Part shown: positions 1 through 64,000 of the stretch, in pieces
Position numbering within the stretch: position 1 is the first letter of the stretch
Layout: each line of letters starts with the position of its first letter
Assembly (NCBI GenBank): GCA_026014585.1
Contig: JAOZIA010000022.1
Coordinates: 62,001 to 126,000, forward strand
Reading direction: 5' to 3'
Source of the DNA: Candidatus Bathyarchaeota archaeon
GTDB taxonomy: Archaea > Thermoproteota > Bathyarchaeia > Bathyarchaeales > Bathycorpusculaceae
Length of the DNA: 64,000 nt
Made by a program: the position numbers and the translations under genes
The notes under the pieces: model-generated
Told to the model about the DNA's origin: nothing
Databases searched by the model: none
What the model saw: the letters and a program-made list of their open reading frames with translations, nothing else

Positions 1-657
1 TGGGCAGAAGACGAGGACGTTTGGCTTGCTCAAAGCTTAATCGTTGCCTGCGTAGGCACGGTCAAGAACTGTGGCGCAGACTTGCAAGAATACAACCCTG
101 AAGCTGAATGCGAGGGAGACTTTTTTGCTGGGCTTGATTTGGCGCAAACCCGCGACTACTGTGTCCTATCGGTGGTTGAAAGGCTAAACGATAAGCTGTT
201 CCTTCGGCACCTGAAGATTTTCCAGCAACCCACTCTATACGCTCAGGTTTTGGGTTATCTGAAGGCGCTGCAGGACAGGTGGGGCGGATTCCAAAAAATC
301 AGGGTTGACTTCACAAGAGAAGGACCATCCATCATTGCGGACATGGAAACTGCTGGAATAGAGAACGCTGAGGGCGTAAACTTTAGCGTGTCACGAAAGA
401 GCGAGATGGCTAGCCTGCTTAAGCAGCGCATGATGAATAAGCAGTTTTTCTATCCGCTTCTAAATTGGGAGCGTCCCTATCGTGGCGATATTTGCAGTGA
501 GCTAAACGTGGAACGCTATGATTTGCGCAAGGATGGAGCCATCGGGTACTCGCATCCAAACGGTACCCATGATGATGTCTTTTGGAGCATGGCCCTAGCT
601 GTATTTGCGACTGTGCAGATGGAACCAGAACCATTCTTAACAGTAATTCCAAGGTGA
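1..657 (+). CDS. Terminase large subunit-like protein, C-terminal part (5' end outside window)
   Basis: The frame is open from the first base of the window, so the gene begins upstream and only the last ~218 codons are seen. The visible part looks like the RNase H-fold nuclease domain of phage-type terminase large subunits: a beta-strand ending in an acidic residue (GLDLAQTRDYCVLSVVE), a middle strand (KIRVDFTREG) and a C-terminal acidic pair followed by a helix (THDDVFWSMALAVFA). The ATPase half lies outside the window. Such proteins translocate and cut DNA during virion packaging; related proteins also occur in non-viral mobile elements. The next gene starts 7 bases after the stop, so the two are probably co-transcribed. 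No portal, protease or capsid gene follows, so a complete provirus is not shown here. Confidence 0.6.
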   Translation, partial: WAEDEDVWLAQSLIVACVGTVKNCGADLQEYNPEAECEGDFFAGLDLAQTRDYCVLSVVERLNDKLFLRHLKIFQQPTLYAQVLGYLKALQDRWGGFQKIRVDFTREGPSIIADMETAGIENAEGVNFSVSRKSEMASLLKQRMMNKQFFYPLLNWERPYRGDICSELNVERYDLRKDGAIGYSHPNGTHDDVFWSMALAVFATVQMEPEPFLTVIPR

Positions 658-664
658 CCGAGAA

Positions 665-2107
665 ATGACCAGACGAAGAAATGAACCCTTCCGCATAACC
701 CAGTTCCGAAGAATCTACAACCGAGAAGAAGGCAAATTCACCTTCAACATCAGCTACGAAACCCACACCAAAATAACTCCCAGAAGTTTAGTTGTGGCTG
801 AAGCCTTCGGGTTAGGCATTGATGAAGCACAGAAATTTAAGGTTTTAGACGCGGAACTGAAGATTGGATCTACAGACATAGTTTACATTACGGGCGATAG
901 TGGCAGCGGCAAAAGCGTTTTGCTACGAGCAATCAGAGCAGACCTGGGCGAGGAAGCGATTGATTTGTCAGAGGTTGCGGTGGACCCAGACAAGTCGTTG
1001 ATTGAAACAGTCGGCGCCACCGTCGAAGAAGGTTTAGAATTGCTAAGCAAAGTCGGGTTAAACGATGCCTTCCTTTTCCTGCGTACCTACAGCCAGCTCA
1101 GCGATGGACAGAAATACCGTTACAGAATCGCCAAGCTTATCGAGAGTGGCAAGCAGTGGTGGCTCATGGATGAATTTGCCGCTTGCCTAGACCGAGACAC
1201 AGCCAAAATTATTGCCTATAATCTGCAAAAGATTGCGCGGCAACAGGAAAAAGCAGTAATTACAGCAACAACACATAGCGACCTGCAAGAAGACCTCAAA
1301 CCCAGCGTGCTTGTGCGCAAACGGTTTGGAGAAGAAATTCAAATCAACTACTTCCCAAACGAACCAGCCGCTGAGTGCAGTCTAATCCAAGAAATGTTGG
1401 TTGAAGAAGGTACAAGAAAAGACTGGCAAAAACTCAGCAGTTTCCATTACCGAGGACACAAGTTTGCAGTTGCCAGAAAAATCTATCGCTTAATGAGAAA
1501 AGATGAGCTCTGTGGAGTCATAGTTTACAGCTATCCTCCGCCAGCTTGTTATGGAAGGCGCTTAGTCCTGCCAAGACTGGCTATCCACGAGCTGAACAAG
1601 CAACTAAGCATAATCAACCGAATCGTTGTCCACCCAAAATACCGAACTATAGGGTTAGGCGTCAAGCTTATTCGTGAGACTCTACCGCTGGTTGGCACTA
1701 AATACATTGAGATGATTGCTGTCATGGCGAAGTATTCTCCTTTCGCAGAGAAGGCAGGCATGCAGAAAGTAGCTCAACAGCAATCCGTGGAAAGTGTCTC
1801 GGTTGTTTACAGAGCACTTTTGGATTTAGGGTTTGATGTACAACTTTTGGGTAGTGAACGATATGTTCAGGCTAAGCTTGAGAGCTTATGTGCTGATCAA
1901 GTTAGGCAACTCAAAGAAGCCTTCATAAAAAATAAGCACCCTAGATTCAAAAAAGAATTTGCCGCTAGCCGACACCAACCATTTGGCAGGACACCTGATT
2001 ATATTGCATGTATCTTAAACGCTGATTCTATGAAGTTAACGAAATTGATTAAGCTTGTCGGAATGTTACAGCAAACAAAAATCTATCTCTTCTGGTCCAA
2101 TGATTAG
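665..2107 (+). CDS. ABC-type ATPase fused to a GNAT acetyltransferase-like domain
   Basis: The 480-residue protein has two parts. Residues ~45-220 form an ABC ATPase: Walker A GDSGSGKS (77-84), signature LSDGQ (145-149), Walker B WWLMDE (165-170) and an H-loop TTH (202-204). There are no membrane segments, so this is a soluble ABC protein like those of DNA repair or translation, not a transporter. Residues ~240-370 look like a GNAT fold, with the acyl-CoA loop region IVVHPKYRTIGLGVKLI (320-336). The remaining ~110 residues are not recognised. It directly follows the terminase-like gene, and the pair may work together on DNA of a mobile element; that is inference. Substrate and partner are unknown. 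It ends in TAG, which shows that TAG is an ordinary stop codon here. Confidence 0.65.
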   Translation: MTRRRNEPFRITQFRRIYNREEGKFTFNISYETHTKITPRSLVVAEAFGLGIDEAQKFKVLDAELKIGSTDIVYITGDSGSGKSVLLRAIRADLGEEAIDLSEVAVDPDKSLIETVGATVEEGLELLSKVGLNDAFLFLRTYSQLSDGQKYRYRIAKLIESGKQWWLMDEFAACLDRDTAKIIAYNLQKIARQQEKAVITATTHSDLQEDLKPSVLVRKRFGEEIQINYFPNEPAAECSLIQEMLVEEGTRKDWQKLSSFHYRGHKFAVARKIYRLMRKDELCGVIVYSYPPPACYGRRLVLPRLAIHELNKQLSIINRIVVHPKYRTIGLGVKLIRETLPLVGTKYIEMIAVMAKYSPFAEKAGMQKVAQQQSVESVSVVYRALLDLGFDVQLLGSERYVQAKLESLCADQVRQLKEAFIKNKHPRFKKEFAASRHQPFGRTPDYIACILNADSMKLTKLIKLVGMLQQTKIYLFWSND

Positions 2108-2195
2108 GTTAGCTATTGGAAACGTGTTTGGCTATTGAACGTCCACTTTAAGTTGATTAAGGGTTTAAACTGATTAGTGAAATAAAGGAACGAAC

Positions 2196-3155
2196 TTATT
2201 TTTTGCTGCTCAAAGCACCTAATAGTAAAGCAAGGAGTCCGAGCCCAACAACTGCACCTACAGCTGAGGAGGAGGCGTTCCCTTGAATATAATTGATTCC
2301 CTTCATGATTTTTTGAAGGAGTATTTCTGGTTGGTCGTACTTTGAAAAAGGAATCCATTCGTAGTTACTTTGAACCGTGACACTCTCTTCTTTTAGAAGA
2401 ATCATTGGTTTGTTGATTTGTTTAGCGTAGTTAGTTTCAAACAAGACCCATTGAGAGTTAATGCCATCTTCAGTCAATAATGCGATGAAGATATTGCAGT
2501 CTCGGATCAAGCCTTCAAATTTTTGTTTAAGTTCCGCGCCAGGTGTCTGTTTGTCTTCTCCTATTATCACGGTAATGCCGTAATTGTCTAATTGATTCTC
2601 GAGCTGCCGAACTATACTTAGGTCCCTTGTACTATGGCTTAAGAAAATTCGCGTATTCTTTACCGGTTCTTTTACATGAAAAACCATTGGTTCAGTCCAT
2701 TGTGTTTGTAATGGCTGATAATCGCTCGCTGGAAGGTACTGGGCTTCAACACCGAAGGTAAAACTGTATTCGCCTAAGGCAATATTTTCGGGGACAGAGA
2801 TTAGAATACTGAGATTACGTTTTTGACCAGATTTTACGAGGTCTTTGACGTTTTGTGCAACCCAGGTGTCCTTAGGCATCCATTCAGCCCAAATACCAGC
2901 TTTGTAAAGGTACATATCCTTGTCAGAGTTATTTTCGAATTGAAAAGACACCGAAATGGATTGTTTTGGCATTGCTCGGGGTTCAGTTGGGCTTATGCTT
3001 TTTATGTTCCATTCTGCCTTTTTTGTCTGTACCAAGTGTGCCTTAATTTCTTGGTTAACTTTGTAAACTGTAGATTTCTTGAAACCTTCCTCAATTAGTT
3101 GGGCAGGCGTATAACCCTGTAATAGACGACGGGAAATATCATCTTCTAAAGTCAA
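2196..3155 (-). CDS. TIR-domain protein with N-terminal HTH and C-terminal membrane helix
   Basis: Residues 1-40 carry an archaeal helix-turn-helix-like segment (GYTPAQLIEEGFKKSTVYKV). Residues ~45-165 look like a beta-sandwich. Residues 168-290 form a TIR domain: it opens with RIFLSHSTRD and has the putative catalytic glutamate in SQWVLFE (E240). Residues ~297-315 are a single hydrophobic helix followed by lysines. Many prokaryotic TIR domains cleave NAD+ or make cyclic signals in anti-phage defence; that role is family knowledge, not shown here. The start is TTG, with GAGGGA upstream. The gene is divergent from the giant interrupted gene to the right, and an AbiE-type pair lies beyond that, so a defence context is plausible. 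The mix of DNA-binding, TIR and membrane parts is unusual. Confidence 0.8.
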   Translation of the reverse strand: MTLEDDISRRLLQGYTPAQLIEEGFKKSTVYKVNQEIKAHLVQTKKAEWNIKSISPTEPRAMPKQSISVSFQFENNSDKDMYLYKAGIWAEWMPKDTWVAQNVKDLVKSGQKRNLSILISVPENIALGEYSFTFGVEAQYLPASDYQPLQTQWTEPMVFHVKEPVKNTRIFLSHSTRDLSIVRQLENQLDNYGITVIIGEDKQTPGAELKQKFEGLIRDCNIFIALLTEDGINSQWVLFETNYAKQINKPMILLKEESVTVQSNYEWIPFSKYDQPEILLQKIMKGINYIQGNASSSAVGAVVGLGLLALLLGALSSKK

Positions 3156-3533
3156 GTTCTATGTCCCTCAACACTTGCTATGCAGGTTTATGCTAATAAG
3201 CCTTGTGGACAATGTTGTGGAGTCTACTAAAATGTCCAATCGAATTGGTCGTTGCTTGTGCCCACTACAACATCAAAATGGTAAACATAGGATTCCGGTA
3301 TATACTCGCAAACATAAGCCCACCTTTTTTGGGGAAAAGATGGCATTGTATAGGTTCGATATTTATTGCTGACAGAAAACCATCAACTATGTAACGTCAA
3401 AGTTAGTGTTAATTAAGCTAGTGAATTTTTAACTTTCTTCACAAATTTGAAAAAACAAAAAAACTATTATTTGTGGTACGGTGAATTGATGGTATAATAA
3501 AACTAGTGCATGAATGCTCAAGAGGGGGAAATA
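3156..3533. promoter_or_regulatory. Divergent intergenic region with a TATA-like box
   Basis: This gap separates the TIR gene from the giant gene on the other strand. It is AT-rich on the right, and TATAATAAA at about 3493 is a fair TATA box for the rightward gene. A strong Shine-Dalgarno run (GAGGGGG) sits just before the ATG at 3534. Short open frames in the left half have no coding features that I can support. Confidence 0.4.
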
Positions 3534-6254
3534 ATGTCTAGCGGCTGGTATGTTACGGCTATCAACATAACTAAATGGGTTGAGAATAATCCAAGAGAGG
3601 CACAGGAAATTCTTCCATTATTAATTAAAAGGTTAATTTTTGCAAGCGTAAATGCTTCGCTAATTCGTTTTCCATCTGGCGATAGCATTGTGTTACCTGG
3701 ATGGGATGGTATACTCAAAACTGACAAAGGAAATGCCTTCATACCAACAGGCGACTCTGCATGGGAAGTTAGTACTGAAAAAACTGTGAATACAAAGGCA
3801 GATAGTGATTACCTTAAAAGAACTCAAAATCCCGGTGCAGTTGACAAAAAGAATGCAACATTTGTTTTTGTGACAAGCCAACAATGGAGTGAACTCGCCA
3901 ATTGGGTATCTGAAAAGAAAACAGAAGGGCAATGGGCCGATGTAAAAGCCCTATCTGCTGAAGAATTAGCAGACTGGCTTTCGCAGTGTCCTGCCGTACA
4001 TCGATGGTTTGCTAGATTGATCGGAAATAGACCAGAAGGTGCATGGGATGCTGAACAAGCGTGGGATGGTTGGTCTTTAGCAACAAAACCTCAATGTAAT
4101 ACGAACATAGTCATAGCGGGTAGAAACGATCAATCCGATGAACTGTCAAACGTTATGGCTCAATCCCCGGAAATTATAGAAGTCTCAGCTGAAAACAAGG
4201 ATGAAGCCTGTTCCTTTATTCTCGCAAGTGTTATAACACATCCGTTGCTCTTACCTCGCTTGTTGGTTGTTAGAGATCAGAAAGAATGGGATTTTCTTAT
4301 TCAAAGTGATCATTCACTGATTTTGATACCTCTCTTTGATCCTTTACCCACACTTGGTCAGGCAATCAAAAATGGACACTGGGTACTCCTTCCAACCTTA
4401 GCCCAATTTAATAGAAAGGCAAAATTGGCTCTTAAAAAACCCAGTAAAGATCAACGGTTAAAAGCTCTCGTTGAGATGGGTATACCTGATGAAGACGCAG
4501 AAGACATTGCAAATGACAACAAATATAGGTTGCATATAATCCGTAGACATTATTTACTTGCTCAGGCAGGTCAGCAAAATCCAGAATGGGCTGATTCCGG
4601 AAATGCAGAACCATTGATTGCAGCACTGTTAGCTGGCTCATGGCTATCTGACAATCCTAATGACCGCGAAAAGTTAGCCTATTTAGCCGACATTTCATAT
4701 GACAAGTTAGAACAAACTTTGAACAAATGGTTAATTACAGGCGATTTTCCGGTAGAGCGTCTTGGCAATAAATGGCAAGTAGTATCTGCTATTGATTCTT
4801 GGCAATTTTTAAAGCCCTTTGTAACCGAATCAATTTTAGACAGATTCGGCAAAGTAGCGGTTGAAGTTCTCAGTGAAAACGACCCCCGCTTAGAACTACC
4901 GCCCGAGGAACGATGGCTTGCAGCAATACATAAGAAAGTTACAAAGTATTCGGCGGACTTCCGTCATGGGCTATCTGAAGGATTGGCTATTCTTGGTAGT
5001 TTTGGAGACCGGGACTGCAAAAACTTAACAACAGATTCGATTCAAGCAATGGTGTCTTACTGGTTAATGCAGCTTTTAAATGATAAAATGTCTGAAAAAC
5101 AGTGGGGCTCCCTTGCACCAGAATTGGACTTACTAGCTGAAGCTTCTCCAGAAGTATTTTTAGCAACAGTCGAGAGCAGCCTAAATAGTCAAAGTCCACC
5201 CGTCTTGTCCTTATTTGTTGACGAAGGTACCATGGGTTCCTGCCCGCATCTGGGATTGTTAAGAGGGCTTGAGTATATTGCTTGGGATTTAAATTATACA
5301 AGTCGTGTTGCATCTATTTTAGCCAAACTATCGCTACGTGATCCAGGCGGAAAATGGGCAAACCGTCCATATAGTACACTAAAAGAAATCTTTAGGGGTT
5401 GGTTACCTCAAACAAAGGCGCCCCTTGATAAACGACTTGAAATTCTTGATTCTTTAATTACTTATAATTCAACTTTAGGCTGGAAGTTATTGCTTGATCT
5501 TCTTCCCGGAGACCATGAAACTTCAACCCCCATAGGGATACCTCACTTTAGAGGTTGGGCAAAAGGATGGAAAAAGGGCGTAAGCACCTCAGAATACCGA
5601 CAGCATATATGTGCTATTTCCGAACGTGTCCTTAATCAAATTAACAAAGACCCAGAAAAAGCTTGGTTAAGTGTGAACGAAATTTTAACGCTTCCACAAC
5701 CGTACTTGAGTCAAGCAATTGATCAACTAGACAAAGATGCGAGTGCCCTCAGTAGCCACACTAAGCTTGTGCTGTATAATGAGGTGCTGAAAATAATTTC
5801 TCATCATACTCAATTCTCTAGCGCTGAATGGGCTTTACCTAAGGAATGTATCGAAAAACTTTCAACTATTCACCAAAAGTTAGTTCCAGAAGACTTAGTA
5901 GACAGATACACGATTTTGTTTGACAATTACTTTGCGCCTATCACAAATTCAGTCCCATATACAGAACACGAGGAAAATGAGCGAAGAGGAGAAAACGCTC
6001 GCTCGACGGCTTTAGAGGAAATTTGGAACAAGGAAGGGCTATCTGGAATCGAGCGGTTGGTTGATAGCGTTCAATTCCCAGGGATAGTCGGTAACTCATT
6101 AAGTGCAGCTTCGTTTAGCGCTACTATTGATCAAAGTATGCTACGTTGGCTAGAGAGTACAAATAGGAAACACCAGCTAGCAGTAAATTCTTATATACGT
6201 GCAAAGGCCTTTAAGGCAAAAACCGAATGGTTAGATAATATTTACAACAAGTAG
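3534..6254 (+). CDS. Large protein of unknown function, N-terminal part ended by an in-frame TAG
   Basis: This is the first 906 codons of what looks like a ~1260-residue protein. I chose the ATG at 3534 because GAGGGGG lies 5-6 bases before it; an ATG 24 bases upstream is also open. The N-terminal ~150 residues (PGWDG, then WEVSTEK and DYLKRTQNP) resemble the layout of a PD-(D/E)XK-like domain, but the usual E-x-K reads E-V-S, so activity is doubtful. No Walker A motif is visible. The rest is helical and repeat-like, as in large prokaryotic defence or NTPase-scaffold proteins. The TAG at 6252-6254 is followed by open sequence in the same frame, so the gene is either inactivated or read through. 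It is divergent from the TIR gene. Confidence 0.6.
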   Translation: MSSGWYVTAINITKWVENNPREAQEILPLLIKRLIFASVNASLIRFPSGDSIVLPGWDGILKTDKGNAFIPTGDSAWEVSTEKTVNTKADSDYLKRTQNPGAVDKKNATFVFVTSQQWSELANWVSEKKTEGQWADVKALSAEELADWLSQCPAVHRWFARLIGNRPEGAWDAEQAWDGWSLATKPQCNTNIVIAGRNDQSDELSNVMAQSPEIIEVSAENKDEACSFILASVITHPLLLPRLLVVRDQKEWDFLIQSDHSLILIPLFDPLPTLGQAIKNGHWVLLPTLAQFNRKAKLALKKPSKDQRLKALVEMGIPDEDAEDIANDNKYRLHIIRRHYLLAQAGQQNPEWADSGNAEPLIAALLAGSWLSDNPNDREKLAYLADISYDKLEQTLNKWLITGDFPVERLGNKWQVVSAIDSWQFLKPFVTESILDRFGKVAVEVLSENDPRLELPPEERWLAAIHKKVTKYSADFRHGLSEGLAILGSFGDRDCKNLTTDSIQAMVSYWLMQLLNDKMSEKQWGSLAPELDLLAEASPEVFLATVESSLNSQSPPVLSLFVDEGTMGSCPHLGLLRGLEYIAWDLNYTSRVASILAKLSLRDPGGKWANRPYSTLKEIFRGWLPQTKAPLDKRLEILDSLITYNSTLGWKLLLDLLPGDHETSTPIGIPHFRGWAKGWKKGVSTSEYRQHICAISERVLNQINKDPEKAWLSVNEILTLPQPYLSQAIDQLDKDASALSSHTKLVLYNEVLKIISHHTQFSSAEWALPKECIEKLSTIHQKLVPEDLVDRYTILFDNYFAPITNSVPYTEHEENERRGENARSTALEEIWNKEGLSGIERLVDSVQFPGIVGNSLSAASFSATIDQSMLRWLESTNRKHQLAVNSYIRAKAFKAKTEWLDNIYNK

Positions 6255-6281
6255 TCCCCTTCTTGGTCAGAACCGGTTTGG

Positions 6282-7316
6282 GTGAATTTCTGTTTAGGGT
6301 TACCGTTCAATAAGACCCTTTTTGACTTCTTGGAGAAATTCAAAGAACCAATAAAAAGTCAATACTGGAAAAATGTGCAAATGTGTTACTTAACAAAAGA
6401 GGACGCACATTATGCCCAATGGGTTTTAGAAATGTTGCTAGCTAACAACAGACCATTTGCTGCTTTCGATGCTGCCGCAAATTACTTGCAGACTATCGCA
6501 AAAGACGCTGAAATCAGCAATGAGTTATTACTGAAAATACTAGAACAAACAATGGTTAACCCGGAAGATATCAAGACAGTTCGGCAGGACATGCTAAGCT
6601 ATGACTTTGGTTTAATTCTAAAAAGAATCTCGGCTGACGAGAAAATAGATCAGGGTCGAATAGCTAGAATTGAATGGTTTTATATGCCCTTTTTCGGAAA
6701 TGGAGAGATACATCCGAAGATACTCACTAGCGAAATCTTGAAGAATCCTGAGTTTATAGTAGAGCTTATTTGTTTTATGTTTAAGGCAGATCCTCCAATT
6801 AATAACGAATTTTCAGGTATTCCTGCCGCTGTATTAAAGAATAGAGCACTTAATGCCAATCGTTTAGTAGGTTTAATTAATTCAGTACCAGGACAAAAAA
6901 GTCTTTCAGAAGTAGACGTTAACGCGTTGGATTCTTGGGTTAAACAAGTGAGGGAACTGTGTGCCCAGAAGAATCGAAAGGAAATTGGCGATGAAGTAAT
7001 AGGGCAGATACTTTCGCATTCACCAATTGGAAAAGATTCTATATGGCCACATGAAGCAGTCAGGGACGTAATTGAGCGGTATTGCAGTCACGACATCGAA
7101 AGAGGGTTAGAGGTTGGTAGATTCAACCAACGAGGCGTTATTACCAAATCCTTAACCGAAGGTGGCGAACAAGAGCGAAAGATAGCAGCCAATTATGAAA
7201 GTCAAGCTGAGCTGATACGCTTCAAGTTTCCGAGAACGGTTAGTATGCTTAAGCGAATGGCTGATACTTACAAGCGAGACGCAATACGTGCGGATAGAGA
7301 CAAAGAGCTAATGTAA
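6282..7316 (+). CDS. C-terminal continuation of the large interrupted protein
   Basis: This frame is the same as that of the preceding gene; only the TAG at 6252-6254 and nine codons separate them. Those codons (SPSWSEPVW) run smoothly into WVNFCLGLPFNKTLFDF, which reads as the inside of a domain and not as a natural N-terminus, and no convincing ribosome site precedes the GTG at 6282. The C-terminus (FPRTVSMLKRMADTYKRDA, then DRDKEL) matches the ending that I recall in ~1200-1300-residue bacterial proteins of unknown function; this recollection needs a search. Most likely this is the 3' half of a gene broken by one nonsense mutation. Independent translation is less likely. Confidence 0.55.
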   Translation: MNFCLGLPFNKTLFDFLEKFKEPIKSQYWKNVQMCYLTKEDAHYAQWVLEMLLANNRPFAAFDAAANYLQTIAKDAEISNELLLKILEQTMVNPEDIKTVRQDMLSYDFGLILKRISADEKIDQGRIARIEWFYMPFFGNGEIHPKILTSEILKNPEFIVELICFMFKADPPINNEFSGIPAAVLKNRALNANRLVGLINSVPGQKSLSEVDVNALDSWVKQVRELCAQKNRKEIGDEVIGQILSHSPIGKDSIWPHEAVRDVIERYCSHDIERGLEVGRFNQRGVITKSLTEGGEQERKIAANYESQAELIRFKFPRTVSMLKRMADTYKRDAIRADRDKELM

Positions 7317-7412
7317 TTTAGTGTTCACTACTGTTGGCGTTACCATGGCTGTCTATTAATTCTTAGTTACTCATATGAATAAGTTAGAAAAAAGAATCGC
7401 TCGCAAAATCGG

Positions 7413-8201
7413 CTACACTATCTCTTTTAGTACTCGTGTTATTTCTTGGCTGTCAATCCCCAATATGCCTGCGACTTTGCCGATGTCTTCAGTAGAGAAG
7501 TTCCGCACTGTTTTTCCCACCTTCTCTTTGGGTGTTATGGCGAAGAGTTGTTCTTTGAGCTTGGACAATTTAGTGTCTGAGTGCCATATGAGGGCGTAGA
7601 TGTCTGCTATGTCTTTGAGTAGTTTGTGTTCTTTGTCTCTTCTTGGGGCAGAGTTGATTTTCATCGCCAGCATCACATGCGGCTCTGGAATTAAGACGTT
7701 TTTTCCAAAAAGTGGTTGGGTTCTGTGCATTTTTTCTTGGAAAACCAGCGATAAGAGAGGCTCATCTATCGGTACAAAGCCGAGCAGGTTTTTTATTTCT
7801 GGATGGATGCAGTCAACGATTGGGTCTATGTATAACTGGAATATTTGGTACAACGGAAGCTTGGCTGATTCTTCTGGCGTTAGCTCTTTTCCTGTGTCTA
7901 TGTCAAAATCTTTGACAAGTCTGAAGCTCACTGAGTTAAAGCCCATGCTTTCAGCCACTTTAATTGTGGTGGCAAACTCCGAGTTTTTCAGTTGCTCTTG
8001 GTTCCAGTCCATGTTTATGTGAAAGCCAAGGTCAATGTCTCGTGAGCCAATATAGGTTCTTCCCGTGGCTTTTTGGAAGTTTTGATTTACCAGATAGTAA
8101 ACTGCCCAGCCGCCGAGCAAGCACGTTTGGATTTTGAGTTGAGAAAAGATTGCCTGCATCTGTTCTTGAGAGGTTTTCGTTTCAGTTGTTTGATATAGCA
8201 T
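7413..8201 (-). CDS. AbiEii-like nucleotidyltransferase toxin
   Basis: This 262-residue protein has the nucleotidyltransferase signature of the AbiEii/DUF1814 type: GGWA (30-33), then SRDIDLGF (53-60), followed by a helical C-terminus. AbiEii proteins are toxins that modify RNA or block growth, with the AbiEi partner as antitoxin and repressor (type IV toxin-antitoxin). The ATG at 8201 has a strong ribosome site (GGTGGAG) and lies inside the upstream AbiEi-like gene, overlapping it by 20 bases, which points to translational coupling. Some archaeal homologues may be housekeeping nucleotidyltransferases, but the gene order supports a toxin-antitoxin pair. Confidence 0.72.
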   Translation of the reverse strand: MLYQTTETKTSQEQMQAIFSQLKIQTCLLGGWAVYYLVNQNFQKATGRTYIGSRDIDLGFHINMDWNQEQLKNSEFATTIKVAESMGFNSVSFRLVKDFDIDTGKELTPEESAKLPLYQIFQLYIDPIVDCIHPEIKNLLGFVPIDEPLLSLVFQEKMHRTQPLFGKNVLIPEPHVMLAMKINSAPRRDKEHKLLKDIADIYALIWHSDTKLSKLKEQLFAITPKEKVGKTVRNFSTEDIGKVAGILGIDSQEITRVLKEIV

Positions 8202-8814
8202 GCTGCTCCACCTTGCTTATGAGTTTTTCAGCGGCTTCAGTGCAGACGCCGCCTTCTTGTAGTAAGTCAACGATTAACTGCGGAATACTCACAACCGTTA
8301 AGTCTTGCCGTTTAAACGCTCCATAAAAAACATGTTCGTCTGCCATGAGGAGTCTTAGGTTGCCTTTGCCGACTAACCCGTCAGCAGTCAATTCTTCATG
8401 CCACTTGTCCAAGTTTTCCTTTTTTATGTATAAGTCGATGCGGGAAGGGAAGAGGTAGTGCTGGACGAGGTTTTCTGCCTGATAAGTTGTGAGGGCATAC
8501 GGGAGCTTACTTGTTTGAATTAGGTCTATGGGGTTTTTGTGCATGTAATCTCTTTTTTTGGGCGTGGTTTTTATTTGTAGCCAGTAGTTGATGAGCCCCG
8601 CATAGTTTGTGACCTCGGTGTCTTTGACTAGTTTTTGGGCTTGGAGTTTGTTGAGGAATTCATGCGTCCACGGAAAAGAGGCTTCTGACATCTTGGCAAG
8701 CTTGTACTTTGTGAGTGCCCCGTTTGGCTCCACGAGTAGAGTTCTGATTATGCGTTCGCGAAGTGTCCCTCTATTTTTTCTGCGTCCCAGTGTATCGGTA
8801 AATATTGTTGTCAC
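8182..8814 (-). CDS. AbiEi-like winged-helix antitoxin/repressor
   Basis: This 210-residue protein starts at GTG. The N-terminal ~75 residues form a winged helix (ERIIRTLLVEPNGALTKYKL, then SFPWTHEFLNKL), and the rest resembles the C-terminal domain of AbiEi-type antitoxins. It is the first gene of the pair and overlaps the nucleotidyltransferase gene. An exact 18-bp palindrome and two partial copies lie at its promoter and start, which fits negative autoregulation by this protein, as known for AbiEi. Assignment rests on architecture, gene order and operator rather than on strong sequence motifs. Confidence 0.65.
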   Translation of the reverse strand: MTTIFTDTLGRRKNRGTLRERIIRTLLVEPNGALTKYKLAKMSEASFPWTHEFLNKLQAQKLVKDTEVTNYAGLINYWLQIKTTPKKRDYMHKNPIDLIQTSKLPYALTTYQAENLVQHYLFPSRIDLYIKKENLDKWHEELTADGLVGKGNLRLLMADEHVFYGAFKRQDLTVVSIPQLIVDLLQEGGVCTEAAEKLISKVEQHAISNN

Positions 8815-8869
8815 GAAACGTTACCGATATATCGGTAATCGACGTTATTTAAATACATTACCGATATAT
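8793..8869 (-). promoter_or_regulatory. Triple palindromic operator and TATA box of the AbiE-type operon
   Basis: TTACCGATATATCGGTAA (8821-8838) is a perfect 18-bp palindrome. TTACCGATATAT recurs at 8858-8869 and the half-site TATCGGTAA at 8793-8801, inside the first codons of the antitoxin gene. A TATA-like TATTTAAATA (8846-8855) lies between the first two copies, so the central palindrome falls about where transcription should start. Repressor binding would block initiation; the likely binder is the adjacent AbiEi-like protein (inference). Confidence 0.75.
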
Positions 8870-8880
8870 GAAAAGGAAAG

Positions 8881-9324
8881 TGCACTTTAATTATGCTGCC
8901 GTGACCGCTATACACACGCAGCAGAACCGTTTACACATTTAAACGCCAGGAGCACTGCCTCTTTAGGGAAAAATTTTTACAAAATCTGCTTTGCGTTATG
9001 CTTAGTTCGGTGGTGAAGCTGAGCAAAAACAAGTGACTTTTGTTTGTTTAGTGCAATGGTAGAACCAACAAGATGTTCAGGATTTTTTGACAAGTTATCT
9101 TTTGATTAAGATATAATCTGTTACGTGTGTTAGGTCTATGGGGTATGTTTGGTTGCCTATAAAGGGGCTCTGCCCATTAATTACAACACTCTCCAAGTTG
9201 ACCACTACGTTGTTTGATGTCTGAAAAATGTACATGTGAACTACTCCTTAACCGCCTAAATAGCAAACTATGGGAATTTTTTATAGAAAAGAGGGAAAGG
9301 ATGGAGATGTGCGCGCTTTTGTTT
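8881..9324. other. Intergenic stretch without recognisable genes
   Basis: About 440 bases separate the AbiE-type promoter from the 3' end of the first secreted-protein gene. I see no convincing coding frame, RNA gene or repeat. A short open frame on the plus strand runs into the antisense of the next gene and lacks coding character. Confidence 0.4.
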
Positions 9325-9912
9325 CTAGGTGGAGAAAGCAACGTAAGTGAAATCTGCAAGAATAGCCGCTGTGCCCATATAGCCTACATTGGCGGAAAAG
9401 TAAACATCAACGTCCAAAGAGTCACCAGATTGTACGTTAAGGTTGCTAAATGTGAATTGTTCATAGCCTGCTCCACTGTTCCACAAATAAAAGTCCGTAG
9501 CTTCTAAGCCTTGAGAATAACCGTTCACGTATAGTCTGACTTCAAAGTTACATTGGCTACTTGAAAATAGCAGATCATTTGTAAACCATATAGTTACCAG
9601 TATATTGTTAACGTTGGCAATCGCAGTAACTTGACCAGAATTCATGTAGACCCAACCGCCACTTCCTGTTAAGTATCCGTCGTCAAAGGCAGTAACGCCC
9701 ATACCTCCTCCTGATGTGTCATAATATGCCCATCCGTAGCCATAATCAGTGCACCCGCCTCTGTCCCAACTTGTGGTGTATCCATGAAAGTAAACATAAT
9801 CAAGGCCATAATCGTCAGCGAATTTATCAGTTTCAGCTTGAACCGGTAGAGCTGTAAACATGCTAGCCGCAATTAACGCAACCGCAAAGAACATAGTGAT
9901 TTTTTTGTTCAT
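9325..9912 (-). CDS. Small secreted protein rich in Tyr, Gly and Asp
   Basis: The 195-residue product begins with a clear signal peptide (MNKKITMFFAVALIAASMFT, cleavage after VQA at about residue 26). The mature part is rich in aromatic and Gly residues (TDYGYGWAYYDTSGGGMG) and then in predicted beta strands, like an extracellular beta-sandwich. No known family is recognised. A good ribosome site (AAGGAAGTG) precedes the ATG. It does not carry the shared promoter element of the following island, but its small, aromatic-rich secreted design resembles the product at 14980-15387. Confidence 0.65.
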   Translation of the reverse strand: MNKKITMFFAVALIAASMFTALPVQAETDKFADDYGLDYVYFHGYTTSWDRGGCTDYGYGWAYYDTSGGGMGVTAFDDGYLTGSGGWVYMNSGQVTAIANVNNILVTIWFTNDLLFSSSQCNFEVRLYVNGYSQGLEATDFYLWNSGAGYEQFTFSNLNVQSGDSLDVDVYFSANVGYMGTAAILADFTYVAFST

Positions 9913-9969
9913 TTTTTCACTTCCTTTTCAGTTTATTTAGTGCTCTTTTTGTCATTGCACCGTTAAGTG

Positions 9970-9986
9970 CTCCTATTTTTCAGGAG
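9970..9986. other. Short hairpin upstream of the secreted-protein gene
   Basis: CTCCT and AGGAG are separated by seven bases (ATTTTTC), giving a 5-bp hairpin about 60 bases before the ATG of the secreted protein. It could be a leader hairpin of that minus-strand message or chance; the arms are short. Confidence 0.25.
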
Positions 9987-10120
9987 TTTGTTTATTGTTA
10001 AGAGCCTTTGCTCAATTCAGACCCAAATAGGGTACAACTCATAATTCCAGTAAATGATCTGGCATGTGAATGTGTAAAAAGCTAAAAATTAACAGCCTAT
10101 TGAAAGTTTATTGAACAACT

Positions 10121-11212
10121 TTACAAATTGGGAGCTTTTGCCATGGGATTGTATAACGGTTTATGTTGAACTTCCCTTGGCAATTTTAATTCCACCCATT
10201 GCTGAGCAGCGAAACCTACGCCGACTCTCAACCAGAGTGATATAAGTCTGCTCAGCATTGTAACGGCAATGCTTATCCCTTCAGGGATACTCATCGCTTG
10301 GAACGTACTTATCATGATTATTTCAGGAGCACCAACTTCGGGCACACCTATTGGTATTGATTTAACGACTAATACTATTGAACAAGTAACGAAAATAACT
10401 GTCCAAGACACGGGATATCCTAAAGAAAAAAAGACAACGTATGGAACAGCAAGCCCTGAAAACCAATTCAATAATAGCAAAAAAGTCGGTAGAATTAGTG
10501 TTTTGGGTTTATGTCCAAATTCTTTCATTGAGTCATGGAAAATTTTTGTCGCGCTCAGGGCTTCTTGTTTGAGGTAATCAAATTTTTGTTGCCATCTGCC
10601 TCGACATATGAGTTCCCCTGCGTGAATTAGATAGTTAATTATTTTTGTGCCCCAGGTTTCTTTCCATGAAATCACCAATAGTACACAAGTGCTTGAGGTT
10701 ATAGCAACGATGAAAAGTATGCTCAAAGTTAAGATCATGGGGTCAATTTTGGCGGTGGTGGTGTAAAGAAAAGTTATGCCTAAAAGTAATATTATGACGT
10801 TGATGGTCATCCCCAAGATTCTTTGCATAACAACTGATGCAACAGTTTTGCCACTTAACCCATTTTGTTCTTTGTTAACCAAATACACCCTACATAAATC
10901 ACTGCTTATAGATTCGGCGGGGACTACAATATCCATAAATATGCTGTACCATGTGTAAAGAAAAGACCGCATGGTTGAGATTTTGACTTTAAGGGCGCTA
11001 AGTAATGCTCTCCATGAAAGGGCATAGAAAAACACTTCCGCAAGCCCCAGAAATATAGCTACAGAATAGATAAGTGGATTGGCGGTTTGCAATATAGTAA
11101 CAACTTCAAAAAAGTTGACGTTAGAGAAGAGAACATAGAGAATTAATGCAACTATACCTATCAGAGGTAGCAGCACTGTTTTGCCGGTCCATTTCAGACG
11201 GGTTGCATTCAT
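10121..11212 (-). CDS. Flippase-like integral membrane protein (UPF0104 / LPG synthase TM-domain family)
   Basis: The 363-residue protein has about eight hydrophobic segments and the family hallmark region around residues 95-115 (VVPAESISSDLCRVYLVNKE). Members of this family (PF03706) include the membrane domain of lysyl-phosphatidylglycerol synthase and archaeal proteins next to glycosyltransferases; they are thought to flip or handle lipids. The function here is unknown. It is transcribed in the same direction as the secreted-protein genes, but the shared promoter element is absent; a TATA-like CATATAAA lies ~75 bases upstream of the ATG. Confidence 0.75.
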   Translation of the reverse strand: MNATRLKWTGKTVLLPLIGIVALILYVLFSNVNFFEVVTILQTANPLIYSVAIFLGLAEVFFYALSWRALLSALKVKISTMRSFLYTWYSIFMDIVVPAESISSDLCRVYLVNKEQNGLSGKTVASVVMQRILGMTINVIILLLGITFLYTTTAKIDPMILTLSILFIVAITSSTCVLLVISWKETWGTKIINYLIHAGELICRGRWQQKFDYLKQEALSATKIFHDSMKEFGHKPKTLILPTFLLLLNWFSGLAVPYVVFFSLGYPVSWTVIFVTCSIVLVVKSIPIGVPEVGAPEIIMISTFQAMSIPEGISIAVTMLSRLISLWLRVGVGFAAQQWVELKLPREVQHKPLYNPMAKAPNL

Positions 11213-11331
11213 ATTATCGAGTCAGACCTTTAGACTTATCAGGTAGTAATGGAAGGATATCGCTCTTAATTAGCCTGAATTGTTTATATGATAAGGCACT
11301 CAGTTTACTTAAGCCCCTTTTACTGATGTTA

Positions 11332-11643
11332 TTAGCTATTATTTTTGCTTGTTTTCACAGTTTTTGCTTGTATGTCTCTTATTGCTTCGTCACCTTTTAA
11401 AGTGAGTTTGTAAAATTTTATGCGACCAAATTCAAGGCTCATTATTAGGTTTTCTTTTATGAGACAATGAAGATGTTTTTGGATAGTCCACCAATCAAAA
11501 TCTAATTCCTTTGCAATTTGATTACAATTTTTTGGTCCCGAGAGTAATGTTGCCAGAATCTTTTTTCTTGATTCAGCGCCTCTGGAAAGGCTGAGAATAA
11601 CTAAAAAGGTAGTTTCGTAACTACCTCTTTCAATCTTACTCAT
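11332..11643 (-). CDS. Winged-helix transcriptional regulator (ArsR-like)
   Basis: From the ATG at 11643 the product is 103 residues: a winged helix with RKKILATLLSGPKNCNQIAK as first helices, LDFDWWTIQKHLHCLIKENL as recognition helix region, and a wing (FGRIKFYKLT). I prefer this ATG because GAGGCG lies 8 bases upstream; an in-frame TTG at 11760 would add 39 residues. It is the shortest gene in the secretome island. A nearly perfect copy of the shared promoter element lies upstream, so it may control itself and the island. Effector is unknown. Confidence 0.7.
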   Translation of the reverse strand: MSKIERGSYETTFLVILSLSRGAESRKKILATLLSGPKNCNQIAKELDFDWWTIQKHLHCLIKENLIMSLEFGRIKFYKLTLKGDEAIRDIQAKTVKTSKNNS

Positions 11644-11794
11644 GGTTGCGCCTCTGGTATCGCAGTAAAACAATTCAGGTGCTTTTTTAACTCTTGGAAC
11701 TTGAAAATGTGACAAATATGTAAGCCTCTCTTTTTGTGCTTCCTTAATCTCATATAGCAAGTAACCGTTTCTAATTTATAGCAAAAAGCTGTTT

Positions 11795-11836
11795 AGCTCT
11801 ATGTATTAGGACAACTGTACAAAATCATAGTACAGA
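11795..11836 (-). promoter_or_regulatory. Shared regulatory element, copy 1 (before the winged-helix regulator)
   Basis: Read on the minus strand, this has the dyad CTGTAC-N9-GTACAG followed at once by TTGTCCTAA and ATAGAGCTAA. It matches the element at 15441-15482 in 39 of 42 positions by my count. TGTACTA and TGTCCTA begin 21 bases apart, two helical turns, suggesting two binding sites on one DNA face. Confidence 0.7.
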
Positions 11837-11878
11837 ACAAAAAGAAAACGCCCTTTTAATTAAGAAAGTAAACATGAC

Positions 11879-12382
11879 TCATTTAGTAGGTTTCCTCTTT
11901 TTTGAGGCAATATTTACAGCTAATCCAATCAGAATTAACAGACCACCTAATATGGTAAATACTTCTCCGAAAAGAAACTTGTCTGCTTCCCTGTTTTGCA
12001 AATTATCTCTCTGGAACTGAACGCCTACAGGTATGGGGCTCTGTTCAGAGCCTTGATTAGTCAAATAAACATTGTAATCACCGCGCATCCCAAAGTTTAC
12101 CACTAAAGACGTGGGAGTGACTATGTCCTGATCAATTAACGTTTGACCTGCGGGGTCGGTTACCTTTACATGAACAGGTAAAGTTACAGCGTCAGGAATT
12201 GCTCCTGAAGGCGGCTGCTGCGTAGCGGCACTGCCTGAATAACGGAAGTAACCAACAGTTAAATTACCCTCATTAACAGGGGGCGCCAATATAACATAAT
12301 TGAAGGTTTCGCCAACGCCCACTTCCCCAGATGAATAAATTGCATTTTCTGGGACATGGGGCGACCAAGAATTAAGTAACAA
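11879..12382 (-). CDS. Membrane-anchored protein at the end of the ABC-2 operon (start uncertain)
   Basis: The protein has an extracellular beta-rich domain and a C-terminal membrane helix (FTILGGLLILIGLAVNIASK) ending in Lys/Arg. The TTG at 12382 is the only standard start in frame, but it cuts through an N-terminal hydrophobic stretch. The frame stays open upstream to a TGA at 12440-12442 and encodes RIGTVALIVGLILLLNSW, which reads as a signal anchor. The true start may therefore be a rare codon such as the ATA at 12430, which overlaps the permease stop, or ATT. The short spacing places it in the operon with the exporter, so it probably serves the same export or immunity process (inference). 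Confidence 0.6.
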   Translation of the reverse strand: MLLNSWSPHVPENAIYSSGEVGVGETFNYVILAPPVNEGNLTVGYFRYSGSAATQQPPSGAIPDAVTLPVHVKVTDPAGQTLIDQDIVTPTSLVVNFGMRGDYNVYLTNQGSEQSPIPVGVQFQRDNLQNREADKFLFGEVFTILGGLLILIGLAVNIASKKRKPTK

Positions 12383-12426
12383 AATTAAGCCAACAATTAA
12401 CGCGACGGTGCCAATTCTTGTTAGGT

Positions 12427-13227
12427 TTATTCGCGTAGTTCAAACCTCCTGGTGAAGTAAATGTACATTGGAATTAGAAATATCAGCGCATAAACTACGG
12501 ATAACGCCAGAAAGTTCCACGTTGGCAAGGTGCTTTCAAGGGTTCCGTTTGTGAACGTTAAACCGAGTACGCGACCTGTTGCTATAAGCGGAGCTTTAAA
12601 CGGTGTAAGAACTAGATAGTTAGCGAACTCTCCAATGGTGTCCACCCTAAGGGTTGTTATGTAGTATGCTAAGAACCCGATAATCATGGCGGTAACTGCG
12701 GAAGGAATCGTTCGCTTAATAATCAAGGCTATCAGCACTGCTAAGCCGCCGTAGAACATGGCTGCCAAAAACAGTATAGGAAACGCCAACAGGGAAAACT
12801 GTAGTATAGCAAGTACCGTTAAGCCGCTGTAGTAGTTTAAGAAGCTGACAAGTACTGTTACTCCCCATGAGAGAAGTGTTAAAGGAACCACAACAGCAAC
12901 AAACTTTACTATAAAAAGGGATGAACGTGAAACAGGTGCTGAAAGCAATGTCTGCATTAGGCCCTGTTCATAGTCGCGAGCAAAAGACAACGCCAGCAGA
13001 ATCCCGCAAAATAAGCCTAAAGGAAGCATCTGAGCAGTTAAATTATCGTAAAGAACAGTAGTTACCAAACTGTTTAGCGTGGTCTGCAGTTCGGTTTGTG
13101 TGACGATTTTAAACAAGGCGGGTGTGGTTGTGATGGATATTAGAACGATAAAGCCTAACGCTAATTCAAGGATTGGTCGTCCCCAAACACGCCTAATTTC
13201 TGCCTTTAGCAGCTCTGTGGCCGTCAC
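12427..13227 (-). CDS. ABC-2 type transporter permease
   Basis: The 266-residue protein has six predicted membrane helices and the ABC-2 layout: a first helix after a short cytoplasmic start, then the conserved SFARDYEQGLMQTLLSAPVS loop (about residues 81-100) that contacts the ATPase. It overlaps the ATPase gene by four bases (ATGA), so the two form one exporter. The cargo is unknown; the small secreted protein at the head of the operon is an obvious candidate for a substrate or for a peptide against which the exporter protects. Confidence 0.85.
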   Translation of the reverse strand: MTATELLKAEIRRVWGRPILELALGFIVLISITTTPALFKIVTQTELQTTLNSLVTTVLYDNLTAQMLPLGLFCGILLALSFARDYEQGLMQTLLSAPVSRSSLFIVKFVAVVVPLTLLSWGVTVLVSFLNYYSGLTVLAILQFSLLAFPILFLAAMFYGGLAVLIALIIKRTIPSAVTAMIIGFLAYYITTLRVDTIGEFANYLVLTPFKAPLIATGRVLGLTFTNGTLESTLPTWNFLALSVVYALIFLIPMYIYFTRRFELRE

Positions 13228-14150
13228 TGCTCTGCTTCCTCCACGGCAACTTTAAAGATTGATTCCAAGTCCCGTCCAGCTGGTTTGACCTCTTCAAGAG
13301 AACCATCCACTTTTGATACTACCCGTGGCAGAATTTTTTTGAATTTCTCGCTATCGTTGGCTATGACAATGATTTGGTTGTCAATTATGGTTGTGTCTTT
13401 GATGCATTCTTCTTTTTTCAGCAGCTCTGCTACCTGTTTTAGTGGTTGAACTTTTATGGTAAATGCTTGGGTGGATGTCTTGTCAAGTAATTGGTTTAGT
13501 GTTCCGTTTTTTATGGTTCGTCCTTTATTGATAAGAACAAATTTGTCACAAACCTTCTCCAGTTCGTGTAGTATGTGGCTTGAAATTAGGAAAGAGAAGC
13601 CCTCTTTTTTGAGCGAATTAATTATCTCAATCACTTTAGCTCGTCCGATGGGGTCAAGATTTGATGTGGGTTCATCAAGAATTATCAATTCAGGATTTCC
13701 AAGAAGCGCATGTGCTAATCCTATTCTCTGGCGCATACCTGCAGAGTAACCGCCAATTCGCCTGTTTTGGGCTTCGGTGTCAAGTTCAACCAGCTTTAAA
13801 ACTCGTTTGCTCTCGCTTAACGGGTCGGAGAGCCCTTTGAGTTTTGCCATCAATTTTAAGTGTTCAATTCCTGATAAGTGCTCATAAAATGCGACTTTTT
13901 CATACAAAATCCCGGTTTTGCGCCTTATTTGTAGGGATTGTTTCCAGCAGTCGAACCCAAACATTTCTGCGGCGCCTGCATCGGCTTTGATTAAGCCTAA
14001 GCTTAGTTTGATTGTGGTGGTTTTGCCTGCTCCGTTCGGTCCTATTAGGCCGTTGGTTCCTTTGTATATTTTGAAACTTAGACCGCTTAGTGCTTTGGTT
14101 CCAGAGCTAAAGCTTTTTTCTAAGTTGTTAAATTCGCCTAAAGCTTGCAA
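13224..14150 (-). CDS. ABC transporter ATP-binding protein
   Basis: This 308-residue ATPase has Walker A GPNGAGKTT (about residues 38-46), a signature GYSAGMRQR, Walker B LIILDEPTSNLD and a switch histidine (SSHILHELEK). A ~90-residue C-terminal domain follows, as in drug and bacteriocin exporters of the ABC-2 class. Its gene starts 5 bases after the upstream membrane-protein gene and overlaps the permease gene, so they are translated together. Confidence 0.88.
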   Translation of the reverse strand: MQALGEFNNLEKSFSSGTKALSGLSFKIYKGTNGLIGPNGAGKTTTIKLSLGLIKADAGAAEMFGFDCWKQSLQIRRKTGILYEKVAFYEHLSGIEHLKLMAKLKGLSDPLSESKRVLKLVELDTEAQNRRIGGYSAGMRQRIGLAHALLGNPELIILDEPTSNLDPIGRAKVIEIINSLKKEGFSFLISSHILHELEKVCDKFVLINKGRTIKNGTLNQLLDKTSTQAFTIKVQPLKQVAELLKKEECIKDTTIIDNQIIVIANDSEKFKKILPRVVSKVDGSLEEVKPAGRDLESIFKVAVEEAEQ

Positions 14151-14155
14151 GACGG

Positions 14156-14992
14156 TTATTTCGCGCTCCTTTTCTTATGCGTATTTGGTTTCTGATTGCG
14201 AGATTTTCTGTTTCTTTTACCAGCTTTGTATACTATTATGACAGCAATAAGAAACGCTATCACAGCTGTCAAAGCCAATATGATGGGTAACCAATTGGTT
14301 ATTGTTATTAGTTCAAAATTTAAATTTTTGGAATAAGCAGTCAGTCTAAATATACCGCCTCGAATGTAGTCAATACCCATTTCTTTCAATATAACGTCGC
14401 TAAGTGAAGCTCCTGCATATACGAGAATGCCTGTCTTTGGGTCGAATCCCAGCATTGAAGGCATCTGAGATGTTCCGTTAATTACGTGGAATGATTCTAC
14501 CATAATAGTTTTAATGTATTGACCATCTATGGCGGTGAGCGGTTTTGCTGTTCGACTAATTATGTTTCCAACAAGTTGCCATTCATTTGTTTCTGTTAGG
14601 AGGATGTCTCTATCTTTTGAAAAAAAATCTGGAGAAATTACAAATATGGATGGAACAGAGTCAACCAATAATCTATTTCCTGTGAAGTAGCCTTCTGCTG
14701 TCGTTTCTTTAGAAAAAGAGTCTCCTTGAATTGTGAAGTTTATTGTACAGTTGTTTGCTATTTCGGAGATTAAGAGGATCAGCTTCAAGTTTTTAAATGA
14801 GCTGAAACTTCCATTTGTAAATGATAAAATACCAATGTCATCACCATTTTCTGTTATTGATTCTAACTCGACTGAATACGAAGAAGGTCTCTCGATAGCA
14901 CCAGTGATAGGGATAATAGAGGTGAAAAAAATGGGTAATATTAAACAAATGCCCAAGAGGCACAGTTTAATATTTTTGTTTAAATGTACCAC
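14156..14992 (-). CDS. Membrane protein with large extracellular domain, in the ABC-2 operon
   Basis: I place the start at the GTG at 14992: it overlaps the end of the small secreted-protein gene by 13 bases, GAGGG lies upstream, and the product opens with a signal anchor (LCLLGICLILPIFFTSIIPI). A longer frame starting at 15058 lies inside the upstream gene. A beta-rich extracellular domain of ~200 residues with several Asn glycosylation sites follows, then a second helix (LPIILALTAVIAFLIAVIIV) and a basic tail. No family is recognised. Its position between the secreted protein and the ATPase suggests a role in export, processing or immunity. Confidence 0.65.
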   Translation of the reverse strand: MVHLNKNIKLCLLGICLILPIFFTSIIPITGAIERPSSYSVELESITENGDDIGILSFTNGSFSSFKNLKLILLISEIANNCTINFTIQGDSFSKETTAEGYFTGNRLLVDSVPSIFVISPDFFSKDRDILLTETNEWQLVGNIISRTAKPLTAIDGQYIKTIMVESFHVINGTSQMPSMLGFDPKTGILVYAGASLSDVILKEMGIDYIRGGIFRLTAYSKNLNFELITITNWLPIILALTAVIAFLIAVIIVYKAGKRNRKSRNQKPNTHKKRSAK

Positions 14993-15387
14993 CAGTCGCC
15001 CTCGCCGTGATGTGCTGGATAGCTTGGATAAGCCCATGCGTCTGCATAGCCGTACCATGGATTATCGAAGGTCGGATAGAAGTTACCTGCTTCATACGCT
15101 TCGCAAGCATAAGCAACTTTGATATTGCGTTCTTCAATCATACTATAGGTCTGGAATACGCCTGGTGCATACCCTGGGTCGCATGTTGAAACTTCCCAGT
15201 TAATGTTGCCTGTTTGGTCATCCCAGTAGACATTGACATAAGCAGCGACTCTTCCGTACCACGAACCCTGTATGTCTACGTCTTCAGTCATCGGTCCAAC
15301 TTGAGTTGCCTGAACGAGTCCTACTGAAAGCATTGCTGAAGCAAACGCTACAATCAGAAAGGCATTTAACAATAGTTTTGAGTTCAT
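14980..15387 (-). CDS. Small secreted protein at the head of the ABC-2 operon
   Basis: The 135-residue product has a signal peptide (KLLLNAFLIVAFASAMLSVG, cleavage after QA) and a mature part of ~108 residues that becomes strongly aromatic at the end (YGYADAWAYPSYP, then GDWWYI). Two Cys residues could form a disulfide. It is the first gene after a strong copy of the shared element and is followed without gaps by a membrane protein, ABC ATPase, ABC-2 permease and another membrane protein. That layout recalls bacteriocin operons such as those of lactococcin 972, though I see no sequence match. GAGGAAAAG precedes the ATG. Confidence 0.7.
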   Translation of the reverse strand: MNSKLLLNAFLIVAFASAMLSVGLVQATQVGPMTEDVDIQGSWYGRVAAYVNVYWDDQTGNINWEVSTCDPGYAPGVFQTYSMIEERNIKVAYACEAYEAGNFYPTFDNPWYGYADAWAYPSYPAHHGEGDWWYI

Positions 15388-15440
15388 TTTTCTTTTCCTC
15401 TACTTTTTGGAGCAATGAACGATAACTGGAAAAGTTACTT

Positions 15441-15482
15441 AGCTCTATACATTAGGACAACCGTACAAAATCATAGTACAGA
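15441..15482 (-). promoter_or_regulatory. Shared regulatory element, copy 2 (before the secreted-protein/ABC operon)
   Basis: On the minus strand: CTGTAC-N9-GTACGG, TTGTCCTAA, ATAGAGCTAA. It differs from copy 1 at three positions and lies ~55 bases before the ATG of the small secreted protein. It is probably an activator or repressor site joined to the core promoter. Confidence 0.7.
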
Positions 15483-15543
15483 GAAAAGAAAAATTCTTGC
15501 AACTCATTTTTGCTTAACAGACAAAAACTATTGTGATACCGCT

Positions 15544-16893
15544 TTAGCCTGTTTGCTTCCATGGAAACGAGGGAATCGGGAAAGAAGGAAGAGGCGAAAA
15601 ATTAAAAGTAGGCAACGGAGTAAACGAAGGCCAAGGTGCAGGCAACAGAGAAGGCAAAAGAGTTGTGTCGTTCCAATAAAGTAAAGCGGAATAGCCACAC
15701 GCGTCTATAGGCTGCAAGTTGTCATCGTATATTATGTCTAACTTATCACCGTATTCTTGAAGTAGACTGTTAACGATTACGCTTTGGTTAAAGTTGTCTA
15801 CTTCGTTTATTGATTGCCAAAGACCCCAGACCTTGTCTTGAGGACCACGAAATCCATAGGCGTAGCCGTAGGGAAGAACATATGCGGTACGTTCGCTTAC
15901 AGGATAACTATTTCGGGGATGAGTTTTTGCGTATTCCCAAAACCGTTGCATTGCCTGCAGATGCTGAGGCTGCAAGATGCCCTGAGTGTAGTTTTCATTA
16001 GAGTTAAATATGGTGATGTACTTTGCGCCGCTGTTATAAGCGTAAACCATATCAGCGTAGAGGTCATCGCCCGATTCAAGGTAAGGTGGCTTTGTGTAAG
16101 TGTAGGTGATTATTACTCCCCAGTCTTTGTTTTGCATCTGAGCTGCACCTCTGCATAAAGCAACGTTAAGCGGTCTGCTGTTGTTCCAGCCGAACTCTGC
16201 AAAAATGGTGTCGTATCCGCCTTTATAGTCGAACCAGTAAAGCACGTTGTCTGAGGTGAAAAGCGGGTACTTCTTTGTTGAGTTAATGGCGTCTAGAACA
16301 GAGTTGTGCAGTGCGTTGTTGAGGAGGGTTTCGTATTTGGATGTAGCGGTGGTATAATTCGTTACATAAGAATTTGTTTCACTAACTACATTGCTTTGAC
16401 CTGAGGGAGCTTTTATCAAGATTACTGTGCCGCCGGGCCAATTATCCAAAATGTGGGCGCCTGGCTCATCAATAACAGGATGCAGGAAGCCCAAGAGATG
16501 GTCGCCCCAATTGGCTTGGGCTACCTCCAGCCATTGGGCAGCTTGAGAAACAAAATCAGGGTTTGAGCTATCGCTGACGTTTCCAAATGTATTCGGTATG
16601 AAACTTAGGAAGGACAAACCGCGGTCATAAGCATGCTGTAAAACGTCGTTGAGGACGGTGGAATTGTCGGTAATGCCTGTGGTTCCGACCACAAACAAGT
16701 TGGTGAAGCCGCTGACTTGATCGATGATACTTTTAGCCTCGTCTGGTCCCGCTGCGGTGCAGTAAGCCATGTCGACGCCAACGTAGACATCAAGCGCTTG
16801 TGCCGCAGAATTGTTCGTTAGAGTGCTATATAGAAAAACCATTGAAACTAATAGCAAAGAAAGCAGTACAACACTTATTGCCTTACTTTTCAT
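15544..16893 (-). CDS. Secreted TIM-barrel-like protein, possible glycoside hydrolase
   Basis: The 449-residue product has an N-terminal signal segment (residues ~8-27) and ~390 residues whose alternating pattern suits a (beta/alpha)8 barrel: DVYVGVDMAY at the first strand, FLHPVIDEPGAH in the middle with possible catalytic acids, and FAEFGWNN and VIITYTY later. The C-terminus is Pro-rich (PSFTPLPTFNFSPLPSFPIP), like a linker or wall spacer. Family membership is not certain. It is preceded by copy 3 of the shared element ~35 bases before the ATG. Confidence 0.6.
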   Translation of the reverse strand: MKSKAISVVLLSLLLVSMVFLYSTLTNNSAAQALDVYVGVDMAYCTAAGPDEAKSIIDQVSGFTNLFVVGTTGITDNSTVLNDVLQHAYDRGLSFLSFIPNTFGNVSDSSNPDFVSQAAQWLEVAQANWGDHLLGFLHPVIDEPGAHILDNWPGGTVILIKAPSGQSNVVSETNSYVTNYTTATSKYETLLNNALHNSVLDAINSTKKYPLFTSDNVLYWFDYKGGYDTIFAEFGWNNSRPLNVALCRGAAQMQNKDWGVIITYTYTKPPYLESGDDLYADMVYAYNSGAKYITIFNSNENYTQGILQPQHLQAMQRFWEYAKTHPRNSYPVSERTAYVLPYGYAYGFRGPQDKVWGLWQSINEVDNFNQSVIVNSLLQEYGDKLDIIYDDNLQPIDACGYSALLYWNDTTLLPSLLPAPWPSFTPLPTFNFSPLPSFPIPSFPWKQTG

Positions 16894-16928
16894 GGTGCAT
16901 TCGTTTGTTTACTGAAATAGAAATACAT

Positions 16929-16970
16929 TAATCTACGTTTTAGGACACCTGCAAATTATAATTACATAGA
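16929..16970 (-). promoter_or_regulatory. Shared regulatory element, copy 3
   Basis: On the minus strand this reads TGTAATTATAATTTGCA, then GGTGTCCTAAAACGTAGATT. The TGTCCTAA block is exact and the upstream dyad is weakened. It lies just before the TIM-barrel-like secreted protein. Confidence 0.6.
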
Positions 16971-17055
16971 AAAAAACTTCTTGCAATTATTATTTTGGCT
17001 TAAAGAGCAATTGGGGAAAAAATAGTGATTATTCTTTTTCGTACACTTATGCTGG

Positions 17056-17943
17056 TTATGGTTTGGTGTGTTCGCTAAGCGTTGTATCTGTGGTTAAATG
17101 CATCGTATACTCTATTGTTTCTGACTGGTACGAAATGGTTTCTTGCATTGAAGCTTTAATCTGCCGCATCGTTCCGTATTCCATGAAAATCTGATAGGTT
17201 ACATTGATATCCATGTTTGTTTGAACATCTAGACTTGGGATGCCTGTTGAGGGTTTGTAGCTTAATTTTAGGTCGTTACTGGTTATGTCTATTCTGAAAA
17301 CATGATATGTACCCGCAGGAACTGTTAGGTCTTCGATGCCTGCAAATGTCATTGTCAATTCTCCGGTCATTCCCATGCTTGCAACCAGGTTTGGATAGGG
17401 TATTGTTATTGTGTCGCCTACTTTGACTTCGGGTTTACTCAGCAGTTGGGTAAGGTAAGACGCGCTGGTCATACTTGTGTTTGGAATTTCCTGAGATGCG
17501 CTTCCCAAGTTAAGGAGGTAGGTGGAGTATCCTGTTTTGTTCATTTTTTCAGTCATCGAGTAACTGAAGGGGGTATCGTTTAGTGTGAATGTGTGCGTGT
17601 GGTTTAATGTGTAGTATTCGCCATCAAAATCCACCACCTCTATGGTTTCAGTGGAGTATACAGTAGCATTGGTGATTGGTTACATACTTGCAGTCGGTTG
17701 AGTATTTTGTGTTTCGTAAGTTGCTGTTATTGTAGTGTCATATGCCATTTTCTCGCCCACTGTATACTCAACATTAAGCGGGATTGCTGCAACTCCTTGA
17801 GGAATAACAAAGGCTACAGCGATTATTACCACTGCTATTAAGGCGATTGCAGCATAGATTTTTTTCCCAAACCACTTGCTACCGCTCTTAGAATTTAAGG
17901 AAGGATTATGGTCCTCTGAAGAAATATTCTGTAATTTGAGCAC
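17056..17943 (-). pseudogene. Membrane-anchored exported protein, interrupted by an in-frame TAA
   Basis: A GTG start with an excellent ribosome site (GGAGGTAAAAGT) begins a frame that encodes a cytoplasmic segment, a membrane helix (IYAAIALIAVVIIAVAFVIP, about residues 30-49) and the start of an extracellular domain (NVEYTVGEKMAYDTTITATY). Codon 88 is TAA (17680-17682). The same frame stays open beyond it for 208 codons and continues the domain (VDFDGEYYTLNHTHTF, FRIDITSNDLKLSY). One base change or sequencing error accounts for the break. The intact protein would have ~295 residues. Copy 4 of the shared element lies upstream, so it belonged to the same regulon. Confidence 0.65.
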
Positions 17944-17991
17944 ACTTTTACCTCCAATTATCCACTATAGCTTTTAAACCATAGGAACCTA

Positions 17992-18023
17992 CTTATTTCT
18001 ACAGTTTAGGACGCTGTCATAGA
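17992..18023 (-). promoter_or_regulatory. Shared regulatory element, copy 4 (weak upstream part)
   Basis: On the minus strand: CTATGACAGCGTCCTAAACTGTAGAAATAAG written in parts as CTATGACAG, CGTCCTAAA and TAGAAATAAG. The downstream block is well kept while the GTAC dyad is lost. It stands ~50 bases before the GTG of the interrupted gene. Confidence 0.5.
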
Positions 18024-18076
18024 CCCTCCCGCTCTAATTCGAATGCATGAACTTAACGATACTTACTAAAAAGAAT

Positions 18077-18808
18077 CTATGGCAAAACCGTTTCAATGAA
18101 AGGGACATAGATTGAGTATGACAGCTCGCTGTAGGGAAAGTTTATTTGTACGTATGAACGGTGCCCGTCAATGTAGTCTACTGTGAGATTACCCAAATCA
18201 ACGGTTGCTCTATCATTAATTATGCTTGGTGTGGTTGAAAGGAGCGGTAAAGTCGAGAATGCTACGTGGAAATTAATGTCGACACTTAGGGTTAGGGTGT
18301 ATGACGTATTACCGCTTGTGTTTATTAGCGATTCTATATCGTCCAGATTAATATCAAACTGGGTGAGTTCTGCCTCTTTGTCTATGTTGCTATGTGGAAT
18401 GATTTGGCTGAGATTACCTTGATGTAGGGTCACCTTAACATTATCTACTGTGCCAAACAACTCGGAGTAAACGGGATAATCGAGGGAAACAAGCGGGTAG
18501 CTGAAAATATTTTGAGAATCGTTTGCCCACATGACAATGCCGTCTAGCATAGAAATGGTTGTGATGTTGCCAACATAGAGGCTATCTACGAGTCCGTTAT
18601 CTCTTAGCATTGTTTCACCATCTGAGGCAATTGTGATATTTGCATATTTCACAATCATGTTTCCATCTTCATCGAAAGCAACACAGCGGTCATTACTTAA
18701 CCAAATAGAAATCGAATCATTTACTGGGTGAGGGAAAAAGTAGAGTCCAGCAAATGTTCCTAAAGCTATACATAGAATTAATAGTAATCCGGCAATTCTT
18801 TTCATCAT
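18077..18808 (-). CDS. Exported protein of unknown function
   Basis: The 243-residue product starts MMKR followed by a hydrophobic segment (IAGLLLILCIALGTFAGLYF) that can act as signal or anchor. The rest is beta-rich with many N-glycosylation motifs and has no recognised domain. It runs in the same direction as its neighbours, but the TGTCCTAA element is absent upstream; a hairpin (18878-18905) lies there instead. Confidence 0.6.
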   Translation of the reverse strand: MMKRIAGLLLILCIALGTFAGLYFFPHPVNDSISIWLSNDRCVAFDEDGNMIVKYANITIASDGETMLRDNGLVDSLYVGNITTISMLDGIVMWANDSQNIFSYPLVSLDYPVYSELFGTVDNVKVTLHQGNLSQIIPHSNIDKEAELTQFDINLDDIESLINTSGNTSYTLTLSVDINFHVAFSTLPLLSTTPSIINDRATVDLGNLTVDYIDGHRSYVQINFPYSELSYSIYVPFIETVLP

Positions 18809-18877
18809 TATCCTTCTACTGAGTAAGTGCCTTTATGTTAATATCCTTTTAATCAAAAAAATTTAGATTCTTAAAAG

Positions 18878-18905
18878 ATGAGAATGAACTTCTCGTTCTT
18901 CTCAT
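18878..18905. other. Inverted repeat between two exported-protein genes
   Basis: ATGAGAA (18878-18884) and TTCTCAT (18899-18905) are perfect arms around 14 bases, followed by an AT-rich run. On the minus strand it lies after the 3' end of the 530-residue gene and ~70 bases before the start of the 243-residue gene, so it may be a terminator or an operator. Confidence 0.35.
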
Positions 18906-19042
18906 AGATTTGAAAAATTTTTATATTCTTTTTATTTTAAATTTAGCTTTCTATGACCCTTTACATTAAAATGCCTTGAAGAGTTATAGAAAAAAGTTAG
19001 AGACGTTTGTTTGCTCTATACTTTAATCATTCGAGTGTTGAA

Positions 19043-20635
19043 TTACACCATTATGTGTAGTGCATCAATGTATACACTAATTGCCTGATAGTTGTCGTTG
19101 TAGCCAGCGAGTGACACATATTGGAATTGAGAGCCATAATAACCGCAGTCTATATATGTATTCTGACCTTGATAATTTAGTACCGCCGTACCTGCATAGT
19201 GCCAATTATTACCATCATTAGATACATAGCAGTAAAGATGACCACCATTAAAGCCGCTCTGTGAATCTCCATAAGCGAAGATTCGTCCCTGCGTTGGAGC
19301 ATTCAACTGTACAGTAATCTGACCTGCATCTCCATAGTTTGGTGCGACAATCTGTGCATATGGTGTCCCGTATGGCTGGCCATTTTGTCCAATTATTCTG
19401 GTTGCATAGTATGCATCTCCGCTCCCTGTTAGACGCCCAGATGTTGTCACGGTTGTTGCCCAGTATTCGTTTTTATAGCAAAGTACTGTTCCACCCTGGT
19501 TCGGTCCATAGTTCCAGGAGTCAACTAATATTATTCGTTGACCTTGCACTTGATAGTTATAAACGACTTGGCTTTGACTGTATCCTGAATATTCAAATGT
19601 TCCTCCAATGTTAACGTCTCCTGAGAAGAAGGTCCATTGTCCAGATAATGTCACTCCAATGTCAAATGACCAACCTGACCCTGAGAAGTCCTCGATTACT
19701 TTTGTAATTTGTTTTGTCTGATAAGACGGTGTATCAAGAGTTACGAATTGATCGCTACTTTGGCTGGGGGGTTTATACATTGGCGAGGGGCTATCATACA
19801 CGTAATAAGCCGATGACGGATACATATACTCAGCGCTCCAAGTTTCAGCATAATCTCCCGCTCCTAGGGGTACCCAATACCAAAGACAGTATGCATAGTC
19901 GAACATTTTGTATACAGTTGCGCTTTGTCCGTTACTCAAATCAGGCATATCAACAACAGATGCTTGGGAAAAGCCTGAGCTACCATAGACTCCGAGAGGA
20001 CCACCATTAAAACTGGTCATAACATTGATTCCAGTTGTAAACCCTAATCTAAGGTCAGTTGTTACGCCCTCAGTTGAAAATACCTGCCCGATTTCAGTGG
20101 GATATGAGTCGTATGGAACAGAGTCTAGTAGAACGTATCCTCGAGTGATTGCATAGTCGCCGTCAGTTGCTTTTGATGTTGAGACTGATATTGGAGAACC
20201 CATAAAGGGCCATGACGTTAGATTCTCAAATTTTTGACCTTGAGGGTCTGTCCAGTTTTCAGCAACGGGCTTAAGGTTAAGTCTTAAAGAAATCGTTTTA
20301 CCAATTTCGTCATCAGTAACATTTACTTTAGCTAAAGCCCACCCAAAATTTGGATGGTATGCGCCTATGTGATAGTAACCTGCTTCGAGCTCAAAATGGG
20401 TTTCTTCTGCTTTGGATGTTTTCGTGATATCTGTTACAGTTATTGAATCTTTCTCAAGTGGATTCTGAATAATATAGACTATCGCATCAGTGACCTCTAT
20501 TGTTTCGCTTTGAACACTTATTACTATACTTACCTTCTGATTTTTAGAAGGCAGGCTATTAGCAGCAGCCGAGGAAAGCAAAGTACAAGAAATTAAGCAC
20601 ATAATTAAGCAGACTGTTACATTTTTTTTATTCAT
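19043..20635 (-). CDS. Large secreted protein with N-terminal carboxypeptidase-regulatory-like domain
   Basis: The 530-residue product has a signal peptide (cleavage after SAAA/N at about residue 26). Residues ~30-120 look like a CarboxypepD_reg/transthyretin-like beta-sandwich (VTDAIVYIIQNP, HFELEAGYYHIGAYHPNFGW). The middle contains aromatic-rich beta structure (YCLWYWVPLGAGDYAETW), and the last ~120 residues resemble a galactose-binding or discoidin-like jelly roll (WHYAGTAVLNYQGQNTYIDC). It is likely cell-surface or extracellular and may bind polysaccharide; this is inference. Copy 5 of the shared element lies ~55 bases upstream. Confidence 0.65.
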   Translation of the reverse strand: MNKKNVTVCLIMCLISCTLLSSAAANSLPSKNQKVSIVISVQSETIEVTDAIVYIIQNPLEKDSITVTDITKTSKAEETHFELEAGYYHIGAYHPNFGWALAKVNVTDDEIGKTISLRLNLKPVAENWTDPQGQKFENLTSWPFMGSPISVSTSKATDGDYAITRGYVLLDSVPYDSYPTEIGQVFSTEGVTTDLRLGFTTGINVMTSFNGGPLGVYGSSGFSQASVVDMPDLSNGQSATVYKMFDYAYCLWYWVPLGAGDYAETWSAEYMYPSSAYYVYDSPSPMYKPPSQSSDQFVTLDTPSYQTKQITKVIEDFSGSGWSFDIGVTLSGQWTFFSGDVNIGGTFEYSGYSQSQVVYNYQVQGQRIILVDSWNYGPNQGGTVLCYKNEYWATTVTTSGRLTGSGDAYYATRIIGQNGQPYGTPYAQIVAPNYGDAGQITVQLNAPTQGRIFAYGDSQSGFNGGHLYCYVSNDGNNWHYAGTAVLNYQGQNTYIDCGYYGSQFQYVSLAGYNDNYQAISVYIDALHIMV

Positions 20636-20690
20636 TTTTTCACCTCTTGCAAGTTAAATCTTGCAAGCTAATCTCTGCTGATTAAGAGTA

Positions 20691-20736
20691 GTTATTTCTA
20701 TATTTTAGGACACTATCACAAAAAATTTAGAACAGA
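20691..20736 (-). promoter_or_regulatory. Shared regulatory element, copy 5
   Basis: On the minus strand: CTGTTCTAAATTTTTTGTG, then AGTGTCCTAAAATATAGAAA. It aligns with copies 1 and 2 along the whole length with one extra T. Its AAAATATAG may double as the TATA box. Confidence 0.65.
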
Positions 20737-20786
20737 ACTCCAATCACGATTGTTAATGAACAAAGAAAAAAGAGAAGAGTTTCTAT

Positions 20787-21731
20787 TTAGTTTTGTACCC
20801 AGGTTTGCCAGTTGTAGCTTAAGGCGCCCATTGTGTGGGATTCTCGTACTGGAGCATTTGCGCTAAACTGGGTGCTTATAGCGTTTGTCCAATAGGACCA
20901 GCCTTGTGCGTTGTGTAGCCAGTTCCGATAAAAGACGGCATTTGACGCATCGTTTGTAAATGTTCCGCTGTCACTGAAGATTTCTTTTTGGAAGCCGCCT
21001 TGGACATACAGACTTGGGAGATGACCGCTTCTTACCCATTGATAATTAATCCAGATGTCATAATTGTAGCCATTGCCATCTGAAGTTCCATCTAACATTA
21101 TAACATAGGTGTCTGCTGCACTTGATGCTGTGTTCTTATCTGCATAATATGACCAGCCACCCTCATCGTAGTCATAACTATGCCACTTGTAGGTTTCTCC
21201 ATAGTTGTGCGTGACCAGCACCTCGGTCCAGCTTGATAAGTCACTTAAATCACCTAGCTGCATCGTTACATAATGGTACAATGTTTGCTCTGATCCAACG
21301 TTCATAGAACCGCAAATCATCTCAGAACTGATGCCAGTCCAAGAAGCAGAACTAGTGCGCATTACCGAAACTCTATCAACCCAGCGAAGAGCAGTTTTTC
21401 CATCAGAAGCTACACTTTGCGTTCGGGCGGGCATTTTAGCAAGTTCCTCCGAAGTTAGCGTTCTTCCAATCCATGTTGCACCAGTTTTAGGGTACCAGCC
21501 CATGTTTAGTTTCTCAAGTTCAGCGGTTATTTGTTCAGTGTTTAGCCCTTGTTCTTTTAGCTCTTGGATTTTTAATGTGACTGGGTCAACAAAGTTTTCG
21601 GGAGGTTGCCATTGTTGATTTTGAACTGCTAAAGTATTAGATTGAGCTGCTACTGTAAGAAACATCGAAAAAAGAAGCGAAACCGCGAGAAATGCTGCTT
21701 TAATGCAATAAGCTTTTTTCTTAACCATCAT
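20787..21731 (-). CDS. Secreted protein of unknown function with N-terminal pro-like segment
   Basis: The 314-residue product begins with a signal peptide (AAFLAVSLLFSMFLTVAAQS). Residues ~45-90 form a helical, charged segment (VTLKIQELKEQGLNTEQITA, LTSEELAKMP) that looks like a propeptide. A mature domain follows, rich in Trp and Tyr (YKWHSYDYDEGGWSYYADKN, NYDIWINYQWVRSGHLPSLY), as in extracellular beta-sandwich proteins. No known family is recognised. GAGGTG precedes the start, and copy 6 of the shared element lies ~40 bases upstream. Confidence 0.65.
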   Translation of the reverse strand: MMVKKKAYCIKAAFLAVSLLFSMFLTVAAQSNTLAVQNQQWQPPENFVDPVTLKIQELKEQGLNTEQITAELEKLNMGWYPKTGATWIGRTLTSEELAKMPARTQSVASDGKTALRWVDRVSVMRTSSASWTGISSEMICGSMNVGSEQTLYHYVTMQLGDLSDLSSWTEVLVTHNYGETYKWHSYDYDEGGWSYYADKNTASSAADTYVIMLDGTSDGNGYNYDIWINYQWVRSGHLPSLYVQGGFQKEIFSDSGTFTNDASNAVFYRNWLHNAQGWSYWTNAISTQFSANAPVRESHTMGALSYNWQTWVQN

Positions 21732-21769
21732 TTTTTCACCTCACTTGGGCGTAAGAGCTATCAACATAA

Positions 21770-21802
21770 CTATTAATTTCTACAATTTAGGACACCTGAC
21801 TT
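21770..21802 (-). promoter_or_regulatory. Shared regulatory element, copy 6
   Basis: On the minus strand: AAGTCAGGTGTCCTAAATTG followed by TAGAAATTAATAG. The TGTCCTAA and TAGAAAT blocks are exact; the GTAC dyad is not evident. Confidence 0.6.
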
Positions 21803-21816
21803 GATTGGCTATCCCT

Positions 21817-22272
21817 TTATAGGGCGCCTTTAAGCCATACTCTACTTGTTTCATAACAAAAAATTATAAGAGCAATACACGTAATCGCGATAAAGAAAAA
21901 ATATTCTCTACTAAAAACTGTTGGCTTTAGACAAGTCAGCTCAAGAACCAATGCTACACCCATAAAAACAGAATAGAAAAGGTACCTGGGAATAATTAAA
22001 CGGCTGATTTTTATGCAGCTATCCAAGATTACGCGGTTTATAGCATAATTGCCCAATTCTTTTTTCACCAAGCCCGCATGCTCTAGCTTGGAGAGATGAT
22101 ATTGCACTATTGAGGGGCTACTGAGGTTTAGTTTTCTTTGGATTTCCCTAATTCCAAGGGGTTTATTGGCTTTTAACATAAAACGGTAGATGTCAAGTGT
22201 GGTTCCTTTTAGGATGTCGGTTGATTCCTTAGTCGTTAACCTCAACCTCGAACCTAATATATACTGCAACAA
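21817..22272 (-). CDS. Membrane-bound winged-helix regulator
   Basis: The 151-residue product has a winged helix in residues ~20-80 (TLDIYRFMLKANKPLGIREI, PSIVQYHLSKLEHAGLVKKE) and then two hydrophobic helices (YLFYSVFMGVALVLELTC and YFFFIAITCIALIIFCYE). It would be a transcription factor anchored in the membrane, a layout known in archaea. It closes the secretome island on the right. An operator-like dyad matching that of copies 1 and 2 lies ~40-65 bases upstream of its start, so it may regulate itself and, with the regulator at 11332, the island (inference). Confidence 0.75.
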   Translation of the reverse strand: MLQYILGSRLRLTTKESTDILKGTTLDIYRFMLKANKPLGIREIQRKLNLSSPSIVQYHLSKLEHAGLVKKELGNYAINRVILDSCIKISRLIIPRYLFYSVFMGVALVLELTCLKPTVFSREYFFFIAITCIALIIFCYETSRVWLKGAL

Positions 22273-22310
22273 TTTAAGAGATATCCCTTAGAAATGAATA
22301 AAGTTATCTT

Positions 22311-22338
22311 GTTGTACAAAAATATAGTACAAAACAAC
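22311..22338. promoter_or_regulatory. TTGTAC-N9-GTACAA operator between divergent genes
   Basis: TTGTAC and GTACAA flank nine bases (AAAAATATA), with outer arms GTTGT and ACAAC. The spacing and sequence match the dyad of copies 1 and 2, but no TGTCCTAA block follows. It stands between the membrane-bound winged-helix gene (minus) and the small membrane-protein gene (plus), and could control both. Confidence 0.6.
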
Positions 22339-22393
22339 ATTAAATAGCATCAGTTACTCAGTAAAAAATGTAAACTATATAGAGTCTGAAAAA

Positions 22394-22675
22394 GTGATTG
22401 GACAAAAAACAAAAATGATGATGGCGGTAACTTTAGCTGCTGTGTCTTGTCTGCTAATAGCGGAAATAAGTTACCTTGTTTTCCCCGACCAAACGTCAGG
22501 TCAAGTACCCACACCCCAACCATCGCCTTCAATTATGGAACAACTTGTTTGGGCGATGCTTTGGTTGGGCGTTGCAGCATTAATCTCTTTGACAATTGTC
22601 GGAGCAGTCATGTTGGTTAAAAAGAGAATTAAAAGGGAAGCAGATAGTGGCGCTATTATTGAAGAAAGCAATTAA
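22394..22675 (+). CDS. Small two-helix membrane protein
   Basis: The 93-residue product has a signal-anchor-like helix (MMMAVTLAAVSCLLIAEISY), a Pro-rich linker (VPTPQPSPS) and a second helix (MLWLGVAALISLTIVGAVML) followed by KKRIKRE. The GTG start lacks a clear ribosome site; a TATA-like ACTATATAG lies ~20 bases before it, so the message may be nearly leaderless. It is the only plus-strand gene of the island and is divergent from the membrane-bound regulator. Confidence 0.5.
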   Translation: MIGQKTKMMMAVTLAAVSCLLIAEISYLVFPDQTSGQVPTPQPSPSIMEQLVWAMLWLGVAALISLTIVGAVMLVKKRIKREADSGAIIEESN

Positions 22676-22716
22676 CTCGCATGCTAATGGATTTAGTTCT
22701 GAAGAGAATGTTTTTG

Positions 22717-22763
22717 CTGTCCTACGGTTTTGTACATTCGTGCTAAAGCATAGAAATAAGTTC
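22717..22763 (+). promoter_or_regulatory. Shared regulatory element, copy 7, in opposite orientation
   Basis: On the plus strand: CTGTCCTACGGTTTTGTACA, TTCGTGCTAAAG, CATAGAAATAAGTTC. It aligns over its length with copies 1 and 2 and ends ~33 bases before a GTG at 22796. The downstream coding region is broken, so this looks like the promoter of a decayed regulon member. Confidence 0.55.
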
Positions 22764-22795
22764 TTTTCTATCGACTCTTACGATTTAACAAAACC

Positions 22796-23262
22796 GTGTT
22801 ATCAAGCAAACCTCAAATTTCTACTGTTGACTTTCGCTCTTTTTGGTCTACCTCCCGTCTGGAGGGTAGAGAGCGGTATCACGAAAACTTAGCAAGGGCA
22901 CTAAACTTGAGGTATTCAGTGGTCGACAAGCCAAACTTAATCGGATCATTTTTCGGATTCTTGATTCAAAAAAGCTACTCACTGTCTACGACCTTTACTT
23001 AGAAATCAGAGGCATCAAAGGATATCGACACACGAAACGGCAAAATATAGATAGACGTGTAAAAGCACTTTATCAGCAAGGTTGGCTAAAGAAAGACGGA
23101 GTTAAACCTGCAAAAGCCCATTTTCTCTCACCCCTCTATAAACTAAGCATCAGAGCACAAGCCGCCATGGCGCTCAACAAAAAAGACCTGAACGCTTTCC
23201 TGCAAACCGCCCCCGAAACAAACCTGCAAGGATTTATTGATTCGCTTTCGGTATGTATCTAA
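22796..23262 (+). pseudogene. Decayed winged-helix gene without an intact start
   Basis: A frame open from 22870 to the TAA at 23260-23262 has clear coding character: SGRQAKLNRIIFRILDSKKL, LLTVYDLYLEIRGIKG, RRVKALYQQGWLKKDGVKPA, FLSPLYKLSIRAQAAMAL. This reads as a winged-helix protein. It has no ATG, GTG or TTG before codon ~101 and is preceded by TAG. A GTG at 22796, well placed behind copy 7 of the shared element, starts a 68-codon frame in another phase, so a frameshift in the 22.88-22.96 kb region is likely. The gene is followed directly (TAA-ATG) by the next one. Confidence 0.5.
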
Positions 23263-23604
23263 ATGATACGTCTCTTTTCGGTGCCTTTCAAAGAGATGAG
23301 CGCTTTGCGGGGGCAGATAGTTTTTATGGTAAGCCTGAGAGTTGGGCAAGGTGATATCTGCTTGGTTAATCTTGTCGAAGACTGGATGGTCCTTGAGCAA
23401 TACGCTGGCGAAAAACGCGGATTCTACCAAATCATAGGCGTAGACGGAAACTTTGAAGTACGTGTGCAAACTGGCCGAGTCGGCTACATAAAACAGTTCA
23501 AACGAGCTGATGATCCACGGCTAATCAAGATTTTGGATTTCTGCAAAAAACACCACTACATCCAAATCATCCAACGCATCCGAGGAGAAAAATTCTTCAA
23601 ATAA
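23263..23604 (+). CDS. Small protein of unknown function before the integrase
   Basis: The 113-residue product starts at an ATG that touches the stop of the broken winged-helix gene. An internal ATG (MSALRGQIV) could be the true start. It has a beta-rich middle (WMVLEQYAGEKRGFYQIIGV) and a basic helical end (RLIKILDFCKKHHYIQIIQR). No family is recognised. It lies in a run of four genes leading to the recombinase and may belong to the same element. Confidence 0.45.
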   Translation: MIRLFSVPFKEMSALRGQIVFMVSLRVGQGDICLVNLVEDWMVLEQYAGEKRGFYQIIGVDGNFEVRVQTGRVGYIKQFKRADDPRLIKILDFCKKHHYIQIIQRIRGEKFFK

Positions 23605-23635
23605 CCAGCAAGGCACCAGGTTGAGGCGAGAGGGA

Positions 23636-24127
23636 ATGGCTGAACTAACATTAAACGCAACACAACCCAAAAAAAGTGTTGGACCAAAAACAGGAGGCAC
23701 ACCCCATAAAGCACCCTCAAAGGATGCTGGAACAAGCCCCCTAAACTCACCTCAACCCCTCAAACAGCTGATATTTGTCCGCTATCTAGACCATGTCTTG
23801 TACAATCGCAGCAACGCGCTATCGATGAAACCTCAAATCAGAGAAGCCGTAGGCTGGATAATCTACAACTGCGAACGGTACATCATTTTAGCTTGGGACA
23901 GAGACGCTGATCCGCCCACACTTACGGGTGGCGACCCCAAAGCGTCAGGTTTAGTGCTGCTTAAAAGCGACATTTTGGAGTTGCAGCTCCTCAAAACTTG
24001 CCCGCAACTACTACAAAAAAGTTTTAACTGGAATTTAAATTGCAAACCAACTATACAAGAAGGCGAGTATGCGTTCCGACCAACGGAGCGAAAAACTCAC
24101 TCCTCAAAAGGAGATAAACCGAAATGA
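23636..24127 (+). CDS. Unknown protein coupled to the recombinase gene
   Basis: I chose the ATG at 23636 because GAGAGGG lies directly before it; a TTG 15 bases upstream is also open. The product (163 residues) has a low-complexity N-terminus rich in Pro, Lys and Thr and then a folded part (QLIFVRYLDHVLYNRSNALS, AVGWIIYNCERYIILAWDRD). Its stop overlaps the recombinase start (ATGA), so the two are translationally coupled and it may act as an accessory factor for integration or excision. No homologue is recalled. Confidence 0.55.
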   Translation: MAELTLNATQPKKSVGPKTGGTPHKAPSKDAGTSPLNSPQPLKQLIFVRYLDHVLYNRSNALSMKPQIREAVGWIIYNCERYIILAWDRDADPPTLTGGDPKASGLVLLKSDILELQLLKTCPQLLQKSFNWNLNCKPTIQEGEYAFRPTERKTHSSKGDKPK

Positions 24128-25551
24128 TAGAAAGAACTGCCTTAGCCCCCGCTATAACCCGCAACCGCCAACTCTCCGTTGAAGAACTAAAAAGCCTAAA
24201 TCTCCCATTGACTTTCCAAGGCGACCTAGTGATAATCTACAATAGCTTAACAGGTTGGAAACTCAAAAAGCCAGTAATAATCGAACTCAAAAACCTCTTA
24301 GACGCCAAAGAAAAAGGCCTCGTCGACTACATCATCAGGTCCTGCCTAAACGACCGCCCAGGAGTAATTCCCTTCATATTTGACAACCAAAGCATGCTAA
24401 AACTCGCCCGCCATTTCCTACGCCATCTTTCAGGCTCATACAGAAGCTGCTTAACCTACTCCGTCAACGTCAAACAATACGCAACCTGGCTCGGATACAA
24501 ACCAGACCTAATCATCCAAGACGCCAAACCCGTCGGCGCCATCCCCGACCCACTAAAAGTCCAAAACCACTGCGCATTCCTAAACGATTACTTAGCCGAA
24601 CTCCAAGACAACGACCTCAAACCAACAGCCGTTAACAACTGCATAAAAGCCGTAAAAACCTTCTACCACGTAAACGGCATAGAAGTTAAACTCAACGAGC
24701 GCCTCCCCCGAAAAGTTGCCTACAAAGACAGAGCCCCAAAACCCGAAGAAATCACCGCAATGATAGACAAATCCACAATCAGAGAAGCTTTCATCATAGC
24801 TGCTTTAGCAACAGGTGGATTTAGAGAAGGAACCTTCTGCAAACTCAAATACCGACACGTCAAAGAAGACCTAGAAGCCAACATAGTGCCAATACACATT
24901 CACGTCGAAGCCCAAATCACCAAAGGAAAATACCATGACTACGACACCTTCCTAAATGCGGAAGCAAGTTACCTGCTTAAAATGTACATAGCTGACAGAA
25001 GACGAGGCAGCAGATACACGCCTCCAGAAGAAATCACCGACGACTCACCGTTAATCCGAAGCGACCACAATGCTCACAAAATCGTTGGCGTTAGCGAAAA
25101 AACCCTCAGAAAAATCGTGCATACAATCGCTGTTGCAGCTGACGTTTCAAAAAAGCTCCCAGACAGTTGGATGTACAGCGTTAGAACCCATAGCCTACGA
25201 AAATACTTCCGAACTCAAATGAGCGCCTCAAAAATAGACAGCGAAATCATCAAATATTTTATGGGCAAAACCATCGACACCTACGAAGACGTCCAAAGCT
25301 TAGGCATCGAGACGCTAAGAAACCTCTACACCTCAGCAGGCTTGGCGATTAGACCGAAAACTCAAGTCAACAGAATTGAGCAACTCAAAGAAATCATACG
25401 TGCATGGGGACAGAACCCTGAAGAAATCTTAACTAAGGATGCGCTTATGCGGGGAAACATCACTGAGCTCCCAGACCAGGTACAGAGTCATCAGCTTTCT
25501 GTTCTGGCTGACCAACTTAAGCAGTTGATCAAACGGGAGGTTTCAGTTTAG
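24124..25551 (+). CDS. Tyrosine recombinase (integrase)
   Basis: The 475-residue protein has an N-terminal SAM-like core-binding domain (~residues 90-185) and a C-terminal catalytic domain. The visible catalytic set is R234 (GGFREGT), K267 (TKGKY), H356 and R359 (RTHSLRKYF), K382 in place of the usual second His, and the nucleophile Y387 (IDTYED). A ~90-residue tail follows. The stop lies 36 bases from the 3' end of tRNA-Asn, the classic arrangement of an element inserted in a tRNA gene. The third codon positions are rich in A and C, unlike flanking core genes, which suggests foreign origin. Confidence 0.88.
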   Translation: MIERTALAPAITRNRQLSVEELKSLNLPLTFQGDLVIIYNSLTGWKLKKPVIIELKNLLDAKEKGLVDYIIRSCLNDRPGVIPFIFDNQSMLKLARHFLRHLSGSYRSCLTYSVNVKQYATWLGYKPDLIIQDAKPVGAIPDPLKVQNHCAFLNDYLAELQDNDLKPTAVNNCIKAVKTFYHVNGIEVKLNERLPRKVAYKDRAPKPEEITAMIDKSTIREAFIIAALATGGFREGTFCKLKYRHVKEDLEANIVPIHIHVEAQITKGKYHDYDTFLNAEASYLLKMYIADRRRGSRYTPPEEITDDSPLIRSDHNAHKIVGVSEKTLRKIVHTIAVAADVSKKLPDSWMYSVRTHSLRKYFRTQMSASKIDSEIIKYFMGKTIDTYEDVQSLGIETLRNLYTSAGLAIRPKTQVNRIEQLKEIIRAWGQNPEEILTKDALMRGNITELPDQVQSHQLSVLADQLKQLIKREVSV

Positions 25552-25587
25552 TGAACGAAAAAACTGGTAGTTTTTTCGCGTTAGTAG

Positions 25588-25664
25588 TGGCGCCGCCGAA
25601 AGGACTCGAACCTTTGACCTACTGATTAACAGTCAGTTGCACTACCTGGCTGTGCAACGGCGGC
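25588..25664 (-). tRNA. tRNA-Asn (anticodon GTT), CCA encoded
   Basis: On the minus strand the acceptor arms are GCCGCCG and CGGCGGC, then discriminator G and CCA (25588-25590). The anticodon stem ACTGA/TCAGT holds the loop CTGTTAA with anticodon GTT. The T-arm reads AAAGGTTCGAGTCCTTT. No intron is seen. The 3' half faces the recombinase gene and is the probable attachment site; I found no second copy of it in this window, so the other end of the element lies elsewhere or is lost. Confidence 0.95.
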
Positions 25665-25732
25665 AAACACAATGGTCACTCCTCTTTGATTTCCACAAGA
25701 CTATTTAAGTTTAGTCTTTGAGAAAATGCAGA

Positions 25733-27196
25733 TTACTCTATCTGTCTTACTTTGTGTTTTGCGATTGCTGCGAATCCCTTGTAAAAATCCCGCATTATAC
25801 GCGTGTACCATTTGCCCTTAAATGTCCAGTCAATAAGGTTGTCTACCCAATGAAAATCGTGTTCGGCACATTTGATTAGTAATTCGCGGTGAAGCTTGTT
25901 TAGTTTTGTGTCAGTGAACCAGTTTTCACTTGTCAACTTGCCCAGTGGAACAAAAAACAGTGGTACAATAAGGCTGCGCATATCTTTTAAGTCATCAACT
26001 AAATCCATCGTTTTTAACACATCCTCCTCTTGTTCCTCTGGCAACCCAACAATAAGTGTGCACGCAGGAACCAGTCTGTTGTCGTGCATTAATCCCATGC
26101 CATCATAAACTACGTCATGCCAGTTTTCAGCTTTGAAGGGGTGTGCTTTGGCGGGCATAATTTTTTTTGCAACCTCAGCGGAGCCTGTTTCGATGCCTAT
26201 TTCGGCGCCCCACCATGCTTGTTTTGATAGGATTTGTTCTGATATTTTGGCAAAAAGTTTAGGGTTAGATGCTACTGCGGCTAGTGAGCAGTGGCTCCAT
26301 GCTATGCTGTCAATTCTTTTCATTACTGTTTCATGTAATTGTAAAAGTTTTTCTTCATTGGGAATTGTGTTGTTTGAGCCGTAAAGCATTACGTCTTCAG
26401 CGTGGAGGCATGCTCCAGTGATTTTGCCTGACTCAAGGTTAACTGTTAGTTCACGCTGAATTTTTTCTAAGGGGTACCATCTAAGTGGTCTAAGAGTTAC
26501 ATTACAGAATCGACATCCTCTGCAGCATCCTCGTCCAATTTCAAGCAACCCATTAATTGATGGTCCACAAATGTCGGGAATTTCGTCCAAGTTTGGTGCG
26601 TCATCAACATCAATCTCGTAATGTTGGGGTAACTCTTGTCCATCTATTGCTGACTTGAAAAGGTTGCCTATAACCCGTTCAGATTCGCCTTCGACAACAC
26701 AGTCTATTCCTAAATCTTTGATTGATTTTTTTCTGTAATTAAATTGCCATGCTCCTGGTCCACCAACGATTATTTTTGCTCCATTTTCTTTTGCTTTTTT
26801 TATTATTGGGTCTACCATTAATGCTTGGAAGTGTTTGGCTAGGTATGGTTGCTTTTTGAAGATGGCGGATAGTGTTGTGGATGCTGGACCTAAACCAAAA
26901 GGGTCCATTACCTGTATGCCTATCACTTTTGTTTCTTTCAAGTGTTCTTTTAGGTGGTTTGGGCTGACAATTGTTACGTTGAAGCCATCTTTTCTTAGTT
27001 GGGCTTCCATTTTTCTTAATCCGTATGGAGCCGTCTCTGGGCTTCCTTTTTGGCTTTTCATAGGTGGAAAGAAGAGGTAGCTAAAGAGCCATTCGGGAAT
27101 AAAGTTGGGTGGAGCACAAGTTCCAAATCCTAGAAACTCGTTGTTGTGGTAATTACTCATTAATGTCTTGTCAGCGGTTAAAATTACCTCGGACAT
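25733..27196 (-). CDS. B12-binding-domain radical SAM protein
   Basis: The 487-residue protein has an N-terminal cobalamin-binding-like Rossmann part (residues ~70-190, with IIVGGPGAWQFNYR and CVVEGESE) and a radical SAM domain with CCRGCRFCN (Cx3Cx2C, about residues 223-231) that binds a 4Fe-4S cluster. Later motifs include AEIGIETGSAEVAKK and LIVGLPEEQEEDV. This family alters lipids, tetrapyrroles, sugars or RNA; the substrate here cannot be told. It stands alone, with AGGTGAAAAA before the ATG. It lies on the other side of tRNA-Asn from the integrated region. Confidence 0.85.
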   Translation of the reverse strand: MSEVILTADKTLMSNYHNNEFLGFGTCAPPNFIPEWLFSYLFFPPMKSQKGSPETAPYGLRKMEAQLRKDGFNVTIVSPNHLKEHLKETKVIGIQVMDPFGLGPASTTLSAIFKKQPYLAKHFQALMVDPIIKKAKENGAKIIVGGPGAWQFNYRKKSIKDLGIDCVVEGESERVIGNLFKSAIDGQELPQHYEIDVDDAPNLDEIPDICGPSINGLLEIGRGCCRGCRFCNVTLRPLRWYPLEKIQRELTVNLESGKITGACLHAEDVMLYGSNNTIPNEEKLLQLHETVMKRIDSIAWSHCSLAAVASNPKLFAKISEQILSKQAWWGAEIGIETGSAEVAKKIMPAKAHPFKAENWHDVVYDGMGLMHDNRLVPACTLIVGLPEEQEEDVLKTMDLVDDLKDMRSLIVPLFFVPLGKLTSENWFTDTKLNKLHRELLIKCAEHDFHWVDNLIDWTFKGKWYTRIMRDFYKGFAAIAKHKVRQIE

Positions 27197-27446
27197 TTTT
27201 TCACCTACTTTTAGATAATTTTAGAAGTAATGTATTGATTTGGATGCAGGATGGATATAACTTTTATTGTTTTGTGGGTTAGTGTTAACTTAAATTGTGT
27301 GCATACTTTTTATTTATTTAGTAATACTGCATGGAATATTTTTTATGATACATCCCATAAAGATGTTATTTACTAGAAAAATGTATATGAAGGTAAACGG
27401 CATTTTAGTTTGAAAACTACTTCCTAAGAGAAGGGACGTATCTAAT

Positions 27447-28010
27447 TTGAAAAGCATGATTGAATTTAGATGGCACGGTAGAGGCGGACAAGGTGCATGG
27501 ACAGCCAGCGAATTGTTAGCTCGAACAGCCTTAAGTGAAGGAAAATACATCCAGTCTTTCCCCGAGTTTGGTCCCGAAAGAATGGGTGCACCAGTAACCG
27601 CTTTTACCCGAATTAGCACAGAACCCATCAGGTTGCATTGTGCAGTTTATGATCCAGATATAGTAGTGGTTTTAGATAATACACTTCTAAAAACGGTGCC
27701 TGTAACTGCTGGATTAAACCGTGATGATGACGTATTGATAATCAACTCAACCGAGGAACCATCCGCACTAAAAGAAAATCTGCGTGTAGTAACAGGTAAG
27801 ATTTGGACAGTTCCTGCAACAGAGATTGCCCTAAAAATCCTTGGTGCGCCAATCACTAATACGGCGCTTTTGGGTGCTGTTGCAAAAGCAACAAACATTG
27901 TTAGTTTAGAGGGTATTCAGCAAACTCTTAAGGGGCGGTTCCGCGCTGATTTAGCGGAGAAAAACTTTGCGGTTGTCAAACAAGCGTATGAGGAGGCAAA
28001 ATCAGAGTGA
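27447..28010 (+). CDS. porG: Pyruvate/2-oxoacid:ferredoxin oxidoreductase, gamma subunit
   Basis: The 187-residue protein has the family start MIEFRWHGRGGQGAWTASEL and later FGPERMGAPVTAF and a central Rossmann-like core. The TTG at 27447 follows GAAGGGA, but the ATG at 27456 gives the N-terminus usual for PorG; either could be used. It opens the porGDAB operon and overlaps porD by four bases (GTGA). The complex oxidatively decarboxylates a 2-oxoacid to acyl-CoA with reduced ferredoxin, in the cytoplasm. Confidence 0.92.
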   Translation: MKSMIEFRWHGRGGQGAWTASELLARTALSEGKYIQSFPEFGPERMGAPVTAFTRISTEPIRLHCAVYDPDIVVVLDNTLLKTVPVTAGLNRDDDVLIINSTEEPSALKENLRVVTGKIWTVPATEIALKILGAPITNTALLGAVAKATNIVSLEGIQQTLKGRFRADLAEKNFAVVKQAYEEAKSE

Positions 28011-28297
28011 GTAAAGAGAAAACTTGGGAAGAAATCTCCATAGCAGGTGTCTGCCCTAAATCCAGCGTTGCCTTTATGACTGGTGACTGGAAAACTTTCA
28101 TGCCAATACGGGACTTAGAAAAATGCACAACATGCTTAACTTGTGTAATGTTTTGTCCGGAGGGTGCTATTCGTTGGCGTCCTGAAATGGGAAAAATCGA
28201 TTTTGATCTCACCTTCTGCAAAGGTTGCGGAATATGTGCTAACGAATGCCCAACCAAAGCAATAACCATGAAACTAGAAGAACAAGAGGAGGAGTAA
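28007..28297 (+). CDS. porD: 2-oxoacid:ferredoxin oxidoreductase, delta (ferredoxin) subunit
   Basis: The 96-residue protein carries two 4Fe-4S motifs: CTTCLTCVMFCP and CKGCGICANECP. It passes electrons from the catalytic subunits to external ferredoxin. The GTG start overlaps the porG stop. Length and motifs are normal for PorD. Confidence 0.93.
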   Translation: MSKEKTWEEISIAGVCPKSSVAFMTGDWKTFMPIRDLEKCTTCLTCVMFCPEGAIRWRPEMGKIDFDLTFCKGCGICANECPTKAITMKLEEQEEE

Positions 28298-28303
28298 GAT
28301 AGC

Positions 28304-29536
28304 GTGCAAAAGTCAAACAAACAAGAAACTATGGCAATGAACGGCGACGAAGCAGTTGCCTACGCTGTTAAACAATGTGATGTTGATGTTGTGGCAGCTT
28401 ACCCAATCACTCCGCAAACAATCATTGTGGAAAAATTCAGCGAATACGTTGCAAACGGGCAAGTGCAAACACAGTTCGTCTGCACAGAATCCGAACACAG
28501 TGCAATGACTGCTAGCCTTGCAGCATCCGTTACTGGTGCACGAGCTTTCACCGCTAGTGCATCGGCAGGGTTAGCATTGATGCATGAAATGCTGTTTGTG
28601 ACTTCAGGCTCTCGTGCTCCTGTGGTTATGGCAATCGCAAACCGTGCACTTTCTTCACCGTTAAACATTCATGGAGACCACTCAGACACCATGGCGGCAC
28701 GAGACAGCGGTTGGGTTCAAATGTATGTTGAAAATGCGCAGGAAGCATACGATTCCATTATTCAAGCATTTAGAATTGCCGAAGACCCTGATGTTTCATT
28801 GCCCGTACTCGTTGGTTTAGACGGTTTTACCTTGAGCCATTCGCTTGAAAACGTCGATGCACTCTCAGATGAAACCGTAAAGCAGTTTGTCGGTGAAAGG
28901 CAACTGCCGATTGTTTTAACACATGAAGGCAAAAAAGCACCATTCAAACTTGACCCCGATAACCCAATGACTATGGGTCCAGTAGCTTTCCAAAACTACT
29001 ACTTCGAGTTCAAACGTCAACAAGAGGAAGGCATGAATAATGCCCTCAAAAAAATCCAAGAAATCAACAAAGAATATGTCTCAATCAGCGGAAGAAGTTA
29101 CGGCAACGGACTCATCGATGCTTACAAACTTGACGACGCAGAAATCATTGTAATTTGTGTTGGCTCCACTTCTGGAACAATGAAAATAATCGTTGATGAA
29201 TTACGTCAAGAAGGTATCAAAGCTGGGCTGCTACGTTTACGTACGTTTAGGCCACTGCCAGTTGAAGAGCTTAAAAATGCTTTAAAGAATGCTAAAGCCG
29301 TTGCTGTCATGGATAAAAGCATGAGTTTTGGCGGTTTCGGAGGAGCAGTTTTTCATGAAGTGCGTCATAGTCTCTACGACGAAAAACAGCGTCCACCAAT
29401 CATAAACTACATTTACGGTTTAGGCGGTAGAGACAGCAGTCCACGTGAACTGCGAAAGATTTTCGAGGAACTTTTGAGGATAAGCAGGACTGGGCGTGTT
29501 AACCGCCAAGTTAACTATTTAGGATTAAGGGAGTAA
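28304..29536 (+). CDS. porA: Pyruvate:ferredoxin oxidoreductase, alpha subunit
   Basis: This 410-residue subunit has the typical N-terminus with AAYPITPQT, the conserved TESEHSAM segment and SSPLNIHGDHSDTMAARDSG, which matches pyruvate-type rather than 2-oxoglutarate-type enzymes. The C-terminal transketolase-like domain contains DKSMSFGGFGGAVFHEV. The GTG start has GGAGGAG nearby. Pyruvate as substrate is inferred from sequence resemblance; 2-oxoisovalerate cannot be excluded. Confidence 0.92.
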   Translation: MQKSNKQETMAMNGDEAVAYAVKQCDVDVVAAYPITPQTIIVEKFSEYVANGQVQTQFVCTESEHSAMTASLAASVTGARAFTASASAGLALMHEMLFVTSGSRAPVVMAIANRALSSPLNIHGDHSDTMAARDSGWVQMYVENAQEAYDSIIQAFRIAEDPDVSLPVLVGLDGFTLSHSLENVDALSDETVKQFVGERQLPIVLTHEGKKAPFKLDPDNPMTMGPVAFQNYYFEFKRQQEEGMNNALKKIQEINKEYVSISGRSYGNGLIDAYKLDDAEIIVICVGSTSGTMKIIVDELRQEGIKAGLLRLRTFRPLPVEELKNALKNAKAVAVMDKSMSFGGFGGAVFHEVRHSLYDEKQRPPIINYIYGLGGRDSSPRELRKIFEELLRISRTGRVNRQVNYLGLRE

Positions 29537-29549
29537 GGAGTCGAAAAAA

Positions 29550-30509
29550 TTGACTACACAAGAATGGAAATTCACCGCCAAAGACATTGCATTAAAACCC
29601 GATTTATTCCTTTCAGGTCACAGAGCATGTGCAGGTTGCGGACCAGCCGCGGTGCTACGCCTGATAATGAAGGCTACAAGAGGACCCACAATAGTTACTC
29701 AAGCAACCGGTTGCATGGAAGTTGTCTCATCAATTTATCCCTACACATCATGGGCTACTCCATGGTTGCATACTGCCTTTGAGAATGCTGCTGCGAACGC
29801 TTCAGGTATTGACGCTGCACTTAAAGTCTTAAAGACGAAAGGTAAACTCAAGCAGGAACACATTGATATCATAGCATTTGCCGGTGATGGTGGTACTTAC
29901 GACATTGGCTTGCAGGCTCTCTCTGGCGCTGTTGAACGTGGTCATGACTTCCTTTTTGTTCTCTACGATAATGAAGGATATATGAACACGGGTATTCAGA
30001 GGAGCGGCGGAACACCCACAGGCGCAGCTACAACTACAACCCCTGCAGGTTCAGTAATTCCCGGGAAGCCTGAACGTAAAAAGCCAATCACCGAGATCAT
30101 GCTTGCCCATGATATGCCCTATGTTGCAACAGCATCACCTTACTACTGGAAGGACCTCCTAACTAAGGTACGTAAAGGCTTAGAGGTTGAAGGACCTGCT
30201 TTTCTGCATGTGTTTGCTCCTTGTCCCAGAGGCTGGAGAAGTAACCCTGCAAAAACAATGGAATACACCAAACTCGCAGTTGAGTCTTGTGTGTTCCCTA
30301 TATGGGAAGCAGTAGATGGGAAACGTGTATTATCAGTGCCAAGTAAAGTGATTGCTTTGGCACCGCAAAAGAAAAAGCCTATCACAGCTTATCTTGAGGG
30401 ACAAGGCAGATTCAAGCACCTGTTTACTTCCAAAAACAGGCATATCGTTGATGAACTTCAACACTATACTGATGAGCGTTGGAGTCAACTTTTAAAGAAA
30501 TGCGAGTAA
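29550..30509 (+). CDS. porB: Pyruvate:ferredoxin oxidoreductase, beta subunit (TPP-binding)
   Basis: The 319-residue protein has HRACAGCGPAAVLRLIMKAT with cluster-ligand Cys residues, ATGCMEVVSS, and the TPP/Mg motif AFAGDGGTYDIGLQALSGAV with YDNEGYMNTGIQRSGGTPTG. The TTG start follows AAGGAG. It is the last gene of porGDAB. This complex links acetyl-CoA and pyruvate and would support anaerobic peptide or sugar use or acetogenic metabolism. Confidence 0.93.
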   Translation: MTTQEWKFTAKDIALKPDLFLSGHRACAGCGPAAVLRLIMKATRGPTIVTQATGCMEVVSSIYPYTSWATPWLHTAFENAAANASGIDAALKVLKTKGKLKQEHIDIIAFAGDGGTYDIGLQALSGAVERGHDFLFVLYDNEGYMNTGIQRSGGTPTGAATTTTPAGSVIPGKPERKKPITEIMLAHDMPYVATASPYYWKDLLTKVRKGLEVEGPAFLHVFAPCPRGWRSNPAKTMEYTKLAVESCVFPIWEAVDGKRVLSVPSKVIALAPQKKKPITAYLEGQGRFKHLFTSKNRHIVDELQHYTDERWSQLLKKCE

Positions 30510-30594
30510 ACTCGCTTTTTCTTATTTTTTGTTTTTAGCACGTTTTTCCGAAAACTATTATTTATCATACATGTTTATTGTAGGTTTGATTGTT

Positions 30595-30981
30595 ATGTTT
30601 GAGAAAATTCGCATACTTGTAGGGGTTGATGGCTCTGTTCAGTCTAAAAAAGCTCTCAAGGAAGCTATATCCCTTGCTCAGCACTTTTCAGGATTTATTA
30701 ATGCCATAACCGTTTATGAGAAAGGTCAAGAAAAAAAGGCTCAAGCCATAATTGACGATGCCAGACACGTTTTGGATGGTGAAGGCGTAAAGTTTGATGT
30801 TTCCATGGTTGTTGGTTCTAACACAGCTAAAAGGTTGGAGAGTTACGCCAAAAAAGAGAACTTTGACTTGATTGTGGTTGGTAGCAGAGGTTTAGGCAGT
30901 AGAGTATCTATTTTGTTGGGCAGTGTTTCCAAGCAGGTTGTGGGCAATGCGTACTGCAATGTGCTGGTCGTAAAAAAGTGA
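30595..30981 (+). CDS. Universal stress protein (UspA family)
   Basis: From the ATG at 30595 the product has 128 residues and begins FEKIRILVGVDGS, the normal UspA start; a GTG- or TTG-type frame upstream adds only 22 residues without family character. The ATP-binding pattern VGSRGLGSRVSILLGSVSKQ (G-x2-G-x9-G-S) is present near the end. These alpha/beta proteins bind ATP or act as dimers in stress responses. A TATA-like stretch lies upstream, so it is probably transcribed on its own. Confidence 0.88.
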   Translation: MFEKIRILVGVDGSVQSKKALKEAISLAQHFSGFINAITVYEKGQEKKAQAIIDDARHVLDGEGVKFDVSMVVGSNTAKRLESYAKKENFDLIVVGSRGLGSRVSILLGSVSKQVVGNAYCNVLVVKK

Positions 30982-31082
30982 TTTTTAAAAACGAAAAATA
31001 CCTCTGATTTGCCCTTATTTTTCCATGTTTAACCACAAATGTTTTATTCTCTACCTTATAACCATGAAATGAGGAATTAACA

Positions 31083-31247
31083 ATGGCAAAGTGCCCCAGC
31101 TGTGGAAAAGAAGTAAAAAACGCCAAGAAAACTTGGAAAATGGCAGGTAAACCAGACAAAAAAGGAAAAAGAACTCAACTGACAATCGGACTCTACGAAT
31201 GCTGTGACAAAACATTCCGCCAAGTCCTAGACAAGAAAAAAATCTAA
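31083..31247 (+). CDS. Small zinc-ribbon-like basic protein
   Basis: This 54-residue protein begins MAKCPSCGKEVKNAKKTWKM and later has YECCDKTFRQVL, giving a CxxC and a CC pair that can bind zinc. It is very basic. GAGGAATTAACA precedes the ATG. A role in nucleic-acid binding or in translation is plausible but not shown. Confidence 0.75.
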   Translation: MAKCPSCGKEVKNAKKTWKMAGKPDKKGKRTQLTIGLYECCDKTFRQVLDKKKI

Positions 31248-31381
31248 GACTCTTTTTCCTTTATTTTTTTCCAAATTCTGTTGCTTTCACTATAGCCCTC
31301 TAAGATACCTGCAGGGTTACTGTGTTGTTTGTAGCTGAAAAGTTGGCAAATCAGTTATGGATAGTGTGAGATGAAGCAGTT

Positions 31382-32743
31382 TTAGCCTGCTGTGCCATAA
31401 CCGTTTACTGTTACTATCACGTTTGATTGGGCACGATTTGTTTGTGCATCGATTAGGATTGCCCAGATTACGTTTTCTGAAGGAATCAACGTGAGTATAT
31501 CATCATCACTTAGCCACTCTGACGTGTTTGTCGTGTAATGTTTGACGACATCGCCGACGTACACATTATCCACTGTTTCACAGCGGATTCGCACAGTGAC
31601 GGTTTCGCTACTGGAGAAACTGCCTTGAAGGTTGATTTTTAGTTCGAAATTGTAAATGTTAAGAGGATGCATGCTTATGGTTGTCGCATTGCCATATTGG
31701 CTGCCTACTCCAATGGTTACTTGCTGTGTTCCGATGTCAAAGTTGCTGCCTAAACCAGAAATCCAAATGTACGCAGGGTTAAATACGCGAGCTGTCCAGT
31801 TCCCAAGAAAACTCACTCCTGCCCCAATGGTAGGGGTTCCTTTACATGTGTCCCCGATGGATATGGCGTACGAGTTTGTTGGACCATTCGCAAAAGATTC
31901 GAACACTACACCAATTAGCAGTGTCTGGCTCATCGCACCGTTGACTTTGATTCCAACCTGATTGGTTTCTCCGTTTTCCCCGATCCATACACGGGCGTTC
32001 ATGATTTGGCTGTTGGAAAACTCGGCTTTTTCCTCCACATTGATAGCTATGGAATTGTCCATCATATTAAAGTAGCAACGGGATATTTCGGAGCTTTCGT
32101 ATGAGCCTGTGCCGTTGCCGATTGGTGTTCTGAATGCTATGCTTTCACCGTTGTTTATGAAGTGGCAGTCTTGGATTGTTGAAGCTTCACTCCATGTGTT
32201 GGTGTTAGCGAACTCTATGGCTGTTTGGCAGTCCAAAAAAAGCATGTCTGAGATGCTTGTTGCTAAAGAATTTTCCACACGGATAGTTGTGTTGGTTATT
32301 TTTAATCCTGAAATACTGTTGTACTTAGAAAACGTGTAATCATCACCGTGAATTACTATTTTGTAGCCATTACCGTTGATTTGAGCGTTATTGCCCACTA
32401 TTTTACTGTTTATCTTGTTGGTTACTAACACGTCACTGGTTAGTGTGTAGTTTCCTTTCTGCAGGCAAACAGTGTTTCCAGCAATAAGTGCGCGGTTTAT
32501 TGTGTCTGAAGCGTTAGTGGATGTGTAAACGATATTGTCTGTTGCCATATTTTTTAGTTTGTATGTGCCGTCGTTTGGGTATATTATGTAGTCAAAGTTA
32601 GAGTCGTTGGTTGCTCCCTGAAAAACATGGGCTTGCTGCAGAATGAAAATGGTGTTGAATACTGTCAATCCTAAGATAACCGCTAAAATCACGGCAAGCG
32701 TGCGAGTGGACAGGGTCACTTTGGAAGACAAGTTGTGCTTCAA
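31382..32743 (-). CDS. Secreted right-handed beta-helix (pectate-lyase-like) protein
   Basis: The 453-residue product has an N-terminal signal anchor (LAVILAVILGLTVFNTIFIL). Residues ~55-350 show the short repeating strands of a parallel beta-helix (SISGLKITNTTIRVENSLAT, STIQDCHFINNGESIAFRTP, SEISRCYFNMMDNSIAINVE), and a ~90-residue C-terminal beta domain follows. Such folds bind or cleave polysaccharides at the cell surface. Catalytic residues cannot be assigned. It stands alone between core genes on the other strand. Confidence 0.72.
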   Translation of the reverse strand: MKHNLSSKVTLSTRTLAVILAVILGLTVFNTIFILQQAHVFQGATNDSNFDYIIYPNDGTYKLKNMATDNIVYTSTNASDTINRALIAGNTVCLQKGNYTLTSDVLVTNKINSKIVGNNAQINGNGYKIVIHGDDYTFSKYNSISGLKITNTTIRVENSLATSISDMLFLDCQTAIEFANTNTWSEASTIQDCHFINNGESIAFRTPIGNGTGSYESSEISRCYFNMMDNSIAINVEEKAEFSNSQIMNARVWIGENGETNQVGIKVNGAMSQTLLIGVVFESFANGPTNSYAISIGDTCKGTPTIGAGVSFLGNWTARVFNPAYIWISGLGSNFDIGTQQVTIGVGSQYGNATTISMHPLNIYNFELKINLQGSFSSSETVTVRIRCETVDNVYVGDVVKHYTTNTSEWLSDDDILTLIPSENVIWAILIDAQTNRAQSNVIVTVNGYGTAG

Positions 32744-32931
32744 ACTCGGATTTTAGCTTACATTAGTTAACCATTGTTAATTAAATTTTATGATAACCCG
32801 CTTACGTAAACCTACTTAATTTACTTAAACACGCCTTTTATTCGGAATACGACTGAAAATATAAAACAGGAAAAACACAATAATATTTACTGGGGAACCT
32901 TAGGATTAATCTGAAGCATTCGATCAAACGT

Positions 32932-33330
32932 TTGCTATTTTTTCAAAATCAGGACATAATATACTGTAAACATTGTGGCTTACATTTTTCAAAAACTAAT
33001 GTTCCTCTCAGCGGCTGGACTGACTACTGTTACGGGCTACATCGTCATTGCCCTAAATGTAACGCCATAATAGAACATCACGTTAAACCCGCAATAGTGC
33101 AACCAAAAATTGACTATCATTTGTTTACTAAAAAAATAAATGACCCAGAGAAAAACTATGCATATTCCAGTGAGAACATCAAAAAAGTACAAGGTCGCCT
33201 AAAACGTCTACAGCTTCATTATCTGCGCGTGCGGCACGCCTTGGATATTAAGAACTGCTTCAGGGTGGACATATCCTTTTTTGATGGCGCACTCTACACA
33301 AGCTTGACCGACAAGATTTACAATCGTTGA
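32932..33330 (+). CDS. Zinc-ribbon protein, 3' end overlapping the DUF424 gene
   Basis: The 132-residue frame starts at TTG and has YCKHCGLHFS and HCPKCNAII, an apparent zinc ribbon in the first 50 residues. The rest has weaker coding character. Its last ~120 bases lie antisense to the DUF424 gene, which is unusual; the true product may be shorter or the frame may be partly decayed. No clear ribosome site is seen. Confidence 0.4.
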   Translation: MLFFQNQDIIYCKHCGLHFSKTNVPLSGWTDYCYGLHRHCPKCNAIIEHHVKPAIVQPKIDYHLFTKKINDPEKNYAYSSENIKKVQGRLKRLQLHYLRVRHALDIKNCFRVDISFFDGALYTSLTDKIYNR

Positions 33331-33504
33331 GTTTTCAATCATCGCCACTGCTTCCTCAACGCTGGCTTTTCCGCCGTTGTAGAATTCGCCTTTTATTTTG
33401 AAGGTGATTTTTCCTTCCTGCAAAGTTTTTCCGAGTAAATCGCAATCACAGATGGCTAAAACTACGTGTCCTTGATTTTTTTGCAGTTTAACGTAGACAT
33501 CCAT
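33208..33504 (-). CDS. DUF424 family archaeal protein
   Basis: The 98-residue protein matches the small archaeal DUF424 family: HVVLAICDCDLLGKTLQEGK, FKIKGEFYNG and TIVNLVGQACVECAIKKGYV with Cys residues. It is next to aIF2-beta and is likely in the same transcription unit, 12 bases after it. Family members accompany translation genes and are suspected of a role in translation; the biochemical function is not known. Confidence 0.85.
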   Translation of the reverse strand: MDVYVKLQKNQGHVVLAICDCDLLGKTLQEGKITFKIKGEFYNGGKASVEEAVAMIENSTIVNLVGQACVECAIKKGYVHPEAVLNIQGVPHAQIMKL

Positions 33505-33516
33505 CCTTTTTCTCTC

Positions 33517-33927
33517 TTAGAGTTGTTTTATTGCTGATTTTGCTCCGCAAGCGTTGCAGACAAGGAATGTTAAACGTTTTTCTTTGAGGATTCTTGTATC
33601 TGGACGTTTGCATACAGGACAGACAACAAAACCTTCCATGTATCTTTGTAGAAGTCGTTCAAAGCTGTCACTTCTAAATTTTCCTTGGAAAATGGCTCTT
33701 GATTCATGGAATGTTGCTGCTGTTGCCATTTCACGGGTTAGGAATTTTAGAATATGCTGTGGGTCACGGTCTAGCGTGTCTGCTACGTCTTTAAAGTTTG
33801 AAATTATTGTACGCATTCCTACAGTGCTTACGTAAAGCCTGGGAAGTTCTATTCTTTCTTTTTTGGCGGATACCTCAGGCATTTCTTGACATGCCCGCTT
33901 TAGCAGTTCATTATAATTATAGTCCAT
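33517..33927 (-). CDS. eif2b: Translation initiation factor 2, beta subunit
   Basis: The product (136 residues from the ATG at 33927) has the aIF2-beta layout: N-terminal helix, alpha-beta domain (RTIISNFKDVADTLDRDPQH, ILKFLTREMATAATF, GKFRSDSFERLLQRYM) and a C-terminal zinc ribbon (VCPVCKRPDTRI, LVCNACGAKS). I chose the ATG because GGATGAG precedes it; an in-frame TTG lies 18 bases upstream. It is a part of the heterotrimer that brings Met-tRNAi to the small ribosomal subunit. Confidence 0.93.
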   Translation of the reverse strand: MDYNYNELLKRACQEMPEVSAKKERIELPRLYVSTVGMRTIISNFKDVADTLDRDPQHILKFLTREMATAATFHESRAIFQGKFRSDSFERLLQRYMEGFVVCPVCKRPDTRILKEKRLTFLVCNACGAKSAIKQL

Positions 33928-34085
33928 AATGCACGTCTCATCCAATTCATGGTATCAAGATATATTTAAAACTTATAATAGGATGAAAACGTATTGTCAT
34001 GGTAAAATAAGCATCTTAAGACTCAAAAAATATTAATTCGAAAGCCAACTGGCTACTTAACAAAAAGCGGCAGGAAGTCCAAGTC

Positions 34086-35042
34086 GTGTCTGAAGATAAA
34101 ACTAAACAAATGTCAAATATCCAAGCGCAAATCGCCACCTTAAAAGATAAAATCGCAAAAATAAACACTGAAACAAAAAAACAAATAGAAAAACGCGACG
34201 AACTAAACAACAAAACCAAACAAACCAACCAAGAAATAAACGGGTTGCGCGCAAAACGTGATGAGATAAATCAGAAAGTCAAAGAGCTCAAACAGCAACG
34301 CAACGAAATCCACCAAAAAATCAAGCCAATCATGGATGAGATACGCGCTATCAACGAGAAGAAGCAAGAAATACGGAAAAATGCTCCACCCATCAGGCGT
34401 GACGATGTGCAAAAGGAAATTGATGCTATTGACTGGAAAATCCAAACAGAAACCTTGGACATGAAAGAAGAAAAACGCTTAGTTGACGAGATTAAACAGC
34501 TTGAGAAGCAGCTTGGCGGTTTTAAGAAGATTGATAAAGAAAACAAGAAAATCGATGAACTTCTAAGCCAACGCAAAGCCCTTGACGCGCTTGCTGACAA
34601 CTTCCACAAGCAACTCTCTGAACTTGTCAAAGCAGGGCAGGATGTTCATGCTAAAGTTATCGCTAAGGTAGACGCGGCAAAGCAGAACCGTGCAGAAGCA
34701 GACCTTATGCACAAGGCTTTCATTGAAAGTAAAGAAAAAATTCAGCAGGTACAGGTTGAAATTGCTGTGTTAACAGGACAGCTTAACGGTTTAAGAGATG
34801 CTTACCGTGCAGAAAGAGCTGAGAGCCGTGCATTGAGAGACAAAGAGTACGAAGAAAGAGCTGCTGAGCGGGCTAAAGAAAAAGAACTGATAAACATAGA
34901 AAAAACCAAGCGTGCCCAAAGCGAGCAGCAACTAAAAGAGAAAATTGGTGCCCAAGCTAAAGAAAAACTTGAACGCGGCGAAGAAGTAAACTTTGCAGAG
35001 TTTGCAATGCTTGCAGGCGACGATGAAGAAGAACATGCATAA
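34086..35042 (+). CDS. Archaeal coiled-coil protein (COG1340-like)
   Basis: The 318-residue protein starts at GTG and is almost wholly coiled coil, rich in Lys, Glu and Gln, with a break around residues 95-125 (NAPPIRRDDVQKEIDAIDWK). It fits the conserved archaeal family COG1340 of unknown function, sometimes linked to chromosome or cell-division processes. It precedes the DUF373 gene by 39 bases, and the two are often neighbours. Confidence 0.75.
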   Translation: MSEDKTKQMSNIQAQIATLKDKIAKINTETKKQIEKRDELNNKTKQTNQEINGLRAKRDEINQKVKELKQQRNEIHQKIKPIMDEIRAINEKKQEIRKNAPPIRRDDVQKEIDAIDWKIQTETLDMKEEKRLVDEIKQLEKQLGGFKKIDKENKKIDELLSQRKALDALADNFHKQLSELVKAGQDVHAKVIAKVDAAKQNRAEADLMHKAFIESKEKIQQVQVEIAVLTGQLNGLRDAYRAERAESRALRDKEYEERAAERAKEKELINIEKTKRAQSEQQLKEKIGAQAKEKLERGEEVNFAEFAMLAGDDEEEHA

Positions 35043-35081
35043 GGTTAAATTAAAAACAAGAAATACTATAGGAAGAGTTGA

Positions 35082-36356
35082 ATGAATAAAAAGGAAACGC
35101 AGCCCCAACCACAGAAGCGGATCCTAGTTTTATGTGTTGACAGAGACGCTGACGTAGATGTAAAAGCGGGCATTCAAACCCCTGTTCTGGGTCGAGAAGC
35201 AAACCTTAACGCTGCAGTTTCCCTTGCACTAAAAGACCCAGAAGAACCCGACGCAAACGCCATGTTTGAAGCAGTCAGCCTCTACGACCGGCTACAGAAA
35301 GAAAAAAAACAACACGAGTTTTTTGAAGTTGCTACAATTTCCGGCTCTGAAATCGGCGGCGTAAATGCAGACCGAAAAATCGTCGAAGAACTCACGGGAT
35401 TGCTTGAAAATTTTAACGCAAGCGAAGTTATCCTTGTGTCTGACGGTTATAGTGATGAGGCAGTTTTGCCGTTGGTAGAATCCCGTGTACCCGTTTCTTC
35501 AGTTCGCCGCATAGTAATCAAGCACAGTGAATCTATTGAAGAGACCGCCGCTGTCTTCACCAAGTACATGCGACTAATCGTGGAAAATCCCAAGTATGCA
35601 CGTATAGCTTTAGGTTTGCCTGGAGTGCTGGTTTTCATTTTCGGTGTGCTGTGGGCAGCCAACTTTGTCATTCCAGGCGCAATAAATTACTATTTCATAG
35701 CAATCATTCTTGTGATAGGCGGTTTTTTGCTGTTCAAAGGGTTTGGTGTTGATAGATTTGGAAAAGATTTCTTTACGTGGGTTCGTGAGTACTCTCCGCC
35801 TCCGCTTCCAATACAAATCTCCAACTACACAATAATTGCAGGGCTCCTATGTGTTGCAGTAAGCCTCTACGTTGGCGTAAGTAATATCAGCGTGAACGCA
35901 GGACCTTTCCCAAGTGATGCAGCTGGTTGGATTGGTGCTATACCAAAATTAACCTCTTACTTCATCAGAGGAGTCATGGATCTTTTAGTTGTTGGTTTAT
36001 GTATTGTTCTTTTGGGCAGAAGCATCAGACTATACACTGAACATGACTCTCGGGTGCTACGTAATGTTGCTTTGATTGTTCTGGTTGCTTGGTCACGGTG
36101 GATTATGGAGGCAACAGCAAACATAATCTACAACTCCTACAATATTCCCCTGCAACCAAACATTAGCGACCCCAACTTTGCCACGTTTGTGTTCTCGATA
36201 ATTGTAGGTATCTTGATTGGCATTGCTTCGATATTGTGTATTATGATTGTGCAGCGTTCCTCCAAGTGCTTTTTTAGCAAAACAGACGATGATGATGGGG
36301 ATGTTCCGCTTCAGTCTTCCACAGCAGACTCTTCAGCAGCTAAAAGTGAGCAGTAG
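35082..36356 (+). CDS. DUF373 family membrane protein
   Basis: The N-terminal ~165 residues are a soluble domain with the family start RILVLCVDRDADVDVKAGIQ and TPVLGREANLNAAV. Six or so membrane helices follow (GLPGVLVFIFGVLWAANFVI and later), and the end is acidic and Ser-rich. DUF373 proteins are archaeal and of unknown function. The gene lies behind COG1340 and ahead of the cis-prenyltransferase, a grouping that suggests a cell-envelope role (inference). Confidence 0.85.
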   Translation: MNKKETQPQPQKRILVLCVDRDADVDVKAGIQTPVLGREANLNAAVSLALKDPEEPDANAMFEAVSLYDRLQKEKKQHEFFEVATISGSEIGGVNADRKIVEELTGLLENFNASEVILVSDGYSDEAVLPLVESRVPVSSVRRIVIKHSESIEETAAVFTKYMRLIVENPKYARIALGLPGVLVFIFGVLWAANFVIPGAINYYFIAIILVIGGFLLFKGFGVDRFGKDFFTWVREYSPPPLPIQISNYTIIAGLLCVAVSLYVGVSNISVNAGPFPSDAAGWIGAIPKLTSYFIRGVMDLLVVGLCIVLLGRSIRLYTEHDSRVLRNVALIVLVAWSRWIMEATANIIYNSYNIPLQPNISDPNFATFVFSIIVGILIGIASILCIMIVQRSSKCFFSKTDDDDGDVPLQSSTADSSAAKSEQ

Positions 36357-36461
36357 CCTTAACAATCTCCTTTATAACCTAGTAATCTTTAATTGAAACC
36401 TTCCTGGTTTAGCTATGATGCAATCTGCTGGTAAAATCTGTAATCTTGAGAGGTCCGCTTA

Positions 36462-37244
36462 GTGCTTACAAAAATTCTCTCTGTCATCGGAGCATACAAA
36501 CTGTATGAGAAATGGCTTTGGGACCAAGTTAAAAACGGCGAAAAAGTAGAACACATCGCAATTGTTTTGGATGGTAACAGGCGCTGGGCAAACCAAAAAG
36601 AGCTCAATCCGTGGCTTGGGCATAAAAAAGGTGCAGATACCGTGGAGGAATTGCTGGAGTGGTGTCAAAAACTCGGTGTCAAATTCATTACGCTTTACGC
36701 GTTCTCCACTGAGAATTTTAAGCGTACCTCTGATGAAGTGGATGAGATTATGCGAATCGCTATGGAGCGTTTCCGTAAACTTCTCACGGATGAGCGTATT
36801 CACAAAAACAAGGTTCACGTCAAAGTCATCGGTCGGGTGAATTTGTTGCCAGAGGATTTGCAAAAACTCATAAGTGAAGTTGAGCAGGCAACGGCGGATT
36901 ATGATAATCAGTTTTTGAATTTCGCATTTGCATATGGCGGCAGGGCAGAAATCGTAGATGCAGCAAAAGTTATTGCGGAGAAAGTAAAGGATGGCGGTTT
37001 GCAAATAAAGGATATTGATGAGGAACTGTTTGAAAAATACCTATACACCGCACATATGACCAAACAGGAACCCGACCTCATCATTCGAACCTCAGGCGAA
37101 GAGCGTCTGAGCGGCTTTTTGTTGTGGCAGTCGGCGTATAGTGAATTGGCGTTTTTGGATGTTTACTGGCCTGACTTTCGCTTTATTGATTTGTTGCGTA
37201 TTATTCGTACTTTTCAGAAGCGTAAGCGTCGTTTCGGCGCATAA
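36462..37244 (+). CDS. uppS: Cis-prenyltransferase (undecaprenyl diphosphate synthase family)
   Basis: The 260-residue protein has the signature HIAIVLDGNRRWAN with the catalytic Asp, then GHKKGADTVEELLEWC, LYAFSTENFKR, YGGRAEIVDAAK and EPDLIIRTSGEERLSGFLLW with SELAFLDVYWPDF. It adds isoprene units to make the dolichol-type lipid that carries sugars for N-glycosylation and S-layer assembly. The GTG start follows GAGAGGT. Confidence 0.93.
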   Translation: MLTKILSVIGAYKLYEKWLWDQVKNGEKVEHIAIVLDGNRRWANQKELNPWLGHKKGADTVEELLEWCQKLGVKFITLYAFSTENFKRTSDEVDEIMRIAMERFRKLLTDERIHKNKVHVKVIGRVNLLPEDLQKLISEVEQATADYDNQFLNFAFAYGGRAEIVDAAKVIAEKVKDGGLQIKDIDEELFEKYLYTAHMTKQEPDLIIRTSGEERLSGFLLWQSAYSELAFLDVYWPDFRFIDLLRIIRTFQKRKRRFGA

Positions 37245-37571
37245 GGCAATCAATGGTAGCAGAAGGTAGTGAATGGCGCAATGCAATCGGGCAATAGTCT
37301 GGTCTATAAGAGCTATTTTTTGTCCGTCAACCTGCCATAGCCCATCGGGTTCCCATAAACAATTTTGGCACTATGAAAACATGAAAAAACCAGCAATACA
37401 CACCACCAAAAGTTTTCAACATGTTAATGGTTTGATTTTCAACAATTACAGACCTCCCCTCTATCGTTTCTGCAATGAATTTCTAATAGGCTCCAAATAG
37501 ACAGCAAATAGGGTTTTGTTCACGGAGCCTTTATTGCCTTCCCCGCTTCATATTTTGTTGGGTTGGTGAGT
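37245..37571. other. Intergenic stretch before RNase P RNA
   Basis: No gene is recognised in these ~330 bases. The promoter for the RNase P RNA probably lies in the right part. A short open frame is present but lacks coding features. Confidence 0.4.
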
Positions 37572-37868
37572 TGGTGTGTGGCTATCGCTCCTTTGGAGTG
37601 AGGAAACTCCGCTCACATGTAGAATTGCAGCGTCCTCTCGGGGCGCATGGCGAGAGCCTTGGCAACGGAGCAGAAACGACACGTCCCCCAAACGCTGATG
37701 AATGAGGCACCCTAAAATGCCGACGAGTCTGGGTGGAAGCGGTGAAACGGCCGTCCTGCAAGTGGAAAGGGCAAACAGACGCCGATGAAGAATCTACCGG
37801 AAGGCGACAGGTAGCCCGATTAGCCAAATGCCACAGACAACAAAAAGCGGGTTACAACCAACACACCA
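37572..37868 (+). ncRNA. rnpB: RNase P RNA, archaeal type
   Basis: The sequence contains the conserved region I (GAGGAAACTCCGC at ~37600), the central GGTGAAACGGCCGTCC and GCAAGTGGAAAGG segments, and the 3' conserved AGCGGGTTACAA (~37846). TGGTGTGT (37572-37579) pairs with ACACACCA (37861-37868) as helix P1, which sets the ends to within a few bases. The length of ~300 bases is normal. It is the ribozyme that cuts the 5' leader from pre-tRNA. Confidence 0.9.
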
Positions 37869-37941
37869 CAACCCAATACAGAAAAATAGACGTACCTTCA
37901 CGATACAGTTCTCGGGAAGGTTCTTTATCTTATTATTCTTT

Positions 37942-38769
37942 TTAGTTTTTTATTTCCTTTAAGGTACTGGCTAGCTGTTCTTCTAATTGTGATACTGAAT
38001 TCATACTCTTCTTTAAATTTTCAATAGATATAGATACTGCTTTGCAGTCGCTCATGCACTCACACCCTTTAATATTCACATCTCTTAATTTTTGAAACAT
38101 TAAGTGTAAAAATCCTAAGGTAACAAGGATAAATAGCATCCCAGTTAGAACAAAAGTTATTGAAATAAACAACAACATAGCACTATAGCTAACATAAGAC
38201 AAGATACATAGAAGAATAGATATAAAAAATGTTGAAATCGAAAGGAGCAACAAGCTTACAATGTTTTTATTAATATAACTAGAAATGTTTATGGTCTTAT
38301 TTCGAGCAGCTTGTAATACTTTTAGGAGGTCCTCGCACTTATTATCAATTGTTTTAATTTGCTCTTTTATATTAAATATCATATTTTCAAGAGATTGCTT
38401 TTCTTTCGGACAAAAATTTGGAACCTTTTGAAAGAAATCATTTGCTTTTTCAAAAAAGTTTTTAGCAATAGACGAACAATTTTTCACATCACTTTTAAAA
38501 TTATTTGAATATACAATTTGGTCATCAATTTTTTCAAAAATTTTTGTAATAGTGTCCTCAAGTTTGGCTATATAATAAAAGCTAATAGCAGCCAATAAGC
38601 TAGCTAAGATACCTACCGTTTGAATCAAAGTTTTAGACAAGTCAGCAATACTCTGACTCGTTAACCGAGTGAAAGAATCTGAGAAGAATAAGTAGTTAAC
38701 AACTAACCAAAATATAATAATACAAAAAACTATGAAACATGCTAGTTTCATCCACTTAATGGGTAGCAT
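37942..38769 (-). CDS. AT-rich membrane protein with coiled coil
   Basis: The 275-residue protein has an N-terminal helix pair (LACFIVFCIIIFWLVVNYLF and TVGILASLLAAISFYYIA), a ~90-residue coiled-coil part, two more helices (IVSLLLLSISTFFISILLCI and SAMLLFISITFVLTGMLFIL), and a second coiled coil at the end. No family is recognised. Its base composition is clearly more AT-rich than both neighbours, which suggests recent acquisition, perhaps next to the RNase P RNA gene. Confidence 0.6.
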   Translation of the reverse strand: MLPIKWMKLACFIVFCIIIFWLVVNYLFFSDSFTRLTSQSIADLSKTLIQTVGILASLLAAISFYYIAKLEDTITKIFEKIDDQIVYSNNFKSDVKNCSSIAKNFFEKANDFFQKVPNFCPKEKQSLENMIFNIKEQIKTIDNKCEDLLKVLQAARNKTINISSYINKNIVSLLLLSISTFFISILLCILSYVSYSAMLLFISITFVLTGMLFILVTLGFLHLMFQKLRDVNIKGCECMSDCKAVSISIENLKKSMNSVSQLEEQLASTLKEIKN

Positions 38770-38917
38770 AAATCAAAGGCATGGCTCTATCTATTTAAAA
38801 TTTTGGCGGGAGCACAACTGTTTTTGAATATAATCATTTTAATAGGATTTATCAGTTCAATCTAAAAAAATAAGAAACATTGCCGTAGCAGCACTTTGTT
38901 TTGGGAGTAGATAGTTG

Positions 38918-39076
38918 TTATTTTTTAGGTTGTTCTGTTTCCGTGGCTGCTTTAACTGGCTTCATGGGTTCATCACAGCATATTAGGCATTCATCTGTGC
39001 ATCCGCAGGGTTCTTCAATTAAAACAACAAGCCCGCATTCGTCACATTGGTATTTTTCACCTTTACGTTTAACCAA
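38918..39076 (-). CDS. Desulforedoxin-like small Cys-rich protein
   Basis: The 52-residue product starts at a TTG with AGAAGGTGA five bases upstream; a GTG nine bases earlier is less likely because it overlaps that site. It has KYQCDECGLVV and GCTDECLICCDEPMK, eight Cys in all. The outer pairs CxxC and CC fit a desulforedoxin or rubredoxin-like metal centre; the additional Cys residues between them are unusual. It may take part in redox or metal handling. Confidence 0.65.
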   Translation of the reverse strand: MVKRKGEKYQCDECGLVVLIEEPCGCTDECLICCDEPMKPVKAATETEQPKK

Positions 39077-39199
39077 AAAATTCACCTTCTAAAAATTTAA
39101 ATTTTTGTCCAATAAAATAATTTGTTTTAAGAAAATATAAAAATTTCTAAATCCTCGCTGGATGCAGTATACTACTTGAGTAGCTGCAGTGGTATAGTG

Positions 39200-39964
39200 T
39201 TAAAGGTTGTTGTCTATTCCGTTTATGGGGATAAGGTTGCTTTCGCCTGTTCTCATGTTGCCTGTCGTGTTTATCCAAACTGGGCTTACGGTTGGGTTGT
39301 GTAGTGTTACTTCTCCTATCCAGACGCCGCCTTCAAACGGGGTGGTTTTTGTTGGGGTGATTGTACCTGAGGACACGATGAGGTTGTTTGTTCCCGTGTA
39401 GCTTGTGAAGGAGTTGCCAAATTGGTCACGGGCTCGAATTGTTATGTTGAAGGGTTCGCTGGGTGTTGCAGGGTATTCTATGGCGTCAAAGGTGAAGTGG
39501 TCCAGAACAAGCGGGACATTGCTTACGTAGAAGATGTTACTGATTCCGTTTTTTCCGCCGCCCGAGGTTGAAATGAGTGCTTCTGAAGATGAGTTATCTG
39601 AGAATGTGATTTGGCCTGTCCAGATGCCGTCGGTGAAGTTGGTTGTGCTTGTTGGTGTAATGGCGCGTGGTGAGGTGAAGGTGTTGGTTCCTGTGTATTC
39701 GGTGTATACGTGGTCGTTTTGGTCCATTGCGCGTATGGTGACTTCGAAGGGTTCACCGGTTGTTTGGGCTTCAAGGTATATGAATGAGAAGTGGTGCAGT
39801 GTTGGTCGGGTTTCTTGGTAGGCGAATAAACCACTTAAGCTGGCTACGCCTATTATTGCGCCGACCGCGATTATTATGATTAAAATTATTGCAACAATTA
39901 TGGATGAAACTGCTTTGATTGAATGTTTAAAGCGGAAAAATTTTTTCAAAGCTTTTGGCTTCAT
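39200..39964 (-). CDS. Type IV pilin-like protein with two repeated beta domains
   Basis: The N-terminus has a basic stretch and then KAVSSIIVAIILIIIIAVGA, the pattern of an archaeal class III (prepilin) signal with a long hydrophobic helix. Two ~90-residue Ig-like domains follow that resemble each other: the first holds EPFEVTIRAMDQNDHVYTEY and the second EPFNITIRARDQFGNSFTSY, each followed by a GTN, an ITPT and a G-W-G motif. The product may form a surface filament or be a minor pilin. No pilus assembly genes are nearby. Confidence 0.72.
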   Translation of the reverse strand: MKPKALKKFFRFKHSIKAVSSIIVAIILIIIIAVGAIIGVASLSGLFAYQETRPTLHHFSFIYLEAQTTGEPFEVTIRAMDQNDHVYTEYTGTNTFTSPRAITPTSTTNFTDGIWTGQITFSDNSSSEALISTSGGGKNGISNIFYVSNVPLVLDHFTFDAIEYPATPSEPFNITIRARDQFGNSFTSYTGTNNLIVSSGTITPTKTTPFEGGVWIGEVTLHNPTVSPVWINTTGNMRTGESNLIPINGIDNNL

Positions 39965-40011
39965 AGGTTCTCTGCACTTACCGCTAAAGTGCTATTGCAT
40001 ACTATTTAAAA

Positions 40012-40770
40012 TTATAGAATTTGCAACAAGTAGAACACGTAACCATAGTAGTTGTTATATCTGCGGAACATTTCAATTTCCTTCTCTTCAGCTGCAAAAT
40101 ACTGTAGCGCCTCAGGGTCACCTTTGTGCTTGGCTTTTAGACTGGGCAATTTGGCTTCTATGGGCATGTAGTAATTGTCAAACCAGCTTTTTTTAGGAAG
40201 AATAAAAGTGGTTATGACCTGATAACCTGCCTTTTTTGCGGTTTCAACGTTTTCCTCAATGGTTTTTACGCCTTCGCCGAGTCCCTCATACATTTCTTTC
40301 ATATACGCCGCAAGCTCACGAGGTCTATCTGTTCGTAGCCAAGTAAGCTCCGAAAGAACCAAGTACCCCTTATTTGCTAGTAACGGTCTCCATTCTGTTA
40401 AGCCCTTCGCAAACCCAATGATGAATATGGCACCTTCACACCAGACTAAGTCAAAGCTTTTTTTGAGGTATTGAAGGTTGAACATGTCACCTTTGACGGT
40501 TTTGATTTTGTCGCTTATGCCTGCTTTTTTGGCGTTAAAGTTTAGTTGGTCTAAAAAGGGTTGGTGGTTATCTAAGGCGATTATTTGTCCGCCAGAAAGT
40601 TTGGCTACTTCTATAGTTTGCATGCCTGGACCACACCCAATATCAAGGATTAGTGGGTTTGCAGGCAGATTTTTGAGCATTTTAAAAGCTCTTTTTGTTG
40701 ATTGGTTGTCTCCAGGACCTTCTCGGGGCAAGTTACTGTGTACTTCGTAGAATATTGGCGGCATTTCCAT
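40012..40770 (-). CDS. Class I SAM-dependent methyltransferase
   Basis: The 252-residue protein has the methyltransferase core with motif I ILDIGCGPGMQTIEVAKLSG (residues ~41-60), motif II IALDNHQPF and a motif IV region FDLVWCEGAIFIIGF. The substrate is unknown; the N- and C-terminal parts resemble small-molecule methyltransferases. It is monocistronic. Confidence 0.85.
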   Translation of the reverse strand: MEMPPIFYEVHSNLPREGPGDNQSTKRAFKMLKNLPANPLILDIGCGPGMQTIEVAKLSGGQIIALDNHQPFLDQLNFNAKKAGISDKIKTVKGDMFNLQYLKKSFDLVWCEGAIFIIGFAKGLTEWRPLLANKGYLVLSELTWLRTDRPRELAAYMKEMYEGLGEGVKTIEENVETAKKAGYQVITTFILPKKSWFDNYYMPIEAKLPSLKAKHKGDPEALQYFAAEEKEIEMFRRYNNYYGYVFYLLQIL

Positions 40771-40902
40771 TGAGTGTCAAATCCTTGAGTGGAATAATAT
40801 TTGAATGCTAATATGCTTATTGTTAGAATAACAGACTGAACAGGTTGCTGTACAGCATAAAATATTTGAGACCTTGAGGAAAAATACTATTGATACTCTT
40901 GT

Positions 40903-41133
40903 TTAGTCTTTCCATGTTTTGAGGTCTGAGGGGTTTTCTTTTTTTAAGGCAGCTATCAAGCCTTCGCGTTCTTTTTCTGGAAGCAATGCACAAACGCCCA
41001 GTTGAACTTGACCATTTTGTTCCTGCGTTGGAGTGGTTTCTTTAAAGATGCAGTGTTTTTTGCCTTTGGATAGTAGTATGCATTTTATGTTTTGGTTGTA
41101 GTCGCAGCAGACTTTGCGTCCGAACTTGCCCAT
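40903..41133 (-). CDS. Small Cys-containing protein of unknown function
   Basis: From the ATG at 41133, preceded by GGAG at proper distance, the product has 76 residues: MGKFGRKVCCDYNQNIKC, then HCIF and a GVCALLPEKEREGLIAALKK end. Four or five Cys could bind metal. No family is recognised. Confidence 0.55.
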   Translation of the reverse strand: MGKFGRKVCCDYNQNIKCILLSKGKKHCIFKETTPTQEQNGQVQLGVCALLPEKEREGLIAALKKENPSDLKTWKD

Positions 41134-41427
41134 AATGTGTCTCCACAGCATCTTTTGGTGTATAAGTTAATAAAAATGTAGTTTCAACTTCGCATTTTTT
41201 TGGAGGATATGCCTTTTTCTACAATACATCTGTACACTGTAGAATACAAATATGACCTCATGTTTTTCCATTTTGCACTACAAATGTTAAAGCACACTTG
41301 ATAACCCCTTTGTTTTTTAGGGGTTGCTTGAGAAAAATGTCAACGTTTTTCAGTTGAACGACTTGTTTTAGGCTTGTTTTTTCTTTAAAGCTTTTGACCC
41401 ACAAAGCCTAAGCTATTAGTGAATATT

Positions 41428-41763
41428 ATGGGGAATGAAAAGCAAACAGCAAAAGCCATTCACGAGTTAAGCGAAAGCACTGTTGACTTCCACAAAGCTA
41501 TGAAAACAACCACCCAAACTACCGTGCAGACCCAAAAGCTTTGGCGGGAAGGAAACAAATCCAACCTAACAAAAATTGGCATGGCCTGCATCGTGCTGCC
41601 TGGACCTACACCATTTGGCGAAATTGTTGGCGCAGGCTTTTTGGTGGCTGGTGCTGTGCAGAAAGGTGTACAAAAAAAGACTTTGTACGTGAGTGATTTT
41701 AAGAAAAGTCTTGATTGTATTCAAAAAGAGTTGCGAGCTACAAGGAACTGTTTGCGGCTTTAA
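41428..41763 (+). CDS. Small conserved archaeal protein with one hydrophobic stretch
   Basis: The 111-residue product (from the ATG at 41428; a GTG nine bases upstream is also open) has a helical N-terminal half and a Gly-rich hydrophobic segment (GMACIVLPGPTPFGEIVGAG), followed by a basic helix and two Cys. I do not know its function. It is followed 86 bases later by the CBS protein. Confidence 0.55.
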   Translation: MGNEKQTAKAIHELSESTVDFHKAMKTTTQTTVQTQKLWREGNKSNLTKIGMACIVLPGPTPFGEIVGAGFLVAGAVQKGVQKKTLYVSDFKKSLDCIQKELRATRNCLRL

Positions 41764-41849
41764 CTTGTATTTTTTGCAAGATTTTTAGCGTTTTCTTTGG
41801 GTGTATTGTTTAATTAGCTGTTTTACTTATTTATTATTGAGGGATTTTT

Positions 41850-42689
41850 TTGGCGACACCTCAAGAGGAAATAAAAAGGCAGTTGCCAAGTGTAATCGAC
41901 ATTGCTTATGAACAATACAAACGTAACTTGCCACGTTACCGTATAGCACGAGAATTAATGAGTCCCAACGTAATCACCACAACACCTGATGTTCTGCTAG
42001 AAGATGCAGCTAAGATAATGGGTGACGCCCACATTGGAAGCCTGATTGTAACAAAATACAAAACACCCATAGGCATAGTTACTGAACGGGACTTGCTTAG
42101 TAAAATTTTGGCTCTGGGCCTGTTTTTGAGAGATGAAAAAGTTGAAGAGGTAATGTCTTATCCGCTGGTAACAGTTTCGGGTGATGCGAAAATAAAAGAT
42201 GTAGCCCGTCAAATGATTAACAAAAAAAGCCGACTAGCCGTGTACGATGCTGGAACATTAATCGGTGTTATAACAACGTCGGATTTAATCAAGAGCTTAC
42301 CTGATGTTCCTGAAACCGAGGTCAAAGTTGATGATTTCATGACAAAAAACATTCTCACAGCCGATGAAGACACAACGGTTCTTGCTGTAGCAAAAATTAT
42401 GGGTTACAAACGCGTAGGCAGCGTAGTAATCACTCGACAGGGCGAACCATTTGGGCTTTTCACTGAAAGAGATTTGCTAACCAATTTTTTGGCTAAAGGC
42501 AAAACATTATTCACAGAAGTTGGGTTTGAATGTTCACAGCCGCTCATTGTGATTCCTTCAGGCACAAGCGTTCACCGAACAGCCGCAACTATGGCGCTAC
42601 GGCACATTAGACGATTACCCGTCATGAAAGACGGCAAGTTAATCGGCATCATCACCGCACGAGACCTTGTTGAAGCTTACGCAAAATAA
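41850..42689 (+). CDS. Four-CBS-domain protein
   Basis: The 279-residue protein has a short helical start and then four CBS motifs in tandem, each ending in a pattern such as PIGIVTERDLLSK, LIGVITTSDLIKS, PFGLFTERDLLTN and LIGIITARDLVEA. Such proteins bind adenosyl nucleotides and act as energy sensors for enzymes or channels. No catalytic domain is attached, so the partner is unknown. The TTG start follows GAGGGA. Confidence 0.88.
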   Translation: MATPQEEIKRQLPSVIDIAYEQYKRNLPRYRIARELMSPNVITTTPDVLLEDAAKIMGDAHIGSLIVTKYKTPIGIVTERDLLSKILALGLFLRDEKVEEVMSYPLVTVSGDAKIKDVARQMINKKSRLAVYDAGTLIGVITTSDLIKSLPDVPETEVKVDDFMTKNILTADEDTTVLAVAKIMGYKRVGSVVITRQGEPFGLFTERDLLTNFLAKGKTLFTEVGFECSQPLIVIPSGTSVHRTAATMALRHIRRLPVMKDGKLIGIITARDLVEAYAK

Positions 42690-42860
42690 TCCCCTTTTTT
42701 TGTAGTCGCCGCTTTTAGGGGTGTTTCTTTTGAATCACATATGTTTCTGTGCATGAGCACATTTTAGAAAAGCAAGTGTATACGAAATGTGTTTTAATTG
42801 GTGATGCATATTTTTCCTTTAACGTGATTGACAAAAACGTTAACTTTGGAGATGATTAAT

Positions 42861-42989
42861 TTGTCTAAAAAAGCAAAGAAAGCAGCAGGTTTAGAGCAGC
42901 ACAAGAAACTTCTACGTGAAAAAGAACAGAAACGTAAAGAACGAAAACAAGTGGCTCTACCAGCTAAGCATGCGAAAGGCAAAAAATAG
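42861..42989 (+). CDS. Very small basic protein
   Basis: The 42-residue product starts at a TTG nine bases after GGAG (an ATG nine bases upstream would lie on top of that site). It is Lys/Arg/Gln-rich (SKKAKKAAGLEQHKKLLREK) and likely binds nucleic acid or is part of a larger complex. It has no recognised family. Confidence 0.5.
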   Translation: MSKKAKKAAGLEQHKKLLREKEQKRKERKQVALPAKHAKGKK

Positions 42990-43098
42990 TACTACATAAA
43001 CCGCTTTTTTTTATTTTTTAAAATATTAGGCGTAGGCGCGGGTCAAATGCAGGCGTTTGCTTGCCTGAAGTTAACTAATATTTTACAATTGTTTTTGG

Positions 43099-44004
43099 CT
43101 AACTTTTGGGTTCAACTTGTAATGTCGTGTGCTTAATCCCGAATTTATCAATCAGCAATCGATTAATTTTCTCAATAAGCACGGTTACGTCGGCAGTACT
43201 GGTTATGTTTGCCTCTATCTGCGCTGTCAAGGAATACATACCTGAAGTGATTTCCCATAGGTGCATGTCTGTGATGGCAACGACTTGGGGAAAGTTAGCT
43301 TTGATTTCTGCAGTTACAACATTGATGTTCATGCCTTTGGGTGCGGTCTCCATCAGCACATTAACTGAATCACGCATCAACCCAAAAGCCCAAACAAAAA
43401 TCAACATTGAAATCCCAATACCCAACAAGGGGTCAATGATGTACCAGCCTGTTACTGAGACTATAACTGCACCAATAATAATGGCTATAGATGATGCCAT
43501 GTCTGCGAACATGTGCAGAAAAGCTCCTTTAATGTTCAAGTCATTTTTTGTGCTGTTGTGAAGGAGCAGAATACTTATGCCGTTTGCAGCCAACCCTGCT
43601 AATGCGACCAGAAACATTTCAAAACCCAGTACAGGCTGGGGATGTAGTAATCGTTCTATGCCTTGGTAGAATATGTAAGCTGTTACAGCAAAGAGGAATA
43701 TGCTGTTGGCGAGGGCGGCGAGGATTTCTGCGCGGTAGTATCCGTAGGTTCGGTGGTGGCAAGGTTGTTTGCAGGCGATTATGATTGCGGTAAAGCTGAT
43801 TGCTAAGGCGAATAGGTGAGTGAACATGTGACCTGCATCACTTGCTAGTGCTAGGCTACCGGTTAGGATGCTACCAAAAACTTCGATTACCATGACGGCG
43901 GCGGTTATGGTCATGGACAGGAGTAGGCGGGTTTTTGTGACGTTTTTGTATTCATGGATGTTAGATATTTTGTCTGTATTGGGGTCGTGACTGTGATTCG
44001 GCAT
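43099..44004 (-). CDS. Cation diffusion facilitator (CzcD-like metal exporter)
   Basis: The 301-residue protein has a His-rich start (MPNHSHDPNTD), six membrane helices with the metal-site residues LASDAGHMFTHL (helix 2) and HMFADMASS (helix 5), and a C-terminal ferredoxin-like domain (ITDMHLWEITSGMYSLTAQI). It exports Zn2+ or a related ion in exchange for protons. Confidence 0.9.
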   Translation of the reverse strand: MPNHSHDPNTDKISNIHEYKNVTKTRLLLSMTITAAVMVIEVFGSILTGSLALASDAGHMFTHLFALAISFTAIIIACKQPCHHRTYGYYRAEILAALANSIFLFAVTAYIFYQGIERLLHPQPVLGFEMFLVALAGLAANGISILLLHNSTKNDLNIKGAFLHMFADMASSIAIIIGAVIVSVTGWYIIDPLLGIGISMLIFVWAFGLMRDSVNVLMETAPKGMNINVVTAEIKANFPQVVAITDMHLWEITSGMYSLTAQIEANITSTADVTVLIEKINRLLIDKFGIKHTTLQVEPKS

Positions 44005-44111
44005 TATTCAACCAACATTTAACCAAGGTTTAAGTTCTTTATTTAACAATAACTCATTCAACGTCAACTTTTTAACAATTAAAAACAAAGAAGGCAACAA
44101 GCCAAACAAGG

Positions 44112-44263
44112 AATCTTTAAATAAGCGACATAACACCTTATTTTTGGCTGACTTTTGGCACCTTATTGGTGCCGTAGCGCCCTCAAAAAGCCACGCAGTG
44201 AAGGGCATGTCGGTTTTTTGATGAGCGCTACGCCAATTTAACTAATATACAGGAGACGATTTT
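44112..44263 (+). promoter_or_regulatory. TATA box and structured leader before the secreted protein
   Basis: A TATA-like CTTTAAATAAG lies at ~44115, so a start near 44140 is expected and the leader would be ~120 bases. It holds two adjacent hairpins: GGCACC-TTATT-GGTGCC (44157-44173) and CGTAGCGC (44173-44180) with GCGCTACG (44225-44232), the latter with further pairing of CTCAAAAA against TTTTTTGATGAG inside. The ribosome site CAGGAGA follows. This may be a riboswitch-like or protein-bound leader; no known class was recognised. Confidence 0.45.
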
Positions 44264-44824
44264 TTGAAGAAACACAGCAATAAATATCTGCGCATAGTTT
44301 TGGCTTTTGCAGGTTTTTGCCTAATCTTTTTGGCTACAACTGTATCTGCAAACCCTCCAGGAATAACCCTGACCAGCTGTGACTCCACAGGCACCCAAAC
44401 CGAATCCTACACTGTAGGCCAAGCAATGTGCCTTAGCGGAACAGGTTTTGCACCATCTACAACCTATAACGTGTACGTTGTTAACCATACAGAATGGACC
44501 GAGGGCAGAGCAATTCCTGAGCGGGTCGCTGGGTCAGCAACCAGCTTAACTACGGATGAATCTGGCGAGTTTTTTGCGTTCGTCATGTGGTCCACTGCAG
44601 AGGAAGGCGTAACTGACATGCTTGTTGATGCGGACGGTAACGGCGTATACAACAGCGCCATAGACGCGTTAGATGATAACCACGTTACCAGCCTGTTTGT
44701 TGTTCCCGAGTACCCTTTGGGCGTATTGATTGCTGTGGTCACGGGATTTGTGGCATTTGTTGTTTTCAAAAACATCGGTGGCTTCCGAGAAAGCTTCCTG
44801 AAACTCTTGCATTTGTATAGTTAG
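44264..44824 (+). CDS. Exported protein with C-terminal PEYP-helix anchor
   Basis: The 186-residue product starts at TTG behind CAGGAGA. It has a signal peptide (IVLAFAGFCLIFLATTVSAN), a beta domain (SYTVGQAMCLSGTGFAPSTT), and a C-terminal VPEYPLGVLIAVVTGFVAFV followed by a short basic tail. The PEYP plus helix plus basic end resembles the archaeal PEF-CTERM sorting signal, so it may be processed by an archaeosortase and fixed to lipid. The leader upstream is structured. Confidence 0.68.
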   Translation: MKKHSNKYLRIVLAFAGFCLIFLATTVSANPPGITLTSCDSTGTQTESYTVGQAMCLSGTGFAPSTTYNVYVVNHTEWTEGRAIPERVAGSATSLTTDESGEFFAFVMWSTAEEGVTDMLVDADGNGVYNSAIDALDDNHVTSLFVVPEYPLGVLIAVVTGFVAFVVFKNIGGFRESFLKLLHLYS

Positions 44825-44944
44825 TAAGCTGTTGATGGTTGGTTGGCAGAGTTTAGTGGGGTTTAATTTGGGTATAATGTGTGCGTAAATTTGAAAAATC
44901 GTTTAATAGGCTTTTGAGGTTTTGAGGGCTGAGGAACAGCCAAG

Positions 44945-45271
44945 ATGAACCAGAAAACTGCAAATCAACTCCGCATTTACAAGATTGACATGTCCCAAAC
45001 TGCCAAAGATGGCGCCTTCCAATGCCCAAACTGTAAAACAATCATCTCCCCCGATGACACATCCGAAAAAGTCTACACCATCTACAGCATCGCTTTAACC
45101 GACAACAACCTTCAAGAAATGGTGCTTCACTGCAAAAAATGCCTCAGCACTATACATTTAGTTGGGTTCCGCGAAATCCGTCCCTCCAAAAAACATCCAA
45201 ACTCCAAAAGGCAAGGTAACCCACATCTAAATCCCCCTCAAGAGGCAAAATTTGAAAACAGCACCGTCTAA
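44945..45271 (+). CDS. Zinc-ribbon protein of unknown function
   Basis: The 108-residue product has FQCPNCKTIISPDD and LHCKKCLSTIHLVGF, a four-Cys zinc ribbon in its middle, and a basic Pro/Asn-rich tail. GAGG lies 12 bases before the ATG. It may be a nucleic-acid-binding protein. Confidence 0.62.
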   Translation: MNQKTANQLRIYKIDMSQTAKDGAFQCPNCKTIISPDDTSEKVYTIYSIALTDNNLQEMVLHCKKCLSTIHLVGFREIRPSKKHPNSKRQGNPHLNPPQEAKFENSTV

Positions 45272-45372
45272 GGCAACTAGAAAGAAAAACAAAATTTGCT
45301 CATGCTTGGCTGTTGCCTTTTCTCCTTTCCTTATCAGCTCCAGATGACTGCACTACCTAAAAATCTGCGTGT

Positions 45373-46065
45373 TCACCTAAATTTTGAGTGCTGATACGTG
45401 TAGTCTTTGCTGTTGTAGGCGTTAACTGTTCTTCTTGTGCTTGAACGCAGCATATCTGAGGCGCAAAACGCGATGTTTAAAACATCAACGGTTAGGTTCA
45501 TAGCGTATTCTAAACCCATTATTGCAAGAATCGACGTGGACAGCAAGGGTTGCAGTGGCGACTCTTGGCTTAGGCGGTCTTTGGCAAGTTCAATTTGGGG
45601 CAAGGGCACGATACCCCGCGAGATAATGACGGAGTCGTAGTAGCGTTTTTGCGTGGGCGCTTCAAGTTCAGCTTCGAGAATGCTGGGATCATCTATCTCC
45701 GCACTGAAACAGTTTTGGACAACATTGATTGCCCGCATACAATCCACTTTGTCTTCAAAATCTACCCCCTTCAAAATCACTTCACCGCCCGCTGCTTTAA
45801 GCCTGAACCGAAACATTTCCCCGTCACGGTAGAGTTCATATTTTGGACTTATGAGTCGCAGGTTGGTGATTATAGTTTGGTCATCGATAGGGGCGTCACA
45901 GTTGAGTTTGATTTGTTCTATAATGTTTAGGCATTCGCCTTGTTTGTCGAATGGTCCCCCAAATCCAACGATTTGGTATTTGTCATCAAATAAACGGAAG
46001 TGACTTTTGTTTTGAAAATCGCGGTAAACCTGAAATTTGGGGCACATAAAACAAGTTAACGGCAT
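45373..46065 (-). CDS. Tandem DUF1508 (YegP-like) protein
   Basis: I place the start at the ATG at 46065 (MPLTCFMCPKFQVYRDFQNK); the open frame continues 216 bases upstream into the neighbour gene but without sensible protein there. The product has 230 residues with two DUF1508 modules: KFQVYRDFQNKSHFRLF with IVGFGGPFDKQGECLNII, and KYELYRDGEMFRFRLKAAGG with EVILKGVDFEDKVDCMRAIN. The C-terminal ~90 residues are helical. DUF1508 modules are small strand-rich units of unknown role. A CxxC near the start may bind metal. Confidence 0.7.
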   Translation of the reverse strand: MPLTCFMCPKFQVYRDFQNKSHFRLFDDKYQIVGFGGPFDKQGECLNIIEQIKLNCDAPIDDQTIITNLRLISPKYELYRDGEMFRFRLKAAGGEVILKGVDFEDKVDCMRAINVVQNCFSAEIDDPSILEAELEAPTQKRYYDSVIISRGIVPLPQIELAKDRLSQESPLQPLLSTSILAIMGLEYAMNLTVDVLNIAFCASDMLRSSTRRTVNAYNSKDYTYQHSKFR

Positions 46066-46183
46066 CTCTGAAATAAGATTTTCGCATAAGCTGCAAAATT
46101 TAGTAAAACACACTATACAATAAAGAAAACAGGGAACCGCCACAAGCCTTCTTGAAATCTTTAAAATATTCGTGTTTTCAGGG

Positions 46184-46714
46184 TTACACCTGCAGATTTG
46201 CCCGCTCCACCCCACGCCGCAACAGCCGTGAACGTGCTTCAGCCAAAACCCGCTTGTGGGTAACAGGCAACCCCAAATCATTAGCCGTCAACGACACGAT
46301 TTTCTGCACCAAAACCTGAGCCGCCCGAGCAATCTCCTCAACCTCAGCAATGTCGGCTTCATCACAACCCACACAAGCGCAGGTAAAGGGAAAATTCAAG
46401 TCCACTTCAATGCGGTTTTTCTTATAATCAAAATCCACCAAGTCAAACGGCTCTAACCTGCAAATCTGTGGGCGTACAGAGTAAATTTTGCATTTATTGT
46501 CCTCACCCAAAAACCAGCAGCCTCCATCTTCTTTGCGTTTAACCCATAAAACCCCATTCTCATCTGGACCCTCAACAAAATCCGCAAACCCCTTCTCTTC
46601 GATACGTTTTTTCTCGGTTTTGCTCACGTCGGGCGGCTGCATTTTACAGCATGTTCCGCAGTTTTTGCATTTGAAACCTACGTTATTGGGAAAAACAACA
46701 TTATTGAAGTTCAA
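46184..46714 (-). CDS. YkgJ-family putative zinc/iron-cluster protein
   Basis: The 176-residue protein has the YkgJ pattern FKCKNCGTCCKMQPPDV at the start, CWFLGEDNKCKIYSVRPQIC in the middle and CACVGC later, eight or so Cys that bind a metal or Fe-S cluster. The family is widespread in archaea and lacks a settled function. Confidence 0.82.
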   Translation of the reverse strand: MNFNNVVFPNNVGFKCKNCGTCCKMQPPDVSKTEKKRIEEKGFADFVEGPDENGVLWVKRKEDGGCWFLGEDNKCKIYSVRPQICRLEPFDLVDFDYKKNRIEVDLNFPFTCACVGCDEADIAEVEEIARAAQVLVQKIVSLTANDLGLPVTHKRVLAEARSRLLRRGVERANLQV

Positions 46715-46786
46715 GGTAGTTTAGACGTAGAGAAAAGGGTTAATTAGGATTTGGGAAACGCAGTGTTACATTTCAGGAAGGCAACA

Positions 46787-47260
46787 TTAGTTGGGCAGGT
46801 CAAATCCTGTTGCTTCTCTAAATTTTGTTTTGAAAATCCATTCGAAATTATTCATGTTTCGGGGGTAAATAGAGATTAGTTTTTTGTTTCTACTGTGATA
46901 AATTGCCATCTTCCTTTTCATATTTCGGACATATTCAGTTCTCGTATGATTGTCGTCGGCATCTACAAGTCCCCAATACTCAACATAAACATCAAAATCG
47001 GGCAGATAGAAATCAGGTCGGCGTATATGGTAATCAGGAGAGTCTTCGTAACGGTAATTAATGCCCTGTTCAGCAAAATAATCTGCAATTCTTTTTTCTT
47101 GAATACTTTTAACAGCTTCGCCTTTTAGTGTCGTTGATTTAATGCCATATTCTCTTGTTTGACTGGCATTTGACGATTTTATTATGGCCCAAATTATTAC
47201 AACTACAAATAAGAATATCCATATTATTACAATTGAAAATAAAGGTGTAATGTCAGCCAT
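46787..47260 (-). CDS. Membrane-anchored PD-(D/E)XK-like nuclease
   Basis: The 157-residue protein has an N-terminal membrane helix (residues ~8-27) and a soluble domain with the order of a restriction-endonuclease fold: E55 (KSIQEKRIADYF), YRYE (69-72), RPDFYLPDF (81-89) and VYVEYWG (91-97), then a Lys-rich helix (YVRNMKRKMAIYHSRN). The domain resembles those attached to UvrD-like helicases. Membrane attachment is unusual; a role in degrading incoming DNA is possible but unproven. Confidence 0.6.
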   Translation of the reverse strand: MADITPLFSIVIIWIFLFVVVIIWAIIKSSNASQTREYGIKSTTLKGEAVKSIQEKRIADYFAEQGINYRYEDSPDYHIRRPDFYLPDFDVYVEYWGLVDADDNHTRTEYVRNMKRKMAIYHSRNKKLISIYPRNMNNFEWIFKTKFREATGFDLPN

Positions 47261-47337
47261 GCCTGTTGATATAACAAGGAAGCTTTTTTAAAATTTGTGA
47301 ACCTTTGGTTCTTATGTACCTATTAAGTGATACGCTA

Positions 47338-47607
47338 CTATTTTTTGGGTTTATACACTATTAGAGTGTTAGGCAGGTTATCGCCTCGTTTAGTTTTCCA
47401 AATATTTCCCAATTGGCAGGCAAATCCGTGCTTAGACGCGAGCGCTTTAATGCATTCTATGGTCTGTTCCTCAAAATTGCCACTCAGCATAACCTGATAA
47501 CCACCCAATGCAGATACAGGAGCCACCAACTGCAAGTTCTGTCCATCCAAACCCGCACAACCCTCAAGCAATTCCTTTATGAGGGCGATTGCTTCGTTTC
47601 GCTTCAA
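47338..47607 (-). CDS. Small unknown protein coupled to the macrodomain gene
   Basis: The 89-residue product (KRNEAIALIKELLEGCAGLD, MLSGNFEEQTIECIKALASK) has an alpha-beta pattern and no recognised family. Its ATG overlaps the stop of the macrodomain gene by four bases, so both are translated together and may act in the same ADP-ribose-related process (inference). Confidence 0.6.
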   Translation of the reverse strand: MKRNEAIALIKELLEGCAGLDGQNLQLVAPVSALGGYQVMLSGNFEEQTIECIKALASKHGFACQLGNIWKTKRGDNLPNTLIVYKPKK

Positions 47608-48152
47608 TACAACCCCTTCAGGGTGTTGGCGTAAATGTCAAAATCCACTTTAGAAAACAGCACAAACGTCACCCGCTCCAAATCATCGTCGCTTTTTAGG
47701 AAATCAACCACCGCTTTTAATGCCACCTGAGCCGCTTCCTCTGTAGGGTAGCCATACGCGCCTGTGCTGATAGAAGGGAACGCTACGGTTTTAAGCCCCT
47801 TCTGCACCGCCAATTTAAGGCAGTTCCGATACGCAAGCCGAAGCAGTTTGGATTCATCCTGCAAGCCTCCCCGCCAGATGGGACCAACCGTGTGAATCAC
47901 GAATTTTGCCTTGAGATTCCCGCCCGATGTGATAACTGCCTGTCCAGTGGGTAATCCATCAGGCCAATCTGTCGCACGGATTTTTTTGCATTCTTCGAGG
48001 ATTTTTGGTCCGCCCACACGGTGAATTGCGCCATCCACGCCTCCGCCGCCCAACAGTGTGCTGTTTGCTGCGTTTACGATTGCGTCTGCTTTTACATTGG
48101 TTATGTCGTCTTGGATGAGTTGTAGTTTAGTTATTGCGACATTTATTTCCAT
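47604..48152 (-). CDS. Macrodomain protein (ADP-ribose-binding hydrolase)
   Basis: The 182-residue protein has the canonical macrodomain motifs: DITNVKADAIVNAANSTLLG, GGGVDGAIHRVGGPKILEEC, TGQAVITSGGNLKAKFVIHT and SISTGAYGYPTEEAAQVAL. Members remove ADP-ribose from proteins or hydrolyse O-acetyl-ADP-ribose in the cytoplasm. It is the first gene of a two-gene unit. Confidence 0.92.
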   Translation of the reverse strand: MEINVAITKLQLIQDDITNVKADAIVNAANSTLLGGGGVDGAIHRVGGPKILEECKKIRATDWPDGLPTGQAVITSGGNLKAKFVIHTVGPIWRGGLQDESKLLRLAYRNCLKLAVQKGLKTVAFPSISTGAYGYPTEEAAQVALKAVVDFLKSDDDLERVTFVLFSKVDFDIYANTLKGLY

Positions 48153-48173
48153 AAACTAACACTTCCCGTCAGC

Positions 48174-48815
48174 CTATATAACTGTGCTAATCGCAGACCA
48201 AAGCGCGGAACCAAAAAACCATAAACCAAACCCGACAAACACTGCTACACAAAACAGTACAACACCCTGATGCACTCGCTCAGTCCAGAACCGCTGAGAC
48301 TTAAAAATTGCCCAACCAGCCACGGCGTACCAGAGAAAATCACAGCTCCAATGCACCCCCGCGAACACGGAAAACCCCCAAAACCCAAAAAGTTTCGCAT
48401 TCAAAACCAGCGCTGTTCCAATGGTTAGCCACCAAAGGATGAAGCCTGCGTTGGCTGCCGTTGTGTAGATGCCTGCTAAAATGGAGTCGCGTTTGGTGAT
48501 AGGCGGGGGGTTTTCTTGCTTGTGACGGTTACGGAATGTTTGTACACCCATAAAAACCATCAAAGCACCCCCAACTAAGCCGACCGTGACCTGCACAAAG
48601 AGCGGAATAGCGAACTGGCTGAGAGCAAAAAATATGAGACACATCAAAGGAAACTCAACGATACCGTGCCCAACTGCGATTAGGGCGCCTGCGGTTTTGC
48701 TTTTTGCGGATTTTTGGATGGTGACGGCAAAGAGTGGACCAGGCATGAGTACGCCTGAGAGTGAAATCAACACAACGGAGGCTAAGAATACGTAAAAGTT
48801 AGTTATATAATCCAA
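48174..48815 (-). CDS. LysE-family amino-acid exporter
   Basis: From the TTG at 48815 (AGAGGAGG lies 10 bases upstream) the product has 213 residues; an ATG at 48839 would place that ribosome site inside the gene. It has six helices and the LysE/RhtB signature VLISLSGVLMPGPLFAVTIQ, then GALIAVGHGIVEFPLM. It exports amino acids or small solutes. Confidence 0.82.
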   Translation of the reverse strand: MDYITNFYVFLASVVLISLSGVLMPGPLFAVTIQKSAKSKTAGALIAVGHGIVEFPLMCLIFFALSQFAIPLFVQVTVGLVGGALMVFMGVQTFRNRHKQENPPPITKRDSILAGIYTTAANAGFILWWLTIGTALVLNAKLFGFWGFSVFAGVHWSCDFLWYAVAGWAIFKSQRFWTERVHQGVVLFCVAVFVGFGLWFFGSALWSAISTVI

Positions 48816-49030
48816 GCGTGCACTGCCTCCTCTATTCATTATTAGTTTTGCGTTGTTGCATTAAGTGTTTATGGCACGCAACATTCCTATTTGCCACCTA
48901 TTAGGCTCCTAATAGCCAACCTATGCAGAAACAATAAGGAGAGGTCCAAGAAAAACCTAAGAGGAAGGCTCTCTAATGGCGCATTTTTCAACCAAAAAAA
49001 TTATGAGCAAATTTAAACATGCCTTTTCTG

Positions 49031-49639
49031 TTATCGCTTTTTGGGTTTAGTTTTCTTTTTGCTTGCGCCCTTACTTTTCTGCGGCTTACTCTTACTTGCA
49101 ACTGGCGGAGTTATCTGCTCAAAAATCATCGTTGACATAAAACGCACCCCACGCATACCATCAACCATCACTGCCAAATTTGAAATACCCTCATCCAACG
49201 CACGCTTCAACTCTTCTATAGCGATGCTTTTTTGATAAACAGCCTGCAAAGGATTACTTTCACAGTCGGGAGTTCGGGGGATTGTTGCGGATTTGCCGAT
49301 GCCGCATTCAAACAGTAGCAATGCGATGTCTTTTTGTATGAGGGGTGTAGCTAACGAAGTAAGCAGGCAGTAATCGCCCAATGCAGCTTCAAAACCAGCC
49401 AATGCCGCAGCCGCGGGTTTTTGGAGTTCTTGTGGGTCAACAACAAATCTGGCTATGGCGGGAACATGTTTGGCGTAGGCGTCTGCTTGCTCTTGTGAGG
49501 AAACAACTATAACGACCTCATCCACGTACTCACAAACGTTGCTTACAGCTGTTTTTATGAAGGGTTTGCCGTTAACTTCCATGAGTCCTCTGTCTTGACC
49601 TGCTTCGTTAAAGGGTAAAATGATTGCTGACCTGTTCAT
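49031..49639 (-). CDS. MobA-like NTP transferase
   Basis: The start at 49639 follows AAGGTG and gives MNRSAIILPFNEAGQDRGLM, the nucleotide-binding start of the MobA/GT-A type, followed by VNGKPFIKTAVSNV. The usual LAGGxSxRxG is changed to LPFNEAGQDRG, so the nucleotide loop is unusual. The end has a Lys-rich tail (KSKPQKSKGASKKKTKPKKR). It may be a molybdenum-cofactor guanylyl- or a sugar nucleotidyltransferase; the exact role is open. Confidence 0.65.
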   Translation of the reverse strand: MNRSAIILPFNEAGQDRGLMEVNGKPFIKTAVSNVCEYVDEVVIVVSSQEQADAYAKHVPAIARFVVDPQELQKPAAAALAGFEAALGDYCLLTSLATPLIQKDIALLLFECGIGKSATIPRTPDCESNPLQAVYQKSIAIEELKRALDEGISNLAVMVDGMRGVRFMSTMIFEQITPPVASKSKPQKSKGASKKKTKPKKR

Positions 49640-49707
49640 TTGAATGCACCTTGCCAACATAGAAACGTGAATGTTTTTAGATTTATCGGAAAAATAAAAA
49701 GGGTTTG

Positions 49708-49953
49708 TTAGAGTTTGCTAATCAGTGACAGCGCCGCAACAACTAGGAATGCGATGCCAGTCCAGAATAGGTCTCCGCTGGTGAGCAAGTACACGACTAT
49801 GGCGACAATCGCGGCGGGGATGAGCACCAGAAACAGCTTAATTACAATGATTATGGCAAGAGCGATAATTACCAGAACAATTAGTGCGGTTAAGTCAAGG
49901 TTAAAGCTGCCTAAGGTGAAATGAAGCAATAAGGTAAGCAAAGAGAAGTCCAT
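49708..49953 (-). CDS. Small membrane protein
   Basis: The 81-residue product is hydrophobic over nearly its full length, with three helices (DLTALIVLVIIALAIIIVIK, LFLVLIPAAIVAIVVYLLTS, WTGIAFLVVAALSLISKL). No family is recognised. Confidence 0.55.
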   Translation of the reverse strand: MDFSLLTLLLHFTLGSFNLDLTALIVLVIIALAIIIVIKLFLVLIPAAIVAIVVYLLTSGDLFWTGIAFLVVAALSLISKL

Positions 49954-50007
49954 ACAGATACCTCAAAAACATTTTGCTATGCATAGTAATATAGGTTGTG
50001 CCCAGCG

Positions 50008-50517
50008 TTAAGCCTTGATTTTTGAGCGGATTTTAGGGATAACTTCCTTTTGGGCTTGCAACACGCCAAAAGAGGAAATCCTAAAGTGGTCATCAACCGT
50101 TCGGGTTACACAATTATTCTTAACCAGTTCGCCAAGTCTTGTGCTTACGATTTTGCTGCTTTTGCCCAGTTTAATCTGCAAAGCATCCTTTGAAAGAGAC
50201 GCTTGCTCAACCATTCCAAGCTCGCATCCAACAAACTGCGCCAGCAACCAAACCAAAAGCGCCTCATTATCTGTTAATTTCGCCTTAGAAACCAGCAGGT
50301 TAGCACCTTCCGCTGAGAAAGCCACAAGCCCCTCAAGCTCAGAGGCGATTTTTTGCACATTCACGTTGAGCGCAAGTTTTTTGGCAAGCTCAAAAGTGGG
50401 CAAGGCATTCTTAAAGAAATTATTTATTTGTAGCCAAGCTTCTTGGGGTTCATCTACAAGTTTTTCTTCAAGCTGCCCATATTTTAGGTGAACTTCAACT
50501 TTGACGGCGTTACTCAA
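50008..50517 (-). CDS. Conserved archaeal protein, paralogue of its upstream neighbour
   Basis: The 169-residue product starts at TTG overlapping the stop of the upstream gene (TTGA). It has a helical N-terminal half and a winged-helix-like C-terminal half (LSKDALQIKLGKSSKIVSTR, LGELVKNNCVTRTVDDHFRI), the same plan as the neighbour. The pair probably acts together. The function is unknown. Confidence 0.65.
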   Translation of the reverse strand: MSNAVKVEVHLKYGQLEEKLVDEPQEAWLQINNFFKNALPTFELAKKLALNVNVQKIASELEGLVAFSAEGANLLVSKAKLTDNEALLVWLLAQFVGCELGMVEQASLSKDALQIKLGKSSKIVSTRLGELVKNNCVTRTVDDHFRISSFGVLQAQKEVIPKIRSKIKA

Positions 50518-50984
50518 TTCATTTTACCTCTAATTTTGGATATAACATCCTCTTCAACCCATTTCTCGCCCTGAATGGTTAATTTGAAGTCGGGTTTGCT
50601 GGGGTCGGGTTTGAAGACTTGTCCGCGTTTGGTCATTTCATTGAGACGTGCGGGAACCATACTTTTGATGCCGCTTGATTCGAGTAGTTTTTGGACTTGG
50701 GCGGCGGTGTTCTTTTTGTCTTCTGAAGCGTATAAAATCAAGCCGACGTCTTCGTAGTGGGTGAGTTTTTCGCGTGTTACAATTACGGGTCCTTCAGTGG
50801 TTAGTTCAACTATGCCTTTGAGTTGGGCGCCGCTGGGTGTTACCTTGTTTGAGACGAAGTCCCCGAGTTTTTCCATAAAATTTTCGGGAATTGCTTCGAG
50901 AAGGTTCATGACTTCTGTGGGCGAATCTCCCTCTAAAACCAGTTCTCCAAAGGCGGTTTTGATTTTGGCTTGAATACGTTTCAT
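50514..50984 (-). CDS. Conserved archaeal protein with winged-helix-like C-terminus
   Basis: The 156-residue product has an N-terminal beta-strand pair (RIQAKIKTAFGELVLEGDSP), a helical part and a winged-helix-like end (TAAQVQKLLESSGIKSMVPA, RLNEMTKRGQVFKPDPSKPD). Both this protein and its neighbour end in I-x-K-IR-x-K. It lies downstream of gatE in the same direction. Confidence 0.65.
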   Translation of the reverse strand: MKRIQAKIKTAFGELVLEGDSPTEVMNLLEAIPENFMEKLGDFVSNKVTPSGAQLKGIVELTTEGPVIVTREKLTHYEDVGLILYASEDKKNTAAQVQKLLESSGIKSMVPARLNEMTKRGQVFKPDPSKPDFKLTIQGEKWVEEDVISKIRGKMN

Positions 50985-51064
50985 TTCGCGGTCTCTCTTG
51001 CATATAAGCGAGTTATGCCTTTTAGAGATTGTTTACATAAAAATGTCAAAAATAAAGGAAAAAA

Positions 51065-52963
51065 TTAGGGAATACGCTGCCGAAGCAATTTACCTACAAG
51101 TTCAGGGTTGGCTTTACCTCGAACTTCCTTCATCACGGCACCCATCAACAAACCAAACGCGCCTTTGCCCAACTTCTCAATAGCCGCTTGGTTTTGGGTG
51201 ATAACTCGGTCAATGATGAGTTTAAGGTCAGCCTCAGAGAGCATCTTCAGACCCAAAGCTGCAACCGCGTCCTCAACGGTTTTGTTCTGATTCTTGGCAA
51301 GCCATGAGAACACGTCGGCAAGGGATTCCTTAGCCAGTTGTCCAGAACCCACAACACTAAAAATCGCCTTTATCGTGCCATCATCAACGTTTTCAACGTC
51401 CACACCATCACGTTTCAGCGCCTTAATGGTTTCCGTTAGAAACACCGAAACAGTAGACGCTGCCACTCCACTTTCCTTCACCACAACCTCAAACAGACCG
51501 CCATATTCGGAGTCAACCAGCTGTTTGGCAAGTTTCTCGTTGAGCCCATACTGCTTCATTAGCCGCGACAGTTTCTTTTCTGCTGGTTCTGGCAGGTTTG
51601 ACTGGATGTTTTCTACGAGTTCAGGGGTGATTTGCAGGGTGGGAATGTCAGTTTCAGGATACATACGGGCTGCTCCTGGGCGGGGTCGCATGTATCGGGT
51701 TGTGCCGTCATCTTTGGCGGTTCGAGTTTCCTGCGGAATACCAATGCAGACTTGTTGTGCACGTTCAACAACGGCTTTGAGTGCGTCCTGCGTGTTCTCC
51801 GCCGTGTCGGCAACAAACACCACAGCATCAGCCTCAGAGGCACCGACTGCTTTTCGTAGTGCATCGGTTTCTTCTGGCGTAATTCCATAGTTTGTGAGTT
51901 TCTCGTCTGTGTGGAATATGCCGCCGACTCTACCCCAGAATTTGGCGTAATCCGAGAGTTCGCTGCCCAAACGGAAATTCGGCATCAATTCATGACCAGT
52001 CAAGCCTGCAAATCCTGCAAGTTTGACGGCTAGGACTTTTTGATTTTTATCTACGGCTTTGCGGATGACTTTGCTTTTTGTGTCTTTGAAAATGCCTGTT
52101 AAGTCAACGAATTCTGGTGTTAAGGTTTGGGGTGTGATGCCTCGTTTTTTGAGTTCTTCTTTGATTGCGATTAAGTTAAGTTGACGCTGAACCTCATAAT
52201 CCACAACGGTAGAGATTAACTCAAGTTCCTGAACACCCTTAATCTCAATAAGCGCGCCGTTTGGCAAGGACACGTTTAGGTCTTGACGAATCGTGCCCAA
52301 ACCGCGCATGACTTTTCCTGTGTCACGTAAAATTCTGCCAATCGCAAACGCGACTTCCTGAGCCTCCATGGGCGAGTAAATCACAGGAGCAGTAGCAACC
52401 TCAATAAGCGGAATCCCCAATCGGTCGATGCGGTACCTTATGGTTTTGCCATTATCCATCGTGCCAGTTTTACGTGCGGCATCTTCTTCTAGGCTTGCGG
52501 CTTGCATCGGAATGATTTTGTCGCCGACTGTAATGTGACCATCCAACGCGATAATGCAGGTACGCTGAAAACCAGTGGTGTTTGAGCCGTCAATCACGGT
52601 TTTACGCATAACATGAACCTCATCCACGGGCTGCATATTCATCATAAGCGAGGCAGTCAGGACGACCGCGACGGCGTCGGCGTTGATTGGGTGGGGCGGT
52701 TCCTCATCCATTTCGACAAGGCATGCACTTTTGCGGTTAGCTTCGTAGAGGACTTTCATGCCTTTTTGAAACTCAAAATATGCAGCAGGGTCAACCTGTC
52801 CCAGTTCGCTCTGAGTTGGGCGCAATCTACGTAGGAAAGTGATTTCTGGTTGTTCTTTGAAGAGTTCGGGTTTGCAGCTGCAGAACAGTTTGGAGTCCAC
52901 GTTTAGCTGCTGGTGAATTTCCAAGCCAACTTTTAAGCCGACTTTTGCATAGTCAATTGCCAT
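51065..52963 (-). CDS. gatE: Glu-tRNA(Gln) amidotransferase subunit E
   Basis: The start is the ATG at 52963, with GGAGG well placed and the family N-terminus AIDYAKVGLKVGLEIHQQLN; a longer frame reads through this site. The 632-residue protein has FCSC for zinc, EMDEEPPHPIN, TGFQRTC and a C-terminal GatB/YqeY-type tail (FGLLMGAVMKEVRGKANPEL). With GatD it converts Glu-tRNA(Gln) to Gln-tRNA(Gln), an archaea-only route. It lies one base after gatD. Confidence 0.95.
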   Translation of the reverse strand: MAIDYAKVGLKVGLEIHQQLNVDSKLFCSCKPELFKEQPEITFLRRLRPTQSELGQVDPAAYFEFQKGMKVLYEANRKSACLVEMDEEPPHPINADAVAVVLTASLMMNMQPVDEVHVMRKTVIDGSNTTGFQRTCIIALDGHITVGDKIIPMQAASLEEDAARKTGTMDNGKTIRYRIDRLGIPLIEVATAPVIYSPMEAQEVAFAIGRILRDTGKVMRGLGTIRQDLNVSLPNGALIEIKGVQELELISTVVDYEVQRQLNLIAIKEELKKRGITPQTLTPEFVDLTGIFKDTKSKVIRKAVDKNQKVLAVKLAGFAGLTGHELMPNFRLGSELSDYAKFWGRVGGIFHTDEKLTNYGITPEETDALRKAVGASEADAVVFVADTAENTQDALKAVVERAQQVCIGIPQETRTAKDDGTTRYMRPRPGAARMYPETDIPTLQITPELVENIQSNLPEPAEKKLSRLMKQYGLNEKLAKQLVDSEYGGLFEVVVKESGVAASTVSVFLTETIKALKRDGVDVENVDDGTIKAIFSVVGSGQLAKESLADVFSWLAKNQNKTVEDAVAALGLKMLSEADLKLIIDRVITQNQAAIEKLGKGAFGLLMGAVMKEVRGKANPELVGKLLRQRIP

Positions 52964-52964
52964 T

Positions 52965-54311
52965 TTATTGTCCTCCTTCATGGATTTTGTCTTGCGGACG
53001 CGTTCGGGGTGAGAGTTCGCCTGCAATGTTGGTTTTTAGCAGTTTTTTGGCTTCGGTTGGGTTGTTAGTTTGTCCAAGCGCCCACATCAACTTCACCAAA
53101 CCTGTCTCAGGGAACATATCATCCAATGGGACAACACCAAGCGCTTGTAGGTCACGTCCTGTATCGTAAACGTTCATGTTAACCCGTCCCCAAATGCACT
53201 GCGATGCCAACGCAACAACCACCTCTTTTTCAGCTGCGCGTTTTAAGGCGTCAAAGCAGTATTTGCTAACGTGCCCCAAGCCTGAGCCTTCCAGCAAGAT
53301 GCCTTTTATGCCCTGCTCCACGTACCAGTCAATAACTGCGGGGTCAAAGCCAGGATAAAACTTGAGCAGCGCGACTTTTTCGCAGAAGTTGGGTTTTAGA
53401 ACCAGCTTTTTTGAGGCATCACGTTTCTGGTAACGGTCAGTTAACATAGCAACCTTTTGGTTTTCCACACGCACAATTGGGAAATCATTAACCGCTTTGA
53501 AGGTGTCGCGGCGGCTGGTGTGGCATTTACGAACCCGTGTGCCCCGATTAATAATTATAGCTGTATCTGAGACTGTTTCGTGCATGGCTAAGCCAACCTC
53601 TGCAAAGGGTGCTTCACCTGCCGTTTTCACGGCGCCGATTAGGTTGGTTGCTGCGTCGCTGCTGGGGCGGTCTGAGGAACGCTGGGCCCCCACAAGCATC
53701 ACAGGAACGGGCAGGTTCTGCAATGCAAAACTGAGCGCGGCGCTGGTGTATGCCATTGTGTCAGTCCCATGACCAATAACTATACCGTCAATATCGGAAG
53801 TGATGCTGGCAGCGACAGTTTGCGCCAGTTCTGTCCAGTTTTTTGGAGTTAGGTTTTCGCTGTAAATGCTGTAAACGATTTTTGTGTCCACCTGCGCCAC
53901 GTCCGCGAGTTCGGGAACGACTCCGTAGAGGTCGCTGGCGGATATGGCTGAACGAACTGCACCTGTGCGGTAGTCTACGCGACTGGCAATGGTTCCTCCA
54001 GTGCTCATTATAACCACGTGGGGCAGGGCGGGGTTTTGTTGGGGCACGGGCGGCGCGGCGAAGGTGGGTTTTGTGCCTTTTCCAACCTTTTTCACTATCA
54101 CATCGGGGGTTGCGTGGATGCCGATGTTGTAGCCGCTTTTCATTTTGATGACGATGTTATCGTTTACGCTGCCTTCAGCGCGGGGAATTAGGATGCCCTC
54201 GTAGGCACGGTTTTTGCTGGTGACGCTGATTAGGTCACCCACATCACAGTCGGCTGTTTGCAGAAGCTGCAGGGCAAAGCCTTTGTATCCAGAAGTTTGC
54301 AGTTCACTCAT
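52965..54311 (-). CDS. gatD: Glu-tRNA(Gln) amidotransferase subunit D
   Basis: The 448-residue protein has an N-terminal ~90-residue beta domain and an asparaginase-like domain with the catalytic Thr motifs HVVIMSTGGTIASRVDYRTG and IVIGHGTDTMAYTSAALSFA, plus VMLVGAQRSSDRPSSDAATN. It frees ammonia from glutamine for GatE. It is linked to elp3 (3-base gap) and gatE. Confidence 0.95.
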   Translation of the reverse strand: MSELQTSGYKGFALQLLQTADCDVGDLISVTSKNRAYEGILIPRAEGSVNDNIVIKMKSGYNIGIHATPDVIVKKVGKGTKPTFAAPPVPQQNPALPHVVIMSTGGTIASRVDYRTGAVRSAISASDLYGVVPELADVAQVDTKIVYSIYSENLTPKNWTELAQTVAASITSDIDGIVIGHGTDTMAYTSAALSFALQNLPVPVMLVGAQRSSDRPSSDAATNLIGAVKTAGEAPFAEVGLAMHETVSDTAIIINRGTRVRKCHTSRRDTFKAVNDFPIVRVENQKVAMLTDRYQKRDASKKLVLKPNFCEKVALLKFYPGFDPAVIDWYVEQGIKGILLEGSGLGHVSKYCFDALKRAAEKEVVVALASQCIWGRVNMNVYDTGRDLQALGVVPLDDMFPETGLVKLMWALGQTNNPTEAKKLLKTNIAGELSPRTRPQDKIHEGGQ

Positions 54312-54314
54312 AAT

Positions 54315-55922
54315 TTATTTCTCCAAGTTTTTTGAAACGTAAACGCCATCCTGAACGTATCCTAAACGCTTATAATATCTTCTTGTCCCTAAGGCGCTGA
54401 TGACTAAAAGCTTTTTCTTGCCAAAAACCGTCCTTGCCAGCCGTTCCGCTTCAGAAAGTAACTCAACACCAAAACCCCGATGCTGCCAAGCACCCTCCAA
54501 ACGCGCCCCAACAGGCACCAACTGCCCATACACATGAAGCTCCCGCACAATCGCAGAAGGCACAGCAGTAATTTCGGGTCGGAAGGCTTGCTCTGAGGGG
54601 ATTCTAAGCCGCAGATACCCAAGCAATACATCGTTTGTTTTGTCTTCGGCAGATATGAAAACTTCAGTTCCCTCTGATGCGTCGTATGTTTGGTTGTAAA
54701 TTTTGACTTTTTCCAAGTCTGCCTTAACGCCATCTGCCACCAATCGGTGCCCAACTTCGCGGCAACGAATACACCTGCACACACCACCTTGCTCGTGGAG
54801 TTTTTCTTTAGCGAGTTCTCGCAGGTTGCTTTTTTTGACACCAGCCAAAATCAGCCCTGCTGGAATGTCCCGTTGAACACGCATTACTCTGACCCACGGT
54901 GGAATGAACTCTTTTATTTGGGCAATTAGCGTGGCGGCTTCCTCAGTGGTGTATGGGTGGTACTGGTCTTGTTGGTACCATTGGTATGCTTTGGTTCCCT
55001 CGATGACAAGGCATGGGTAAATCTTTATCATGTCAGGCTTAAACTGTGGGTTTTCAAAAATCTGCTTAAACGCTGCCATGTCCTTTTTCATGTCAGAACC
55101 CGGCATTCCAGGCATCATGTGATAAACAATTTTTAGCCCCGAATCCTTAGCTAGCCTTGTAGCTTCAACTACATCTGCTACCGTATGGGTTCTGCCAACA
55201 AGCCTGTAAATGTTATCATCGGGGTTTTGCACGCCCAACTCAATCCGCGTTACGCCCATATCCAGCATCTGGTTAATGTGGGGCTGTTTTGACCAGTCTG
55301 GACGAGTTTCAACGGTAATGCCCACGTTGCGGACTTTGCTGATTTCCGCGTTATCCTTAGCTTCTTCAAGACTGGCCGATTTCTTTCCTGTTATGGCATC
55401 AAGACACCGCTGAATAAACCATGTTTGATACTCAACAGGCGTTGCGGGGAAAGTGCCGCCCATCACGATAAGCTCGATTTTGTCTACTTTGTGCCCAATC
55501 GCTGTGAGTTGTTCGATGCGGGTTTGTACTTGCTGGTAGGGGTCAAAACTGTTTTGTGCTCCACGCATAGCTGCTGGTTCGTGTCCTGTGTAGCTTTGGG
55601 GGCTTCCTGTTGAGGGTCCACCGGGGCAGTACGCACAGGGTTCTGGTTGGGGGCATGGGTAGGGTTGGGTCATGGTGGCGATTACGGTTACGCCGCTGAT
55701 GCCGCGGGTGGTTTTGCGTTTGAGCAGGGGTAAAAGTCGCTGGGTTTCTTGGGGGGTGAGTTGGCTGATTATTTCGCTGCTGCTGGGGACTTTTTCGAGG
55801 TGGTATTTGCCTGCGGTTTTGATTTTTAGGCGGTTTACATCCTCACGTGTGGGTGAGGGCATGGACAGTAGGGTTGTTATGATTTCTCTCAGGGCATCTT
55901 GTTTGTTCACAGGCAGTACCAA
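54315..55922 (-). CDS. elp3: Elp3-type tRNA uridine(34) acetyltransferase (radical SAM/GNAT)
   Basis: The 535-residue protein has a radical SAM domain with the Elp3 signature CPQPEPCAYCPGGPSTGSPQ, VELIVMGGTFPA-like strand and VGITVETRPDW, a C-terminal zinc-type CRCIRCREVGH and a GNAT domain (ELHVYGQLVPVGARLEGAWQ, HRGFGVELLSEAERLA). It makes cm5U at the tRNA wobble base in archaea. The TTG at 55922 has no clear ribosome site; a GTG 12 bases inside is an alternative. It is first in the elp3-gatD-gatE unit. Confidence 0.94.
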   Translation of the reverse strand: MVLPVNKQDALREIITTLLSMPSPTREDVNRLKIKTAGKYHLEKVPSSSEIISQLTPQETQRLLPLLKRKTTRGISGVTVIATMTQPYPCPQPEPCAYCPGGPSTGSPQSYTGHEPAAMRGAQNSFDPYQQVQTRIEQLTAIGHKVDKIELIVMGGTFPATPVEYQTWFIQRCLDAITGKKSASLEEAKDNAEISKVRNVGITVETRPDWSKQPHINQMLDMGVTRIELGVQNPDDNIYRLVGRTHTVADVVEATRLAKDSGLKIVYHMMPGMPGSDMKKDMAAFKQIFENPQFKPDMIKIYPCLVIEGTKAYQWYQQDQYHPYTTEEAATLIAQIKEFIPPWVRVMRVQRDIPAGLILAGVKKSNLRELAKEKLHEQGGVCRCIRCREVGHRLVADGVKADLEKVKIYNQTYDASEGTEVFISAEDKTNDVLLGYLRLRIPSEQAFRPEITAVPSAIVRELHVYGQLVPVGARLEGAWQHRGFGVELLSEAERLARTVFGKKKLLVISALGTRRYYKRLGYVQDGVYVSKNLEK

Positions 55923-55993
55923 TCTATGCTTATTTTTTGGGAATAAATAAAGTGAACTGAAACCAACAAAGGTTTAGACTTGACAAGTTCATG

Positions 55994-56536
55994 CTAAAGG
56001 AACAGTGCCATGCGGAACTCATCAGTGTACCTGCCCTCGTAGTATGTTTCTTTGCGTAAAGTTCCCTCAACCTCAAAACCCAATTTCCTGTAAAGGTTTA
56101 AGGCTCGTTCATTATCAACGTTGACAGTTAACCAGACTTTTTTGAGCCCACGACTTTTGGCAACCCCAATCAGATGCTGGAGTAGCGCGGTGCCTATGCC
56201 AATGTTTTGGTAATCATCATGCACCGTGATAGCTAAGCAGCCCTTATGCTGCAGTGCCTCCATAGAGTTAAACTGAAGAGTGGCTGACGCGATAATTCGA
56301 TCTTCTCCTTGAGGAAGACCCATAATGGGCAAAATTGCGTTGTAGTTTATGTTGCTTGTCCAACCTGCGATTCGTTCCCGCGAAAGAGGGGGAATCAAAA
56401 AAGAAACTGTTTGCTCGGATAGGGTGGAGAACATTTCCCAGAGCATTTCTGTGTCACTGGCTACTTCGGGTCTAAAATGGATTTTTGCACCGTTTTTTGC
56501 GGTGAAAGTTGTTTCCCACTCAAAAGGGTAAACCAT
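55994..56536 (-). CDS. GNAT-family N-acetyltransferase
   Basis: The start at the ATG 56536 has GAGG six bases upstream; a TTG 12 bases earlier is open. The product (180 residues) has the acetyl-CoA loop YQNIGIGTALLQHLIGVAKS, LNLYRKLGFEVEGTLRKETY at the end and RFRPEVASDTEM-like start. The substrate could be a protein N-terminus or a small amine. Confidence 0.85.
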   Translation of the reverse strand: MVYPFEWETTFTAKNGAKIHFRPEVASDTEMLWEMFSTLSEQTVSFLIPPLSRERIAGWTSNINYNAILPIMGLPQGEDRIIASATLQFNSMEALQHKGCLAITVHDDYQNIGIGTALLQHLIGVAKSRGLKKVWLTVNVDNERALNLYRKLGFEVEGTLRKETYYEGRYTDEFRMALFL

Positions 56537-56548
56537 AGTATGCCTCAA

Positions 56549-57111
56549 GAGGATTAAGTATGCATAAAAGTGGCGAATTTAGTAATAAAGTTTTCAAAAT
56601 AGAAAATAAACGTGGATTAACTGAAACTGATTTACATCCAGTTTTGTCCGGGTTTGCGTTGCAGAACAACACGTTTTTCGTAGTTGCGTCTTGCTCTGTT
56701 TTTGGGGCTGGGAGATACTCTCTCGTGTGCCTCAATTTTTGGCGTTTGGTTCCGGACTTTTCCAGCTTTTGATAATGAACCGTGAGTTGGCATTTAATGC
56801 ACCTTCCTCCATAAATCAGAAATGTCCCTCTTAAAGGTTCCCATACAAATTCCCTCAATAACACCCCCTTAACTGCACGCTCCCATCAGGCAAAATACTC
56901 ATTTTTTGATGTGAAATGCGCCATTACGGGACCTGCCCCCTATAGATTTTGCCCTGAATTCCGAATAGGAACCAAATAGCCTGCAATAGGTAGTTTGTAT
57001 TTTACAAGGCATATTTTTAGCCTTCTTTCTTGCATCTGTTTTGTTTATAAGTTATTTTACCCTTAATTTTAAATAAATAGTTTGCATGAATGATGTTATG
57101 GGAACCCCCCG
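56549..57111. other. Intergenic stretch with only weak open frames
   Basis: No gene is well supported in this ~560-base gap. A minus-strand frame at about 56550-56864 encodes a possible Cys-containing peptide (GRCIKCQLTVHYQKLEKS, NVLFCNANPDKTGC) and could be a small decayed gene, but its start and end are unclear. The right part is AT-rich and should hold the promoter of the ParB-like gene. Confidence 0.3.
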
Positions 57112-57894
57112 ATGAGTTTGCGGTTAAACCCTCTATACGAGAAACTTCTGCCCCAAATGAGCGAAGAAGAGTTTACCGAGCTTAAAGCCTCAATCCAAGC
57201 CGAAGGGCAACATTACCCCATCATCGTTAACGAAGACTTGGAAGTTCTCGATGGGCACCACCGCTTCCGTGCCTGCACAGAACTCGATATTGAACCCGAT
57301 TTTGAAGTACGTAAATTTGACGACAAACTACACGAAAAAAAATTTGTCATAGAAGCAAACCTGCGCAGGCGACACCTGAACAATTTTCAACTGGTTGAAT
57401 TGGCGGTTCCGCTTTTAGAGATTGAAAAGGCCCTCGCAAAACAACGGCAAGTCCAAGGCGGCAAGGCAGGCAGGGACCTGCAATTAGGGTTAGCGCCAGA
57501 TGACGCTAAGCCCGAGCCTGTTTTTAAGGCTAAAGCAACTGAGGTTGTTGCCAAAAAAGCGGGTTTGTCAACACGCACGTTTGAGCGGGGTAAAAAAATT
57601 ATTGAAAACGCCAGCGAAGGCGATAAGCAACGGCTCAGGGATGGTAAAGTAAGCATCTCCAAAGTCTACCAAGACATCACCTCCAGCCAAAAACCCTCCG
57701 AACCTGAGCGTGAACTTAAATCTCCCTCCGCGTATGACCTGCAAAATCAAACAAACTTGCAAGCAGTTCTTGAGCAATTGGAGCGGCATCAACTGTTTTG
57801 TCCAGACTGCGGCAATGCAATGTTTGAATGCAGCAAATGTCACAAAACCCTGCAGGCACTGCTTAAATCCAAGGACCCCCCAGAAAATCAGTGA
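57112..57894 (+). CDS. ParB-like nuclease-domain protein with zinc ribbon
   Basis: The 260-residue protein has a ParB/Srx-type N-terminal domain: EFTELKASIQAEGQHYPIIV, EVLDGHHRFRACTEL and FVIEANLRRRHLNNFQLVEL. A KorB-like HTH follows (EVVAKKAGLSTRTFERGKKI), and the C-terminus carries CPDCGNAMFECSKCHK. ParA is not nearby, so a regulatory or DNA-binding role is more likely than plasmid partition. It is followed closely by a ferredoxin gene. Confidence 0.8.
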   Translation: MSLRLNPLYEKLLPQMSEEEFTELKASIQAEGQHYPIIVNEDLEVLDGHHRFRACTELDIEPDFEVRKFDDKLHEKKFVIEANLRRRHLNNFQLVELAVPLLEIEKALAKQRQVQGGKAGRDLQLGLAPDDAKPEPVFKAKATEVVAKKAGLSTRTFERGKKIIENASEGDKQRLRDGKVSISKVYQDITSSQKPSEPERELKSPSAYDLQNQTNLQAVLEQLERHQLFCPDCGNAMFECSKCHKTLQALLKSKDPPENQ

Positions 57895-57905
57895 GGACGG
57901 CTGAA

Positions 57906-58097
57906 ATGAAAGCTTATATTTTGCCTGAAAAATGCATAAAATGCCGCGTTTGCCGCGCCGCCCGTGCCTGCCCTTTGAATATTATTTTTAAAATTGATAG
58001 TGATGAGCCCTCCATTGTGGATTCTGGGCAATGTCATGGTTGTGGTGACTGCACAGAGGCTTGCCCAGTTCATGCCGTAGTGTTAAGAGAGGGTTAA
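57906..58097 (+). CDS. 2x[4Fe-4S] ferredoxin
   Basis: The 63-residue protein begins at the ATG 57906, just after GAGGA. It has CIKCRVCRAARACP and CHGCGDCTEACP; the first motif has one extra residue pair compared with the usual CxxCxxCxxxCP, so the first cluster may be altered. It lies 11 bases behind the ParB-like gene. Confidence 0.85.
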   Translation: MKAYILPEKCIKCRVCRAARACPLNIIFKIDSDEPSIVDSGQCHGCGDCTEACPVHAVVLREG

Positions 58098-58103
58098 CAA
58101 GCC

Positions 58104-58754
58104 TTACTGTTCAAGTATGTGTGTGATTAGCCTATGTTCTGCTTTTCTTAAATGCTCAACAACTGTAGAGTCTACCAGCCCCAGTTTTTTTGCAAGTTCC
58201 TGAGACGAAATTTTTCTGGGAATATCATAGTAGCCTGCTTGGTATGCTGCGATTAGTACTTCACGTTGCTTTTCTGTTAACTGGTTTAGTGGTGAAGTTG
58301 GCGAGAACTCTGCATCCGCTAGCAGAACCACGCGGTAGTGTAGTTCCATTGTGTTCATTCCCTCAATGAACTTTTTAACTTGGTTTTCATTGCCTAGGAA
58401 AGAAAATTTTATTTTTCCATCTTTTACGCCCATGGGTGGAAATAGAAAGCCGCTTTCTATGTCTGTTAAACTTAAAACTGAGGATAGGCTTGGTCCGCTG
58501 CGTAGGAAGACTATGAATGTGCTTTTTTTTTCTTTTTCAAGCACTTGGGCTTCAACTAGTAGTCCGCCTTCGAGTAGTTCTTGCCCTTTTGAGTTGGGGT
58601 CTTTGAATTCTACTCGTACGATTGCAGCGAATTCTTCGGGAGTATGCCTTAAAAAGTATAGAAGGTCTAACGCTTTTATTTTTTTGAATGGTGGTAATTC
58701 TATGCCTGCTTTGTGAATTTCTTTTTCGGGAATTTCAATGATTAATCGTCGCAT
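58104..58754 (-). CDS. HTH_10 (bacterio-opsin activator-like) regulator
   Basis: The 216-residue protein has a variable N-terminal sensor-like domain and a C-terminal HTH_10 domain (LTEKQREVLIAAYQAGYYDI, KISSQELAKKLGLVDSTVVE, HLRKAEHRLI). It is divergent from the large MMPL transporter, and a 14-bp palindrome lies between them, so it probably regulates that gene. Confidence 0.85.
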   Translation of the reverse strand: MRRLIIEIPEKEIHKAGIELPPFKKIKALDLLYFLRHTPEEFAAIVRVEFKDPNSKGQELLEGGLLVEAQVLEKEKKSTFIVFLRSGPSLSSVLSLTDIESGFLFPPMGVKDGKIKFSFLGNENQVKKFIEGMNTMELHYRVVLLADAEFSPTSPLNQLTEKQREVLIAAYQAGYYDIPRKISSQELAKKLGLVDSTVVEHLRKAEHRLITHILEQ

Positions 58755-58798
58755 GGTTAACCATAATTATATGTGTGTTCATATATGTTTTTGTAAAC

Positions 58799-58812
58799 CC
58801 GAGTATACTCGG
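58799..58812. promoter_or_regulatory. 14-bp perfect palindrome between regulator and transporter
   Basis: CCGAGTATACTCGG is an exact palindrome 45 bases from the regulator start and 68 bases from the transporter start. Its location makes it a good operator candidate for the HTH_10 protein. Confidence 0.55.
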
Positions 58813-58879
58813 TAGAATCTTAATCCAATAGAGCACCATTTTTATTGAGACTAAAAATTAAACAAACCCCTCGAACAGG

Positions 58880-61800
58880 ATGTATCTCTTATTGAAAAAA
58901 ACTAAAATTGGCTCATTTGAAAGGCTCGGTCGAACAATAACCAAGCGAAAATTCAGCATAATCGCTGCTTGGATACTGGTATTAGCTATTGTTCTTCCAA
59001 TAGTTGTGACTGCGACAGGTGTAGCATCATTAACGATGGATACCTTATCAGGCGATGACATGGAATCTGCCAAGGCAAACGACCTTATCACGGCACAATT
59101 CCAAAATTCGGTGTCTAATGATTCACTCATCATTGTCATTTCAACTGATAATGCTGCTTCACTTGGCACTCAACAGTTCATTGAAGAATTAACAAATAGA
59201 ATTAACAGTGATTCCAGCATAACTGGTATCAAAAATATTACTGATGTTTACTCAATTCTGATTCCTGCTCTCAACCAAACAAACGAGGCAGTTTATCTTG
59301 CATATAACGGCGGTAACTTAACGTATAATCTTCTCTACAGTGTTCCCGCTATATACTCAAATGTATGGTATCAAGCATATAACACATCCAAAACCACTCT
59401 GATTTCGGGACTCCAAGAACTAAATCCCACAATTTACACAACAATTGAAAACGCAAACGCAACATACACGCTACTCTACAGTGTTCCAGCAATTTACCTA
59501 AACGTGTGGGTACAAACCTATCAGGCAACCTCTGATGTTGACCTGTCCAATCAAGCAGCTTACCAGCAGACTGCTCTTACCTTGCAGAATGCAGACCCAG
59601 AGGCTTATGCACAATACACTTCGCATTTGCTTGATGCATTTGACGCTACATGGGTAGCAAGCTTCTCTGATCCTGCAACAGCAACCTTAACGCCTGATGT
59701 TCGTGCCTCACTTGCATCGGACATAACCAACCAGCAGTATATCGACAACTTTTTGGGAACAGATGAAGCGGCCAAAGACTTTGCCACTGCCCTGACAAAC
59801 ACTTTTTCACTTGATGACTTCCTAACCAACACACAAGAACAAAACAATGCCCAAATACGTGACTTCTCCATCCAATACATTGCTAATCAATCAGGTTCAA
59901 CTGTTGAGTTTGTTACCGCTGCATACGATTTGGGTATTTCACCCTCTGATGATGCATTTGCCACTTTAGCAGATAACGTGATTTGGCATTCCCAAACTTA
60001 TGGCATGAGCAGTTTCATCGACATGTTCAATGATGTTGCATTTGAGCAAACAGAAAACGTCCTTAAAGACTTAGACGAGACAGCATACAATGATTACACT
60101 TCACACCTGCTCGTCCTCTTTGATGCTCAATGGACGCAGCGCGTTCCAACACAGCCCACGCAGAATTGGATAAACCAAACCGCCTCAGCTGCAGCAAACG
60201 CCACAAACCCCACATTCATAGCTGAGTACCTAAGTGACAGCGAAGAATTCTCTAACTTAATCGCTCAAACTTTAACCTTGCAGGATTTCCTTGATGGAGA
60301 CACGGCCTATACCAACAGCCGCATGAAGGACATAACGGTAAGCTATGTTTCTAACTCATCTGGCTTATCCGAGGAGTTAATCGCTGCAATTTATGGCGCT
60401 GGTGAAAACGCAACATCAAATGCCCTGAAAAGTTTAGCATCAAATATTGTCTCAAACACTGACGCCTACAATGTCGGTCAACAATTTGATGAGTTAATCA
60501 CTTCCTTTGTTTCTCCCTCAAGAGATGTCACGCTTGTCTCCATCACCTTTGACGAATCAGACGACCACAACCTTGTCACAATCCGAGGCATCCTCTCAGA
60601 CATGATAGCCTCAAACCCCGATGGTGTCAGTTCAGCTAAGGTTTCAGGCTCAGATGCTATAGACTATGACTTCCGCGAATCAACGTATAGCGATTTAGAA
60701 CTCATCCTGCCCATAACCATTGTTTTACTGATTGTAGCCACAGGGTTATTTTTCCGCTCCATTGTTACCCCAATTATCACGTTGGGAACCATCGGTGTAG
60801 GTTTGGGTGTTTCTCAGATTTTCCCCTACTTGGTGGGCACCTACATTAACCAAGTTGACTACACTATATCCACTGTGCTCTTAACAGTGCTTATTGGTGT
60901 AGGAACCGATTACAGCATATTCATAATTGCCCGACACCGCGAAGAACGAATTAACTCGCTGCCCGTTTTTGAAGCCATCAAAAAATCCATCACTTGGGCA
61001 GGCGAAAGCATCGTAACCAGCGGCGCAACGGTCATCATATCCTTCTTTGCACTGGCAACAACCTCAATGGTTATGCTTCAAACAATGGGCTTAATCGTGG
61101 GCTTAGGCGTCATCGTCACGCTACTTGCATCATTAACCTTTGCACCTGCATTAACCGCGATTCTTGGTGACAGGATTTTCTGGCCAAACTCAGGTAAACG
61201 CTTCCAACGGTACTCTCAAGGTATCATAGAAAAGAACAAGCGCATGGGCGGATACTTTGCAAAAAGCGGCGCATTCTCTGTTAAACACGACAAAGTAATC
61301 ATACTCTTAGCGATACTGGTTACTGTTCCCGCATTCTACAGTTATGCAACAACTGAACCAACATACAACATGCTAGGCAGCGCCTCAGACAGCTTAGATT
61401 CTGTTGCAGCCTCAAATATCCTAACAGACTCTTTTGGCGGCGGCAGACTAATGCCTACGTATGCAGTGGTGACGTTTACAGAGCCCATTGTAGATGGCAA
61501 CGGCGTTTTTAATATGGGTGAAATGGCTACGCTTGATAGCATTTCCTCTATGATAGCTGGCTATGAAGGTATTCAGGAAGTAACTGGACCAACAATGCCG
61601 TACGGTCAAACAGTTGCGTATCAAACAATAACCAATGCTTCCGACTCAACAACCTACAACAGCATGCTCAGCAACATAGGCGCAGACAACAAGTCAGCAT
61701 TAATAACCATAAGATTCACCATTGACCCCTACTCCACAGAAGCCCTCACTTGCGCCCAAGACATCCGCACAACTATGCACGCAGACTACGACAACGCTGC

Positions 61801-62455
61801 CAACGTGTCCGGCTTATATCTGGGTGGAACAACCGGTAGCCTGCTGGACACAAAAAACAGTTTCGTAGACCAATTTAACGCGATTCTCCCAATTGTCGCA
61901 TTAGGCGTTGGCATAGTACTTTTCATCGTGTTGGGTTCGCTGATTCTGCCAGTCTTTGCGGTTCTCTCTGTGCTGATGAGTATCGTGTGGACGCTGGCAA
62001 TCACCACTATAGTGTTCCAAGCTGCCGGATACGGGTTACTATTCATAACTCCGCTAATCCTCTTCGTGTTGCTGCTGGGCTTAGGAATGGACTACAACAT
62101 ATTCATCCTCACCCGCATCCGCGAAGAAGCAGCCAAAGGACAAAGCCTAAACGACGCAATCGTACACGCAATTCAGCAGACAGGTGGAATAATCACTGCC
62201 GCAGCTGTTATTCTGGCGGGTTCATTGGGTGCGCTTATGCTGTCAAGTAACATGATGCTTCAAGAAATGGGCTTCGCCTTTGCCTTTAGCATCCTAATTG
62301 ACGCGTTGGTGGTGCGAACCTATCTGGTGCCCGCAGTCATGTCAACGTTTGGCAAATGGAACTGGTACAACCCAATAAAACGCCTGCAAAGAATCAAAGA
62401 CACAGACAGCAATCAAGACGTCAACAACGAAGAAACAGGTTCAACTCTTGAATAA
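58880..62455 (+). CDS. MMPL/RND-family transporter with a duplicated ectodomain
   Basis: The 1191-residue protein has an N-terminal helix (FSIIAAWILVLAIVLPIVVT), a very large first ectodomain (~residues 45-590), six helices with the MMPL motif LIGVGTDYSIFIIARHREER, a second ectodomain, and six more helices with LLGLGMDYNIFILTRIREEA. These GxGxDY motifs hold the proton-relay Asp. The first ectodomain contains internal repeats: TYNLLYSVPAIYSNVW and TYTLLYSVPAIYLNVW, and a longer one beginning YTSHLL. It probably exports lipids or drugs and is likely controlled by the divergent HTH_10 gene. Confidence 0.88.
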   Translation: MYLLLKKTKIGSFERLGRTITKRKFSIIAAWILVLAIVLPIVVTATGVASLTMDTLSGDDMESAKANDLITAQFQNSVSNDSLIIVISTDNAASLGTQQFIEELTNRINSDSSITGIKNITDVYSILIPALNQTNEAVYLAYNGGNLTYNLLYSVPAIYSNVWYQAYNTSKTTLISGLQELNPTIYTTIENANATYTLLYSVPAIYLNVWVQTYQATSDVDLSNQAAYQQTALTLQNADPEAYAQYTSHLLDAFDATWVASFSDPATATLTPDVRASLASDITNQQYIDNFLGTDEAAKDFATALTNTFSLDDFLTNTQEQNNAQIRDFSIQYIANQSGSTVEFVTAAYDLGISPSDDAFATLADNVIWHSQTYGMSSFIDMFNDVAFEQTENVLKDLDETAYNDYTSHLLVLFDAQWTQRVPTQPTQNWINQTASAAANATNPTFIAEYLSDSEEFSNLIAQTLTLQDFLDGDTAYTNSRMKDITVSYVSNSSGLSEELIAAIYGAGENATSNALKSLASNIVSNTDAYNVGQQFDELITSFVSPSRDVTLVSITFDESDDHNLVTIRGILSDMIASNPDGVSSAKVSGSDAIDYDFRESTYSDLELILPITIVLLIVATGLFFRSIVTPIITLGTIGVGLGVSQIFPYLVGTYINQVDYTISTVLLTVLIGVGTDYSIFIIARHREERINSLPVFEAIKKSITWAGESIVTSGATVIISFFALATTSMVMLQTMGLIVGLGVIVTLLASLTFAPALTAILGDRIFWPNSGKRFQRYSQGIIEKNKRMGGYFAKSGAFSVKHDKVIILLAILVTVPAFYSYATTEPTYNMLGSASDSLDSVAASNILTDSFGGGRLMPTYAVVTFTEPIVDGNGVFNMGEMATLDSISSMIAGYEGIQEVTGPTMPYGQTVAYQTITNASDSTTYNSMLSNIGADNKSALITIRFTIDPYSTEALTCAQDIRTTMHADYDNAANVSGLYLGGTTGSLLDTKNSFVDQFNAILPIVALGVGIVLFIVLGSLILPVFAVLSVLMSIVWTLAITTIVFQAAGYGLLFITPLILFVLLLGLGMDYNIFILTRIREEAAKGQSLNDAIVHAIQQTGGIITAAAVILAGSLGALMLSSNMMLQEMGFAFAFSILIDALVVRTYLVPAVMSTFGKWNWYNPIKRLQRIKDTDSNQDVNNEETGSTLE

Positions 62456-62620
62456 TCAAGTTGACTGCTCTATCCCTATTTCTTTTTGTGTACTTTTTTA
62501 AAAATCAAGCACCACCAACAACCGCCAAAATTGGTTTGAATCCGTTAGATATCCTATAATCTCCAAGTAATCTTTTTATAATCCTCAAGCTTAAAGCAAA
62601 AATCTTCTAGATGACCTTCT

Positions 62621-64000
62621 ATGGTTCAATACAAATGGATTGCACTGTCCAACACGACGCTTGGTATATTGATGGCGTCAATCGACATGACTATTGTTTT
62701 AATCGCCATGCCCTCCATCTTCAGAGGAATCGCCATTGACCCCTTCACCTCATTCCAGTACCTACTCTGGATATTGTTCGGCTACAGCATCGTAACCGCC
62801 ACACTGCTCGTCACGTTTGGGCGGCTATCCGACATTTTTGGCAGAGTAAAACTCTACAATTTAGGCTTTGCAATATTCACCGTAGGCTCCATTCTGCTAT
62901 CAATTACGCCTCATACTGGCGATGCAGGAGCCATCGAACTCATCGTTTTCCGAATCGTCCAAGGAGTAGGCGCCGCCTTCATACTCTCCAACAGCGCCGC
63001 AATCCTAACAGATGCCTTCCCAGAAAACGAACGCGGCAAAGCATTAGGCATAAACCAACTCGCTTTCCTTGCAGGCTCCCTTATCGGCTTGGTTTTAGGT
63101 GGTGTGCTCGCAGTTTTCGAATGGCGTCTTGTCTTCTTAGTCAGTGTACCAGTGGGCATAATCGGCACGATTTGGTCATACTGGAAACTCAAAGAACAAC
63201 ACGTCTGCAAAACAAAGCAGAAACTGGACGTTTGGGGCAACATAACTTTTGGTGCAGGTTTAACTCTTGTTTTGCTGGGTATTACGTATGGTTTAACTCC
63301 GTATGGGGATTCACCAATGGGCTGGGCTAACCCATGGGTCATAGGCTCCTTAATAACAGGTGCAGCCTTGTTGATTGCGTTTCCTTTCATAGAACGCAAA
63401 GTTGAGCAGCCCCTGTTCCGTCTTGAACTCTTCAAAAACAAAATGTTCACCGCAGGAAACATAGCTACATTCCTTAGTTCCATGTCCCGAGGCGGTATCA
63501 TGATAATGCTGGTTCTGCTCTTGCAGGGCATTTGGCTGCCACTGCACGGCTACAGTTACGAGGACGCACCATTCTGGGCAGGCATCTTTATGCTCCCCAT
63601 GACCTTGGGCATCGCATTGACTGGTCCAATCAGCGGCTGGCTATCCGATAAGCACGGTGCAAGATTGCTAGCGACACTGGGCATGGTTATTTCAGGCTTC
63701 ACGTTTTTAGCATTCATCGCATTGTCTGCAAACTTTGATTACATACCCTTCGCGCTGATTCTCTTCGTGATGGGTCTGGGCAGCGGCATATTCATGTCAC
63801 CCAACATGGCATCCGTCATGAACAGTTGCCCAGCAGAGCACCGAGGTGCTGCTTCAGGTCTGCGCGCTACCCTTCAAAACTGCGGACAAACCATTAGCCA
63901 AGCAATATTCTTCTCAATCGTTATAATCTCACTAAACCTGACGCTGCCAGGTGCGCTTTCCCAAGCTGTAACCGCTTCAGGAGCACCCCAACTTGCAACC
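62621..64000 (+). CDS. MFS drug exporter (DHA2/EmrB-QacA-like), 3' end outside window
   Basis: From the ATG at 62621 the frame is open to the end of the window (460 codons). It has the DHA2 signs: [18 protein letters not shown] (motif D1), [17 protein letters not shown] (motif A), [20 protein letters not shown] (motif B/C), and at least twelve hydrophobic segments so far. It would export drugs or toxic compounds with proton antiport. It follows the MMPL transporter on the same strand, 165 bases later. Confidence 0.9.

Follow-up and report, generated by a model that had tools for sequence, protein, structure and literature searches.

A double-palindrome element before exported-protein genes of a Bathyarchaeia provirus, and a virus-encoded membrane winged-helix protein as its probable reader

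Introduction

Within a 64,000-nucleotide stretch of archaeal DNA (the window), a run of genes for exported proteins shares a sequence element in front of its starts, which raises the question of whether this element is ordinary promoter sequence or an operator, and which protein would read it. Bathyarchaeia are widespread sediment archaea, and to our knowledge little is known about gene control in them or in their viruses. The first-pass annotation of this DNA had proposed a coordinately switched extracellular system under one of two local winged-helix proteins; the whole block is in fact provirus cargo, which that annotation had missed.

Results

The gene cluster is the right part of a head-tailed provirus integrated in a tRNA-Asn gene (Table 1). 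An exact copy of the 19-bp attachment repeat, pointing the same way, lies at a distance of 47.7 kb (G000:C21:39904-39922), and the provirus carries genes for a terminase large subunit, an HK97-type major head protein and the tail, with a Pfam match to Terminase_6N and PHROG matches among these genes to phrog_2 (E 1e-36), phrog_267 (E 8e-13) and phrog_290 (E 5e-17). The arrangement of elements recurs in other Bathyarchaeia proviruses and in one environmental virus contig, and the cargo stands together with structural genes also in genome G011 and IMG/VR contig G174; such a close environmental contig suggests that the provirus may be active in excision and particle formation. The capsid protein had no match among 50,697 phage records and has relatives on 31 IMG/VR contigs (67-90% identity), where 11 whole records and all the loci examined showed no element, an absence that weighs little because most of these contigs are fragments.

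Table 1. Coordinates of provirus, element and gene features in the window
Feature	Position	Strand	Remarks
Right part of 47.7-kb head-tailed provirus	1-25604		C21:39904-87604
Tyrosine integrase of provirus	24124-25551	+	Pfam Phage_integrase; PHROG integrase
Provirus attachment repeat	25586-25604		in 3' end of tRNA-Asn (25588-25664)
F12, soluble ArsR-like winged-helix regulator	11332-11643	-	also a target; element likewise precedes orthologues in L147, L155, L157 and L316
Element, both palindromes	11790-11834	-	before winged-helix gene 11332-11643
Element, both palindromes	15436-15480	-	before exported gene 14980-15387 and ABC operon
Element, upstream palindrome degraded	16924-16968	-	before exported gene 15544-16893
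Element, upstream palindrome degraded	17990-18034	-	before membrane/exported gene 17680-17943
Element, upstream palindrome partly kept	20689-20733	-	before exported gene 19043-20635
Element, upstream palindrome degraded	21771-21815	-	before exported gene 20787-21731
Element, both palindromes	22718-22762	+	faces probable winged-helix frame 22870-23262
Single palindrome TGTACAAAAATATAGTACA	22313-22331		between divergent genes F1 and F13
F1, winged helix and two membrane helices	21817-22272	-	proposed element regulator; Pfam HTH_20/HTH_5/LexA_DNA_bind; predicted fold
F13, small two-helix membrane protein	22394-22675	+	transcribed divergently to F1; a partner kept in several loci
Exported protein F3	20787-21731	-	orthologues in several loci
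Exported protein, 530 aa	19043-20635	-	only C-terminal domain common to genus
Membrane-anchored protein F6	17056-17943	-	frame broken by TAA at 17680-17682
Exported protein F2	15544-16893	-
Likely operon	11879-15387	-	exported protein, membrane protein, ABC ATPase, ABC-2 permease, membrane protein
ABC ATPase of likely operon	13224-14150	-
ABC-2 permease of likely operon	12427-13227	-

The element is longer than first described and consists of two tandem imperfect palindromes of 19 bp each, spaced 21 bp, followed by a BRE/TATA-like block (TGTMCTA-N5-TAGTACA-N2-TGTCCTA-N5-TAGAAATAAGTA). This 3' block sits at the distance of the host TATA box, ∼40–65 bp before start codons, and the second palindrome runs into it and overlaps the putative BRE. 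All seven copies annotated earlier were recovered, the seventh on the plus strand, as was the lone dyad at the membrane-bound winged-helix gene. Six copies do precede genes for exported proteins or regulators as had been claimed; the seventh faces a probable winged-helix frame and not an exported protein. Elements lie ∼48 bp before starts; the expected spacing of 30–60 bp to the gene fails for the copy at 11790, which lies ∼146 bp ahead of its ATG. No further TATA box was seen between elements and starts in the window, and one exported gene (18077-18808) is without an element.

Within this genome, matches to the element are confined to this locus. The core GTCCTAANNNNTAGA has six exact matches in the 2.31-Mb genome, all inside one 10-kb stretch here, a reversed control pattern has none, and a genome-wide search with the 45-bp profile gave seven matches at E<=0.001, every one in this cluster, with the next-best match at E ∼0.4. 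An even scatter over the genome, which the first-pass annotation had named as the result that would speak against it, was not what the scan returned, and its idea of a local, jointly controlled set of exported proteins that has a cis element of its own, distinct from common core promoter sequence, is supported. A genome-wide regulon is rejected because neither the exact core nor the profile has copies beyond the cluster. The structural half of the provirus has no elements and was rejected as a member of the regulon. A scan of IMG/VR with the exact short pattern gave 25 single matches, none of which scored >20 by the 45-bp matrix.

Across loci, 55 elements have a gene close by, and in 46 of these cases its product begins with a hydrophobic segment, against a host background of 70/312 genes (22%), and the remaining downstream genes are mostly those of winged-helix regulators. 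The exported proteins of the window had no clear Pfam match; in A05DMB-2, one gene with an element encodes a subtilase. The 530-aa exported protein was dropped as a query for sister loci, sharing only its C-terminal domain.

The candidate regulator F1 is a protein of 151 aa in which an alignment-based structure prediction (the single-sequence fold was poor) places helices at 24-35, 41-48 and 53-65, a wing at 69-78 and membrane helices at 96-113 and 122-148, with a single short helix (80-91) joining the wing to the membrane helices; neither the predicted structure nor Pfam matching gave a HAMP or sensor domain. F1 was present with or near elements in 13 of the first loci and co-occurs with strong elements (32 genomes, p 4e-5). 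The same palindrome stands ahead of the genes for F1 orthologues and is lacking at those for distant F1-like paralogues; several F1 genes that have it (L248, L252, L256) come with no strong element in the stretch examined. The base in the half-site at the F1 gene changes in step with the one in the elements of exported genes (23 loci, Spearman 0.90), a correlation that reflects few independent changes. Base 4 of the half-site tracks residue 57 of the recognition helix, which is Q57 here and Val in L147: Gln or Glu goes with A or C and other residues mostly with T, with exceptions at L250, L293 and L296. On the F1 tree, whose deep branches are unsupported, this co-variation comes down to ∼1–3 changes of the residue and four of the operator, and independent-pair tests had no power because they held one to four informative pairs.

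Discussion

There is reason to think that the element is an operator plus core promoter common to the genes of a virus-carried cargo regulon, read by a virus-encoded membrane winged-helix protein, and we consider this the likely explanation of the locus as a whole. That a single regulator serves all copies is a conclusion we hold with high confidence; that this regulator is the membrane-anchored F1 is, judging from comparison of sequences, quite probable. Of the two local winged-helix proteins to which control had been ascribed without a choice between them, the comparison thus points to the membrane-bound one, and the other is itself a target. F1 would bind the palindromes as dimers, immediately ahead of BRE/TATA and on a single face of the DNA helix, F1 would sense something at the membrane, and the bound protein would recruit the basal transcription machinery and so turn on the exported proteins, the ABC transporter operon and F12 as a second-tier regulator, in a manner that would parallel ArnR at the Sulfolobus archaellum promoter.

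The direction of control is held less firmly, activation by F1 appearing the probable one. The same operator and protein could instead work by repression, with F1 bound across BRE/TATA and holding the exported genes off until it is released by a signal of induction or from the envelope; the overlap of the second palindrome with the putative BRE would suit a repressor too, and the ArsR/MarR-type folds to which F1 is related are often repressors. Against this, it is the upstream palindrome, beyond the core promoter, that is intact; the palindrome of the F1 gene stands upstream of the TTAAAT box and not on it (15 loci); and ArnR, the parallel system, is an activator. We therefore regard repression as unlikely, while giving it some weight.

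It is improbable that soluble F12 is the regulator and controls the exported genes as well as its own promoter. A full element does stand at its gene and at four orthologues, but F12 was found in only five loci whereas F1 is found in most (a count weakened by incomplete contigs), elements and F1 occur together in L100 and L303, for example, and in L098 and L102 a different winged-helix family occupies the place of F12. That the blocks are merely the ordinary core promoter of this archaeon is refuted as a full explanation because no copies lie outside the cluster (6/6 exact and 7/7 profile matches within it), and host upstream regions show other boxes, although the reading may hold for the 3' block alone, given its position. 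Just as remote is the idea that the copies are recombination sites for cassette exchange or inversion: there is one copy per gene or operon, oriented with the gene, an integrase lies 2 kb away and gene content varies among proviruses, but the copies cluster ∼50 bp before start codons, the same palindrome is found at the F1 gene and tracks F1, the integrase already has its own tRNA att site, and several copies here have degraded upstream palindromes.

If the preferred reading, activation by F1 of a cargo regulon, is true, the provirus would hold a switch over the proteins that its archaeal host secretes or presents at its surface, with an element probably read by F1. It is conceivable, though we put it forward tentatively, that a group of temperate archaeal viruses carry their own membrane-sensing switch for exported proteins in the lysogen and remodel the host surface or surroundings upon an envelope signal, and that, from one virus lineage to another, regulator and operators shifted specificity in concert by way of a single residue in the recognition helix. 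A candidate regulator–operator pair and a predicted residue-to-base contact can be named from sequence, and a hypothesis for archaeal lysogenic conversion is offered in which virus-encoded exported proteins stand under virus-encoded membrane control. The 45-bp element may also serve as a simple marker for such cargo in further genomes.

The head-tailed viruses and proviruses described from Bathyarchaeia resemble the present one in their head-tailed virus genes and integrases (PMC10848311; PMC11705971), integration at tRNA genes was reported in the second study as is found here (PMC11705971), and winged-helix proteins were reported in Fuxivirus (PMC10848311; PMC11705971); the words "promoter" and "secreted" are absent from the main texts of both. 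EarA of Methanococcus is likewise a winged-helix activator, and it binds a repeated motif ahead of the promoter for a surface structure, but its motif is TACATA in four copies and it is a host gene, unlike the element and the provirus-borne F1 (PMC6396743; PMC13286277). A close parallel is ArnR/ArnR1 of Sulfolobus, and the earlier statement that the system matches no known one is therefore valid only in part. According to text citing Lassak et al. (2013), ArnR combines a DNA-binding domain at its N terminus with two membrane helices at its C terminus, as the predicted fold of F1 does; in both cases two inverted-repeat boxes with a spacer of 5 bp stand ahead of the core promoter, and the targets are cell-surface or exported proteins. 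F1 differs in being without a HAMP or sensor domain, the boxes differ in sequence (TGTMCTA-N5-TAGTACA here, TCGAC-N5-GTCGA for ArnR) and in place (-43 to -84 for ArnR, whereas the second box here runs into the putative BRE), and the F1 gene and its targets, which are many and not pili, are provirus cargo. The likeness of F1 to ArnR is proposed for the way of working only.

The element and its genes

Every copy of the sequence that the first-pass annotation had placed before six exported or regulatory genes was found, and that observation is confirmed and sharpened. In full register the element spans 45 bp (TGTMCTA-N5-TAGTACA-N2-TGTCCTA-N5-TAGAAATAAGTA) and consists of two imperfect 7-N5-7 palindromes in tandem, whose starts are 21 bp apart, the second extending into the TAGAAATAAGTA block. 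The annotation would have been contradicted by matches spread evenly over the genome, and the restriction of the element to one stretch answers this: all six exact matches to the core GTCCTAANNNNTAGA in the 2.31-Mb genome fall within one 10-kb stretch of the window (the pattern read backwards, as control, gave none in that genome), and a profile built from 24 copies returned seven matches at E<=0.001, all in the cargo stretch of exported-protein and regulator genes, with the best match beyond these at E of about 0.4.

The survey of related loci yielded 65 elements, of which 55 have a gene <=260 bp away; between element and start codon the median gap is about 48 bp. A hydrophobic N-terminal segment (signal peptide or anchor) begins 46 of these 55 genes, as against 70 of 312 host genes (Fisher p 4e-18, the related loci being non-independent). 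Element genes lacking such a start are mainly winged-helix genes: the soluble regulator F12 and its orthologues in four loci (table), and an unrelated winged-helix family at locus L102. At all five F12 loci the element lies 129–151 bp from the start codon, much farther than at exported genes. The seventh copy probably faces a third type of winged-helix gene; the frame downstream of it, related to family F9, is probably a winged helix, and ATG, GTG and TTG are absent at its expected start. The window copy of the F6 gene contains an in-frame TAA and relatives elsewhere (L160, for example) form one single frame, so this copy is either broken or an assembly error.

Coordinates of element copies and other features (window unless a locus is named)
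Feature	Coordinates	Remark
Element	11790	upstream palindrome intact; before F12
Element	15436	upstream palindrome intact
Element	16924	upstream palindrome degraded
Element	17990	upstream palindrome degraded
Element	20689	upstream palindrome partly kept
Element	21771	upstream palindrome degraded
Element (seventh)	22718	upstream palindrome intact
Element	L147:11096	before F12 orthologue
Element	L155:7815	before F12 orthologue
Element	L157:7349	before F12 orthologue
Element	L316:13394	before F12 orthologue
F12	11332-11643 (-)	
F1	21817-22272 (-)	
F1-gene palindrome	22313-22331	
F6 gene	17056-17943	TAA at 17680-17682
F9-related frame	22870-23262	F9 example L100:6571-6957
Tyrosine integrase	24124-25551	
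tRNA-Asn	25588-25664	
ATPase	665-2107	480 aa
TIR-like protein	2196-3155	319 aa
Gene pair	7413-8814	

Provirus setting

The element block differs from an ordinary chromosomal cluster. The tRNA-Asn gene adjoins the integrase, an exact 19-bp copy of its 3' end, oriented alike, lies on this contig at a distance of 47.7 kb, and between the two sites lie genes for a terminase large subunit, an HK97-type major head protein and tail proteins; what the window contains is therefore the right-hand portion of a head-tailed provirus, whose structural genes were scanned for the element and gave none. The proposal of a coordinated extracellular system stands in part; a regulator can now be named on comparative grounds, and its setting is provirus cargo and not a chromosomal secretome. 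Relatives of the capsid protein occur on 31 IMG/VR contigs at 67-90% identity, with none among 50,697 phage records. Both an environmental IMG/VR virus contig of 35.6 kb (G174) and a provirus in genome G011 combine element-bearing cargo with structural genes that share 74-89% identity with those of the window provirus, and in the Bathyarchaeota genome A05DMB-2, of another genus, related cargo adjoins tRNA-Leu and an integrase, the terminase lying far off on the same contig.

Directly after the terminase gene stands an ATPase with ABC-like and weak acetyltransferase matches, a relative of which follows the terminase genes in L163 and L320. Within the provirus, one gene may serve in defence, since by eye the C-terminal half of its product resembles a TIR domain (RIFLSHSTRD...), with a membrane helix coming after it, and two neighbouring genes, by eye a nucleotidyltransferase and an AbiE-type partner, are a possible toxin-antitoxin pair.

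F1 as candidate regulator

The membrane winged-helix protein F1 is present in most element-bearing loci. Among 32 genomes of the genus, close F1 members and strong elements occur together in 10, one alone in 1 and 3, and neither in 18 (p 4e-5). Upstream of F1 genes lies one palindrome, which at 15 loci stands before a TTAAAT-like box; no palindrome was found at those more distant F1-like paralogues that were examined. F1-like membrane winged-helix proteins form a large family with members in 31 of the 32 genomes (contigs C2, C22 and C23 of the source genome, G000, included), of which the close group associated with elements makes up a single branch.

At the fourth half-site base the F1-gene palindrome agrees with the elements of exported genes (Spearman 0.90, 23 loci), and this base tracks F1 residue 57: half-sites carry A or C where it is Gln or Glu (1 of 87 has T), and mostly T (70 of 98) where it is another residue, usually small or hydrophobic. 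In the predicted structure (mean pLDDT 79) residue 57 falls on the recognition helix of a winged-helix fold, and a wing and two membrane helices come after it. Among solved structures the best matches, weak ones, are of ArsR and MarR type. Contacts between Gln and adenine are textbook chemistry, and a pairing of Gln57 with adenine in the half-site is therefore plausible. Residue 57 changed only about one to three times on the F1 tree, so the co-variation is seldom replicated; among loci found after the rule was formulated, A05DMB-2, an IMG/VR contig and L289 fit, L276 and L277 fit partially, and L296 does not. On comparative grounds we propose F1 as the regulator of the elements, with binding predicted.

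In the element alignment about two helix turns separate the upstream palindrome from the second, and about one turn separates the second from the TATA-like block, so that proteins bound at all three would share one helix face. In the window, reading the sequence from element to start codon revealed no further TATA box. Repression by F1 is possible, given that the second palindrome overlaps a putative BRE; the positions of element, palindrome and TATA-like box nevertheless favor activation, in which F1 would recruit TBP/TFB. Given its membrane anchor, F1 may respond to a cue from the envelope or from outside the cell.

Comparison with known systems

By word search, two papers that treat viruses of Bathyarchaeia and proviruses of archaea (PMC10848311, PMC11705971) contain neither 'promoter' nor 'secreted' in their main texts. 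The best functional parallel to F1 comes from Sulfolobus acidocaldarius, whose membrane-bound HTH activators ArnR and ArnR1 have two membrane helices and depend on a pair of inverted-repeat boxes (TCGAC-N5-GTCGA) located upstream of the flaB core promoter (PMC6396743). Because F1 has neither the HAMP nor the sensor domain found in ArnR, is paired with a different box and is virus-borne, we do not class it as ArnR, but by analogy it would be ArnR-like in its working.

Follow-up and report, generated by a model that had tools for sequence, protein, structure and literature searches.

A possible antagonism operon of Bathyarchaeia with a hypervariable secreted protein, a predicted LolA-like partner and an ABC-2 transporter

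Antagonism by proteins has been described in few archaeal lineages: halocins and sulfolobicins are the only archaeocins named, in the available sections of PMC10105419, before the lanthipeptides of that paper, and they are presented there as archaeal proteins proposed for antagonism, a role also proposed below for a protein of the DNA analysed here. In the operons of lactococcin 972 and streptococcin B, according to the available parts of the two sources, the gene of a Sec-secreted, unmodified small protein comes first and is followed by presumed immunity and ABC transporter genes, and in the case of streptococcin B a regulator gene adjoins the operon (PMC11796350, PMC4055356). That the second and third genes of lactococcin 972 operons confer immunity is, in the part of PMC11796350 available, presumed and not proven. 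The DNA analysed here (the window, 64,000 nucleotides, G000:C21:62001-126000) carries five open reading frames (ORFs) on the minus strand at 11879-15387, which we named S, M, A, P and C. As far as the comparison goes, this operon resembles that of lactococcin 972, since a small protein of the Sec type comes first and ABC genes come after it, but it is archaeal and has an ABC-2 permease, M and C where lactococcin 972 has the two-gene orf2-orf3 set. Lipid II, a peptidoglycan precursor, is the target of lactococcin 972, and archaea are not expected to have it. Membership of the lactococcin 972 family was rejected on sequence: when 11 S proteins were scanned with the profiles of Pfam and NCBIfam, matches up to E 10 included neither lactococcin 972 nor any other known family, and S thus resembled no known bacteriocin; there was also no family match between archaeocins and S. 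A and P were further compared with ABC-2 self-protection transporters of the LanFEG/BcrAB type. An ABC-2 ATPase and permease in one operon with a secreted product are common to both, whereas the scores of TIGR03740 and TIGR01188 are well below the curated cut-offs, and the LolA-like M and the twice-anchored C are extra here. By these comparisons the operon would be a variant of an already known kind, a secreted small protein with a dedicated ABC transporter.

The preliminary description had proposed five tightly packed genes, and this was confirmed: minus-strand ORFs lie exactly at these positions, with neighbours overlapping or at most 5 bp apart. S (14980..15387) encodes a Sec-secreted small protein of 135 aa with a hypervariable mature part and overlaps M (14156..14992), which encodes a signal or anchor, an ectodomain and a C-terminal membrane helix. 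The longest M ORF begins at 15058; the start is probably the GTG at 14992, within the end of S. After a gap of 5 bp follows A (13224..14150), the ABC ATPase, which overlaps P (12427..13227), the ABC-2 permease, by 4 bp, and P in turn overlaps C (11879..12436). On the basis of the alignment, C probably starts at an ACG codon (12436) 5' of the listed TTG, because relatives with a complete N-terminus begin MRIN or MRLN in line with this codon; the ACG comes 8 nt after an AGGAGG at 12445-12450. This start would add an N-terminal membrane segment, so that C has one membrane segment at each end and an ectodomain between them. The same order recurs in many related genomes and is therefore not a chance arrangement.

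The S protein has, as read by eye, a signal-like N-terminus whose end is of the A-x-A type; neither a lipobox nor an anchor was seen in this reading. By signal and gene order, S is thus carried as a small, secreted first gene alongside ABC genes. Since it has its own signal peptide, export by Sec is expected, which leaves the ABC transporter free for another task. Pfam and NCBIfam hold no family for S, in line with the earlier view of a small secreted protein of no known precursor family, while the earlier suggestion of surface-protein export is weakened, as S proteins bring their own Sec-type signal peptide and would not require the ABC transporter for export. An aromatic C-terminus, as had been pointed out, is confined to the clade of the window (window, G057, G020, G034); beyond it, the signature of S is a near-invariant W-x-x-P, often with a GG close to the end. 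The AlphaFold2 model of S, of interest because the lactococcin 972 family has a beta-sandwich fold, was unusable (pLDDT 51), and a PDB sequence search with S, C and a 449-aa neighbour gave nothing credible. Searches of Pfam, NCBIfam, PHROG and PADLOC gave no credible family for S, M or C. The anti-phage models of PADLOC had no match in S, M, P or C and only generic ATPase- and HTH-type matches in A and the neighbouring regulator, and an alignment of the permease against IMG/VR gave no viral relative.

For M, an AlphaFold2 model computed with 14 relatives reached a pLDDT of 85.5. In VIA-align, LmcA came first (Z 10.2, 4.6 A, 163 aligned), and further ranks were taken by YmcC-like and DUF1849 proteins, MucB/RseB (about 7) and LolA/LprG/LppX (about 4.4-6); Foldseek with the same model gave no match below E 0.001. 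The ectodomain of M is thus predicted to be a LolA-superfamily-like open beta-barrel on a membrane anchor. The predicted fold is common to the LolA/LmcA/LprG/RseB superfamily, but M differs in being membrane-anchored, archaeal and without a Pfam or NCBIfam match. In predicted fold, M would resemble the hydrophobic-ligand carriers LmcA, LolA, LprG and RseB, although LolA-like folds are common and a Z near 10 tells the fold and not the function. The assignment of A and P as ABC ATPase and ABC-2 permease was borne out by Pfam, with ABC_tran in A (6.6e-22, 79 bits vs a gathering score of 25) and ABC2_membrane_2 in P (4.4e-10, 39.7 vs 27.2 bits). The best NCBIfam models for A were DrrA, GldA and the lantibiotic-protection ATPase, all below cut-off; the last of these, TIGR03740, scored 158.1 bits against a curated cut-off of 309.75.

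The relatives of the operon with a named host belong to Bathyarchaeia, and several are from Candidatus Bathycorpusculum metagenome-assembled genomes (MAGs). The host of the window itself was called a gut- and sediment-type archaeon. A search of the family with the window proteins found relatives of S in 6 of 90 genomes and of P in 11 of 90. Over the class, the P profile found 13 of 256 Bathyarchaeia genomes (cut-off 1e-12; best match of the weakest genome 1.2e-93) and the S profile 10 of 256, with 19 rows. Every one of the 12 full-length rows belongs to a copy of the operon, with S immediately 5' of M in 11 cases and immediately 3' of C in one. The seven partial rows comprise three decayed copies after C, two of which are halves of one S gene cut by a transposase gene, three type-2 S genes (see below), which match mainly over the signal peptide and in one case over residues 1-79, and one row of 25 residues without operon (G014:C3), which is probably a chance match. 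S without the exporter, which would have spoken against the preliminary description, was thus not seen among the full-length rows, and the five-gene order that it proposed is kept as a conserved set in related genomes. Fifteen type-1 loci were readable in M and in the DNA 5' of it (the window, L027 to L035, L037, L038, L086, L090 and L157), with L036, L039 and L087 left out for contig-end cuts or rearrangement. S stands directly 5' of M in 13 of the 15 and is absent from the other two (L030 and L037), so that the second possible objection to the description, an exporter belonging to another conserved set, applied only in part. The M profile, run over the phylum, found 9 of 398 genomes, including a distant relative within the phylum (L157, G544) with the order S-M-A-P. 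The system also occurs in another family (G141). An extra S follows C in intact form in G014:C218, split by a transposase gene in G014:C224 and decayed in G035:C53, and single genomes hold several systems (three of type 1 in G014; two of type 1 and two of type 2 in G035).

Type 2 is a second, diverged class with homologous A, P, C and M and with unrelated mature parts of S. Its operons were met via the S signal peptide (S-profile rows in G011, G010 and G035:C93), and a type-2 permease profile at 1e-8 found 16 of 256 class genomes, the weakest matches of which (G000, G196) may be other ABC-2 permeases. Profile comparison of the two types gave a probability of 97.9% for M (141 columns, C-terminal half) and 97.1% for C, and the P proteins of both are linked by BLAST; the S profiles match over the first 62 columns only, signal peptide included. 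The ATPase tree splits type 1 from type 2 with full support. Seventeen type-2 loci were examined, 14 of them with M and its surroundings readable, and in 11 of the 14 the strand of M carries a small secreted ORF (121-164 aa) close to that gene. Several of these ORFs were taken as S genes from their location, length and signal peptide and not by homology. No S was found near M in the readable loci L146, L147 and L148; L152, L153 and L158 end at contig edges. Since several type-2 loci have S-M on the strand opposite to A-P-C, S and M appear to form a unit.

S genes of both types can be preceded by the leader element, which is conserved over some 140 bases, has a TATA-like box 5' of it and is able to form nested helices. 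In ten sequences, the 28 pairs of these helices are 89.3% paired, compared to 30-45% with slid partners, and changes on both sides occur in nine of the pairs (mean after shuffling 4.8; nine reached in 5 of 500), a count that related sequences would inflate. The overall energy given by RNAalifold is weak (-11.1 kcal/mol), and Rfam holds no match for the element. Judged from the sequences, these data are suggestive of an RNA role. A leader model built from seven sequences and run on 32 genomes of the genus gave ten strong matches in 6 of the 32, seven of them by construction and three new; nine lie before S genes and one before a gene for a secreted rhodanese-like protein, and a further six, weaker rows mark these sites as read on the other strand. 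By this model, the element is absent from the window's genome.

Six type-1 loci with the leader element (L031, L032, L034, L035, L038 and L090) were compared pair by pair. Their mean DNA identity was 61% for the leader and 70% for the codons of the signal peptide, fell to 42% for the mature part and returned to 66% beyond the stop codon. At protein level, mature S is 23.0% identical vs 20.6 +/- 2.3 in shuffled sequences, and the signal peptide 54.2% vs 20.6 +/- 3.0; at DNA level, the values are 43.1 vs 38.5 +/- 1.1 for the mature part and 69.6 vs 41.5 +/- 2.0 for the signal peptide. According to these shuffle controls, some homology is therefore left in the mature DNA of these six loci and almost none in the protein. 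Over 45 pairs from 10 loci, a set without L032, whose transporter is frameshifted, median identities are 25% for the signal peptide, 18.4% for mature S, 30.9% for M, 60.6% for A, 47.6% for P and 40.8% for C; the lower conservation of the M and C ectodomains may stem from their extracellular location alone. In the listed pairs of the Bathycorpusculum clade, M is 51-59%, A 73-80% and P 61-75% identical, and mature S 14-29%. The closest type-2 pair (G011/G010) has dN/dS values of 0.49 for S, 0.26 for M, 0.10 for A, 0.43 for P and 0.26 for C (0.28 for a fused P-type gene). S is the least constrained gene of this one close pair, in which positive selection on S was not detected (dN/dS below 1) and mature S, 77% identical compared to 69% for the signal peptide, is no more variable than the signal. 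The conserved frame around a hypervariable core is a new observation.

The likeliest reading, to which we give almost even credence, is an archaeal bacteriocin-like system with ABC-2 self-protection, in which S would leave the cell via Sec by its own signal peptide, be freed from the membrane and act on competing archaea, probably relatives. M, as an anchored LolA-like barrel, would bind S or a membrane component attacked by S on the outer face of the producer, and the A/P transporter, with C as a second subunit on the outer face, would pull the bound S or component off the membrane, in self-protection and not in export of S. We infer toxicity, target, immunity, repression and transport direction alike. 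Removal of S or a complex with its target from the producer seems the likeliest task because S has its own Sec signal and is hypervariable, and because of its extra and decayed copies and the multi-copy, patchy distribution. The resemblance to bacteriocin and self-immunity operons noted at the outset thus gains indirect support from the contrast between a conserved signal peptide and a hypervariable mature part, from the extra and decayed copies and from the patchy multi-copy occurrence. On this reading the operon would work as lactococcin 972 operons do. Several findings speak against it: S resembles no known bacteriocin, in the G011/G010 pair mature S does not exceed the signal peptide in variability, S is missing from two type-1 loci and from three of the 14 type-2 loci with a readable M, and relatives of the regulator described below are not confined to the operon. 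A role in envelope or surface maturation, with S as a surface or matrix protein, M as a carrier taking S or a lipid to the cell surface and the ABC-2 transporter powering release, is unlikely but deserves weight: the predicted fold of M is of the carrier type, and S adjoins M not only in 13 of the 15 type-1 loci but also where a type-2 locus has A-P-C on the opposite strand. A housekeeping module should, however, be widespread and slow to diverge, whereas this one occurs in 13 of 256 genomes, is multi-copy and has mature S at shuffled identity in related loci, and S has no visible anchor or lipobox.

A sixth gene, coding for a winged-helix regulator (ArsR/HTH_45-like; HTH_45 1e-4, HTH_5 1.4e-4) at 11332..11643 on the minus strand, belongs to the set as its likely controller and sits 3' of C in the window. 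Two copies of a 64-bp repeat, 84% identical, lie on the minus strand 5' of S (15430..15493, a putative promoter/operator) and 5' of the regulator (11784..11847), with a chance expectation of 0.00 for the pattern of their 44-base core. The palindrome CTGTAC-N9-GTACAG is perfect before the regulator (11815-11835) and has one mismatch before S (15461-15481); a related site, TTGTAC-N9-GTACAA, lies ahead of a second winged-helix gene (21817-22272). The winged-helix protein would repress the operon and its own gene via the common palindrome, an operator claim confined to the window, since the palindrome was not seen 5' of the regulator genes in G057, G020, G141 and G035:C93. A relative of the regulator (55-63% identical) is the first gene ahead of S in G057, G020 and G141, and the regulator adjoins 4 of 15 type-1 and 5 of 17 type-2 loci. 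Relatives also occur elsewhere, for instance next to an FtsX/MacB-type ABC operon, and as a marker of the system the regulator was rejected, as genomes of the genus have it without the operon (G018, G019, G024, G025). A search for a repeat of the tRNA-Asn end (14-mers) within about 104 kb found none and so gave no sign of an integrated element. The regulator linked to a palindrome would also suit a defence against toxic peptides or lipids from outside, with M-A-P-C as resistance pump and S as secreted decoy or ligand binder. Versions without S (L030) and the drug-resistance and lantibiotic-protection ATPases among the top, sub-cut-off models of A point the same way, but such ATPase matches are generic among ABC-2 systems, it is not obvious why a decoy would call for additional copies of S, and we consider this defence improbable. 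Very improbable is an interaction with an animal host or gut partner through S as a secreted adhesin or effector diversified under host or phage pressure: Candidatus Bathycorpusculum, to which several of the carrier MAGs belong, is a genus that includes termite-gut members but, in the available part of the same source, also MAGs from peat soil, sediment and digesters (PMC10684969), the system is found in another family (G141) and in the distant relative (G544), and no binding domain was recognised.

Within the bacteriocin-like reading, we propose, still more tentatively, that these operons make up a new archaeal family devoted to antagonism. An interchangeable hypervariable toxin would be framed by a conserved signal peptide and a conserved 5' leader, the latter with a structured RNA element in one clade, and every copy would be paired with a LolA-like protein and an ABC-2 pump of its own for self-protection. 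The family would comprise two classes across Bathyarchaeia and one divergent member in another part of the phylum. A literature search, with subscription papers and preprints outside its scope, found no description of such an operon. Should S turn out to be no toxin, the pattern of a core at shuffled identity between conserved leader and signal peptide would still be unusual and need explaining. If the proposal is true, Bathyarchaeia, a class known here from uncultured genomes alone, would have a diversifying system of secreted weapons, and a LolA-type fold would be tied to self-protection in archaea.

In one clade of the related genomes, a conserved element of about 140 bases with nested complementary stems precedes genes that encode secreted proteins, their cargo being of two unrelated types. 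Copies of this element were located in the compared loci at L031:4720-4838, L032:7450-7591, L034:8758-8896, L035:4326-4465, L038:2671-2811, L090:6194-6334, L091:6680-6822, L092:868-1010, L111:5704-5848 and L112:901-1038. An Rfam scan of eight sources yielded no match for the element, which we regard as a candidate for either a structured RNA leader or a DNA element. In the window, an archaeal RNase P RNA was detected at 37566-37866 (190.7 bits).

In the gene of the twice-anchored membrane protein C, an ACG at window 12434-12436 follows a perfect AGGAGG and stands where the relatives have ATG. This ACG is likely the start codon, being either one that is rarely used or an error in the sequence. 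In L034, a second S-like gene lies 3' of C and is cut in two by a transposase gene (L034:3003-5057), with stop codons within one of its halves.

At window 20787-22272, a gene for a 314-aa secreted protein is paired with one for a winged-helix regulator that is membrane-bound. The same pair is carried by L161 and L162, near relatives of the operon's regulator, one of which heads an operon in each locus (L161:5006-10070 and L162:5536-10635) comprising, as named by eye, FtsX-like permeases, an ABC ATPase and a secreted protein rich in repeats.

At window 82-2107, a terminase-nuclease-like ORF is followed by an ABC-ATPase/acetyltransferase fusion; similar ORFs were noticed by eye in L145 and L163. 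A 449-aa secreted protein of no recognised family (window 15544-16893) has relatives close to the operon in L028, L029 and L037. A three-gene integrase module (window 23263-25551) abuts tRNA-Asn (window 25588-25664), and no attachment repeat was found for them within about 104 kb. L028 carries near its operon both the same integrase module and an 80% identical copy of the fusion. The 82-2107 region is possibly an integration hot spot.
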